A stretch of DNA of 40,143 nucleotides from a bacterium BMS3Bbin13 (GTDB taxonomy: Bacteria > Pseudomonadota > Gammaproteobacteria > 21-64-14): the NCBI GenBank assembly GCA_002897735.1, contig BDTW01000053.1, positions 1 through 40,143 of the forward strand, written 5' to 3'. The position numbers and the translations under genes are program-made. The notes under the pieces were generated by a model. That model made no database searches. It saw only the letters and a program-made list of their open reading frames with translations, and was not told the origin of the DNA. This document shows positions 1-40,143 of this stretch, one piece after another (positions within the stretch are counted from its first letter, which is position 1; each line of letters starts with the position of its first letter).

Positions 1-125
1 TGCGAAGTACGCATGCGCCGGTCCACCTCGACACCCCGCGCGCCGTGGCGAACCCCCGCCGCATCCAGACCGAGTCCGGCGACGTTCGGACTCCTGCCCA
101 CCGCCACCAGCAGCGCGTCCGCCTC
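1..125 (-). pseudogene. Fragment of class I pyridine nucleotide-disulfide oxidoreductase
   Basis: Read on the minus strand, this stretch encodes about 41 residues containing ADALLVAVGRSPNVAGLGL followed by a GVEVDRRMRTS segment. That is the strand around the second part of the FAD-binding domain in the dihydrolipoamide dehydrogenase, mercuric reductase and glutathione reductase family (the ATGRxPN motif). The gene would continue off the left edge toward its C-terminus. Its N-terminal half is absent: at about 123-131 the reading frame runs into an IS200/IS605 transposase tail on the other strand. I read this as a 5'-truncated remnant. Which enzyme of the family it was cannot be decided from the fragment. 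The family match is firm, the pseudogene status is inferred from the junction. Confidence 0.7.
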
Positions 126-242
126 GAAAAACGCTACTGGAAAGGCGTGCTTTGGTCGCCGTCCTACTTCGCCTCAAGCTGTGGCGGTGCGCCCATTTCC
201 ATCGTGCGCCAGTACATCGAACAGCAGCAGTCCCCACACTGA
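126..242 (+). pseudogene. tnpA: 3' remnant of IS200/IS605-type transposase tnpA
   Basis: The frame ending at the TGA at 240-242 encodes EKRYWKGVLWSPSY, then FASSCGGAPISIVRQYIEQQ. This is the characteristic C-terminal segment of the small HUH/Y1 transposases of the IS200/IS605 family: the LWSPSYF strand, then the helix that normally carries the catalytic Tyr in its Y-I-E-x-Q motif. The first two thirds, including the His-U-His metal site, are missing; upstream codons belong to the antisense oxidoreductase fragment. The protein cannot be active. Confidence 0.75.
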
Positions 243-277
243 AACCCAAGGACGCCTACGCCGTCCGCGCTATCCTT

Positions 278-297
278 CCCCGCCCTCAACGGCGGGG
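278..297 (+). mobile_element. Right-end hairpin of the IS200/IS605 remnant
   Basis: A perfect 7-base stem CCCCGCC / GGCGGGG closes a 6-base loop CTCAAC, 35 bases after the tnpA stop codon. IS200/IS605 elements carry this kind of subterminal hairpin at the right end, often with exactly this C-rich/G-rich sequence, where the transposase binds. With the tnpA tail it defines the surviving right end of the element, ending near 300-310. The left end is not in the window. Confidence 0.65.
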
Positions 298-318
298 CTT
301 GCCGCGCACCGGGTCATA

Positions 319-371
319 ATTTCGTCACTCCGTTGCGATGTTTGGAATATTATCGTAACGCGTCACGAAAT
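319..371. repeat. Long imperfect palindrome between IS remnant and integrase
   Basis: Outer arms ATTTCGT (319-325) and ACGAAAT (365-371) are perfect. Inner arms CGTTGCGAT (331-339) and ATCGTAACG (352-360) pair except for one G:T position. The whole can fold into an interrupted hairpin of 53 bases in an A+T-richer patch. No T tract follows on either strand, so a simple terminator is unlikely. It lies between the integrase stop and the IS remnant and could be a recombinase-related or other palindrome; its role is unknown. Confidence 0.45.
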
Positions 372-426
372 ATAACCCCCCTCCCCATAGACAAACGCAT
401 TGATTTCACGACAATTTTCCCCGCCG

Positions 427-1512
427 TTACCCCAGCAATTCCACCAAGTCCTCCGCCCGCAGGTGGGTGTACCGCTTGAGCATTTGCAGCGTCTTGTGCC
501 CCGTGATGGCGGCCGCCTGCATGGGGTTCAGTCCCTTCTCGAACAGGCGGGACGTGGCCTCGTGGCGAAGATCGTGGAAGCGCAGATCCCGCAGGACGCG
601 CGGGTTCGGCTTTTCTCCCTTAGCCTTGCACTCGGCCTCGTAGTCCGCCCGGGCCCGCCTCGTCACGCGGTCGAAGGCCTGCGTGATGGAAGCGGCCCGG
701 ATGCCCCACACATACCCGTCGATGCGCCCTGGCCTCCCCTGCTGGGAGGCAAGCGCATCGAGCACCGCCCGCGCCCTTGAGGACAGCGGCACCCGGCGGG
801 GCTCGCCAGTCTTGGTCTCAGGGACCAGGAGCACTCTGGCGGCCCTGTCCAGGTGCTCCCAGCGCATCGAGGCGAGTTCTCCGCGCCGCATGGCGGTTTC
901 CAGGGCTAGGGCCACTAGGGACTCGATGGGCCCGCCGTAGGCCTGGCAGGCAGCCAGGAGACGCGTTTCCTCACTGGCTACGCCGGGGCAACCGGGGAAC
1001 AGGCGACGGTCGCGGCCTCGAGGGGGCTGTGGCTTGCGTACGGAATCGACAGGGTTGCCGCGAGGGAGATGCAGACGCCATTCGCGGTCTCCAACCTGGA
1101 GCACATGCCTCAAAAGCACTAGATCGTTGCACACGCTTTTAGGGGCGTTGACCTTCAGACGGCGGTCGCGAAACGCAGCCACCGCGGCACCGTCAAGGGC
1201 GGCCAGGGAGAGTGATGCGATGGGGTCGCGGAGGATCATACTGATACGCCCGCGCTCAGTTACTGCGCTCCGCTTCCGTGGCGTGATTTCAGCGGCGTAT
1301 CGCTCCAGAGCCTCATGCAGCGTGGTGTTCTCGGTTTCGGCGCGGGAGATGAATATCCCGCGCTCCATCTCCCCCTCGATCTGCCGCGCCCAGGACTCGG
1401 CGTCGGCCTTCCGGTCGAACGTCCGGGCCAGGGGCGGATACCCCTTCTTTCGTACCCGCGCCTGCCAGGCCCGGCGGCCCCCGGCCCCCGGACGCCGGAT
1501 CAGCGTTGCCAT
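427..1512 (-). CDS. Tyrosine-type integrase of a tRNA-Arg-linked island
   Basis: The protein has 361 residues from the ATG at 1510-1512, chosen because it opens the MATLIRRPGAGG segment typical of phage-like integrases and follows a G-rich Shine-Dalgarno region. The N-terminal part holds an AP2-like DNA-binding segment (WQARVRKKG) and a SAM-like core-binding domain. The catalytic set is intact: Arg209 in AMRRGEL, His313 and Arg316 in FHDLRHEA, His339 in GHKTL and Tyr348 in RYTHL. The gene points away from the 3' end of tRNA-Arg 88 bases upstream, the usual arrangement when an element has integrated into a tRNA 3' end. The element would therefore occupy the DNA to the left of 1600 and leave the window. 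It might excise that island; the island's other end is not seen. Confidence 0.9.
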   Translation of the reverse strand: MATLIRRPGAGGRRAWQARVRKKGYPPLARTFDRKADAESWARQIEGEMERGIFISRAETENTTLHEALERYAAEITPRKRSAVTERGRISMILRDPIASLSLAALDGAAVAAFRDRRLKVNAPKSVCNDLVLLRHVLQVGDREWRLHLPRGNPVDSVRKPQPPRGRDRRLFPGCPGVASEETRLLAACQAYGGPIESLVALALETAMRRGELASMRWEHLDRAARVLLVPETKTGEPRRVPLSSRARAVLDALASQQGRPGRIDGYVWGIRAASITQAFDRVTRRARADYEAECKAKGEKPNPRVLRDLRFHDLRHEATSRLFEKGLNPMQAAAITGHKTLQMLKRYTHLRAEDLVELLG

Positions 1513-1599
1513 GAACGCACCCCCCGCCTGCTCACTGTCACGCCAGTGTCGCAAAATCGGGAACCGCCTGTCTAGCGATTTCGTAACTACTTGATTAAA

Positions 1600-1640
1600 T
1601 GGTGCGCCCGGAGAGATTCGAACTCCCGACCACTTGGTTC
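1600..1640. other. Inferred attachment-site region (tRNA-Arg 3' half)
   Basis: The integrase starts just beyond the 3' end of tRNA-Arg. Integrases of this type usually recombine within the anticodon-to-3'-end part of the tRNA, which is restored on integration. The core boundaries cannot be set because the other junction lies outside the window. Inference only. Confidence 0.35.
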
Positions 1641-1676
1641 GTAGCCAAGTACTCTATCCAACTGAGCTACGGGCGC
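1600..1676 (-). tRNA. tRNA-Arg (anticodon ACG)
   Basis: The reverse complement folds as a 77-base tRNA with CCA encoded. Acceptor arms are GCGCCCG and CGGGCGC, the anticodon arm is CTTGG / CCAAG around the loop CTACGAA, giving anticodon ACG (Arg, CGU; A34 is normally converted to inosine). The T loop is GTTCGAATC. It sits next to tRNA-Ser and csrA, as in many gammaproteobacteria. Its 3' end is the likely integration site of the neighbouring island. Confidence 0.97.
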
Positions 1677-1740
1677 GAATTGGGGGCCGCAATTGTCACT
1701 GACGGCCTTCCGGGGTGTCAAGGAATTCCCCCGGGCTGGC

Positions 1741-1834
1741 TGGCGGAGAGAGAGGGATTCGAACCCTCGATGGAGTGATTAGCCCCATACTCCCTTAGCA
1801 GGGGAGCGCCTTCGACCAGCTCGGCCATCTCTCC
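1741..1834 (-). tRNA. tRNA-Ser (anticodon GCT)
   Basis: A 94-base class II tRNA with encoded CCA. Acceptor arms are GGAGAGA / TCTCTCC. The anticodon arm is CTCCC / GGGAG around CTGCTAA, giving anticodon GCT (Ser, AGC and AGU codons). A long variable arm follows, as expected for serine. It lies between csrA and tRNA-Arg on the same strand, the conserved order. Confidence 0.97.
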
Positions 1835-1878
1835 GGAAAGGGGGAAGGATACAGAGGCGGGAATAGCGGGTAAACCCC

Positions 1879-2121
1879 TTATTTCTCCGCGGACGGATGG
1901 GACGGCCGTCCCGAGCCGTTGGAAGGGGACGTGTCGACGCTGTGGTTGCCACTCTGCTGCTCGCGCTTGATCCGCTCGTAGATTTCCTCGCGATGGACGG
2001 TCACGTCCTTGGGGGCATTAACGCCGATGCGCACTTGGTTCCCCTTGACGCCGAGCACGGTCACGGTGACCTCGTCGCCGATCATGAGTGTTTCACCGAC
2101 CCTTCTGGTGAGAATGAGCAT
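1879..2121 (-). CDS. csrA: Carbon storage regulator CsrA
   Basis: The protein has 80 residues and begins [16 protein letters not shown], the invariant start of CsrA/RsmA. CsrA is a small homodimeric RNA-binding protein that binds GGA motifs in mRNA leaders and controls translation and stability, typically for carbon storage, motility and biofilm genes. The RNA-contacting residues are present: the L4/R6-R7 strand and the [10 protein letters not shown] strand with its conserved Arg. Most CsrA proteins are near 60 residues; here about 20 extra Ser/Gly/Pro/His-rich residues follow and look disordered. Upstream is lysC and downstream are the two tRNAs, the same neighbourhood as in relatives of this class. 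With two diguanylate cyclases in the window, c-di-GMP mRNAs could be among its targets, but that is speculation. Confidence 0.97.
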
Positions 2122-2151
2122 TTCCTTATCTCCTACAGATACTTACGTATC
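2122..2151 (-). promoter_or_regulatory. csrA leader: Shine-Dalgarno, two GGA motifs, small palindrome
   Basis: On the minus strand AGGAG at 2134-2130 is the Shine-Dalgarno, 8 bases before the ATG. A second AAGGA sits directly before the start codon. Two GGA motifs this close to the start fit CsrA autorepression as known in E. coli. Just upstream is GATAC-TTAC-GTATC at 2138-2151, which could present a loop or overlap the promoter. Seen: the motifs. Inferred: the autoregulation. Confidence 0.45.
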
Positions 2152-2270
2152 ACCCCAAGTAGTCCGCCCGGCAGGCGGTGCGCATCGATGCATCGGTGAA
2201 GCTATCGGCCAAGTGTCGGAAAACCGTAGAGCCGCAAGAGACTTCATCGGCGTACTGCAGGGCCCGGACC

Positions 2271-2293
2271 CACCCGTGCCCATGGCATGGGTG
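2271..2293 (-). terminator. Hairpin just after the lysC stop
   Basis: CACCCGTGCC (2271-2280) pairs with GGCATGGGTG (2284-2293) with one G:T pair around CAT, starting 14 bases after lysC. No T tract follows on the minus strand, so it may slow or protect the transcript end rather than act as a classical intrinsic terminator. It separates lysC from csrA, whose own leader begins about 120 bases further on. Confidence 0.35.
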
Positions 2294-2306
2294 CGTCGCG
2301 GCGCCG

Positions 2307-3539
2307 CTACTCCTCGGCCATGGACTCGCGGTCCAATGCGAAGGCCTCGTGGAGGGCACGCACCCCCAGTTCCAGATACTTTTCGTCCACCACTACGGAA
2401 ACCTTGATCTCGGAAGTGGAGATCATACGGATGTTGATGCCCTCCCGGGCCAGGGTCTGGAACATCCGGCCGGCGATGCCGACATGAGAGCGCATACCCA
2501 CCCCTACCAGCGAGATCTTGGCGATGCGCGGGTCACCCGAAACGTCGCGGGCACCCAGTTCGGCGGCGATGTCCCGGAGCCGCTCCAGGGCCTTCTCGTA
2601 GTCGTTGCGATGGACGGTGAAGGTAAAGTCGGTGGTACTGTCGGCACCCACGTTCTGGACGATCATGTCCACCTCGACGTTGGCCTCGCCGATGGGTCCG
2701 AGGATACGGTAGGCGACCCCCGGCTCGTCCGGCACGCCCACGATGGTGAGCTTGGCCTCGTCGCGGCTGAAGGCGATCCCGGAGATCAGTGGCCCTTCCA
2801 TGTCCGGATCCTCATAGGTGATGAGCGTGCCCTCCCCGTCCTCGAAGGCCGAGAGCACCCGTAGCGGCACATTGTACTTGCCGGCGAACTCCACGGCGCG
2901 GATTTGCAGCACCTTGGAGCCGAGGCTAGCCATCTCGAGCATTTCCTCGAAGGTGATGCGCCGCAGACGCCGGGCTTCGGGGACCACCCGCGGATCGGTG
3001 GTGTAGACTCCGTCCACGTCAGTGAAGATCCGGCACTCGTCGGCCTTGAGGGCGGCGGCCAGGGCCGCCGCCGTGGTGTCGGAGCCGCCCCGGCCGAGCG
3101 TGGTGATGTACCCCTCGCCGTCCACGCCCTGAAAGCCGGCCACCACCACCACGCGCCCCGCGGCGAGGTCGCGGCGCACCCGTTCGGCGTCGATCGCGCG
3201 GATACGTGCCTTGTTGAAGGCGCTGTCGGTGAGGATCTGCACCTGGGTTCCGGTGTAGGAGCGGACCGGACAGCCGCGTTTGTGCAGCGCCAGGCTCAGC
3301 AGCGCGATGGTTACCTGCTCGCCGGTCGCGAGTAACACGTCCAGCTCGCGGGGATCGGGCCGGCGCGCGACGGCGCGCGCCAGGGCCAGGAGGCGGTCGG
3401 TCTCCCCGCTCATGGCGGAGACCACCACCACCACCTGATCGCCACGGTCGTGGCACGCCATGACCTTCTCGGCGACGCGCTCGATGCGCTGCGGGTCACC
3501 GACCGAGGTCCCGCCGTATTTCTGAACGATCAATGCCAT
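2307..3539 (-). CDS. lysC: Aspartate kinase (aspartokinase)
   Basis: The protein has 410 residues from ATG 3537-3539. It starts MALIVQKYGGTSVGD, the ATP-binding KYGGTS motif that opens aspartokinases. The kinase domain fills about the first 245 residues, with the GRGGSDTTAAALAAAL motif and FTDVDGVYTTDP. Two ACT domains follow, for feedback inhibition by lysine and/or threonine. Length and layout match the monofunctional LysC of Pseudomonas-type bacteria. It phosphorylates L-aspartate, the first step to lysine, threonine, methionine and diaminopimelate. A longer frame begins upstream at 3659, but the extra residues are low-complexity and unlike the family. It lies 142 bases downstream of alaS and may share its transcript. 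Confidence 0.96.
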   Translation of the reverse strand: MALIVQKYGGTSVGDPQRIERVAEKVMACHDRGDQVVVVVSAMSGETDRLLALARAVARRPDPRELDVLLATGEQVTIALLSLALHKRGCPVRSYTGTQVQILTDSAFNKARIRAIDAERVRRDLAAGRVVVVAGFQGVDGEGYITTLGRGGSDTTAAALAAALKADECRIFTDVDGVYTTDPRVVPEARRLRRITFEEMLEMASLGSKVLQIRAVEFAGKYNVPLRVLSAFEDGEGTLITYEDPDMEGPLISGIAFSRDEAKLTIVGVPDEPGVAYRILGPIGEANVEVDMIVQNVGADSTTDFTFTVHRNDYEKALERLRDIAAELGARDVSGDPRIAKISLVGVGMRSHVGIAGRMFQTLAREGINIRMISTSEIKVSVVVDEKYLELGVRALHEAFALDRESMAEE

Positions 3540-3681
3540 CTGCGATACCCGGACGTACGCGCGACCGCTCCGGCCGGGGTCTGTGGTGGTGAATCGACCC
3601 GCCACCGGGCCGAGAGACAGGGATCGGGCAGGCCGACCGGATGGCGGAGAGTACACCAAAACACGCGTCGGGTGGGACCTT

Positions 3682-6285
3682 TCAAGCCTTCAGACGCTCG
3701 TGCACCCAGCCCGGGACCGCGGCCAAGGCAGGATCCAGGGCCTCGGGGCGATTACCCCCGGCCTGCGCCAGATCGGCCCGCCCGCCGCCCTTGCCCCCGA
3801 CCCGTTCGGCCACGACGTTGACCAGGTCGCCGGCCCGGACCCGGTCGATCAGGTCCCGGGTGACCCCCGCCACGAGGCGTACCTTGCCCTCCTCCACGGC
3901 ACCCAGGACCACCGCCGCGCTGCCGAGCTTGCTCTTGAGCTGATCCACGGTCTCGCGCAGGGTCTTGGCGTCGGCCCCGTCGAGACGTGCGGCGAGGACG
4001 CGGACACCGCCGAAGTCGGTCGCCTGATCCGCCAGTTGGCCGCCGCGCTGACTGGCGAGCCGCGCCTGCAGGCGATCGAGTTCCTTCTCCATGGCACGCG
4101 TGCGCTGCACCAATTGCCCCACGCGCTCGACGATCTCCTCCCGGCCCGCCTTGAGCAGGCCGCCCACGCCGGCCAGGATCGCCTCGCTCTCCTCCACCCG
4201 AGCCACCGCCGCCTCGCCGGTGACCGCCTCCACCCGGCGCACGCCGGAGGCGACACCGCTCTCGGCGACGATCTTGAACAGGCCGATATCGCCGGTACGC
4301 GCCACGTGGGTACCGCCGCACAGCTCGGTGGAGAACTCCCCCATCGACAGGACCCGCACCTCGTCGCCGTACTTGTCCTCGAAGAACGCGAGCGCCCCGG
4401 CGGCGATCGCCTCACGGAACGGCAGGATGCGCGTCGTGACCTCGAGATTGGCGCGGATCTCGCGATTGACCAGCCGTTCGATCCCGGCGATCTGCTGCGC
4501 CGTGAGGGCCTCCGAATGGGAGAAGTCGAAGCGCAGCCGGTCCGGGGTCACGAGCGAGCCCTTCTGGCGGACGTGCTCGCCGAGCACCTGGCGCAGGGCG
4601 GCGTGCAACAGGTGGGTGGCGGAGTGGTTGAGGCGGGTGGCGGCGCGGCGTACCTCGTCGACACGCGCCTCCACCTCCTCGCCCACGGCGAGCCCGCCGG
4701 TGCGCACCCGTCCCAGGTGGGCGGGCGCCGCCCCGTGCTTGCGGGTGTCGCGCACCTCGAACAACGCGTCGGTGCCGCGAATCGTGCCGCGGTCGCCGAC
4801 CTGGCCGCCGGATTCGGCGTAGAAAGGGGTCCGATCGAGGATCACGAGCCCCTCCTCGCCGGCGCCGAGCCGCTCGACCGCCCGGTCCTCCCGGTACAGC
4901 GCGCGCACCGTCGCGCGCACCGCGAGATGCTCGTAGCCGACGAATTCCGAGGACTCGGCGATCTCCATCTGTTTCGTATAGTCGACGCGGAAGCCGCCCG
5001 CCGCCCGCGCCCGCTCGCGCTGCGCCTGCATCTCGCGCTCGAAGCCGGCCGAGTCCAGTTCCAGGCCGCGCTCGCGAGCGATGTCGCCGGTGAGGTCGGC
5101 CGGGAAACCATAGGTATCGTAGAGCCGGAATACCACCTCGCCCGGGATGACGTTGCCGGACAGGCGCGCCAGTTCCTGGTCGAGGATCCGCAATCCCTGC
5201 TCCAAGGTCTCGGCGAAGCGCTCCTCCTCGAGCCGCAGGTCGTGCTCCACGCGCGTTCGCGCCTCGACCAGTTCCGGATAGGCGGCGCCCATCTCCGCGA
5301 CCAGCGGCGCGACGAGCCGGTGGAGGAACGGCCGGTCGAGTCCCAGGCGGTGCCCGTGCCGGGCGGCGCGGCGGATGATGCGCCGCAGCACGTAGCCGCG
5401 ACCCTCGTTGGAGGGCGGCACGCCGTCGGTGATCAGGAACACCGCAGCGCGGATGTGGTCGGCGATCACCTTGAGGGAGTTGTTGCCGAGGTCGTCGGTG
5501 CCGGCCAATTCGGCGGCGTCCCGGATCAGCCCCTGGAACAGGTCGATGTCGTAGTTGCTGTGCACCCCCTGCAGGACGGCGGCGAGCCGCTCCAGGCCCA
5601 TGCCGGTATCGACCGAGGGCCGCGGCAACGGCGTCAGGATGCCGGCGGCGTCCCGGTTGTACTGCATGAAGACCAAGTTCCAGATCTCGACGTAGCGGTC
5701 GCCGTCCGCGTCCGGGGAACCGGGCGGGCCGCCGGCGACGCCCGGGCCGTGATCGTAGAAGATCTCCGAGCACGGCCCACAGGGACCGGTGTCGCCCATC
5801 GACCAGAAGTTGTCCGCGGCGCCGATGCGCGCGAAACGCGCCGGGTCCACGCCGATCTCCTCGAGCCAGATATGCGCCGCCTCGTCGTCCTCTTCGAAGA
5901 CCGTGACCCAGAACCGCTCGGGCGGCAATCCGAGCGTGCCGATCAGGAATTCCCAGGCGTAACCGATCGCCTCGTGCTTGAAGTAGTCGCCGAAGCTGAA
6001 GTTGCCCAGCATCTCGAAGAAAGTGTGGTGACGGGCGGTGTAGCCGACGTTTTCGAGGTCGTTGTGCTTGCCCCCCGCACGCAGGCAGCGCTGGGCGCTC
6101 GCCGCCCTCGGCCCCGGTCCCGGTTCCAGGCCGAGAAACACATCCTTGAACTGGATCATGCCGGCATTGGTGAACAGCAGCGTCGGATCGCGGGCGGGCA
6201 CGAGAGGGCTCGAGGGCACCACCTCGTGGTCCCGCTCGCGGAAGAAGTCCAGGAACCCCTGGCGCAGCTCATTACTCCGAATCAT
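3682..6285 (-). CDS. alaS: Alanyl-tRNA synthetase
   Basis: The protein has 867 residues, close to the E. coli length. It begins [15 protein letters not shown], and the class II motif segments [10 protein letters not shown] and FKDVFLG follow, then [19 protein letters not shown]. The mid part has [14 protein letters not shown], then the editing domain with [13 protein letters not shown] and the zinc-ligand segment CGGTHV. A coiled-coil linker and the C-terminal DHHA1 domain ([13 protein letters not shown]) finish the protein. It charges tRNA-Ala and hydrolyses mischarged Ser- or Gly-tRNA-Ala. It sits between recX and lysC, the conserved position in gammaproteobacteria, 78 bases after recX. Confidence 0.98.
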
Positions 6286-6363
6286 GCCGACAGTTTCCCG
6301 TTTCAGGGTAAAAGTTTCAAGCGCTTAGGCGAAGGCGGGCGACGTGGGGGGACGGCCCCGGAC

Positions 6364-6805
6364 TCATTCCGTATCGTCCGGCCCGAGGGCCCTGTGGATC
6401 TGCTCGGAGGTGAAGCCGCGATAACGCAGAAAACGTGCCTGGCGGGCGCGCTCCCCGGGACCGGCCGGAATTTCCGCGCCGAAGCGCTTGCGACGCGCCG
6501 CAAGCGCGCGCCCCGCCCAGTCCGGATCGTCCACATGCAGAAAGCGCGCGATCAGTTCGTCCGGAACCCCCCGTTGGTACAACTCGGCGGCGATGCGCAA
6601 CGGCCCGTAGCCACGCTCGCTACGACTCGCCGCGTAGTTCTCGGTGAAACGCGCGTCGCTCTGCAGGCACTCGCCGGCGAGCCCCGCCACCACTTCCCCG
6701 GCCCGTGCGACCGCCACCCCGCGCCGGATGAGCTTTCGTCGCAGCTCGGCGGCGGAGTGCTCACGGCGCGCCAGCAGGTCCAGCGCCACGCGCCGCGGGT
6801 CGGCC

Positions 6806-6834
<29 letters not shown>
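6364..6834 (-). CDS. recX: RecA regulator RecX
   Basis: The protein has 156 residues if it starts at the GTG at 6832-6834. It has the helical tandem-repeat signature of Rec[20 protein letters not shown] near the start, then a [19 protein letters not shown] block and [18 protein letters not shown] near the end. RecX binds RecA filaments and limits their growth and ATPase activity. A longer frame runs to 6957, but its extra 41 residues are the frame-shadow of the RecA C-terminus. The chosen start overlaps the recA 3' end by 29 bases, so translational coupling to recA is likely. The exact start is uncertain. Confidence 0.88.
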
Positions 6835-7840
<1,006 letters not shown>

Positions 7841-7904
7841 CGGTTTGTTCCCCCGCTTCGTTGTCGCGCGTTGCATCCGCTGCTCCATCCGCCGTGAAAA
7901 ACCG

Positions 7905-7920
7905 TGTGGATTATCCCACA
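7905..7920 (-). promoter_or_regulatory. Palindrome over a -10-like box upstream of recA
   Basis: The arms TGTGG and CCACA flank six bases; read on the recA strand the centre is GATAAT, a fair -10 box about 65 bases before the start codon. A dyad over the -10 element is where a repressor such as LexA acts. It does not match the usual gammaproteobacterial box (CTGT, eight bases, ACAG); only the left half, CTGT, is present. No convincing -35 box was found. The dyad is seen; its role is inferred. Confidence 0.4.
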
Positions 7921-8033
7921 GATCCGATCAGGCGGCCTAGTCCGCGTTTCCCGCCAGCCGCCTGCCGCACTCGCCCAAATACCCCGGCCCCCGCCCGCGG
8001 CTTTGGGACTCGGCGCGCGCTTCCCGTTGCCGA

Positions 8034-8576
8034 TCAACCGCCCGCCAGGGGCCAGCGACGCAGCACACGGTAGCGGGCACCGGCGGGATCGGTCACCGAT
8101 TCCACCAGGCACAGCGTCTCGGCCGGCCAGGGGATCGGCGCGGGGGCCGGCGCCGGCGCACCTTTCCACTGCGCCACCTTGCGGGCAAGCGTCACATGCG
8201 GACGGAACGGGCGCGGCTCCGGAGTGAACCCGCAGACTGCCAGGGCCTCATTCAGGGACCGCGCGAGCGCCGGCAGCGGTTCCGGCACCTGTGTCGCCCC
8301 CAACCACAGAGCCCGCGCACGGGGCCAGTAGCCGACGGTATCGAGCGTGAGCGTGAAGGGCGCCGGGCGCAGCGTCGCCGCGGCCGCCTCGCAGCAGGCG
8401 CGCCGCGCCGCGTCCACGGCCCCGAGGAACACGACCGTAACATGCAGGTCGGCCTCCGCTACCGGGCGACCGCCGCTGCGGCGCACGAGCCGGCGTGTCT
8501 CACAAAACAGCCGCCGGCGCAGGGCCGGTTCCGGCCACAGCGCGAAGAACAGACGCTGCACCGCGCCCTCAGTCAC
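8034..8576 (-). CDS. thpR: RNA 2',3'-cyclic phosphodiesterase (2'-5' RNA ligase family)
   Basis: The protein has 180 residues from the GTG at 8574-8576. The two HxT[VL] motifs that define the 2H phosphoesterase fold are present: HVTV at residues 45-48 and HVTL at 127-130. RLFFALWPEPALR is the usual opening of ThpR. The enzyme opens 2',3'-cyclic phosphates on RNA ends and can join 2'-5' tRNA halves in vitro. Its start overlaps the pncC stop by 8 bases, so the two genes are probably coupled. The G-rich run before GTG is very close to it; a GTG five codons later is a possible alternative start. Confidence 0.92.
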   Translation of the reverse strand: MTEGAVQRLFFALWPEPALRRRLFCETRRLVRRSGGRPVAEADLHVTVVFLGAVDAARRACCEAAAATLRPAPFTLTLDTVGYWPRARALWLGATQVPEPLPALARSLNEALAVCGFTPEPRPFRPHVTLARKVAQWKGAPAPAPAPIPWPAETLCLVESVTDPAGARYRVLRRWPLAGG

Positions 8577-9075
8577 TCCCCGTCGCCGCCTCGAGCAGGC
8601 CCGCCAACGCCGCGGCGACCGACCGGCGTCGCACCGCCTCGCGGTCGCCGTCGAACCGGCAGCGCCGGGTGCGGGTCGGCGCGCCGGCCGCCGACCAGGC
8701 GAACCACACCGTGCCCACCGGCTTGCCGGGGCCGCCGCCGTCGGGTCCGGCGATCCCGCTCACCGCCGCCGTCACCTGCACCGGGCTGCGCGCGCGCAGC
8801 CCCTCGGCCATCTCGCGCACCACCGCCTCGCTGACCGCACCATGGGCCTCGAGCGCCCGCGGCGAGACGCCGAGCAGTTCCACCTTGGCGCGATTGCTGT
8901 AACTGACCACGCCGCGTTCCAGCCAACCGGAGCTGCCCGGGACGTCGGTGAGCACCTTGGCGATCCAACCGCCGGTGCAGGACTCGGCCACGGCGAGCAT
9001 CCAGCCGCGCGCGCGCAACGCAGCGCCCACGCACCGGGACAGTTCCAGGAGTTCGGCGTCGGTCATGACAACCAT
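8569..9075 (-). CDS. pncC: Nicotinamide-nucleotide amidase PncC (CinA C-terminal domain)
   Basis: The protein has 168 residues if read from the ATG at 9073-9075, preceded by GGAG ten bases upstream; an ATG three codons later is possible. The CinA_C core is clear: AVAESCTGGWIAKVLTDVPGSS with the AESCTGG active-site strand, then YSNRAKVELLGV, AVSEAVVREMAEG and VSGIAGPDGG, followed by PVGTVWFAW. The enzyme deamidates NMN to nicotinate mononucleotide in NAD recycling. The gene stands in the usual place near recA. With pncB at 25281 the window holds two steps of NAD salvage. A frame extending to 9165 runs into the palindromic spacer and is not supported. Confidence 0.92.
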   Translation of the reverse strand: MVVMTDAELLELSRCVGAALRARGWMLAVAESCTGGWIAKVLTDVPGSSGWLERGVVSYSNRAKVELLGVSPRALEAHGAVSEAVVREMAEGLRARSPVQVTAAVSGIAGPDGGGPGKPVGTVWFAWSAAGAPTRTRRCRFDGDREAVRRRSVAAALAGLLEAATGSD

Positions 9076-9113
9076 GGTAGGAAAACTCCACATCTTTGTC
9101 GAAACGCGTGGCA

Positions 9114-9176
9114 CCGCGGACCCATGGAATCCGCGGCTCGGGCCGGTGTTGTCGGTGCGTTCCATGGGTTCCGTGG
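9114..9176. repeat. Inverted repeat in the pncC-mutS spacer
   Basis: CCGCGGACCCATGGAA at 9114-9129 is matched by an inverted copy at 9160-9176 with a one-base insertion and one substitution, separated by 30 bases. It is the first of several palindromic units in a gene-free stretch between the divergent pncC and mutS genes. Confidence 0.5.
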
Positions 9177-9233
9177 CGTTTCTACGGCCGGAATCCGGGC
9201 GCGCGCGGTTGTCGACACCGTGGATCGGGCACC

Positions 9234-9268
9234 GTCGGCGGGCCGAGGCCCGCCCTACGAATATTCCA
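9234..9268. repeat. Palindromic repeat unit, copy A
   Basis: A 35-base sequence identical to 9471-9505. Its core at 9237-9254 is a perfect palindrome with 8-base arms GGCGGGCC and GGCCCGCC around GA, followed by CTACGAATATTCCA. Such cores followed by CCTAC recur widely in GC-rich proteobacterial genomes as dispersed extragenic palindromes (REP-like). Confidence 0.75.
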
Positions 9269-9353
9269 TGGGGTCGGTGGATGATGGTAGGACCCGCCCG
9301 GCCGACGACGTTTCGCGGCCACCCCGGCCGCTACGGAATGATTCGCCGCCGCC

Positions 9354-9426
9354 GACGGGGCGAGCCCCGCCCTACAGGCACCTCCCCCGTGTCGCGGCAC
9401 CCTTGTAGGGCGGGGCTCGCCCCGCC
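9354..9426. repeat. Pair of REP-like units in opposite orientation
   Basis: The unit at 9356-9376 (GGGGC-GA-GCCCC core, then GCCCTACA) recurs inverted at 9404-9424, 27 bases away. The pair can form one large cruciform. The core is a sequence variant of the one in copies A and B: the same shape, with GGGGC/GCCCC arms in place of GGGCC/GGCCC. Confidence 0.7.
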
Positions 9427-9470
9427 GGCGCCGCGGATCCGTGGTGATCGCGGTGGGTTTCCGCAACGGT

Positions 9471-9505
9471 GTCGGCGGGCCGAGGCCCGCCCTACGAATA
9501 TTCCA
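9471..9505. repeat. Palindromic repeat unit, copy B
   Basis: Identical over 35 bases to 9234-9268 and in the same orientation, ending about 50 bases before the mutS start codon. The remainder of 9076-9558 shows no gene on either strand. Confidence 0.75.
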
Positions 9506-9558
9506 CGGGATCGATCGCCCCCGCACCGCGCAAAAGCCGGATTTGTTAGACTCTCGCG

Positions 9559-12138
9559 ATGACCGTACCCGAGGCACAGTTTGCAGCCCACACCCCGATG
9601 ATGCGGCAGTACCTGCGCATCAAGGCCCACCATGCGGATGTGCTGCTGCTCTACCGGATGGGGGATTTCTACGAACTCTTCTACGAGGACGCGCAGCGCG
9701 CCGCGCGATTGCTGGACATCACACTGACCACGCGCGGGCGCTCGGCGGGCGAACCCATCCCGATGGCCGGTGTCCCGGTGCACTCGGTCGAGAACTATCT
9801 CGCGCGCCTGGTACGTCTCGGAGAGTCGGTCGCCATCTGCGAGCAGATCGGCGACCCGGGTGCCGCGCGCGGCCCCGTGGAACGGCGCGTCGTGCGCATC
9901 GTCACGCCCGGGACGCTCACCGACGAGGGCCTGCTCGCGGAGCGCACCGAGAACCTGCTGGGCGCGATCCACGCCGCGGGCGGGACCTGGGGCATCGCGG
10001 TACTGGAACTCTCCAGCGGGCGCTTCACGGTCCAGGAGGTGCGCGGCGCGGAGGCACTCGCCGCCGAACTGGAGCGGTTGCGACCCGCGGAACTGCTGGT
10101 CGGCGAGGAGACGGCGCTGCCGTGCGGCGTCGGCGAGCGCCCCGGCACCCGCCGGCACCCGCCCTGGTGCTTCGACGAGACCGGCGCGCGCATCGCGCTG
10201 GCGCGCCAGTTCGGCACGCGCGATCTCGCCGGTTTCGGCTGCGAGGACCTCGGCCCGGCCCTGGCGGCCGCCGGCTGCCTGCTGCAGTACGTCCAGGAGA
10301 CGCAACGCCTCGCCCTGCCGCACCTGCGCGGCCTGCAGGTGGAGCGCCCGGGCGAGGCGATCGTCCTCGACGCGGCCACGCGACGCAACCTGGAACTGGA
10401 ATTCAGCCTCGGCGGGCGACCCGAGCACACCCTCGTCGGCGTGCTCGACCACACCGCCACCGCCATGGGCGGGCGGCTGTTGCGCCGCTGGGTACACCGT
10501 CCGATCCGCGATCCGGAACGACTGCGCGCGCGCCACCACGCACTCGCGACACTAATCGAGGACCGCGCGTTCGAGGACCTGCACGCGAGCCTGCGCGGGA
10601 TCGGCGATCTCGAACGGATCCTCGCGCGCGTGGCGCTCAAGTCCGCGCGCCCGCGCGACCTCACCGGCCTGCGCGGCGCGCTCGCCCGGCTGCCCGAACT
10701 CCAGGCGCGGCTCGCACCGCTCGACTCCCCGTTGCCGCGTGATCTGGCCGTGCGCATCGCCGAGCACCCCGGCGTGCACGGCCTGCTCGCGCGGGCGCTC
10801 GTCGACCAGCCGCCGGTGACGATCCGCGACGGCGGGATGATCGCGCCGGGCTACGACGCCGAACTCGACGAGCTGCGCGAACTCTCCGAGCACGCCGACC
10901 GGTTCCTGGTCGAGTTGGAGGCGCGCGAGCGCGAACGCACCGGCATCGCCGGTCTGAAGGTCGGCTATAACCGGGTCCACGGCTATTACCTGGAGGTGAC
11001 CCGCGCCCGATCCGACTGCGTGCCCGCCGACTACGTGCGGCGTCAGACGCTCAAGGGCGCCGAGCGATACATTACCCCGGAACTCAAGGCCTTCGAGGAG
11101 AAGGTGTTGTCGGCGCGCGAGCGCGCGCTGGCGCGCGAGAAGGGACTCTACGAGGCGCTCCTCGAACGGTTGCTCGACGACCTGCCCGCGCTGCAGGAAT
11201 GCGCGGCGGCGCTCGCCGAACTCGACGTGCTCGCCGATCTCGCCGAGCGCGCCGACACGCTCGATTACCGGGCGCCGGAACTCACCCCGACCCCCGGTAT
11301 CCGCATCGAGGGCGGGCGCCACCCGGTCGTGGAGCGGGTGATCGACGAACCGTTCGTCGCCAACGACGTGGACCTGGACGAATCGCGACGCATGCTGATC
11401 ATCACCGGTCCGAACATGGGCGGCAAGTCGACCTACATGCGTCAGAGCGCGCTGATCGTACTGCTGGCCCACATCGGCGCCTACGTGCCGGCGCGGCGCG
11501 CCGTGATCGGACCGGTGGACCGGATCTTCACCCGCATCGGCGCCGCCGACGATCTCGCCGGCGGGCGCTCGACCTTCATGGTGGAGATGACCGAGACGGC
11601 CAACATCCTGCACAACGCCACGGATCAGTCACTGGTGCTGATGGACGAGATCGGCCGCGGCACGAGCACCTTCGACGGGCTGGCGCTCGCCTGGGCGTGC
11701 GCCGTGGAACTCGCCGCGCGCGTGCGCGCCTACACGCTGTTCGCCACCCACTACTTCGAACTGACCGCACTCGCCGGGGAGATCGCCGGCATCGACAACG
11801 TGCACCTGGAAGCGGTCGAGCACGGCGAGGCCATCGTGTTCCTGCACGCGGTGCGCGAGGGACCCGCCGATCGCAGCTACGGGCTGCACGTGGCGCAGCT
11901 CGCCGGCGTCCCGCGCCCGGTCATCGAACAGGCGCGCGAGCGCCTGGAGGAACTCGAACGACGCACCCCGGCACCGGCCGGCGCCCCCCAGTTGCCGCTC
12001 TTCGACGCGCAGACCCCGCCCGCCCCGCAACACCCGGCCCTGGAACGACTGCGCGCGCTGGACCCGGACAGCCTCAGCCCGCGCGCAGCACTGGAACTGC
12101 TCTACGAACTCAAGGCCTCAGCCGGTCAGAAACGATAG
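9559..12138 (+). CDS. mutS: DNA mismatch repair protein MutS
   Basis: The protein has 859 residues, the usual size. The mismatch-contacting Phe-x-Glu motif is FYE at 37-39 ([11 protein letters not shown]). Connector, lever and clamp domains follow. The ATPase domain has Walker [10 protein letters not shown] at 617-625, the [14 protein letters not shown] segment, Walker [17 protein letters not shown] and the [10 protein letters not shown] switch. The C-terminal end has a PQLPLFDA segment and a last helix [12 protein letters not shown], seen in enteric-type MutS. It binds mismatches as a dimer and recruits MutL. No strong Shine-Dalgarno precedes the ATG. The 3' end overlaps the 3' end of the convergent barrel gene by 13 bases. 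Confidence 0.98.
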
Positions 12139-12803
12139 CCCGCCGAGAACATCACCACCGGATACCATCTGTATTTGCGTACATCGCTGCGCACCTGCGC
12201 GGTGGCGGCGTCGATGTCACTGGCCAACTGTGGATCCGCCGCCGCGCCGGTGGCGGTGAGCGAGACCTTGGGCGTGCCCTGGTAGAGCACGCCGAGATCG
12301 AGCCCGAACGTCCAATGGCCGCCGCGAAACGGATTGCCCAACCCGATCCCGAAGTAGGGATCGGCCCGATTGAAGGTCACTACGCCGGTGAGCGATCCGA
12401 CCTGCGAGGGCGAATAGGGCGTTCCGTTGATCGTGTACGTCCCGCCGCTCGGCGTCGCGGTCAGGCTGAAGCGGTTGTCGTTATAGGCGACACCGCCGGT
12501 GAGACGAAAGACCCCGTGGAACGGGTGCCAGTCGGCCAGCAGGGTGAACGACTGCAGGCGCACCGAGCCGTCGTAGTGCACGCCCCCGGAATCCAGGGCG
12601 TGACTGAGCGAGAAATAATTGCCGCCGAAGCGCATATCGGCATGGTAGGGAAGCGCCAGATACACGCTCCCGCCCGCGCCGAGCGTCCCCGCCTGCGCGG
12701 TGACGGCGACCGGTGAGGCGGCCGCAGACGACGCCGACGCCAGGAGCAGGGCGCCGCACAGGGCGCCGGGGATGATACCGGCATTGAGACTCGGAATACG
12801 CAT
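12126..12803 (-). CDS. Outer-membrane beta-barrel protein, function unknown
   Basis: The protein has 225 residues and starts with a signal peptide: an N-terminal Arg, then [17 protein letters not shown] with a probable cleavage after about residue 29. The mature part alternates polar and hydrophobic residues with Gly and aromatics, and ends in SAGYRF, the terminal Phe signal recognised by the BAM complex. Segments such as [30 protein letters not shown] and [10 protein letters not shown] recall a family of small barrels of the OmpW/Ax21-like size annotated only as outer-membrane proteins. AAAGGAG stands 11 bases before the ATG. It follows the RsbS-like gene after 86 bases on the same strand and could be part of the stress operon or separately expressed. 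Confidence 0.82.
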
Positions 12804-12889
12804 GATCGTCGGGCTCCTTTCTTATCGTTGGGCTTCGCTCGAGCCTGTGGGCGGCCGATCGGCGCCGCCGCGCAACGCGCCCGGCCATT

Positions 12890-13285
12890 CTATCCCGCGC
12901 CGGACCCATCCGTCTTTTTGGCGGCGCGCACCCGCCGGCGCACCTGGTCCACATCGCGCGCACACTGGAACGGCGGCGGCCCGGACAGCAGGTGCGAGAG
13001 CGCGAACGCCGCCTCCGGCTGCATGTTCACGGTGACCAGCTCGATGCCGGAGATACGGCAGGCGGTGTGCAGCGCGGCGAGCCACTCATAGTAGACCTTA
13101 TCGAGCAGCGGCACGTTCTTGAGATCGTAGAGCAGGCGGCACGCGGCGTTGGTCTGCAATACCTCCAGCACCGGAATCAGGTACGCGGCCGGGTCGCCCG
13201 GATCCAGACCGGCCCCGGGCTCGAGGAGGACGTTGCCGTCCCCGATCGGTGTCAGGTGCATCCCCTGGGTCATCGCCCGGATCAT
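12890..13285 (-). CDS. RsbS-like STAS-domain protein lacking the phospho-serine
   Basis: The protein has up to 131 residues; Met5 or Met9 may be the true start. A single STAS domain covers about residues 10-115: CRLLYDLKNVPLLDKVYY aligns with the strand and helix that carry Ser59 in B. subtilis RsbS, and the later MQPEAAFALSHLL aligns with the GIQPAVAVTLIEL helix. RsbS pairs with RsbR in the stressosome core and is phosphorylated by RsbT on the serine after the conserved Asp. Here that residue is Lys63 (LDK). This subunit could not be phosphorylated at that place, so it may be a fixed anchor rather than a switch. A disordered basic tail follows. It is the last gene of the four-gene stress operon, 30 bases after the RsbR-like gene. 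Confidence 0.75.
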   Translation of the reverse strand: MIRAMTQGMHLTPIGDGNVLLEPGAGLDPGDPAAYLIPVLEVLQTNAACRLLYDLKNVPLLDKVYYEWLAALHTACRISGIELVTVNMQPEAAFALSHLLSGPPPFQCARDVDQVRRRVRAAKKTDGSGAG

Positions 13286-13315
13286 CCCTGTGTAGTGGCG
13301 ACCGGCGCCGGAGGT

Positions 13316-14206
13316 CTACTGAGTCGCCTGTCCGGCGTGGCTGACGTGCACGTCCATCCGGCGAAACGCCTCCTTGAGCCCCTCCGAGAGGGTCAGGCGG
13401 GTGGTGACCCCGCCGAGGTCGATATTGAGGCTGGTCAGCGCCCGCGCGATCTCGGGCCGGATGCCGGTGATCACCGCACTCGCCCCCATGAGTTCCACGG
13501 CACGGATCATCTGGATCAGGTGGTGCGAGACCTGGGAATCGATGGCGATGACCCCGGTGACGTCGATCACGACCACGCTCGCACGGTCCTGCTCGATGCG
13601 CGAGAGCAGCTTCTCCATCACCATCATGGTGCGCTGCGAGTCCAGGGTACCGATGATGGGCAGCGTGAGCACTCCGTCCCAGATCTCCGTGATCGGCGTC
13701 GAGGTCTGACGAAGTTCCTCCTGCTGGGCCTCGATGGTGCGCTCCTTCTCCTCCAGATAGGCGTGGAAGACGTCGAGCACGATGTCGTTGAACAGCGAGG
13801 CCAGCAACAGCAGAATCTGCCGGCTGGAGGAGAAATCGGCGTCGGAGTCCTCCTGCAGGTTGTCCAGGAACACGCGCTCCAGAAACTGGATGTAACGGAC
13901 GAATTCATCCATGTCGCCGCCGCGCAATTGGATCTGATGCGAGAGGTTGGTGAAGAATTCCTTGAGCGCCTTGAACTCGGCGCCGCGCCGGTCGATCTTC
14001 CCGCCCGTGTGCAGCACCATGACGAACAGTTCCAGAAACTCCAGGCTGTAGTCGTTGATCTCCTCGTCGCTGAGGATGTTGGCGTGGCCGAAGATACTCT
14101 GGCCTTCCTTTTCGATGACCTCGGAGATCTTGCCCACGTTCACCATCAGCTGCTCGATGAGCACTTGGCTGGTGGCCTTCGCGGCGGCCGGTTCTTTCCT
14201 TGCCAT
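13316..14206 (-). CDS. RsbR-like stressosome scaffold (sensor plus STAS)
   Basis: The protein has 296 residues. Residues 1-165 are all-helical and acidic, the size of the non-haem globin-like sensor domain of RsbR paralogues; residues 168-285 are a STAS domain with TPITEIWDGVLTLPIIG, VVVIDVTGVIAIDS and TGIRPEIARAL. The two positions phosphorylated by RsbT in B. subtilis RsbRA, Thr171 and Thr205, correspond by spacing to Ser190 (GTLDSQR) and Ser224 (AIDSQV); the 34-residue separation is the same. So the switch residues are conserved in kind. The ATG is preceded by GGGAG nine bases upstream, inside the end of the kinase-phosphatase gene, so the genes are coupled. The input signal is unknown. 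Confidence 0.85.
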   Translation of the reverse strand: MARKEPAAAKATSQVLIEQLMVNVGKISEVIEKEGQSIFGHANILSDEEINDYSLEFLELFVMVLHTGGKIDRRGAEFKALKEFFTNLSHQIQLRGGDMDEFVRYIQFLERVFLDNLQEDSDADFSSSRQILLLLASLFNDIVLDVFHAYLEEKERTIEAQQEELRQTSTPITEIWDGVLTLPIIGTLDSQRTMMVMEKLLSRIEQDRASVVVIDVTGVIAIDSQVSHHLIQMIRAVELMGASAVITGIRPEIARALTSLNIDLGGVTTRLTLSEGLKEAFRRMDVHVSHAGQATQ

Positions 14207-14209
14207 CGG

Positions 14210-15241
14210 CTATTCTCCCTTCTTGGGTTTCACACGGATTGCGAATACGGACTGGTCGTCGGTGATCCGCCCGACCACCGTTCCCAGCAGCAGCGCGATG
14301 ATCTGCGGATGCAGTCGCCACAGGCCCGGGAAGGTCTGCAGGCTCCAGTTGCGACGCAGTCCGTCGGATGCGGTAATGAGCAGGGCCTGGCGCGGAAACG
14401 GCACGATCGTCGATTTGAGGCTGCGGTGGGAATGGCCCAGGATCCCCGGCGAGAAAGAGATGGCGCACTTGCGACCGTTGTTGATCAGGAACGCCGCCAT
14501 GTCGCCCACGCCGCAAATCGTGCCGCTTCCGCTGGCCGCGTCCAGTCCCACCGCCATCGCCACCGCCCCGCGGCCGCCCTGCAGACGACGGCTGAGGGCG
14601 GCGATGATCTCCTCCAGAGACGCATCGTCGGTCTCGAGCAGATCGGCCTTGTCCTCCACCACCTGCGCCGCCTCGGAGCCGTGCCCCAACCCGTCCATGT
14701 GCAGCCAGTGGATCGTGCCGTTGCGCAGTCGCAGGTAGATGCGGTCGCCGTTGTAGACGCCGTCCTGGTAGGCGCGCAGATAGCTCCCGAACTCGTAAGT
14801 GGACGAGACCGCCCCCTCATCCGGATAGAAACGGGCCCAGAGCGCGAACCCGTGCCAGGGCGATTCCGGCTCCATCCCCCGGGGCAGAGTATAGAACTCG
14901 CACTCGTGGGCCAAACGACGGATTGCACCGAGCCCCTTCCCGAGGCTGCCCGAGGTGCTGTAGCCGTCCTCCATGGCCGCCGGGAGATCGAACACCCCCG
15001 GACCCTGGTCGATGGCGAAAATATCGAGTGCCGGGTACAGATCGGCCGACTCCCAGAGTTGCACCCGACCGCCGCCGCTCGTGTACTTGAGTTGATTGGT
15101 CATCATCTCATTGCAAACCAATTCCATACGCTCACGCACCACCTCGCCGAAGCCCATCCGGCGCGAGACCGCACGCAGCTTCGAGCGCACCAGGATCTGG
15201 GCGCTCTCGTCGGCGGTCGCCTTCTCCAGCAGCAGCTTCAC
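14210..15241 (-). CDS. RsbT-like kinase fused to PP2C/RsbX-like phosphatase
   Basis: The protein has 343 residues from the GTG at 15239-15241, with AAGGAG close upstream. Residues 15-130 are a GHKL ATPase of RsbT type: N box CNEMMTNQLKYT (Glu45, Asn49), G1 box DQGPGV at 78-83 and G2 box GSLGKGLG at 98-105. Residues 160-338 are a SpoIIE/RsbX-type PP2C domain with the metal ligands Asp183 (MDGLGHG), Asp293 (SDGL) and Asp329 (TDDQS), and GVGDMAAF. One chain thus holds both the kinase that would phosphorylate the RsbR STAS domain and the phosphatase that would reverse it, which are separate RsbT and RsbX in Bacillus. Upstream in the operon is a diguanylate cyclase, downstream the scaffold proteins. 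Confidence 0.85.
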   Translation of the reverse strand: MKLLLEKATADESAQILVRSKLRAVSRRMGFGEVVRERMELVCNEMMTNQLKYTSGGGRVQLWESADLYPALDIFAIDQGPGVFDLPAAMEDGYSTSGSLGKGLGAIRRLAHECEFYTLPRGMEPESPWHGFALWARFYPDEGAVSSTYEFGSYLRAYQDGVYNGDRIYLRLRNGTIHWLHMDGLGHGSEAAQVVEDKADLLETDDASLEEIIAALSRRLQGGRGAVAMAVGLDAASGSGTICGVGDMAAFLINNGRKCAISFSPGILGHSHRSLKSTIVPFPRQALLITASDGLRRNWSLQTFPGLWRLHPQIIALLLGTVVGRITDDQSVFAIRVKPKKGE

Positions 15242-15287
15242 AGGGCTCCTTCCCGGGCGATCCCGGCCGTGCCATCACAATCCCCAT

Positions 15288-16256
15288 TCATGCGCCGCCG
15301 GCCCGCGTCTCGCGCCGGCCTGCGTCGTCGTCCACGGTGATCCTTCCGCGCCCGGCGCGTTTGGATGCGTACAAGGCCGCATCGGCCCTCCCGACCAGTG
15401 AATCGATAGTGTCGTCGGCCCGTCGCTCGGCGAGCCCGATACTGACCCGCCGATCCATCGCCTCGAGCACTTGGTAGGCGATCCGCTCGGCGATCTGCAG
15501 CGGTGCACAGGCCACGATCGCGAACTCGTCGCCGCCCATGCGACAGGGGAAATCGACGTGCTCGCGCACCGCCGCACGCATGGCGTCGGCCATGCGCCGG
15601 AGATATTCATCGCCGAATTGGTGCCCACGGCTATCGTTGATTTCCTTGAATTTGTCCAGGTCCAGCAGGATCAGCGAAAGGGATTCGCGCTGGCGACGGC
15701 TGCGCAGAAAGACCTCCCGGAGACGACCGTCGTAGGCGCCGCGATTGAGCAACCCCGTCAGACTGTCTGTTTCGGCACGATGGATGGATTTCTGGAGTTC
15801 CTGCTGTTTCTCCCGGAGTTCCCGCCGTTTCTCCTGTAGTTCTTTCCGCTTCAGGTCGAGATCCGTCTCCAGGTGCTCGAGGTCCGCGGCGATCCGTCGA
15901 TTGCGACGCATGAGCAGTTCGGCGTCCACCGACTCACTGGCCTCGCGCAAGCGCGCCGCGAGGTCGTCCAGCACCTCGATTCGGGGCGGCTCGGCCAGAC
16001 GGCTGATGAGGCGGTCGCGGTCGTACCAGCGCAGCCGCAGATCGGCGCCGCTGACGACCAATCGGGCGATGAGCACCCCGTCGCAGGCCTCGCAGGCCGT
16101 GCGCAGATCCGGCAGCAGGGAGACCAGCACCCGCGCCGCCGCGAACGGGTTGCCCCGCAGGGCGCGCACCGCGTCCATGGCGAAACCGACCAACCGCTGG
16201 CGGTCGGGCTCCACGATCAGACTGAGATTCAGGACTTCCTTCACCCGCGTGCCCAT
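15288..16256 (-). CDS. Cytoplasmic diguanylate cyclase, stressosome output
   Basis: The protein has 322 residues from the ATG at 16254-16256; the longer frame adds only Arg/Pro/Gly-rich residues. Residues 1-120 have no recognised domain, residues about 122-160 form a charged coiled coil (LDLKRKELQEKRRELREK), and residues 160-305 are a GGDEF domain with TDSLTGLLNR, LLDLDKFKEIND and the catalytic RMGGDEF (GGDEF at 241-245). The inhibitory RxxD site nine residues before the motif is degenerate (EHVD), so product inhibition by that route is unlikely. It makes c-di-GMP from two GTP. No transmembrane segment is visible. First gene of the operon with RsbT-X, RsbR and RsbS-like proteins, the partnership reported for the Moorella stressosome; its N-terminal part is the probable contact with the released kinase. 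Confidence 0.88.
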   Translation of the reverse strand: MGTRVKEVLNLSLIVEPDRQRLVGFAMDAVRALRGNPFAAARVLVSLLPDLRTACEACDGVLIARLVVSGADLRLRWYDRDRLISRLAEPPRIEVLDDLAARLREASESVDAELLMRRNRRIAADLEHLETDLDLKRKELQEKRRELREKQQELQKSIHRAETDSLTGLLNRGAYDGRLREVFLRSRRQRESLSLILLDLDKFKEINDSRGHQFGDEYLRRMADAMRAAVREHVDFPCRMGGDEFAIVACAPLQIAERIAYQVLEAMDRRVSIGLAERRADDTIDSLVGRADAALYASKRAGRGRITVDDDAGRRETRAGGA

Positions 16257-16499
16257 GGCCCGCCCGCGCCCGCGCCGCCCGGCGGGGCCGCGGGGGCCCG
16301 CGCGCGGCGCCCTCTCCTGGATCGTCCGGCCGGCATCGGGGCGCACGCAAGTCGCATGCCTCCAGCCGGGATCCGGCACCATTAATCTCTCCGGTCTCGA
16401 TAATCGGCAGGAAACTGATTAACATTAGGCGGCTGGACATCCGGCGCCCCGGCGGCGACGGTACCCGACCGACGCGCCGACATCAACTCGGAGACCCCC

Positions 16500-16823
16500 A
16501 TGACCTTTGTCGTTACGGAAAACTGCATCAAGTGCAAGTACACCGACTGCGTGGAAGTCTGCCCGGTGGACTGCTTCCATGAAGGCCCGAACTTCCTGGT
16601 GATCGACCCCGAGGAATGCATCGACTGCACCTTGTGCGAGCCCGAGTGCCCGATCACGGCCATCTTCCCCGAGGACGACGTGCCCGAGGGCCAGGAGCAG
16701 TACCTGGAGTTGAACGCCGAACTGGCCAAGTCCTGGCCGGTAATCAACCAGAAGAAGGACCCGCTGCCGGACGCGGACGAGTGGGACGGCGTCCCGGACA
16801 AGCTCAAGTACCTGGAGCGTTAA
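16500..16823 (+). CDS. fdxA: Seven-iron ferredoxin FdxA
   Basis: The protein has 107 residues and begins [17 protein letters not shown]. Cysteines at 9, 17, 21 and 50, with 40, 43 and 46, and the CxxxCP and CxxCxxxCP patterns give one [3Fe-4S] and one [4Fe-4S] cluster. The C-terminal extension ending in [15 protein letters not shown] is the one of Azotobacter ferredoxin I. It is a soluble low-potential electron carrier. GGAG lies eight bases before the ATG. In Pseudomonas and Azotobacter fdxA follows mutS directly; here about 4.3 kb of stress and barrel genes separate them. Confidence 0.96.
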
Positions 16824-16954
16824 TCCGCCTTTTCACCGGGGTTCGTTCCGGCGGCCGGCTTGATTCACGTGCCGTTCGGCCTCACGTCCAATGTGCATAT
16901 CGGCGGCCTGCGACGACCGTCCGGCGCCCCGTTTCAGCCGAAGGAACCCGACCC

Positions 16955-17818
16955 ATGAACCAGGCAGGCAACGTGATCGAGGTCACCGGGGAGGACTTTT
17001 CGCAACAGGTCGTGGAAAGATCGAGGGAGATACCGGTGCTGGTGGATTTCTGGGCGCCCTGGTGCGGCCCGTGCCGGACGCTCGCGCCGGTCCTCGACCG
17101 CCTGGCCGGGCAATACTCCGGGAAACTCGTGGTGGCCAAAGTCAACACCGACGAGGAGAAACAACTCGCTCAGGAACACGGCATCCGCAGCATCCCCAAC
17201 CTGAAGCTCTTCCGTGATGGGAAGGTCGTGGAGGATCTCCTCGGCGCGCAACCGGAATCCGAACTGCGGGCGATCGTCGAGCGCTACGTGCCGCGCGAGT
17301 CGGACGCGCTGCGTGAAGAGGCGGCCGCGGCCGTCGCGCGCGGCGATGCGGCCAAGGCCCGTACGCTGCTCGAGCAGGCCGCTTCGATCGACCCGGACAA
17401 CCCGCGGGTGGCGCTCGATCTGGCGCACCTGAGCCTGTCCGAGGGGAATCTGGAAGGCGCCGAGCGGGCACTGAACGACCTTGCGCCGGAGACCCGTGAA
17501 ACCGAGGAGGCCACGCGATTGGCGGCGTTGCTCGAGTTCGCCCGCTTGGCGCAGGAGGCACCCCCGGAACCGGATCTCATGCAACGGTTGGAGGCGGATC
17601 CGCAGGACAGCGAGGCGCGCTACTACCTGGCGGTGCGCCGCGTACTGGACGGCGAATACGAGGCCGCCCTGGACCAATTGCTCGATCTGCTGCAACGCGA
17701 CCGTGGGTTCCGGGACGGCGCGCCGCGCGCGACCCTGCTCAAGGTCTTCGACCTGCTGGGCAACGGGCATGAACTGGTGCACCGCTACCGTGCGCGGCTG
17801 TTCAACGCCCTGCACTGA
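16955..17818 (+). CDS. cnoX: Thioredoxin-TPR chaperedoxin CnoX (YbbN)
   Basis: The protein has 287 residues from the ATG at 16955, after AAGGAA. Residues 8-115 are a thioredoxin domain with VLVDFWAPWCGPC (Cys37, Cys40), SIPNLKLFRDG and the final helix. Residues 120-285 are TPR-like helices (ARGDAAKARTLLEQAA, AERALNDLAP), then the YbbN C-terminal repeat with RDGAPRATLLKVFDLLG. CnoX proteins hold chlorine- or heat-stressed proteins and protect them from overoxidation, handing them to GroEL or DnaK. Unlike E. coli CnoX, which has SxxC, this one keeps a full CGPC site and could also act as a reductase. A longer frame upstream covers fdxA and is a shadow. Confidence 0.93.
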   Translation: MNQAGNVIEVTGEDFSQQVVERSREIPVLVDFWAPWCGPCRTLAPVLDRLAGQYSGKLVVAKVNTDEEKQLAQEHGIRSIPNLKLFRDGKVVEDLLGAQPESELRAIVERYVPRESDALREEAAAAVARGDAAKARTLLEQAASIDPDNPRVALDLAHLSLSEGNLEGAERALNDLAPETRETEEATRLAALLEFARLAQEAPPEPDLMQRLEADPQDSEARYYLAVRRVLDGEYEAALDQLLDLLQRDRGFRDGAPRATLLKVFDLLGNGHELVHRYRARLFNALH

Positions 17819-17878
17819 GACGCCGCCGAGGCGGATCGGCCCGGGAACGACCGCCCGCGGTCCGGCCATCACCCGATT

Positions 17879-18814
17879 TCAGCCGCGCGGGTGATGGCGC
17901 GCGTGCAGGTCCTTGAGTCGCTCGCGCGCGACGTGGGTGTAGATCTGGGTGGTGGACAGGTCGCTGTGTCCGAGCAACAGTTGCACCACGCGCAGGTCGG
18001 CGCCGTGATTGAGCAGGTGGGTGGCGAACGCGTGGCGCAGGGTGTGGGGGGACAGCGGCTTTCGGATCCCGGCGCGGCGGGCGTGACGCCGGATCACGCA
18101 CCAGAAGCCCTGTCGCGTCATGGCCGCGCCGCGGCGCGTGGGGAACAGGGCCTCGCACGGGCGCTCGCCCAGGATCGCCGGACGCCCTTCCGCAAGGAAC
18201 CGTTCCACCCACTCCACGGCCTCCTCGCCCAGCGGCACGATGCGCTCGCGCCCGCCCTTGCCGCTGACCCGTACCACCCCCTGGCGCAGATTGACCTGCC
18301 CCGCCCGCAGGGTCACCAGTTCCGAGACCCGCAGACCGCAGGCGTAGAGCACCTCGAGCATGGCGCGGTCGCGCAGGCCCAGTGCGTCCGCGGTGCCCGG
18401 CGCCTGCAGCAAGGTATCGACCTCGGATTCGGTCAGCGACCGGGGCAGCGGGCGCCCGAGCTTCGGACCATCGATGCGCGCGCTCGGATCCGCGCCGATG
18501 CGCCCCTCCCGTACCAGATAGCGGTAGAACCGGCGCACGCTGGACAGAAACCGCGCCGTGGAACGCGCCTGCCGGCCCTGCTCCACGCGCCACGCCAAGT
18601 GGCGCAGCAGATGCTCGCGCCCGGCCCCGGCGAGCGTGACCCCGCGCCCCGCGAGCCACGCCGCCAGTTGCAGGAGATCCGCACGATAGGCGTTCAGGGT
18701 GTTGCGGCTCAGACCGCGTTCCATCCACAGGTTGTCCAGGAACGTGTCCACCAGCACGGCTTCGGGGGACGGGGCGACGGGCCGGGCGACGCTCGCGCGA
18801 CGCGACGCACTCAC
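17879..18814 (-). CDS. xerD: Site-specific tyrosine recombinase XerD
   Basis: The protein has 311 residues; about 20 precede the usual XerD start (VDTFLDNLWMERGLSRNTL). The core-binding domain is followed by the catalytic domain with Arg162 (CGLRVSEL), Lys186 (GKGGRER), His257 and Arg260 (SPHTLRHAFATHLL), His283 (LLGHSDLSTTQ) and Tyr292 (IYTHV), all present. XerD with XerC resolves chromosome dimers at dif under FtsK control. Its start overlaps the end of the membrane diguanylate cyclase by 4 bases, so it depends on that operon for translation, an unusual setting for xerD. It is convergent with cnoX, 60 bases apart. Confidence 0.95.
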   Translation of the reverse strand: MSASRRASVARPVAPSPEAVLVDTFLDNLWMERGLSRNTLNAYRADLLQLAAWLAGRGVTLAGAGREHLLRHLAWRVEQGRQARSTARFLSSVRRFYRYLVREGRIGADPSARIDGPKLGRPLPRSLTESEVDTLLQAPGTADALGLRDRAMLEVLYACGLRVSELVTLRAGQVNLRQGVVRVSGKGGRERIVPLGEEAVEWVERFLAEGRPAILGERPCEALFPTRRGAAMTRQGFWCVIRRHARRAGIRKPLSPHTLRHAFATHLLNHGADLRVVQLLLGHSDLSTTQIYTHVARERLKDLHARHHPRG

Positions 18815-19956
18815 GATACGACCCTCCCGTCACCGGCCCCGCGTTCCGGGGCGCCGGCGTAGCACACGCCCCCATCGGCGCCGTTACCCGCCTTGGCCGC
18901 GTACATCGCCCGGTCCACCGAATCGAGCATCGCGTCCAGGTTTGTACCGTGCGTGGGCGCCTCCCCGATCCCGATGGTGACGTTGCAGTTGATCCCCTCA
19001 CCGGCGGCCCAGGCACCAAAACCCTCGCGGATACGGCGCGCGATGCGTCCGGCACCGCGCAGCGGGAGGTCCGGCAGGATCAACACGAATTCGTCGCCGC
19101 CGTAGCGCGCCGCGAGGTCCGTTCCGCGAATCGAATCGCGCATGATCCGCGCAAGCTCGATCAGCACGCGGTCGCCGTACGTGTGCCCCAAGGTGTCGTT
19201 GACCGACTTGAAGTCGTCCAGATCGGCGAACATCACCGCCAGTCGCCGGCCGCCGCCGACGACCTCGAGGAACCAGGGTCGTGACACCTCGTCGAGGGCG
19301 CGGCGGTTCAGGAGCCGGGTGAGGTTGTCCTCACGACTGCTGCGTTCCAACAGACGCCGCGAGGACTCCACGCGTCCCATGAGGAAATAGGCGTACACCA
19401 GGATGATGGCGCCGAACAGGTTCAGAAAAACCACCCCGGCGCTGATCTCATCCAGGGCCCCGGCATGGCGCAGGCTGAGGGCCACCATGGCCCCGGCGAA
19501 GCAGCCGACCACGGCCTCGCCGAACAGCCGCATCCCATAGCGCATCCCGTTGCCGAGCACGATCATGATGAACACCAGCACCGAGGGCGGGATCGCGTAG
19601 GGATCGTTGAGCACCGCCACGGTAACCATCGCGATGTCCATCCACATCGCGGCACGGTAGCGCAACGGCGCATGGAGCACGCGGTGCGCGTGCAGGAACA
19701 TCGCCGTATTGAATACGGTATAGGCGAGAAATACCAGATTCAGGTCCGTCAGCGTGAGCCATGCCGGCTCCGCGCGGTCGATCCGGTTGAAAAACAACAG
19801 GCCCAGCGCCACGAACAGGTAGCGGGTCAGAAACTGGACGCGCTGCTCCGGCCACCCGGGAATGCGCACACCGGCGTTCGCGTCCGGCATCCCCCGACGA
19901 TCGCGCGCGCGACGCCGGTCCCCGCCGCGGCGCTCGCCCGCCCTGCTGCATAACAT
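18811..19956 (-). CDS. Membrane diguanylate cyclase
   Basis: The protein has 381 residues from the ATG at 19954-19956, which has a G-rich Shine-Dalgarno; a start at Met23 is also possible. Residues about 40-195 contain five to six hydrophobic segments (TRYLFVALGLLFFN, LVFLAYTVFNTAMF, MDIAMVTVAVL, VLVFIMIVLGNG, VVGCFAGAMVALSL, GVVFLNLFGAIILVYAYFLM), a membrane sensor of no named type. Residues 205-365 are a GGDEF domain with NLTRLLNRRALDE, FADLDDFKSVND and RYGGDEF (286-290). Arg277-Gly-Thr-Asp280 is an intact RxxD inhibitory site, so the enzyme should be shut down by its product. It lies between slipin and xerD, 30 bases after slipin. Confidence 0.92.
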   Translation of the reverse strand: MLCSRAGERRGGDRRRARDRRGMPDANAGVRIPGWPEQRVQFLTRYLFVALGLLFFNRIDRAEPAWLTLTDLNLVFLAYTVFNTAMFLHAHRVLHAPLRYRAAMWMDIAMVTVAVLNDPYAIPPSVLVFIMIVLGNGMRYGMRLFGEAVVGCFAGAMVALSLRHAGALDEISAGVVFLNLFGAIILVYAYFLMGRVESSRRLLERSSREDNLTRLLNRRALDEVSRPWFLEVVGGGRRLAVMFADLDDFKSVNDTLGHTYGDRVLIELARIMRDSIRGTDLAARYGGDEFVLILPDLPLRGAGRIARRIREGFGAWAAGEGINCNVTIGIGEAPTHGTNLDAMLDSVDRAMYAAKAGNGADGGVCYAGAPERGAGDGRVVS

Positions 19957-19986
19957 ATCGCCCCCCCAACCCCGAACGGCGATGCA

Positions 19987-20748
19987 TCAACCCTCGGGGG
20001 ACTTGTCGAACAGCTTGCGGAACGGTCCGATCATCTCCAGCGGCACGGGAAACACGATCGTCGAACTCTTGTCGCCGGCGATGTTCAGTACCGTCTCCAG
20101 GTAACGCAGTTGCAGCGCCTGCGGCTGACGCGCCAGGATCTCGGCCGCCTGACGCAGCTTGTCGGCGGCCTGCAGTTCGCCCTCGGCATTGATGACCTTG
20201 GCGCGGCGCTCGCGCTCGGCCTCGGCCTGACGCGCGATGGCCCGGATCATGTTGCCCTCCAGATCCACGTGCTTGATCTCGACGTTGGCCACCTTGATAC
20301 CCCAGGCGCCGGTCTGGCTGTCGAGGATCGTCTGGATGTCGGCATTGAGCTTGTCCCGCTCGGAGAGCATGTCGTCGAGTTCGTGCTTGCCGAGCACCGC
20401 GCGCAGCGTGGTCTGTGCGAGCTGGCTGGTGGCGGCGTAGTAGTCCTCGATCTGGATCACCGCGCGCTCCGGATCGACGACCCGGAAGTAGAGCACGGCG
20501 TTGACCTTGACCGAGACGTTGTCCCGGGAGATGACGTCCTGACTGGGCACATCCATGACGATGGTGCGTATGTCGATGCGCACCATCTGCTGGATCGCCG
20601 GCACCACGATGATCATCCCCGGCCCCTTGACCTTCCAGAACCTCCCCATCAGGAAGATCACCCCCCGCTCGTACTCGCGCAGCACCCGGACGGAGGCGAC
20701 CAGCAGCCCCACGACCAGGATCGCCACTATCAGACCGGTGCTAACCAT
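19987..20748 (-). CDS. Slipin (stomatin-like SPFH membrane protein)
   Basis: The protein has 253 residues: one N-terminal transmembrane helix (about 5-24), then the SPFH/band 7 domain with VRVLREYERGVIFLMGRF, GPGMIIVVPAIQQM, VPSQDVISRDNVSVKVNAVLYFRV and a coiled-coil end (AEAERERRAKVINAEGELQA). PVPLEMIGPFRK near the end is typical of bacterial slipins. These proteins form large membrane-bound rings and are partners of NfeD proteases. The ATG lies within the end of nfeD (8-base overlap), with GGGGG just before it, so the two are translated together. Confidence 0.94.
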   Translation of the reverse strand: MVSTGLIVAILVVGLLVASVRVLREYERGVIFLMGRFWKVKGPGMIIVVPAIQQMVRIDIRTIVMDVPSQDVISRDNVSVKVNAVLYFRVVDPERAVIQIEDYYAATSQLAQTTLRAVLGKHELDDMLSERDKLNADIQTILDSQTGAWGIKVANVEIKHVDLEGNMIRAIARQAEAERERRAKVINAEGELQAADKLRQAAEILARQPQALQLRYLETVLNIAGDKSSTIVFPVPLEMIGPFRKLFDKSPEG

Positions 20749-22105
20749 GAGAATCCCCCCCTGCAGACGGCTCGACGATCAACGTGAGCCCGTCGCGCCC
20801 GATCACCCGCACGCGCTGGCCCGAGTGCAGCGGGCCGCCGCGCGCGCGCGCCGCCCAGATCTCTCCGTGGACCCGCACGCGCCCCTCGCGCTCGAAGTCC
20901 TCCAGCACCTCGCCGCGCGCGTGGATCAGCCCTTCGTAGCCGCTGACCACCGGGCTGCGCCGCGCCTTCACGATCAGCCCCACGGCGCCGATCAGGAACA
21001 GCGCGCTCGCCACGGCGATGCCGGCGATCAGCGGGTAGGCGACCCTGTAGTCACCCGCCCCGGTATCGAACAACATAACGGAGCCCGCGACGAAGGAGGC
21101 CAGACCGCCGATACCGAGGGTCCCGAAACTCGGCACGAAGGCCTCGGCGACCATGAACACGACACCCAACAGGAGCAGTGCGAGCCCCGCATAGTTGATC
21201 GGCAGCACCTGAAAGGCGTACAGCGCCAACAGCAGCGAGACGGCCCCGGTCACCCCCGGCAACACATAGCCGGGAGTGGCGAACTCGAACAACAGGCCGT
21301 AGATCCCCACCAGCATGAGAATATAGGCCACGTCCGGATGGGTGACCACGCCGAGCAGTCGCGTGCGCCAGCCGGGTCCCCGATACTCCACACGCAGCCC
21401 GCGGGTGTGCAGGGTACGCTGTACCCCCCCGGCCACCCGCACCGTGCGGCCATCGAGACGCCGCAGCAGTTGCGGGACGTCGACCGCCATGAGGTCGATC
21501 ACGTGGTGTTTCAGCGCATCCTCGGCCGGCAGGCTCGCCGCCTCGCGCACGGCGCGCTCCGCCCACTCCGCGTTGCGTCCGCGCAGCTCCGCGAGACTGC
21601 GGATATAGGCCGCGGCGTCGTTGACCATCTTGTGCTTCATGGCGTTGCCGGACCCGCCCCGCGCGGGCGGCGTCCCCTTACCCCCGGCCGGCGCCGACGG
21701 CCCGCCGATGCGCACCGGGGTCGCCGCACCGAGGTTGGTACCCGGCGCCATCGCCGCCACCTGACAGGCATAGAGGAGGTAGGTGCCGGCGCTGGCGGCG
21801 CGCGCGCCGCTCGGCGCCACGTAGGCGACCACCGGGACCGGCGAAGCGAGAATGGCGCGGACGATCCCACGCATGGCGGTATCCAGTCCGCCGGGGGTGT
21901 CCAACTCGAGGATCACCACCGCGGCGTCACGCGTCGCGGCCGCGTGCAAACCGCGGCGCACGTAGTCGCCGGTCGCCGGGCCGATCACCCCCCGCACGTC
22001 CAGCACCAGGACGGAGCGCACCGCGCCCCGGGCATGGGCCGGCAGGAGCAGACCGAACGCGAACGGCAGCAGGCAAAGGACGCGCACAACGGCGATTCTC
22101 CCCAT
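20741..22105 (-). CDS. nfeD: NfeD, membrane-bound ClpP-class serine protease
   Basis: The protein has 454 residues, the long form. A signal peptide (VLCLLPFAFGLLLPAHA) is followed by a ClpP-like domain to about residue 230: ELDTPGGLDTAMRGIV, then APSGARAASAGTYLLYA with the probable nucleophile Ser105, and KHKMVNDAAAYIRSLAE with the probable general base Lys159, by analogy to Ser97 and Lys138 of archaeal PH1510. Four to five transmembrane helices span about 255-385, then an OB-fold NfeD domain (SGYEGLIHARGEVLEDF) closes the protein. A Gly/Pro-rich insert at about 130-153 is longer than in the archaeal protein. It cleaves stomatin-type partners at hydrophobic sites; the partner is the next gene. 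It diverges from the acyl-transfer fusion gene across 57 bases. Confidence 0.94.
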   Translation of the reverse strand: MGRIAVVRVLCLLPFAFGLLLPAHARGAVRSVLVLDVRGVIGPATGDYVRRGLHAAATRDAAVVILELDTPGGLDTAMRGIVRAILASPVPVVAYVAPSGARAASAGTYLLYACQVAAMAPGTNLGAATPVRIGGPSAPAGGKGTPPARGGSGNAMKHKMVNDAAAYIRSLAELRGRNAEWAERAVREAASLPAEDALKHHVIDLMAVDVPQLLRRLDGRTVRVAGGVQRTLHTRGLRVEYRGPGWRTRLLGVVTHPDVAYILMLVGIYGLLFEFATPGYVLPGVTGAVSLLLALYAFQVLPINYAGLALLLLGVVFMVAEAFVPSFGTLGIGGLASFVAGSVMLFDTGAGDYRVAYPLIAGIAVASALFLIGAVGLIVKARRSPVVSGYEGLIHARGEVLEDFEREGRVRVHGEIWAARARGGPLHSGQRVRVIGRDGLTLIVEPSAGGDSHG

Positions 22106-22162
22106 CCCCGCCCGTAAAATAACATAGAATCTCGGCCGTCACCCTACCACCAAGAGGCCCAC

Positions 22163-24961
22163 ATGCCCGGTCCCGACATCACCGATCCCGGCGTATCCCC
22201 GCAGGCCGGAACGGCGCTGCTGGAACTGATCCGCCGGCTGGGCCGGGAACTGCGCCCGGGCGCCCCGGTGCCGGAGCTGTCCCTGGACAGCGCGCTGGAC
22301 GCCGAGGCGGGTATCGACAGTCTCGGGCGCATGGAGCTGTTCGCGCGCCTCGAACGGGTCCTCGGCTGGCGCCTCGACGAGGACCGTGCGATCGCCGCGA
22401 ACACCCCCCGCGAACTGCTTGCCGCGGTCGCGGGGACGAGCCCCCCGGCGGCACCCGCACCCTCCCCGCCACGCATCACCCCCGCGGCACCCGCGCACCG
22501 GATCCCGGCCCACATCGCGACCCTCACCGAGGCCCTCGCCTGGCACGCCGAACATCATCCGGAACGGATCCACCTTCACCTCTATGAGGATGGCGGCGGC
22601 GCAGAGATCTCCTACGGCGCATTGCTGCGCGACGCCGAGGCGCTCGCGGCGGGGCTCGGCGCCCGCGGCCTCTCCCCCGGGCAACCGGTGGCGCTGGTAC
22701 TGCCCACCGGGGCGGACTTCTTCCGCACTTTCCTCGGGATCCTGCTGGCCGGCGGGGTGCCGGTGCCCCTGTATCCGCCGATGCGCATGGCACAGATCGA
22801 GGAACACCTCGACCGACAGGCGGCGATCCTCGCCAATGCCGAGGCGCCGTTCCTGATCACCGTGCCGGAGGGGCTGGGCGCGGCACGGCTGCTGCGCGCG
22901 CGTCTGCCGGCGCTGCGCGCCCTGCTCAGCCCTCGGGATCTGACTGCGGAGGGCGGGCGGCTGCACCAGCGCCGCGCGGCGCACGACCTGGCCCTGATCC
23001 AATACACCTCGGGCAGCACCGGCGACCCCAAGGGCGTGGCCCTGCGCCATGCCAACCTGCTCGCCAACATCCGCGCCATGGGCGAGGCCGTCGACGTGCG
23101 CGGCGACGACGTATTCGTAAGCTGGCTGCCCCTCTACCACGATATGGGGCTGATCGGCGCCTGGCTGGGCAGTCTCTACCACGGCCATCCGCTGGTGGTG
23201 ATGTCCCCGCCGGCGTTCGTGGCCCGGCCGCAACGCTGGCTGCGCGCGCTGCACGAGTATCGCGGGACCCTCTCGGCGGCCCCGAACTTCGCCTATGGGC
23301 TGTGCGCCTCGCGGCTCGCCGACGAGGACCTCGAAGGCCTCGACCTGAGCACCTGGAGGGTGGCCTTCAACGGCGCCGAACCGGTCCATGCACAGACCAT
23401 GGAGCGTTTCATCGCGCGCTTCACCCCGTACGGGTTCCGCCGAAACGCCATGGCGCCGGTCTACGGCCTCGCAGAGTGCTCCGTCGGTCTCGCCTTCCCG
23501 CCCCCGGGGCGCGGCCCGCTCGTCGACCACGTGGCCCGCGACAGCCTGGAGCCGGGCCGGCGGGTGCGTCCGGTCGACGCCGGGGACCCGCACGCGAGCC
23601 ACGTCCCGGCCTGCGGTCGCGCGTTGCCGGGCCACGAACTGCGCATCGTCGACGACGCGGACCGGCCGCTGCCGGAGCGGACCGTCGGGCACATCCAGTT
23701 CCGCGGGCCCTCGGCCACCGACGGCTACTACCGCAATCCGCAGGCGACCGCGGCGCTGTTCCACGACGGCTGGCTCGACACCGGCGACTACGGCTACCTG
23801 GCGGACGGCGAGGTGCGGATCACGGGGCGCGCCAAGGAGTTGATCATCCGCGCCGGGCGCAACCTCTACCCCTACGACCTGGAACGGGCGGTGGCGGAAT
23901 TGCCGGGCGTGCGCCGCAACGGCGTGGCGGTATTCGCAAGCCCCGACCCGGCCACCGGCGAGGAACGTCTCGTGGTCCTCGCCGAGACCCGCGAATGCGA
24001 CCCCGAGGCCCGCGAACGGCTGCGCCGGCGCATCCACGAGCGCACCGTCGCGATCCTGGAGATCCCGCCCGACGACGTGGTGCTCGCCCCGCCGCGCACG
24101 GTGCCCAAGACCTCGAGCGGGAAGATCCGGCGCTCGGCCTGCCGCGAACTCTATGAGCGCGGTGCGCTGACCCGGCGCCGTGCGGTGTGGTGGCAACTCG
24201 CGCGCCTGCGGCTCGCCGGGTGGTTGCCGTCGCTGCGCCGCCTGAGTGCGGCGGGCGGGCGCCTGCTCTATGCGGGCTACGCCTGGACCGCGTTCCTGGT
24301 CATGGCCGGCCTGGTGTTGCTCACCACGCTCGCGCCCCGTGAGTCCTGGCGCATCGGCGGCTCGCGGGCGGTGGCGCGCGCACTGTTGCGCATCATCGGC
24401 ATACGCGTGCACCTGCACCTGCTTGCCCCGATACCGCAGACGGGAGCGCTGATCCTGGTGGCCAACCATTCCAGTTACCTGGACGGGATCGTCCTGTGGG
24501 CCATGCTCCCGACCCGTTACGGGTTTGTCGCGAAACGCGAGTTGCGTCGTTATCCGCCGGTGCGCGGCCTGCTCGAGCGCATCGGCACGCACTTCGTGGA
24601 CCGATTCGACAACCGGCGCAGCGCGCGCGACGCCACCGATCTGACGGCGGCGGCACGTGCCGGTGCCCGTCTGTTGTTCTTTCCCGAGGGGACCTTTGTG
24701 CGCACTGCGGGCCTGCAGCCGTTTCACATGGGGGCCTTCGTGGCCGCGGCCCGGGCGGGGGCGCCGGTAGTGCCGGTGGCGATCCGCGGCACCCGCGCCA
24801 TACTGCGCGGTGACGAGTGGCTCCCGCGACGCGGCGCGGTGGAGATCACCGTCGGGGCGCCGATCCCGCCGCCCGGCACGGACTGGGGCGCGGCACTCGC
24901 GCTGCGCGACGCGGCACGGGCCGAGATTCTGCGCCACTGCGGAGAACCCGACATGCAGTGA
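22163..24961 (+). CDS. ACP - fatty acyl-AMP ligase - acyltransferase fusion
   Basis: The protein has 932 residues. Residues 15-90 are an acyl carrier protein with the phosphopantetheine Ser53 in GIDSLGRMEL. Residues 110-660 are an AMP-forming ligase: YTSGSTGDPKGV (281-292), VSWLPLYHDMGLIG, NGAEPVHAQTMERF and TGDYGYLADGEVRITGRAKE; its YPPMRMAQIEEHLDRQAAIL insert and LAECSVGLAFPP are those of fatty acyl-AMP ligases (FAAL), which load carrier proteins and do not make CoA esters. A hydrophobic helix lies at about 700-730. Residues 740-932 are a PlsC-type acyltransferase with NHSSYLD (His769, Asp774) and FFPEGTF (840-845). The chain could activate a fatty acid, load its own ACP and transfer the chain to a lysolipid or similar acceptor at the membrane. 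E. coli Aas has the opposite domain order and no ACP. AAGAGG precedes the ATG. Confidence 0.92.
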   Translation: MPGPDITDPGVSPQAGTALLELIRRLGRELRPGAPVPELSLDSALDAEAGIDSLGRMELFARLERVLGWRLDEDRAIAANTPRELLAAVAGTSPPAAPAPSPPRITPAAPAHRIPAHIATLTEALAWHAEHHPERIHLHLYEDGGGAEISYGALLRDAEALAAGLGARGLSPGQPVALVLPTGADFFRTFLGILLAGGVPVPLYPPMRMAQIEEHLDRQAAILANAEAPFLITVPEGLGAARLLRARLPALRALLSPRDLTAEGGRLHQRRAAHDLALIQYTSGSTGDPKGVALRHANLLANIRAMGEAVDVRGDDVFVSWLPLYHDMGLIGAWLGSLYHGHPLVVMSPPAFVARPQRWLRALHEYRGTLSAAPNFAYGLCASRLADEDLEGLDLSTWRVAFNGAEPVHAQTMERFIARFTPYGFRRNAMAPVYGLAECSVGLAFPPPGRGPLVDHVARDSLEPGRRVRPVDAGDPHASHVPACGRALPGHELRIVDDADRPLPERTVGHIQFRGPSATDGYYRNPQATAALFHDGWLDTGDYGYLADGEVRITGRAKELIIRAGRNLYPYDLERAVAELPGVRRNGVAVFASPDPATGEERLVVLAETRECDPEARERLRRRIHERTVAILEIPPDDVVLAPPRTVPKTSSGKIRRSACRELYERGALTRRRAVWWQLARLRLAGWLPSLRRLSAAGGRLLYAGYAWTAFLVMAGLVLLTTLAPRESWRIGGSRAVARALLRIIGIRVHLHLLAPIPQTGALILVANHSSYLDGIVLWAMLPTRYGFVAKRELRRYPPVRGLLERIGTHFVDRFDNRRSARDATDLTAAARAGARLLFFPEGTFVRTAGLQPFHMGAFVAAARAGAPVVPVAIRGTRAILRGDEWLPRRGAVEITVGAPIPPPGTDWGAALALRDAARAEILRHCGEPDMQ

Positions 24962-25280
24962 GCGCGGCACGCACGCGACGGCCGGGGGCCGCGCCCTTGA
25001 AAAGGGGACCACGACATACCAATTGCTATGGGAAGACGCCGAACGGGCGTCCCTGTCCACGCGGGAAAGGGACGGGTGGGGGGAATGGCACTTTCTTAAG
25101 GCCCGTATGGAGGGAAACGGCCACGGAACCCACGAACAAAGCCATGCGTTTTCCGTGACTTCCGCGGCTCGACTCAACACCGTTCGGACGGGCTTCGACG
25201 CCCCGGACTCGGGTAGCCCGGATACAGACCGGAATCCGGGGATCGCGCCCCGATGGAGACCGGCTTCAGGACCCGATCGT
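24962..25280. other. Gene-free spacer between the fusion gene and pncB
   Basis: No coding sequence is convincing here. It contains two overlapping potential stems, GACGCC/GGCGTC (from 25035) and CGTCCC/GGGACG (25048-25074), and a REP-like palindrome at 25217. A frame open from 24810 through this stretch into pncB is low-complexity and not conserved-looking. Confidence 0.5.
25217..25240. repeat. REP-like palindrome CCCGGAT / ATCCGGG
   Basis: Arms CCCGGAT (25217-25223) and ATCCGGG (25234-25240), preceded by TAG. The form TAGCCCGGAT followed by GGAATCCGGG is a common dispersed palindrome in GC-rich gamma- and betaproteobacteria. It differs in sequence from the units near 9234 and near 26685. 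Confidence 0.6.
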
Positions 25281-26618
25281 ATGGACTGCACGGCACCCGC
25301 CACCCTGACGGACCTGTACGAACTCACCATGCTCCAGGGCTACCTGGAACAGGGCATGCATGCCCGCGCGGTCTTCGAGTTCTTCGTACGACGGCTGCCG
25401 CCGGAGCGTAATTTTCTGGTGGCCGCCGGCCTGGAACAGGTGCTCGACTACCTGGAGTCCGCGCACTTCACACCGGAGGAGATCGACTGGTTGGCGCGTA
25501 GCGGCCGGTTCAACCGTACATTTCCCGATTATTTGGCCGGGTTCCGGTTCTCGGGCGACGTCCATGCCATGCCCGAGGGCACCGTCTTCTTCGCCGACGA
25601 GCCGATCCTGCGCGTGAGCGCCCCGCTGCCCGAGGCGCAACTGGTCGAGACGCGCATCATCAACCTGCTGCACTTGCAGACGCTGATCGCCTCCAAGGCC
25701 GCGCGCTGCGTACTGGCGGCACCGGACAAGGTGCTCGTCGACTTCGGCCTGCGCCGCGCCCACGGCGCCGAGGCCGGACTCTACGCCGCGCGTGCGAGTT
25801 ACCTGGCCGGGTTCGCGGCGACCTCCACCGTGGCGGCCGGCATCCGCTTTGCCATCCCGGTCTCGGGGACGATGGCACACTCCTTCGTCCAGGCGCACGA
25901 GGACGAGGAAACCGCATTCGAACACTTCGCGCACGCCCAGCCGAACCATGTGGTATTGCTCATCGATACCTACGACACCGAGGCGGCCGCCCGCAAGGTC
26001 GTCACCCTCGCCGCGCGCCTGCGCGGTGAGGGGATCCGGGTACGCGGCGTGCGCCTCGACAGCGGAGACCTCGGCGCGCATGCACGCGCCGTGCGCGCGA
26101 TCCTCGACGCGGGCGGACTGAACGACGTGGAGATCTTCGCCAGCGGCAACCTGGACGAATACGTCCTCGCCCGACTGCTGGGTGAAGGGGCCCCCATCGA
26201 CGGCTTCGGCATCGGCACGCGGGTGGACACTTCGGCGGATGCGCCCTATCTCGACTGCGCCTACAAACTCGAGGAATATGAGGGACGCCCGCGACGCAAG
26301 CGATCCGAAGGCAAGGCGACCTGGCCCGGCCGCAAACAGGTGTTTCGCCGTTACCGCGACGACGGCACGATGGCCGGCGATGTACTGGCCCTGGCCGACG
26401 CCGCGGTGCAGGGTGAGCCGTTGCTCGAACCGTGCATGCACGGCGGGCGGCGGATCCGCGCAACACCGGCGCTCGCGGAGATCCGCCGCCGCACCGCGCA
26501 ACAACTCGCGCGCCTGCCCGCGCCGCTGCGCACGCTGCACCCGGCCGCACCCTATCCGGTGGAAGTCGATCCCGGTCTCAAGGCACTCGTGCGGCGCATG
26601 GACGAGGAGCAAACGTAA
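25281..26618 (+). CDS. pncB: Nicotinate phosphoribosyltransferase
   Basis: The protein has 445 residues from the ATG at 25281; it starts with TLTDLYELTMLQGYLEQGM, the opening of the family. Landmarks are ILRVSAPLPEAQLVETRIINLLHLQTLIASKA (split in the family into the strand and helix of the active site), VDFGLRRAHG, the LIDTYDTEAAARK and VRLDSGDLGAHA segments that hold the phosphoribose-binding loop, and FGIGTRVDTS. It joins nicotinate and PRPP to give nicotinate mononucleotide with ATP hydrolysis, the Preiss-Handler entry to NAD. A second, broken copy of its last 53 codons lies at 30012-30169. Downstream is the repeat-flanked helicase gene. Confidence 0.95.
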   Translation: MDCTAPATLTDLYELTMLQGYLEQGMHARAVFEFFVRRLPPERNFLVAAGLEQVLDYLESAHFTPEEIDWLARSGRFNRTFPDYLAGFRFSGDVHAMPEGTVFFADEPILRVSAPLPEAQLVETRIINLLHLQTLIASKAARCVLAAPDKVLVDFGLRRAHGAEAGLYAARASYLAGFAATSTVAAGIRFAIPVSGTMAHSFVQAHEDEETAFEHFAHAQPNHVVLLIDTYDTEAAARKVVTLAARLRGEGIRVRGVRLDSGDLGAHARAVRAILDAGGLNDVEIFASGNLDEYVLARLLGEGAPIDGFGIGTRVDTSADAPYLDCAYKLEEYEGRPRRKRSEGKATWPGRKQVFRRYRDDGTMAGDVLALADAAVQGEPLLEPCMHGGRRIRATPALAEIRRRTAQQLARLPAPLRTLHPAAPYPVEVDPGLKALVRRMDEEQT

Positions 26619-26684
26619 TCGGCGGGGAAGCAGCCGGTCGCGTGAAATCCCTCGTGACACGAATGGCACCAAGTCGAATCCCTC

Positions 26685-26766
26685 GTGACACCGCTCTGCG
26701 GTGTCACGTCTCCCTTCCGAGCCGCTCCGCGGCGCACAGATAGGTGACACCGCAGAGCGGTGTCAC
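26685..26766. repeat. Left palindrome pair P1-spacer-P2
   Basis: P1 (26685-26707) and P2 (26744-26766) are 23-base perfect palindromes with 10-base arms GTGACACCGC and GCGGTGTCAC; the 3-base centres TCT and AGA make them inverted copies of each other. The 36-base spacer includes GCCGC-TCC-GCGGC. The pair could pair as one long stem or as two hairpins. The same elements recur at 29943-30002 and 30224-30246 on the other side of the helicase gene. Confidence 0.85.
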
Positions 26767-27027
26767 CAGTCACAGTCACCAGTCAGTTCGACGCCGCCTA
26801 CGGCCTAACGCACATAACCTATTGATTCAACGGAAACTGAATCCCAAAACTTGAGTTACTATCTCACCTCGTATGGCGCAAACTTTGGTATTCTTTCATA
26901 GGTAAATGCCCTTCCCTTGGCAGAGATCGGAGATTCACAGGCGACCGCACTATGGTCAAACCCGGGTGAGTCCCCCGGCATAGCCGGGGCATACCTCCAC
27001 CGAGCCGGCGCTAAAACGGATTCCAAA
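26767..27027. other. A+T-rich upstream region of the helicase gene
   Basis: After the P2 palindrome come short repeats of AGTCAC, then from about 26810 to 26910 a clearly A+T-richer stretch than the rest of the window, likely to hold the helicase promoter. I could not fix -35 and -10 boxes. A reading frame continuous with the helicase opens at a TTG at 26917, but these 37 codons do not look coding. Confidence 0.4.
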
Positions 27028-29886
27028 ATGAAACTGCTCGTATACTCCGGTCTCGATACCGATTCGATCCCCGGTTACGCGAAACTCGCGGCCTTTCTCG
27101 AGCGGGGCGACTTCCGCTCCGCCGAGGTCAAGAAGATCAGCGGAAACCTCTACCGCGCTCGGCTCAACCATACCGACCGCTTGCTGTTCTCGATCTACCG
27201 ACATGGGGACGAGCGCTACGCCCTGATCCTCGAGCACGTCCCGCACCACGCGTATGCCCACTCCCGCTTCCTCGCGCACGGTGCGAAGATCGATGGTTCG
27301 AAGATCCCGGTCGCCGATGCGGCCGATGCCGAGACCGCACCACAGCTCGGCTACGTCAATCCCCGCCTCAGTCATTTTCACCTGCTCGACAAGATTCTCT
27401 CCTTCGATGACGCACAGGAGGCGGTCTACCGACAGCCGGAGCCCCTGATCGTCATCGGCTCGGCCGGCAGCGGCAAGACGGCGATCACCCTGGAGAAGAT
27501 GCGCGGAGTCTCCGGCCACCTGCTCTACGTCACCCGCTCGGCGTTCCTCGCGCAGAATGCGCGCGCACTCTATTACGCCCATGGTTATGATCGCGACGAT
27601 CAGGAGATCGACTTTCTATCCTTTCGTGAGTATCTCGAAAGCATCCACGTCCCGCAGGGTCGGGAGATCACGCCGCCGGCCTTCGCCGACTGGCTGGCGC
27701 GCCGACGCCCGTCGCGCGCCGTACGCGACGCGCATCGTCTGTTCGAGGAGTTCCAGGGGGCGATCACGGGCGCCGATGTGACCCGCCCGTACCTTTCGCG
27801 CGAAGAGTACCTCGGGCTCGGTGTGCGCCAGTCGATCTTCCCCGTCGAGGACCGGGCGGTAGTCTATGATCTGTTCGAAAAATACCTGTGTCTTCTCCGC
27901 GACGGGAACTGGTTCGATCCGAACCTCATCAGCCACGAATGGCTCGCCCGGGTCGAGCCGTGTTACGACTTCGTGGTCGTCGACGAGGTCCAGGACCTGA
28001 CCAACGTGCAATTGCGGTTGATCCTCGGGGCCCTGCACGATGCACGCCGTTTCCTGCTGTGTGGTGATGCCAACCAAGTCGTGCACCCGAATTTCTTCTC
28101 CTGGGCCAAGGTCAAAACGCTGTTCTGGCAGGCTCGTGATACAGCGGAGGCGGAAGCGACGGCACCGGCCGATCTCATCCGCATCCTCAACTCCAATTTC
28201 CGAAACTCGCCCCAGGTCACGGAGGTGGCGAACCGGCTGCTTCGCATCAAACAGCTACGCTACGGTTCCGTGGACCGCGAAAGCAACTATTTGGTCACCA
28301 GCCGCGGCCCCACTCGCGGGCGGGCCGTGCTGCTCGAGGGCGGCGAGGCGCTCGAGCGGGACCTCGACGAACGCACCGCTCAGTCGGCGCGCTTCGCGAT
28401 TCTCGTGCTGCACCCCGAACAGAAACCCGAGGTGCGCCGGCGCTTCCACACACCACTGGTCTTCTCGGTGCAGGAGGCCAAGGGCCTGGAATACGAAAAT
28501 GTATTGCTTTACCACTTCGTCTCGACCGAGGCAAAGCGCTTCGCGGAGGTCTCCGGGGAATTGACGGGGGACGATCTTACCGGCGAGTTGCGCTACGCCC
28601 GGGCCAGAGACAAAAGCAACAAGTCGCTCGAGGTGTACAAGTTCTACATCAATTCTCTGTATGTCGCGGTGACCCGCGCGGTGCGCAATCTCTACCTCCT
28701 CGAGTCCCACACCGACCACCCGCTGCTACGGCTGCTCGGTCTCGGGCGCTCGCACGGTGCGGCCGCCGACATTGAAGAACCGCAGCACTCCAGCCTCGAC
28801 GAATGGCGGCGCGAGGCACAGCGCCTTGCCCTGCAGGGCAAGGAGGAACAGGCCGAGGAGATCCGCAATCAGATTCTTCACCAACACGAAGTACCGTGGA
28901 AGGTGCTCGACGAGGAAACGGTCGCCGCGTTGCGCCGGCGAGCCTTGGAGGGCGGCGACAAGGCGGCGTCCATCCAACTCCTCGAATACGCCATCACCTA
29001 TAGGGATCGGGACCTCATAGAGTCGCTGGCACGGGTCGGCGTCGGTGCCGCCCGCCGCCTGGACAAGGCCGCCAAGGTACTGGAAAGCAAGTACCACCAA
29101 GCCTACCGGTACAACAATCCAGTGGCCGTGCTGCGCGAAGTCGATCGCTATGGTCCGGATTTTCGCAACCCCCTGGGCCGGACCCCGTTGATGATCGCAA
29201 GCCTGGTGGGCAACGCCGCGCTGATCGAACGCCTGCTGGAACGCGGTGCCGATCGCTCGCCGGTGGACGCCAACGGACTCGATGCGTACCAGATCGCGTT
29301 GCTTCAAACCTGCACGCAACCGCGCTACGCCCGTACACGACTGGCGGAGGTCCACCGCCTGCTGGCCCCCGACACGCTCGACCTACAGGTGGATGAGCGT
29401 CTGGTCAAGCTCGATCGGCGCAGCATGGAGTATCTCATGCTTAACCTCGCGATGGCGCTGTTCTACGTGCGCCTGCGCGAAAACCTCGAACATGCGGGAC
29501 GTTTCCTCAGCGCCGGGGACTTCGAGCAGGCCCTGGCCCACTTCCCCGAGGAGGTCGTCGCGCAGCGGCGCAAGCGCCGGGCATACATTTCTTCCATCCT
29601 CTCCAAGAACGAGGTCTCGCGTACGGGGCCCTATAATCGCAAACTGTTCCGTCGCATACGCCACGGGCAATACCTGCCGAACCCCGCCCTGTCGTTGCGC
29701 GTGCGCGGGCACTGGGAGCCGATCTACGGGAGGGTGCGCCTCGAGCGACTCGGCGAAGCCGCCGCTTCGCTTCGCGCGCATCTCGCCACTCCGGTGGCGG
29801 CCTCTCCCGGAGCGCGGCCCTCGTCGCACGCGGTGGAACCGCAACCGCCCGATCCGGCCGAGCCGGATCTGCTCCAGGATCTGTAG
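27028..29886 (+). CDS. SF1 (UvrD/Rep-like) helicase with ankyrin-type repeat
   Basis: The protein has 952 residues from the ATG at 27028. Residues 1-95 (KKISGNLYRARLNHTDRLLF, then SIYRHGDERYALILEHVPHH) resemble the small RelE/ParE toxin fold, as an N-terminal module. Helicase motifs follow: Walker A GSAGSGKT 144-151, Walker B VVVDEVQD 316-323, GDANQVVHPN, motif IV NSNFRNSPQV, motif V SVQEAKGLEYENVLL 480-494 and motif VI YVAVTRAVRN 545-554. The segment at about 711-760 has one clear ankyrin-type repeat (GRTPLMIASLVGNAALIERL, then LERGADRSPVDANG). The C-terminal 200 residues are helical and basic with a Pro-rich end. It should be an ATP-driven DNA translocase. No nuclease motif is seen. It stands alone between duplicated repeats and beside Wadjet, so a role in defence is inferred. 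I do not recognise a named family. Confidence 0.85.
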   Translation: MKLLVYSGLDTDSIPGYAKLAAFLERGDFRSAEVKKISGNLYRARLNHTDRLLFSIYRHGDERYALILEHVPHHAYAHSRFLAHGAKIDGSKIPVADAADAETAPQLGYVNPRLSHFHLLDKILSFDDAQEAVYRQPEPLIVIGSAGSGKTAITLEKMRGVSGHLLYVTRSAFLAQNARALYYAHGYDRDDQEIDFLSFREYLESIHVPQGREITPPAFADWLARRRPSRAVRDAHRLFEEFQGAITGADVTRPYLSREEYLGLGVRQSIFPVEDRAVVYDLFEKYLCLLRDGNWFDPNLISHEWLARVEPCYDFVVVDEVQDLTNVQLRLILGALHDARRFLLCGDANQVVHPNFFSWAKVKTLFWQARDTAEAEATAPADLIRILNSNFRNSPQVTEVANRLLRIKQLRYGSVDRESNYLVTSRGPTRGRAVLLEGGEALERDLDERTAQSARFAILVLHPEQKPEVRRRFHTPLVFSVQEAKGLEYENVLLYHFVSTEAKRFAEVSGELTGDDLTGELRYARARDKSNKSLEVYKFYINSLYVAVTRAVRNLYLLESHTDHPLLRLLGLGRSHGAAADIEEPQHSSLDEWRREAQRLALQGKEEQAEEIRNQILHQHEVPWKVLDEETVAALRRRALEGGDKAASIQLLEYAITYRDRDLIESLARVGVGAARRLDKAAKVLESKYHQAYRYNNPVAVLREVDRYGPDFRNPLGRTPLMIASLVGNAALIERLLERGADRSPVDANGLDAYQIALLQTCTQPRYARTRLAEVHRLLAPDTLDLQVDERLVKLDRRSMEYLMLNLAMALFYVRLRENLEHAGRFLSAGDFEQALAHFPEEVVAQRRKRRAYISSILSKNEVSRTGPYNRKLFRRIRHGQYLPNPALSLRVRGHWEPIYGRVRLERLGEAAASLRAHLATPVAASPGARPSSHAVEPQPPDPAEPDLLQDL

Positions 29887-29942
29887 TCGCACCCGGTCAG
29901 CACGCGCAGGGACTCCACACGGGCCGAGCACCTCGTTCACGC

Positions 29943-30002
29943 CTCCCCTTCCGGGCCGCTCCGCGGCGCAAACAGATGGGTGACACCGCAGAGCGGTGTC
30001 AC
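29943..30002. repeat. Right copy of the spacer-P2 unit
   Basis: CTCCCCTTCCGGGCCGCTCC onward repeats the left spacer (26708-26743) with a few differences, then P2 recurs exactly at 29980-30002. It is a direct repeat of the left spacer-P2 unit and closes the helicase segment on its right. Confidence 0.8.
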
Positions 30003-30011
30003 CCGTCAGCG

Positions 30012-30169
30012 GCGCAACGCCGGCGCTCGCGGAGATCCGCCGCCGTACCGCGCAACGACTCGCGCGCCTGCCCGCGCCGCTGCGTGCGATGCACCCGACC
30101 GTACCCTACCCGGTTGGAGATCCCGGTCTCAAGGCACTCGCGCGACGCATGGACGAGACGCAACCGTAA
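30012..30169 (+). pseudogene. Duplicated 3' end of pncB
   Basis: This stretch matches pncB 26458-26618 along its whole length, with about nine in ten bases equal by eye and one 3-base deletion that keeps the frame. Read in the pncB frame it gives ATPALAEIRRRTAQRLARLP through LKALARRMDETQP and ends in TAA at 30167-30169. Homology continues after the stop (AGCCGGTCGC). There is no start and no catalytic part. The two copies are 3,554 bases apart and flank the helicase gene. Confidence 0.85.
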
Positions 30170-30223
30170 TCGCCGGGAAAACAGCCGGTCGCCTGGACCC
30201 TCGGACACCTCACCCTCTCCCTC

Positions 30224-30246
30224 GTGACACCGCTCTGCGGTGTCAC
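30224..30246. repeat. Right copy of palindrome P1
   Basis: An exact copy of the left P1 (26685-26707), again preceded by CCCTC and followed by GTCTCCC. It follows the pncB fragment, as P1 follows pncB on the left. About 50 bases later jetD ends on the other strand. Confidence 0.85.
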
Positions 30247-30295
30247 GTCTCCCCCCTTTCGAGTGCGTTGAAACCGTTCCGGACGGATCCCTTAC

Positions 30296-31498
30296 TTACT
30301 CACCGGTTGACGTATCGGGGACATACGCCTCCTGATCGACAAAACGGGCCGAACGGCGAAGAAACGGCAGCAGCCGGGTGTCCGCAAAACGGCAACCCGT
30401 CCCACCCGCCGGGACCTGTTGTTCGCCCTTGCGCACATCTTCATCGGGCCCGTGTCCTTCCCCCCGTTCCGCGCGGGCGAGAAGCGCCCGATAGCCGGGC
30501 TGCCAAGCCCGGGTGCCGGGGAACACGTCGCGCAATGCGCGCAGGATCTCCATGGCGGAAAAATCGAGATCGCCGAAGAACCATGTCTCCAGCGGGCATG
30601 GGACATCCGTCCAGGCGCGGGCCAAACGTTCGACACCTTCCGGATGGGATGCCAAGGAGGCATGCATCGACACCCCCTCGGGGCTGCGCAGCCGCTTGGC
30701 GGCGCCCATGAAACCCGAGATCCAGACCACGGCCATCCGTTCCGGATCGACACCTGGCAGACGGTTCTTTACCGCGCTGTGGTAGGTGGTCTCGTTTTCG
30801 ATGAGCAGCACGCTCTCCCACGCCGGCCCCGGCACATGTATATTGATCAGTATCGGTTTTTCGGGGAAGGCGTCCGGATCACCGACCAGTCGGGTCAGGG
30901 CCTCGCGGCGCGCATCCAGCAGTTTCGAGATGCCCCAGAATGCCGCGGCGGACGCTTCGCGCAGATACAGGGAAGGATCCAGCTTCGTCAAATCGGCGAG
31001 CCGCTCCACCACCCGGGCGGCCGAACGACCCGCCACCCGGATGGGTTGGTGCCGAAAACCCGACAACCGCGCCTCCGAGAGGGCGAAGCGGCCTTCGAGT
31101 GCCGCCGACCATTGCTCCCGCCACGATCCTTGCCCCGCGGGGCGATCGATCGCCCCGCGGATCACCGCCTCACCTTCCGCGGTCAGGACGATCTGCGGTT
31201 CGGTCTCATAGGGGGGGACATTCGCCGCCCACCGCTTTGGCCCCCTCAACTCGATCCAGCCCCTCTTGGCAACGGCCTCCAGCAATTCCCAGGCGAACTC
31301 CCGATCGGGTGTCTCTGCGCGGTCGAAAAAGACGGGGGTCTTGTCCGGTTTGAGCCGCAGTCGGGGCGGGCGCTCGCGCTGCGCCATGGGCTGGCGGTCC
31401 ACCAGGTCGATCAGCCGGTGCAGCACGTCGGCAATGCCCGGTTCGCCCGCCCAACGCCTCAGCACATCCACCGTATCGTCGTTGTTCCCATCGCCCAC
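30296..31498 (-). CDS. jetD: Wadjet nuclease subunit JetD (divergent)
   Basis: The protein has 400 residues from the GTG at 31496-31498, with GGGAGG about ten bases upstream. Residues 60-200 form the N-terminal winged-helix and linker region. The C-terminal half is the Toprim-fold domain of the DUF2220 type: LLIENETTYHS with Glu234 or Glu236 and FFGDLDFSAMEI with Asp310 and Asp312 as metal ligands, matching the Topo VI-A-like nuclease site of JetD. JetD cuts plasmid DNA that the JetABC motor has sensed as a small closed circle. In the usual Wadjet operon jetD is the fourth gene on the same strand; here it is divergent from jetA across an 87-base shared promoter region. Confidence 0.88.
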   Translation of the reverse strand: MGDGNNDDTVDVLRRWAGEPGIADVLHRLIDLVDRQPMAQRERPPRLRLKPDKTPVFFDRAETPDREFAWELLEAVAKRGWIELRGPKRWAANVPPYETEPQIVLTAEGEAVIRGAIDRPAGQGSWREQWSAALEGRFALSEARLSGFRHQPIRVAGRSAARVVERLADLTKLDPSLYLREASAAAFWGISKLLDARREALTRLVGDPDAFPEKPILINIHVPGPAWESVLLIENETTYHSAVKNRLPGVDPERMAVVWISGFMGAAKRLRSPEGVSMHASLASHPEGVERLARAWTDVPCPLETWFFGDLDFSAMEILRALRDVFPGTRAWQPGYRALLARAERGEGHGPDEDVRKGEQQVPAGGTGCRFADTRLLPFLRRSARFVDQEAYVPDTSTGE

Positions 31499-31585
31499 AG
31501 GCGCGCGCCTCCCGACCCGGCGGAGATTCGGCCGCCAAGCGAAATCAGGTATGCTTTGCCAAGGATATCAGCATCCGGGGTTTCC
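31499..31585. promoter_or_regulatory. Shared promoter region of jetD and jetABC
   Basis: The 87 bases between the divergent GTG starts of jetD and jetA must hold both promoters. On the plus strand TATGCT at about 31550 is a possible -10 box, but no good -35 is visible. G-rich Shine-Dalgarno runs lie before both starts. No operator-like dyad stands out. Confidence 0.4.
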
Positions 31586-33046
31586 GTGGACGCACTGTTC
31601 GACATTATCGATTCCGGTTTCTTCAAGCCACTGACCGGCAAGTACCGCGGGCTGTTCGCCGCCTGCATCACCGCCCTGTTCGAGCGGCTGCACGGCCCCT
31701 ATGCCGACTACCGTGTCAATGTCACCTACGGCGAACTACGGGATCTCTTCCAGCCCCTGGTCGCCGCGAGCCCGAACGACGCCACCGATGGGGACGCCGA
31801 CGAAGAGTTGGACCCGACGGGAAAAGAGTCGGACCGGGTCCGCACCGTAATCTGCCGCCTGACGGAGACCGGCTGGCTTGAGACACGCCTGGACAAAGGC
31901 ACCATGGTTTCGGTCTATGGCCTGACCCAGACCGGAAAGACCTTGGCCGATACCCTTTACCGCCTGCAGGGCGGCGGTATGCGCACTATCCGGCGCAATG
32001 TGCGTTACACCCGCAATTCCCTCGAGGCCTATGTTCGCAGCGAGGGACGGGAACCCTATGAACTGTTGGACGCCTTCGACGCCGCCCAGCGCATCATGTC
32101 GGATCTCAGCGACGACATCGACGCACTGGAATCGCAGCGCCGCAAACTCACCGAAGACGTGGCACGCAGCCAGGGCGAAGGGGTGGCGGAGATCCTGCGC
32201 GAGTTGCGCCTGCGACTTCCGGAGGTAACCCGCAAGTTCACGGTGGAGTCCGTCGTCCAGTACCGCAGTCACATCGAAACCCTGCTGGACGGGATCCTGT
32301 ATTGGCCGCCGGAGCGGCGGGAGAAGGCGGACTCGGCCCTGTTACAGGCCCAGCCGCTGCTGATCCGGGAACTCGCGACGGGCGAAGCCCCCCTGCTGTG
32401 GCTGACCGGCGCCATCCGCGACCGGGTGACCGTCGCCATGGACGTGAAGATGCCGGAGCTGCGCGAGGCGGTCTCCAACTTCGGCCGTCGCATCCAACTC
32501 ATCGTCATGCAACAGTCGGCCCTGGCCACTCAGGGCCGGGATACCGCCGCCCGACTCATTGAGCGGCTAACGGTGCGGTCCCGGGAGGAACAGGACTCTC
32601 TGCTCCACCGGATGGCCGATGCCATGTTTCCCCGGTGGGTGCGACTGCCCGATCCGGGACGGATCCGGGTGGGAGAGCGTGCGGCGCGGCGGCGGCCCAT
32701 CGATACCGGTCTGGCACACCCGCGCCTGACCCGGGAGGAACGCCGCAACGCCTATATCCAACAGATGCTGGAGACCGCTTTTGCACTGACCGAGGCGGAC
32801 ATCGACCGTTATGTCCTGGATCAGATGGGTGCGGCAAGGGCCATGAGCCTGCGCCATTTCAACGTAAAAAAGGCCCTGGATCTGCTGGCGCTGAGCCATA
32901 GCATCGAGATCACGACACACCCCGATTCCGGCGACGAGTGGGACGTCGCCCCCGACTATGACGACACAGGGGAAATACGCCGGTTCGATACCGGCTACGG
33001 CCGCATGCAGGCCTTCACCCTCAGGCGCCGGAGCCGGACGCCATGA
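31586..33046 (+). CDS. jetA: Wadjet kleisin-like subunit JetA
   Basis: The protein has 486 residues from the GTG at 31586, preceded by CCGGGG. It starts with a winged-helix segment (VDALFDIIDSGFFKPLTGKYRGL) of the JetA family formerly called DUF5716, has YGLTQTGKTLADTLYRL, a long helical middle and a C-terminal winged helix (ADIDRYVLDQMGAARAMSLRHFNVKKALDLLAL). By analogy to MukF it bridges the two heads of the JetC dimer and carries JetB. It looks unlike the DUF3375 JetA of type I systems; the subtype is not certain. A much longer upstream frame is the shadow of jetD. The stop overlaps the jetB start as ATGA. Confidence 0.85.
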   Translation: MDALFDIIDSGFFKPLTGKYRGLFAACITALFERLHGPYADYRVNVTYGELRDLFQPLVAASPNDATDGDADEELDPTGKESDRVRTVICRLTETGWLETRLDKGTMVSVYGLTQTGKTLADTLYRLQGGGMRTIRRNVRYTRNSLEAYVRSEGREPYELLDAFDAAQRIMSDLSDDIDALESQRRKLTEDVARSQGEGVAEILRELRLRLPEVTRKFTVESVVQYRSHIETLLDGILYWPPERREKADSALLQAQPLLIRELATGEAPLLWLTGAIRDRVTVAMDVKMPELREAVSNFGRRIQLIVMQQSALATQGRDTAARLIERLTVRSREEQDSLLHRMADAMFPRWVRLPDPGRIRVGERAARRRPIDTGLAHPRLTREERRNAYIQQMLETAFALTEADIDRYVLDQMGAARAMSLRHFNVKKALDLLALSHSIEITTHPDSGDEWDVAPDYDDTGEIRRFDTGYGRMQAFTLRRRSRTP

Positions 33047-33726
33047 GCCGTTTCATCGACACCTTCCACGAAGAACTGGAGCGCACTCCCCTGCACGGCC
33101 TGCGCCCGTTCCAGGCGGTCATCCACCGGTTGCTGGCCCACGGCATCCTTGTCGCGGACGATTCGCAGACCGAGCGCCAACAATACGAGCAGTCGGTTTC
33201 CGCTTTCCCCCTGCTGCGGGACTGGTTCGAGATCGCCGGCCTGCGCCTCGAACACTACCGGGAATTCCGTTATCTGCGCCTGTATCCGCCCAACGCGCGC
33301 ATTCCCGGCGTCCACCAGGACGAGGAGGAGCACAGCGACGCCGCCGTCCTGCGCGAACGCTACAGCCCCATGGAAGCCCGTCTTCTGCTGGTGCTGCGCG
33401 CCCTCTACGATCAAGCGCTCACCCTGGGCAACCTGGGCGACAAGGGCGAGGCCGGCCTGCCCCTGGGGGATGTGTTCACCGCCATGATCACCATGTCGAA
33501 CACCCCCATGCCGGAGGCCGCCGGCGAGCGCGACCGCCTGTTCAAACGCATGAAACGACTCAAGGCCATCGACTACGTTTCCGGCGATGCGCCCGAATCG
33601 GAACGCTGGATCGCCATCCGCCCCATGATCACCACCCTCGTGAGCGGCGACCTGCTGGCCGACGCCATCCGGCGACTGGAAGGCGCGCAGGCGGAAGACC
33701 CGACGGCGGACGACGATGCGCATTGA
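33043..33726 (+). CDS. jetB: Wadjet subunit JetB (DUF4194)
   Basis: The protein has 227 residues. It matches the DUF4194 type of small winged-helix protein: FQAVIHRLLAHGILVADD near the start, RLEHYREFRYLRLYPP with an acidic YSPMEARLLLVLRALYDQAL helix, then LFKRMKRLKAIDYV and the end WIAIRPMITTLVSGDLL. By analogy to MukE it sits on JetA in the SMC complex. Start overlaps jetA by 4 bases and the stop overlaps jetC by 11, so all three are translated together. Confidence 0.88.
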   Translation: MSRFIDTFHEELERTPLHGLRPFQAVIHRLLAHGILVADDSQTERQQYEQSVSAFPLLRDWFEIAGLRLEHYREFRYLRLYPPNARIPGVHQDEEEHSDAAVLRERYSPMEARLLLVLRALYDQALTLGNLGDKGEAGLPLGDVFTAMITMSNTPMPEAAGERDRLFKRMKRLKAIDYVSGDAPESERWIAIRPMITTLVSGDLLADAIRRLEGAQAEDPTADDDAH

Positions 33727-36700
33727 CCGGGTAATCATCATCAACTGGGGCACCCTGCCCAACCGCGAATACGCGATGGGACCGCTGACCCTGTTCACCG
33801 GCGGAAACGGTACCGGCAAGACCACCCTGGCCGATGCGATCCAGACGGTGATGACGGCGGCACGCGACACCTTCTACAAGTTCAACCCCGGCCAGGACGA
33901 GAGTTCTCAGCGCGGCCGCTACGGCAAGGTGCCGCGCACCCTCGCCTCCTATGTGCTCGGCGCCGACCGCAACAAGCTGGCCCGACCCACCAGCGCCCAC
34001 GGCTACGTGGCGCTGGTGTTCCGCACCACGGCGGGCGTCGAGGCCGACGGCGATCCGTTCACCGCCCTGATCGGTGTGTCCGCCGACCTCGGCACCGACG
34101 GCAAGCGGCGGGCACCCCGGACCATCGACCAAGTCAACCTTATCCTGACGGGCGTCGCCCTGAAGCAGGGGGACCTCGTGACGGACGAGGGGGCGGGACG
34201 GCAGGACCGCATCGTTCCCGTCGAGAAGATCGAGAACCATCTGAAGGTACGCTTCGGCTCCAGGGCGGTCCGGGGCTTCCGTGACAAGATCGGCTACCTC
34301 AAGACCCTGTGGGGCTACCTGCGCAACTGCAACGGCATGGCGATCAGCGAACTGGAGGCGGCCCAGGCCACGCGCACCTGGTCGCGGCTGATGGCGCACA
34401 GCCCCATCGGGTCCATCAACGATTTCGTGCGCCACGAAATCCTCGAGCGGCGCGACGTGGCCGGCGATCTGGACCACATGATCCAGTCGGTGCAGACCTT
34501 CAACCAGCTCAAGCAGCAGGCGGCGGAACTCGAAGCCCGGATCGAAACGCTGCGCCGGATCGAACAGTACGGCACGCAGATCGAGCGCGGCTACAGGGCG
34601 CTTGTGGAAAAACGCCTGCTGCTGGCCGAGGTGGAACGGTTCGAACTGGAGCGACGGCGCGAGCAGGCGCAGGAACGGATAGAGACCTTCCGGCAGGAGC
34701 AGCACCGGCTGGGACAGCGGCGCACCATCTTGAAGAGCGAACTGGAACAGGCCGACGACACACGCATCCGCCTGGAAGCCGAACGCGGCGGCCATCCCGT
34801 ACTGATCCAAAAGCGCGATCTGGAGCGGACCCTCGAGGAAAATCGGAACCTGCAAAGAGAGCGGGTCACCGGACTGCTCGTCGCGTTACAGAACCTGCAA
34901 GGGAAACTCGACACCCTGGACCAATTGGCCGTCCTGGCCCCGGAACTGCGCAGCGATACCCAACTCGCCGACGGCGTCGCCGCCATCCGGAGCCGTGCCG
35001 CGCCCCTGTCCGCACTCGACCTCGGCGGCTTCCGGCGGCAGTTGCAGCAAACGATCGCCCGGGAAGAAAGCCTCTACGACCCCGCCCCCTTCGCCGCCTT
35101 CGCCGAACGGGCCGGCGGCGTGCACATCGACGACCTGCTGGCCGAAATCCGTGCGCAGGTGGCCAATCGGGACGGACTCCATGACAAGACCCTGCTGTCA
35201 CGGCAACGACTGGTCGACGAGCACCAACGGCTGTCCGAGGCCCTCACGGAAACCGAAAAACAGCTCGGACGGCTCCGCCGGGGCGAGCAGCCCCTGCCGC
35301 CGGCAACGGCCGCGGCCCTGGAGATCATACGGGAGGAGCAGCCCGGCGCACGGCCCCGCGTCCTGTGCGAACTGGTCGAGATGTCCGCGGGCCGGGAGGA
35401 CTGGCAGCCGGTCATCGAGGCCTACCTGGGCGGAAACCGCTTCGTCATCCTGGTGGAACCCGACTACGAATCCGGCACCACCCGGCTGCTGAAACAGCAG
35501 GGGCTGCACCGCTGCAAAATCGTCCAGGGCGAACATGCCCGCAAGGATGCCGCCCACCGTTCCGTCGAACCCAACACCCTGGTGAACTGCCTCAAGGTGG
35601 ACGACCCCACCGCCCTGGCCTATCTGCTGGGCAACTACGGAAACGTCAAACTGACCGGCGACATGGAGACCCTGCGCTGGACGCCCCGCGGCATCATGAA
35701 AGAGGGCTTCGCATCCGGCGGCTACACCCAGTTCCCCTGCCTGGCGCGCAGGGATGACATGGTATTCGGACACAAGGCCCGGGAATACCGGATCGAAAGC
35801 CTGCTGCAGAAAAAGCAGGAAACAGAGAAGGAACTGGCGCAAATCGACGAGCGGTTGGGCGCTCTCGGCAGGTTGTCGGACTGCCTGCAAACCCTGAAGA
35901 CCGATACCGTCCTGGAAGAGACGGCCATCACGCTCTACGACAATGCGGAACAGATGGCGCGGATCAGGGAACAGATCGCCGGGCTGGACCTGCGCGGTGC
36001 GGAGCCCCTGGAACAACGTTACCAAGCCGCACGGGTACAGATCGAACGTTTGAAAAAAGAACAGGAAGCCGCGATCCATCGTGAAGGTGAAATCGCAAAG
36101 GAGCTTCAATACCTCCACGAACAACTGGAACAATGTACGGGGGAACTGACGGCCGCCGGGAAGCGGCTGGAGACCGCCCGCGAGCGGGTTCGCGGGCTTT
36201 CCCGCCCCGACAAGGACTACGACGCGGACGACATCGTCGCCAAGATCGCCGCCCGGGCCCGCGGCGGCACCCATGAGGCGGAATCGCTGACGGCGCAAAT
36301 CGAACAGGAAGAACGGCAATTCAACGGCTACTGGCCGAACTACCGCGCCCTGATTCGGGAATACAACGGACAGGGCCACGCCCGCGACGAATCCGTCACC
36401 CTGCCTCTCCAGGCGCTCGAGGTGAACACCCTGAGGGGCAACGACGACTTCTTCCTGTTCATGTCAATCCAGCATGGGGTCCGCGCACGCCTCCACGTTC
36501 TCGAATCCTCCATCCTGATCGCCATCAGCGAACAGCTCGAGGGCATCAAGCAGGAGATCGACAAGGCGGTCACCAACGATTTCGTCAACTTGGTGATGGA
36601 CAACATTCGCAAGGGGGAACAGCAGATCCGCGACCTCAACCAGACCCTGAAACAACACCGGTTCGGCGACGAGGAGTTCGAATTCGTTGCGCATCCGCGG

Positions 36701-37393
36701 GAAGGCATCCACGGAAACTACCGGCGATTCTTCAAATCCGTCGCCGACAAATCGCTGCTCCACCAGGAGGCCTTCTCCATCTTCGACGACAATCAGTTCG
36801 ACGCCCGGGACATCCGCACCCGCGACGAGATCATGGACAAGCTGTTCCAGGGGGGAGACGCCCGGGTGCGGGAGGAACTTCTGCGCATGGCCGACTACCG
36901 GGAATATTTCGACTTCGACATCTACCGGGTGCACGAGGGCGAGCGCATCTCTCTGGCCGAGGACGCCACCGGCAGCGGCGGACAACTGGAAACCGCCGCC
37001 TACGCCATCCGCTCCGCCTCGGTCATCAACGCCTTCAAGCTGGGCGACCGCCGCAGCCCCCGGCATTGCCGCTTCCTGCTCTTCGACGAGACCTTCGCCA
37101 AGACCGACGAACAGCGCTCGGTGGAGATCCTCAAGCTGCTCACCCGATCACTGAAGCTGCAGATCCTTTTTGTCGTGCCCTCCCGCGCCGCCGGCGTCTT
37201 CAAGCCCGTCCTCACCGATCAGCACGTCTTTACCAAGTTCAACTCCGTCAATGCGCCGGGTGAGCTGAGCACCGTGGTGGAGGTGAAGTCGGAAACGCTG
37301 GACAGGGAGAAAGTGGCCCGGCTCTGGGAACAGCGAAAAGAAGAGGTCATGATTCAGGCAGGACTTGAATTCGACGCCATGGAGGACGAGTAG
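33716..37393 (+). CDS. jetC: Wadjet SMC-like ATPase JetC
   Basis: The protein has 1225 residues. Walker A is GGNGTGKT at 29-36. From about 230 to 520 and 690 to 950 it is coiled coil with a hinge-like globular part between (VLCELVEMSAGREDWQPVIEAYLGG). The C-terminal head has the ABC signature GSGGQ at 1086-1090 and Walker B LLFDETFAK with Asp1124 and Glu1125. MukB-like SMC subunits of this kind (COG4913) form the DNA-extruding motor of Wadjet: two JetABC dimers pull DNA loops and detect plasmids small enough to be pulled tight, which JetD then cleaves. The gene is intact, ends 54 bases before the convergent GH130 gene and has the same GC-rich codon use as its neighbours. Confidence 0.92.
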   Translation: MRIDRVIIINWGTLPNREYAMGPLTLFTGGNGTGKTTLADAIQTVMTAARDTFYKFNPGQDESSQRGRYGKVPRTLASYVLGADRNKLARPTSAHGYVALVFRTTAGVEADGDPFTALIGVSADLGTDGKRRAPRTIDQVNLILTGVALKQGDLVTDEGAGRQDRIVPVEKIENHLKVRFGSRAVRGFRDKIGYLKTLWGYLRNCNGMAISELEAAQATRTWSRLMAHSPIGSINDFVRHEILERRDVAGDLDHMIQSVQTFNQLKQQAAELEARIETLRRIEQYGTQIERGYRALVEKRLLLAEVERFELERRREQAQERIETFRQEQHRLGQRRTILKSELEQADDTRIRLEAERGGHPVLIQKRDLERTLEENRNLQRERVTGLLVALQNLQGKLDTLDQLAVLAPELRSDTQLADGVAAIRSRAAPLSALDLGGFRRQLQQTIAREESLYDPAPFAAFAERAGGVHIDDLLAEIRAQVANRDGLHDKTLLSRQRLVDEHQRLSEALTETEKQLGRLRRGEQPLPPATAAALEIIREEQPGARPRVLCELVEMSAGREDWQPVIEAYLGGNRFVILVEPDYESGTTRLLKQQGLHRCKIVQGEHARKDAAHRSVEPNTLVNCLKVDDPTALAYLLGNYGNVKLTGDMETLRWTPRGIMKEGFASGGYTQFPCLARRDDMVFGHKAREYRIESLLQKKQETEKELAQIDERLGALGRLSDCLQTLKTDTVLEETAITLYDNAEQMARIREQIAGLDLRGAEPLEQRYQAARVQIERLKKEQEAAIHREGEIAKELQYLHEQLEQCTGELTAAGKRLETARERVRGLSRPDKDYDADDIVAKIAARARGGTHEAESLTAQIEQEERQFNGYWPNYRALIREYNGQGHARDESVTLPLQALEVNTLRGNDDFFLFMSIQHGVRARLHVLESSILIAISEQLEGIKQEIDKAVTNDFVNLVMDNIRKGEQQIRDLNQTLKQHRFGDEEFEFVAHPREGIHGNYRRFFKSVADKSLLHQEAFSIFDDNQFDARDIRTRDEIMDKLFQGGDARVREELLRMADYREYFDFDIYRVHEGERISLAEDATGSGGQLETAAYAIRSASVINAFKLGDRRSPRHCRFLLFDETFAKTDEQRSVEILKLLTRSLKLQILFVVPSRAAGVFKPVLTDQHVFTKFNSVNAPGELSTVVEVKSETLDREKVARLWEQRKEEVMIQAGLEFDAMEDE

Positions 37394-37447
37394 CCGGGCG
37401 TCCGCTCACCCTCCGACCCCGGGCGTCCGGTGGCTGCTTCGGCAAGG

Positions 37448-38407
37448 TCAATAGGGCGGCCGGCTGTTGCCGAGGCACAGATCCACCAGGTCGGAGAGGC
37501 GCGCGGTCCCGACACACATCACGGTATCCGCGCCACCCCAGTAAATCTTTACGCCGCCGTCGTCATCCGCGACCGCACCGCAGGTAAAGACGACGTTGTG
37601 CACATAGCCCGTGATCTCCCAGGGATCCTCCGGGGCCAGCACCCATTCATCCGAGACGCCGATGATCTTCGTCGGATCGGCGAGGTCGTGCAATGCCACG
37701 CCGAGGCGATAGAGCGCCCCGCCCATGGTCTCGAATACCCCGTGATAGATACTGAGCCAGCCGCGCCCGGTGCGAATCGGCGTCGCCCCGGGGCCGATCT
37801 TCAACTCGTCCCAGTGATATTGCACCGGTTTCATCACTACCTCGGAATCGCCCCAGTGCACCAGGTCCGGCGACCACGACAGCCACACGGACCAGGGGCC
37901 GGTCTGCGAATGGGGACGATCCAGCCGGGCGTAACGGCCGTTGAACCGCTCCGGGAAGATGACGACATTGCGCATGTCCGCCTGCGTGATCAGCGCAACC
38001 CGTTCGACGGAGCGGAAATCCCGAGTCACGGCCAACCCGATGCGCACCCCGTGGCGCGAGTAGGCGCTGTAGGTGATCAGGTATTCCCCGTCGATACACG
38101 AGATTCGGGGATCCTCCACCCCGAATGCCTCATATTCCGCGAATGTGCCTTCCGTCGACGGGATCATGAACGGTTTCGGTCCGGCCGTGAACTTGAACCC
38201 GTCCTCACTCTCGGCGATGCCGATGATCGAGCGACCGCTACGCAGGTGGGATCGAAACAGCATGATGATTCGCCCGTCATAACGCGCGATGCCGGCGTTG
38301 TGTACGGTCTCCACCGGATAGGGGATATCGTCCCGGGTGAGAATCGGGTTGGCCGGGCAGCGCTCGATCACCGGCCGAAGGTCATGCCTACTACGAGCAG
38401 CGGCCAT
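37448..38407 (-). CDS. GH130-family glycoside phosphorylase/hydrolase
   Basis: The protein has 319 residues from the ATG at 38405-38407, with a strong GGAGG six bases before it inside the upstream gene. It is a five-bladed beta-propeller type: NPILTRDDIPYP, ETVHNAGIARYDGRIIMLFR, the catalytic Asp in GVEDPRI, KIGPGATPIRTGRGWLSIYHG and IYWGGADTVMCVGTA near the end. GH130 enzymes act mostly on beta-mannosides, cleaving them with phosphate to mannose 1-phosphate, or in some branches with water. Which subtype this is cannot be told. It overlaps the GT-cupin gene by 17 bases and is probably its operon partner. Confidence 0.9.
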   Translation of the reverse strand: MAAARSRHDLRPVIERCPANPILTRDDIPYPVETVHNAGIARYDGRIIMLFRSHLRSGRSIIGIAESEDGFKFTAGPKPFMIPSTEGTFAEYEAFGVEDPRISCIDGEYLITYSAYSRHGVRIGLAVTRDFRSVERVALITQADMRNVVIFPERFNGRYARLDRPHSQTGPWSVWLSWSPDLVHWGDSEVVMKPVQYHWDELKIGPGATPIRTGRGWLSIYHGVFETMGGALYRLGVALHDLADPTKIIGVSDEWVLAPEDPWEITGYVHNVVFTCGAVADDDGGVKIYWGGADTVMCVGTARLSDLVDLCLGNSRPPY

Positions 38408-39740
38408 AGTCGTCCTCCAGCCGGACAATGTCGTCTTCCCCGAAATAATCCCCCATCTGCACCTCGACCAGGACCAGCGGGATGTCGCCGGGGTTCATGA
38501 TCCTATGCACCGCACCCCTCGGAACGTCCACGGACCGCCCCGGCCCAAGCGGGATTTCCCGATCCCCGACGGTGACCAGCGCCTCGCCGCTGATCACGAT
38601 CCAGTGCTCCGCGCGGCGCCGGTGCTTCTGCAGACTCAGCCGCCCGCCCGGTTTGACGATGATTTCCTTGATCTTGTGATCGTCCCGTTCGAGCAGGTCG
38701 TCATAGTGGCCCCACGGCCGATAGTTCTCCCGCCGGTCGAGGATTCTTCGGTAGACCTCCAGATAGGCGCGCGCCATGTGCTGACAGGTAAAGCGTTGCT
38801 CCACCTCGTCCCGGCAGGCGCGCCGGTCGAGCGAGGCGATCCCGTCCACCGCCTGCACGGCGGCGTCCACATCGGCCACGATGAATCCCGTGCGGCCGTC
38901 GCGAATGATCTCCGGCATCGACCCGCGCCCATAGGCGATCACCGGTGTACCACAGGCCATGGCCTCGACCACGCTCAGCCCGAAAGGCTCGTCGAAGTGT
39001 ATCAGGTGCAATAGCGCCCGCGCGCCGCCCAGCACCTCCTGTCTTTTTTCCGGCCCGACGGAGCCGAGGTATTCCACGGTGGATCCATCGATATGCGGCT
39101 CGACCTGTTCCCGGAAGTACGCCTCGTCCTGCACGATCCCGGCGATCACCAGCCGGATGCCGGTCCTGCGCGCCACCTCGATGGCGTCAACGACACCCTT
39201 GTGGGGGTGGATACGCCCGAAGAACAACAGGTAGTCTCCCGCGTCTTCACGATAGGGGAATTGCGTGAGGTCGATGCCATGATGAACGGTTGCGATGTAA
39301 TCAAGTTCCGGGCTCTTGTCGGCCTCACTGATCGCCACATAGTAGGTCCGGCCGTTGTATTTTTTATAGACCGGCAAAATCGCCGGAGAAGAGAATCCAT
39401 GGATCGTCGTAACGAGCGGCGTATGGGTAAAACCGCTGTAAGTGAGCGGCAGAAAATCGAACTGGTTGTGAATGAGATCGAACTCGTCCGCACGCTCGAA
39501 TACCTCCGCGATATGCAGGCATTCCCAGACCTTTGGATCAATCGAAGGATCCTCCGACCAGGGTCGTTCGCAGACCCAGGCAAGTTCGCCGCTGGTGTGG
39601 GAATCCCCGGTCGCAAACAGCGTCACATCCACGCCCATCACCACCAGTTGTTCGGTCAGGAGGTTGACCACGTTTTCCCACGGCCCGTAATGGCGCGGGG
39701 GGGTGCGCCAGGACAGGGGGCTTAGCATCGCGATCTTCAT
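38391..39740 (-). CDS. GT4 glycosyltransferase fused to type II PMI cupin domain
   Basis: The protein has 449 residues from the ATG at 39738-39740, opening MKIAMLSPLSWRTPPRHYGP, the usual start of such GT4 enzymes. The GT-B fold fills 1-335: FDLIHNQFDFLPL, LLFFGRIHPHKG (about 171-182) and EPFGLSVVEAMACG with Glu251 and Glu259 of the E-x7-E motif. Residues about 340-445 are a separate cupin of the mannose-6-phosphate isomerase type II kind: PWGHYDDLLERDDHKIKEI, KPGGRLSLQKHRRRAEHW, then VISGEALVTVG and PRGAVHRIMNPG. In ManC-type enzymes this domain interconverts fructose 6-phosphate and mannose 6-phosphate. A chain with both suggests local supply of mannose donor or sugar sensing. No clear Shine-Dalgarno was found before the ATG; a longer frame to 39938 adds non-coding-looking residues. 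Confidence 0.9.
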   Translation of the reverse strand: MKIAMLSPLSWRTPPRHYGPWENVVNLLTEQLVVMGVDVTLFATGDSHTSGELAWVCERPWSEDPSIDPKVWECLHIAEVFERADEFDLIHNQFDFLPLTYSGFTHTPLVTTIHGFSSPAILPVYKKYNGRTYYVAISEADKSPELDYIATVHHGIDLTQFPYREDAGDYLLFFGRIHPHKGVVDAIEVARRTGIRLVIAGIVQDEAYFREQVEPHIDGSTVEYLGSVGPEKRQEVLGGARALLHLIHFDEPFGLSVVEAMACGTPVIAYGRGSMPEIIRDGRTGFIVADVDAAVQAVDGIASLDRRACRDEVEQRFTCQHMARAYLEVYRRILDRRENYRPWGHYDDLLERDDHKIKEIIVKPGGRLSLQKHRRRAEHWIVISGEALVTVGDREIPLGPGRSVDVPRGAVHRIMNPGDIPLVLVEVQMGDYFGEDDIVRLEDDYGRCS

Positions 39741-39959
39741 AAAAAGGGGCCTGCGTGAACGCCTGCGCGCGACCCACGCGCCGGGGGGAGTGCTGTCATG
39801 ATCGGGGGCCACCGATACACCACAGTAGCACGATTGGCCGGAGACGCCACCGGCATGGGAGCCGGTCGCAAAAAAATAGTCTAATTTATTGGAAATTCGA
39901 TTATAATTCGGCTTGGTCGGCCATGCGGGCCACACCATGAGACAGAGGGTTCATAGCGC
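39741..39959. promoter_or_regulatory. Divergent intergenic region, A+T-rich centre
   Basis: Between the GT-cupin gene and the last, partial gene. A+T-rich bases about 39868-39907 contain ATTATAAT (39900-39907), which reads as a -10 box on either strand, though neither side has a good -35. A dyad ACCGGC / GCCGGT lies at 39849-39866 and is followed by a run of seven A. Confidence 0.4.
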
Positions 39960-40143
39960 GTGGATGCGATGAAGATGGAAATCAGACACACCACCCCGCA
40001 AGCACGGCGAAAGTTGAAAGTGATAGAGGGAAAGAGCGGCCGCGTCATCACCCGGCCGTATCTGCCGTCCGGTGAAGAACGCATCCGAAACGTCATCAAA
40101 CGGGTGTTGAGCCTGGGCGAGAACGAAACGCGTACACTGCTGG
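39960..40143 (+). CDS. N-terminus of a probable second GH130-type protein (partial)
   Basis: The frame from the GTG at 39960, ten bases after AGAGGG, runs to the window end and gives about 61 residues; ATGs at 39969 and 39975 are possible starts. MEIRHTTPQARRKLKVI and then VITRPYLPSGEERIRNVIKR, VLSLGENETRTLL resemble the N-terminal extension of the long GH130 proteins (about 490 residues), where RPF-PGxExRI is followed by a helix and the propeller. The propeller would lie outside the window, so the family call rests on the extension only. It is divergent from the GT-cupin gene, and with GH130 at 37448 would make a mannoside cluster. Confidence 0.55.
   Translation, partial: MDAMKMEIRHTTPQARRKLKVIEGKSGRVITRPYLPSGEERIRNVIKRVLSLGENETRTLL

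Follow-up and report, generated by a model that had tools for sequence, protein, structure and literature searches.

REPs are usually regarded as inert intergenic repeats. In known REPIN and REP-RAYT systems (PMC3116915, Bertels and Rainey 2011; PMC2817692), the palindromes form inverted doublets and dispersed copies, RAYT genes (for REP-associated tyrosine transposases) lie between inverted copies, and REPINs with their flanks form tandem clusters, all of which is also seen here. The present system differs in that the GTAG/GTGG foot is absent, that the foot is instead CTN with its last base pairing with the base after the palindrome, and that the repeated units include the ends of host genes (pncB, hsdS and others). 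Nunvar et al. (2010, PMC2817692) report four cases of a rayt 3′ end incorporated in BIMEs. There, as here, the inter-REP segment runs from a gene 3′ end to the next REP, and a RAYT in genome G249 provides the parallel case; however, the genes concerned here are ordinary host genes, and a helicase lies between the copies. TnpAREP proteins cleave at a CT 5′ or 3′ of the REP (PMC8266576), and CT is also the conserved foot of the REPs described below. REPs have further been placed where the units of tandem duplications in the chromosome join (Shyamala 1990, as cited in PMC11708052); a REP likewise marks the join here, but the units are short (about 80–300 bp) and local. The passages of literature covered, mostly from outside the subscription journals, held no description of REPs at which the ends of ordinary host genes are doubled.

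The pncB locus and its two REPINs

The window is the whole 40,143-nucleotide stretch of DNA that was analysed. The features of the locus are as follows.

25281..26618, + strand: intact pncB (nicotinate phosphoribosyltransferase); Pfam NAPRTase domains, NCBIfam NF006696 at 667 bits
26458..26618, + strand: copy A, the in-frame 3′ end of pncB (sequence alignment)
26685..26766: left REPIN (P1-spacer-P2), an inverted REP pair around a short spacer
26685..26707, + strand: P1, REP palindrome with a 'c' type end (CTC foot; 11th pair C-G) (pattern search)
26721..26733, + strand: small hairpin GCCGC-TCC-GCGGC within the spacer of the left REPIN (read from the sequence)
26744..26766, − strand: P2, the P1 palindrome inverted, with a 'g' type end (CTG foot) (pattern search)
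27028..29886, + strand: UvrD-type SF1 helicase with ankyrin-like repeats, 952 aa (Pfam PF00580, PF13245, Ank)
29932..29947, + strand: P1-type REP remnant, both feet present, 17 nt of the hairpin deleted (read against REP flanks)
29955..29967, + strand: small hairpin of the right REPIN (read from the sequence)
29980..30002, − strand: P2′, REP (pattern search)
30012..30169, + strand: copy A′, pncB 3′ end fragment without the 5′ part of the gene (sequence alignment)
30224..30246, + strand: P1′, REP of the c type (pattern search)
30296..31498, − strand: jetD of Wadjet type I (PADLOC JetD1, E 7e-86)
31586..37393, + strand: jetA, jetB and jetC of Wadjet type I (PADLOC JetA1, JetB1, JetC1; Pfam JetA)

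The initial annotation had described a recurrence of the last 161 bp of pncB at 30012–30169, and computed alignments bear this out. Identity is 90% between 26458–26565 and 30012–30119 and 88% between 26568–26644 and 30119–30195, and a single alignment of 26458–26714 with 30012–30253, which includes P1, gives 84.8% over 257 columns (E 2.0e-74). The recurrence of the palindromes with their spacer holds equally, since spacer and P2 (26704–26772 against 29937–30008) match at 90% identity (E 1.4e-19). The resemblance to the left copy ends a few bases past P1′.

The permuted order of units that had been described for the right side has to be given up. Positions 29932–29941 read CTCGT/TCACG, followed by a GCCTCC-like sequence directly 5′ of the right spacer, and are the two feet of a REP that has lost 17 nt of its hairpin. 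With these hairpin-less feet in front of the spacer no permutation is needed: the right side consists of P1 remnant, spacer and P2′, that is, a REPIN, followed by the copied pncB end A′ and P1′. The helicase had already been placed between direct spacer-P2 copies; with the remnant on the right, it lies between two REPINs in direct orientation.

With the same-genus genome G001 as outgroup, the 16 point differences between A and A′ are derived in A′ in 10 cases and in A in 4, with 2 unclear, which agrees with the earlier view that the event is not recent. The derived changes in A′ are evenly spread over the three codon positions (4/3/3). A′ is the drifting copy, and most of its divergence postdates the duplication. 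An assembly artefact at the repeats of this metagenome-type assembly, in which the genome is in 62 contigs, is hardly credible, given that the copies differ by about 12–15% and that the same layout occurs in other assemblies, including a 2-contig genome.

An empty site downstream of pncB, which the initial annotation had proposed to seek in relatives, is present in G001, the only same-genus genome compared. Its pncB (79% amino acid identity) has a lon-type gene (a name assigned by eye to the translation) as its immediate downstream neighbour, with no helicase, Wadjet or REP at the site; the upstream neighbour of pncB is conserved, at 77% amino acid identity. The window's own genome (G000) has no close copy of this lon-type gene (best partial match 40%), and no strain was found with a state intermediate between the empty and the present site.

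A genome-wide REP family with its own RAYT

A single 23-mer, GTGACACCGC-TCT-GCGGTGTCAC, makes up both P1 and P2, which face in opposite directions. A search of the 2.69-Mb genome with the pattern GTGACACCGC-nnn-GCGGTGTCAC returned 34 copies on 10 contigs, compared with none for the same pattern read backwards; one copy with a 4-nt loop from the inspected loci brings the total to 35. A shorter pattern with 3 mismatches gave 35 matches, one of them poor, and 1 match in the control. The stem is perfect at 10–11 bp in nearly all 35 copies, and the palindrome is absent from G001 at up to 2 mismatches. The palindromes of the initial annotation belong to a family of 35 copies across the genome and are not private to the pncB locus. 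As a short palindrome with many dispersed copies in one genome, arranged at 26685–26766 as two inverted copies around a short spacer, P1 and P2 are a REP family in REPIN arrangement. Inverted REP pairs whose spacer holds a gene end also occur on contigs C38, C10 and C48.

The unpaired GT(A/G)G foot of the GTAG super-family is not found in these REPs; their foot is CTC, CTG or CTT, directly at the stem. The third base of the foot pairs with the first base past the palindrome, giving CTC..G and CTG..C types in the own genome. The same covariation of the foot with the outermost pair is seen among 83 copies from 80 other loci (CTC..G 42, CTT..A 16, CTG..C 3), taken from other records, many of them from Chromatiaceae and Desulfobulbaceae.

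The cognate transposase of the family, the RAYT P0001 (194 residues, C38:54299–54883), is encoded on another contig than the window; it was located by reading the ORF between REPs, and is flanked by inverted REPs at C38:54243 and 54877. It passes NCBIfam NF047646 (REP_Tyr_transpos) with 99.3 bits (cut-off 80), and matches no Pfam family at E ≤ 0.001. A search of the genome with Y1_Tnp (PF01797) gave 8 matches, none adjoining a palindrome cluster. P0001 carries NHLH, WQ and YIHNNP at positions 77, 135 and 156, that is, the signature NH[LIV]H, WQ, YIH[QN]NP that PMC6006769 gives for subclass 2.6 of TnpAREP (group 5 of Bertels), a likeness in motifs. According to the same paper, genes of this subclass are flanked by atypical, non-GTAG hairpins and come mostly from Bacteroidetes, whereas the relatives in hairpin design found here are from the window's own class.

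Among the loci of the closer homologs of P0001 (L172–L193, including the query itself as L172), 21 of 22 have a perfect stem of at least 9 bp near the gene, L188 being the exception, and in most of them the foot is CTN and the stem carries a loop resembling TCC or TCT. Some match is present in 107 of the 273 genomes of the class. Nothing could be learned from the class-wide co-occurrence of the RAYT and the exact palindrome: the exact pattern occurs in only 2 of the 273 genomes, since each RAYT comes with a palindrome of different sequence. The system is of the REP-RAYT kind, with a palindrome that varies along with its transposase.

Several further repeats were noted. A 117-bp unit ending in the palindrome occurs at three unlinked sites (C18:24700–24815, C42:7541–7656 and C56:66549–66665; 91–95% identical) and looks like a REP-ended miniature element, which hints at movement. 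A 253-bp segment adjoining the palindrome is shared by C38:107214–107466 and C60:6822–7074 (93% identical). A half REP (GTGACACCG) often stands 15–25 nt upstream of a complete one (L060, L070, L088, C10, C57) and is perhaps a remnant of tandem REPs. A row of same-orientation copies on C56 raised the possibility of integron-like cassettes, which was rejected as the intervening DNA is unrelated, comprising RAYT-like and other debris. A second palindromic repeat family, unrelated to the first, lies at 9234–9560 of the window, with related copies on C16, C38 and C56.

Gene ends copied at REPs in other loci

The initial annotation treated the pncB duplication as a single case and did not see that gene-end copies recur beside the same REP elsewhere. 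A gene 3′ end is repeated with one or more REPs at the join in 3 of 11 loci of the own genome: at pncB, on C16 (end of a PF00300 gene, 185 bp, 98.4%) and on C42 (end of hsdS, 120 bp, 91%), where the second hsdS copy retains an apparently native ATGA junction with the next gene. C38 also carries a 57-bp internal fragment of the neighbouring gene; a possible degenerate gene-end copy on C18 was inspected and not accepted. In addition, inverted REPs enclose hsdS-like ends on C38, C10 and C48 (on C48 by similarity), with no adjoining hsdS gene seen at these three loci.

Elsewhere, gene-end copies were found in 2 of the 80 external loci, at L123 (end of an Oxidored_q6, hydrogenase-type small subunit gene, 158 bp, 95%) and beside a REP at L137 (end of a DctM gene), and in 1 of the 7 loci of genome G065 (L209; end of a CTP_transf_3 gene, 81 bp, 95%). 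Of the 20 loci in the 2-contig genome G249, L256 holds a copied shikimate-kinase-like 5′ end (named by eye), L248 the 5′ part of a RAYT, and L265 a doubled RAYT 3′ end with a REP between the copies (153 bp, 99.3%). At L265 the 5-bp sequence GGCAA occurs inside the gene and at the join, and again past the second REP, and the locus is a tandem duplication through microhomology, joined no more than about 10 nt from the hairpin foot. At pncB and L256 the join points are likewise within about 10 nt of the outer foot. The side of the REP facing the copied fragment varies, being the outer foot at pncB, C16, L265 and L256 and the inner side at C42, L137 and L123. At L123:3941–4486, a HicA-like ORF (PF07927) and a DUF1902 partner lie between the two gene-end copies and a REP.

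The layout of gene end, REP and copied gene end is thus present at two further own-genome loci and in three other genomes. Site-specific integration of an island at the pncB 3′ end, with the carried end copy as attR, would also leave the target gene intact and its 3′ end doubled. This is very improbable, however, because the copies flank a single gene, the borders are marked by REPs and the same layout occurs at unrelated genes. A recombinase was looked for between 26619 and 30011, and no such ORF was noticed in the ORF list; of the ORFs in that stretch, the helicase was the one scanned with profiles.

The association of repeats with REPs was assessed by masking the palindrome and counting the direct-repeat families with an edge within 60 nt of it, against 2000 shuffles. 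In the own genome 4 of 8 families lie near the palindrome (against 0.62 expected, a count that 6 of 2000 shuffles attained), one of the four, on C56, being a RAYT-like upstream fragment and no gene end. Enrichment was not significant in the other samples: the 80 external loci had 3 of 22 families against 1.7 expected (472 of 2000 shuffles), or 5 of 22 against 2.4 at 100 nt (195 of 2000), and G249 had 19 of 125 against 10.9 (285 of 2000). The link between gene ends and REPs is statistically backed in the own genome, and elsewhere consists of single well-formed cases.

Proposed origin of the duplication and of the helicase insertion

Homologs of the helicase occur at other places in G001 (59%) and G051 (46%), and on 139 plasmid records at 45–46%. 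Of these records, 128 cover 80% or more of the query, and MOB-suite types 121 as mobilizable or conjugative; one homolog lies in a DotA/TraY plasmid context. In a solved-structure search with the whole helicase, the best 60 rows included ankyrin-type matches to the repeat part, which did not inform on function. Downstream of the helicase at pncB, all four Wadjet type I genes (jetA, jetB, jetC and jetD) lie together (PADLOC). Given the plasmid and off-site homologs, the empty site in G001 and the Wadjet system downstream of the gene, the helicase probably represents an acquired gene of plasmid type, set in a neighbourhood of the defence type.

We propose, with a probability of roughly 0.7, that RAYT cutting or hairpin breakage at a REP doubled the pncB end, and that the helicase entered between the REPINs later. 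The starting state would be a REPIN immediately downstream of pncB. Either RAYT cleavage at the CT dinucleotide or stalling at the hairpin would have broken the DNA at the REP foot, and rejoining inside the pncB 3′ end would have given a short tandem duplication of gene end and REP with the REP at the join. A plasmid-type helicase may then have entered between the two REPINs, most simply by REPIN-REPIN recombination. The downstream copy has since drifted as non-coding DNA, as its sequence shows, and one REP hairpin has been lost. Points against this scheme are the non-significant enrichment outside the own genome, the varying side of the REP that faces the copied fragment, and the absence of the GTAG foot known from the studied families. 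The duplication followed by insertion of the initial annotation fits these data, though it missed the genome-wide REP family with its own transposase. With the rayt genes (PMC2817692) and the tandem REPIN clusters with flanks (PMC3116915) as precedents, the pncB case belongs with a known kind, and the copied pncB tail looks like a side effect of such repeat elements, not like a new integration system. The copied unit itself is most likely without function, and pncB remains intact.

Campbell-type integration, in which a circle carrying the helicase and a REPIN (or the pncB end and a REP) recombined with the chromosomal copy, as the initial annotation had suggested, is a less likely alternative, and is also one possible route for the entry of the helicase in the proposed scheme. 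It is consistent with the two direct REPINs around the helicase, with the mostly mobilizable or conjugative plasmids that carry homologs, and with the HicA-like pair that also lies between two gene-end copies in L123. However, the ORF list shows no plasmid or integrase gene between the copies, no circle or intermediate was seen, and such an event accounts for the two REPINs while the extra pncB end needs a separate origin; A′, being without third-codon-position bias, gives no sign of having arrived as a functional allele.

The reverse order, in which pncB end and P1 were copied by template switch into a REPIN already behind the helicase, is unlikely. The copied segment does start beside P2′ and end within about 7 nt of P1, and the hsdS ends between REPs on C38, C10 and C48, where no hsdS gene was seen to adjoin, would be of the same kind. 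Against this, a jump of 3.5 kb is required, whereas other gene-end copies lie near their gene (0.06 kb on C16, 0.24 kb on C42, 0.26 kb at L137 and about 1 kb at L123).

To return to duplication by breakage at the REP, a much broader version, in which the GTAG-less REP-RAYT repeatedly copies gene ends by cutting at the foot and the doubled ends serve as landing places for cargo, is distinctly doubtful. The cargo would be the plasmid-type helicase here and the HicA/HicB-like pair in L123, with the host gene unbroken. If RAYTs or hairpins do keep doubling gene ends, they would be a source of small duplications and of gene-tail exchange, and would provide sites for insertion at no cost to the host gene. 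The near-identical copies and the microhomology at L265 offer a fresh, concrete junction of this type.

Two minor features lie near the start of the contig or close to it in the window: a Y1 transposase fragment at 108–227 and, at 427–1554 on the − strand, an ORF judged by eye to resemble a tyrosine integrase.

Follow-up and report, generated by a model that had tools for sequence, protein, structure and literature searches.

A helicase-ankyrin protein with an N-terminal RelE-type fold beside a Wadjet locus as a candidate single-gene defence system

As summarized in Table 1, the window analysed herein, namely the whole 40,143-nt stretch of contig BDTW01000053.1 from the bacterium BMS3Bbin13, contains a gene for a single protein chain that joins a RelE-type fold, an SF1 helicase core, an ankyrin segment and a putative winged-helix-like domain, and this gene is flanked by duplicated sequence and followed by a type I Wadjet system. 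Comparison with about 80 full-length relatives revealed that they share its ATG start and have nearly the same length, and the limits of the reading frame and the 952-residue length given in the initial annotation were thus correct; the starts of the relatives coincided with the ATG at 27028, and the in-frame TTG upstream of it (26917) did not align. The A+T-rich region noted earlier upstream of the start proved to be the stretch of highest A+T content when 80-nt stretches were sampled every 5 nt along the window, and no match to the sigma-70 consensus was found in 26600-27100. Overall, the helicase-ankyrin gene is real, well conserved, uncharacterised and mobile.

Table 1. Coordinates of the helicase-ankyrin gene, its domains and its surroundings in the window.
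Feature	Position	Strand	Basis
Left copy, NAPRTase 3' end and REP-like palindrome	26458..26714		Sequence comparison
A+T-rich stretch, putative promoter	26821..26900	+	GC 0.375
Single-chain RelE-fold/SF1 helicase/ankyrin/winged-helix-like protein, 952 aa	27028..29886	+	ORF; relatives share start and length
RelE/YoeB/HigB-fold domain, residues 1-81	27028..27270	+	AlphaFold2 model, Foldseek, VIA, conservation
SF1 (UvrD-like) helicase core with intact motifs I-VI, residues ca. 125-565	27400..28722	+	Pfam, motif conservation
Helical linker plus ankyrin segment (Ank_3 717-742), residues ca. 590-758	28795..29301	+	Pfam; PDB ankyrin/DARPin sequence matches
C-terminal domain, tentatively winged-helix-like, about residues 768-915	29329..29772	+	AlphaFold2 pLDDT 89.5; VIA
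Right diverged copy (85%), NAPRTase 3' end and REP-like palindrome	30012..30253		Sequence comparison
JetD, type I Wadjet	30296..31498	-	PADLOC JetD1 7e-86
JetA, type I Wadjet, start approximate	31592..33046	+	PADLOC JetA1 1.4e-77
JetB, type I Wadjet	33043..33726	+	PADLOC JetB1 5e-52
JetC, type I Wadjet	33716..37393	+	PADLOC JetC1 1e-272

The duplicated repeats that had been reported on both sides of the gene were identified as a 257-bp duplication, 85% identical, that comprises the 3' end of NAPRTase and the palindrome following it. The NAPRTase blocks themselves (26458-26644 and 30012-30195) were about 88-90% identical, and the arrangement looks as after integration or recombination at the end of that gene. 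Synteny between the window and a congener extended from 16711 to 26607, at the NAPRTase 3' end, and then stopped; the helicase gene and Wadjet both lie past this point, and the helicase gene of the congener is located on another contig, without NAPRTase. As a further, diverged NAPRTase 3' end separates the helicase gene from Wadjet, the locus suggests stepwise acquisition at the NAPRTase site. The 23-nt palindrome GTGACACCGCNNNGCGGTGTCAC occurs in the window at 26685, 26744, 29980 and 30224 and has 34 copies in the genome (G000), often paired at distances of tens to a few hundred bases, as against none in the reversed control. It belongs to a genome-wide REP-like family, a spread that the initial annotation had not described.

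All four Jet proteins matched the PADLOC type I models, in agreement with the Wadjet neighbour recognised at the outset, and they constitute a complete JetABCD set at 30296-37393, in which JetD is encoded on the strand opposite to JetABC. The possibility that the helicase gene is itself a Wadjet component was rejected, because JetABCD is complete without it, JetD is on the opposite strand and the duplication separates JetD from the helicase gene. No Jet homologues were found at the loci of the relatives, and the linkage to Wadjet was seen only in the window.

The N-terminal 118 residues gave no match in Pfam and none in a PDB profile search despite their strong conservation, and Pfam searches with 53 members of the N-terminal and 55 of the C-terminal alignment yielded chance-level matches, one of them a weak match to ParE_like (0.044). 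On the family alignment, residues 1-80 were modelled confidently by AlphaFold2 (pLDDT 91.9). With this model, Foldseek returned YoeB/ParE toxins first (probability 1.00, best E 2.6e-3), YafQ and HigB also being among the leading matches, and VIA-align gave Z scores of 7.5 to YoeB over 73 residues, 7.4 to an archaeal RelE and 6.2 to Cami1; the best 50 VIA-align matches listed comprised RelE, YoeB, HigB, YafQ, ParE and others with the same fold. The beta-alpha(-alpha)-beta3 topology of the model is that by which the RelE/ParE superfamily is recognised at the level of fold, and at this level the model confirmed that residues 1-80 belong to it. The RelE/ParE-like N-terminus of the initial annotation, which had been made to depend on a RelE-type fold within residues 1-95, was thus borne out as regards the fold.

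Across the 82 aligned rows, K36, R51, E69, H74, Y76, S79 and F81 were identical throughout, R43 was Arg in 80, and position 45 was Arg or Lys in all 82. The residue sets for RNase activity are K52/K54/R61/R81/Y87 in RelE and E46/R65/H83/Y84 in YoeB. With hhalign, residues 42-56 of the N-terminal profile were placed on residues 56-70 of E. coli YoeB in an alignment that is not significant and gives the register only; it puts R45 on R59, and R51 on R65, a catalytic residue of YoeB. The likewise non-significant register with RelE puts YRARL on YKIKL, i.e., R43/R45 on K52/K54, and all these equivalences denote sequence register and not superposed coordinates. In each of six distant relatives (about 23-29% identity), R51 is retained, as is a motif of the form H-x-Y or H-x-x-Y; R45 is present in most of them, and R43 is lost. 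Judging from these residues, the N-terminal domain would more likely be a catalytic RNase than a ParE-like non-catalytic module.

In the helicase core, Pfam detected UvrD-helicase (3.8e-9), AAA_19 and UvrD_C_2. The motifs by which SF1 UvrD-like helicases are recognised, namely I (GSAGSGKT, residue 144), II (DEVQD, 319), III (GDxNQ, 346), V (AKGLEYEN, 484) and VI (VAxTRA, 546), were nearly invariant in the 82 rows, with key positions 95-100% invariant, and the helicase motifs initially read from the sequence were therefore upheld; since they are essentially invariant, the motor is probably active. A single-sequence search found no PDB relative of the core at E 0.01, and the PADLOC GajB models gave merely partial matches around the motif blocks (best E 6e-12), so that the core is, by sequence, a divergent SF1 enzyme. 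Apart from these partial GajB-type matches, no named PADLOC defence system has this domain set, which the initial annotation did not know as a named one either. Identity with Gabija was rejected, as the neighbours in the window are NAPRTase and Wadjet, with no GajA, and the GajB match is not full-length.

The ankyrin-type repeat was verified by an Ank_3 match above the Pfam cut-off. The C-terminal 148 residues gave no Pfam match and no PDB profile match, though they are strongly conserved, and their AlphaFold2 model consists of helices followed by a strand hairpin. In VIA, its top matches were the winged helices of IdeR and MntR (Z about 6), and Foldseek found nothing significant in PDB and BFVD; given this Z score, the predicted topology and the Foldseek outcome, the domain, which is absent from the domain list of the initial annotation, is only tentatively termed winged-helix-like. 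At one locus, a full-length gene is followed at a distance of 2 kb by a separate C-terminal fragment (L022:14795-15485; residues 745-909 at 58% identity), probably a decayed second copy.

A contig scan of species-level genomes revealed at least 583 relatives among at least 595 matching stretches. The taxonomic description rests on 80 of these relatives, which come from Chromatiaceae, Methylococcaceae, Thiotrichaceae, Nitrosomonas, Zetaproteobacteria, Endozoicomonas and further groups; Deinococcota and Thermodesulfobacteriota are represented by one member each. Within Gammaproteobacteria the gene is sporadic: of 369 sampled genomes, 18 matched at 1e-10 and 14 (about 4%) held family members, among which were broken copies, one in two pieces (G535) and two fragments (G533 and G486). 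Within 299 phylum-level genomes, neither end domain was found outside open frames of the full architecture. One genome (G042) encodes three large paralogues (L145:3949-8562, L146 and L147), in which long ankyrin arrays or repeats of other kinds come after a RelE-like N-terminus and an SF1 helicase; in their domain make-up these are a sister architecture with exchanged C-termini.

The gene was present in 111 of 5,426 E. coli genomes, at 102 chromosomal and 10 plasmid places; its sites there are phage-derived islands and large plasmids. In E. coli, it follows Gp2-like, AlpA-like and phage-derived genes and has Rpn and IS genes at the borders, and some copies are annotated as frameshifted. Relatives were carried by 139 plasmid records, including those of Shigella and Piscirickettsia; the gene surroundings described come from E. 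coli and other records. Carriage by phages was rejected: the phage records contained no match to the family, and the single match in IMG/VR (L131, IMGVR_UViG_2558860275_000002), which resembles the E. coli copies and stands on a contig filed as viral, is not clearly phage-borne because it is flanked by a Mu-like transposase/repressor region on one side and by a YfjI/Gp2 island on the other. In a quick tree with long branches, of which the broad split alone was used, the window protein grouped with Chromatiaceae and Achromatium (support 100), and the protein of the congener (L025, the same sequence as L083) fell into another clade, with a Desulfovibrionales sequence and near a Trueperaceae one. 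As the tree conflicts with taxonomy and the congener has a different version elsewhere, this comparison of sequences shows horizontal transfer of the gene, between phyla included, and its mobility is further supported by island and plasmid carriage and by its sporadic presence.

To survey the neighbourhood, PADLOC was applied at a strict threshold (1e-10) to 347 predicted neighbours within 6.5 kb of 34 orthologues, which are longest-ORF calls and some surely spurious. In this uncontrolled count, few defence matches were obtained: one type I-F Cas set, one CBASS-type cyclase, E1-E2 genes and single HEC-06, PDC-S01 and AriA-like matches, besides generic ATPases, kinases and SNF2 helicases. Pfam on one batch of neighbours returned mainly housekeeping families. 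No neighbour or partner gene was conserved across the family at the loci examined, in line with the single-gene organisation that had been proposed. At three loci (L026, L030 and L035), an SNF2 helicase gene and a gene for a SWIM-type protein lie directly downstream on the same strand, operon-like; as they occur in one lineage only, this pair was rejected as a fixed partner. An antitoxin gene was neither recognised in the window by Pfam or PADLOC nor conserved at the loci of the relatives, and a type II toxin-antitoxin module, which has its antitoxin adjacent, was rejected. Since no neighbour is conserved across the family, the protein should act alone, with any antitoxin function residing in the same chain.

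It is plausible that the helicase-ankyrin protein serves in defence. Our favoured reading, to which we give a probability of about 45%, is that it is a stand-alone, horizontally transferred abortive-infection protein in which a RelE-type RNase is set free by the motor, ankyrin and winged-helix part. We infer the gating, the trigger, the RNase activity and the protective effect as follows. At rest, the chain would hold the RelE domain inactive in cis, replacing a separate antitoxin; control would have to be in cis because no neighbour is conserved. Should the motor and the winged helix engage foreign or abnormal nucleic acid, or the ankyrin segment an invader protein, ATP binding or hydrolysis would drive a conformational change that frees the RelE domain, which could then cut mRNA, probably on the ribosome, and stop the growth of the infected cell. 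The anatomy suits such a gated effector, since a RelE-type domain is combined with a nucleic-acid motor and an ankyrin/winged-helix-like recognition part, and Cami1, a RelE fold fused to a sensor, and GajB, a proposed DNA-end sensor, may be regarded as precedents by analogy. In its favour stand, as established by computation, the RelE/YoeB fold, the invariance of R51/H74/Y76 and of the motor, the joint occurrence of the end domains, the lack of a partner, the sporadic and decayed copies, the conflict in the tree, the carriage on plasmids and islands and, in the window, the adjacency to Wadjet. Counting against this reading, the neighbours elsewhere are mainly housekeeping genes, with a handful of defence genes at the 34 loci; the RelE match is model-based, at the Foldseek E value given above, the residue equivalence is one of sequence register, R43 is lost in distant relatives, and the fold also includes ParE-type proteins, which are not RNases. 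We would only tentatively go further and regard the protein as the first SF1-helicase-gated RelE ribonuclease, a one-protein immunity in which motor, ankyrin and winged helix replace the antitoxin and mRNA is cleaved on detection of an invader.

ParE members share the RelE fold and inhibit gyrase without catalytic residues (PMC11980606), and the N-terminal domain might likewise be a nucleic-acid-, gyrase- or ribosome-docking module for a specialised SF1 motor, which would act directly on foreign replication or transcription, by clearing or blocking it, without any toxin step. The motor is indeed the best conserved part, and the winged-helix-like domain at the C-terminus might bring it onto DNA. 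While the fold ranking, with YoeB and RelE first, cannot choose between docking and RNase activity, the R/R/H/Y residues are invariant or nearly so, and distant relatives retain most of them, which exceeds the needs of plain docking; we therefore consider this alternative unlikely, yet deserving of attention. A general helicase for DNA/RNA repair or stress, uninvolved in defence, would account for the UvrD-like core, for the neighbours conserved among close relatives and for the mainly housekeeping contexts, but is improbable in view of the toxin fold at the N-terminus, the sporadic and partly decayed occurrence, the transfer between phyla and the carriage on islands or plasmids.

The chances are likewise small for a single-chain module that stabilises islands and plasmids or causes addiction to them, in which the rest of the chain would be a built-in antitoxin: the carriage and the RelE-type fold fit, whereas a toxin and an antitoxin in one chain would not decay at different rates after loss, many copies lie on chromosomes in housekeeping contexts, and the invariant motor would have no explanation. 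That the protein is a host-directed effector of pathogens and symbionts, as the ankyrin segment, the Shigella and Piscirickettsia plasmid matches and the ankyrin-rich distant relatives in one gammaproteobacterial genome might hint, appears very improbable, since most members are found in free-living phototrophs, methanotrophs, nitrifiers and iron oxidisers, and the motor and toxin fold point to intrabacterial targets.

If the abortive-infection reading is correct, a widespread single-gene system would be added to bacterial immunity, together with an example of a RelE-type toxin restrained without an antitoxin. A protein of islands and large plasmids annotated merely as 'ankyrin repeat' or 'UvrD-helicase domain-containing' would moreover acquire a function, and family libraries would gain two unnamed domains, the divergent RelE fold and the C-terminal winged-helix-like one. 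The family, hitherto unnamed, extends over hundreds of species and about 2% of complete E. coli genomes, and the defence reading is directly testable since intact copies exist in E. coli.

Among known systems, the RelE/YoeB/HigB type II toxins share with the window protein the fold of residues 1-80 and a set of basic and His/Tyr residues; unlike these toxins, which stand alone at 80-100 aa, it is fused to an SF1 motor, has no antitoxin gene and bears no Pfam-level similarity to them. Cami1, a CRISPR-associated CARF-RelE mRNA interferase, likewise unites a RelE-fold effector and a sensor in one defence protein, but its sensor is CARF and its RelE part C-terminal, whereas the window protein has helicase, ankyrin and winged helix in that place and the RelE fold at the N-terminus. 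The G042 relatives agree in the RelE-like N-terminus and the SF1 core (about 23-29% identity) and differ in their C-termini of long ankyrin or other repeats, where the family profile finds no winged-helix-like domain. A 2025 survey of mono- and multidomain RelE/ParE toxins mentions no helicase, UvrD or ankyrin in its main text, and left out many multidomain proteins because no antitoxin was identified or members were too few (PMC11980606). A paper on hotspots in P4-like satellites mentions neither ankyrin nor UvrD, and a literature search that covered few subscription journals, and is thus weak as to absence, yielded no paper with this domain set. Gabija GajB, a proposed sensor of DNA ends (PMC10681800), resembles the window protein in the SF1 core and in the partial profile matches, while the latter has no GajA partner and carries additional RelE-fold, ankyrin and winged-helix-like domains. 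Multidomain RelE-fold toxins and SF1-helicase defence proteins are the known kinds of which the window protein, which belongs to no named system, would be a variant.
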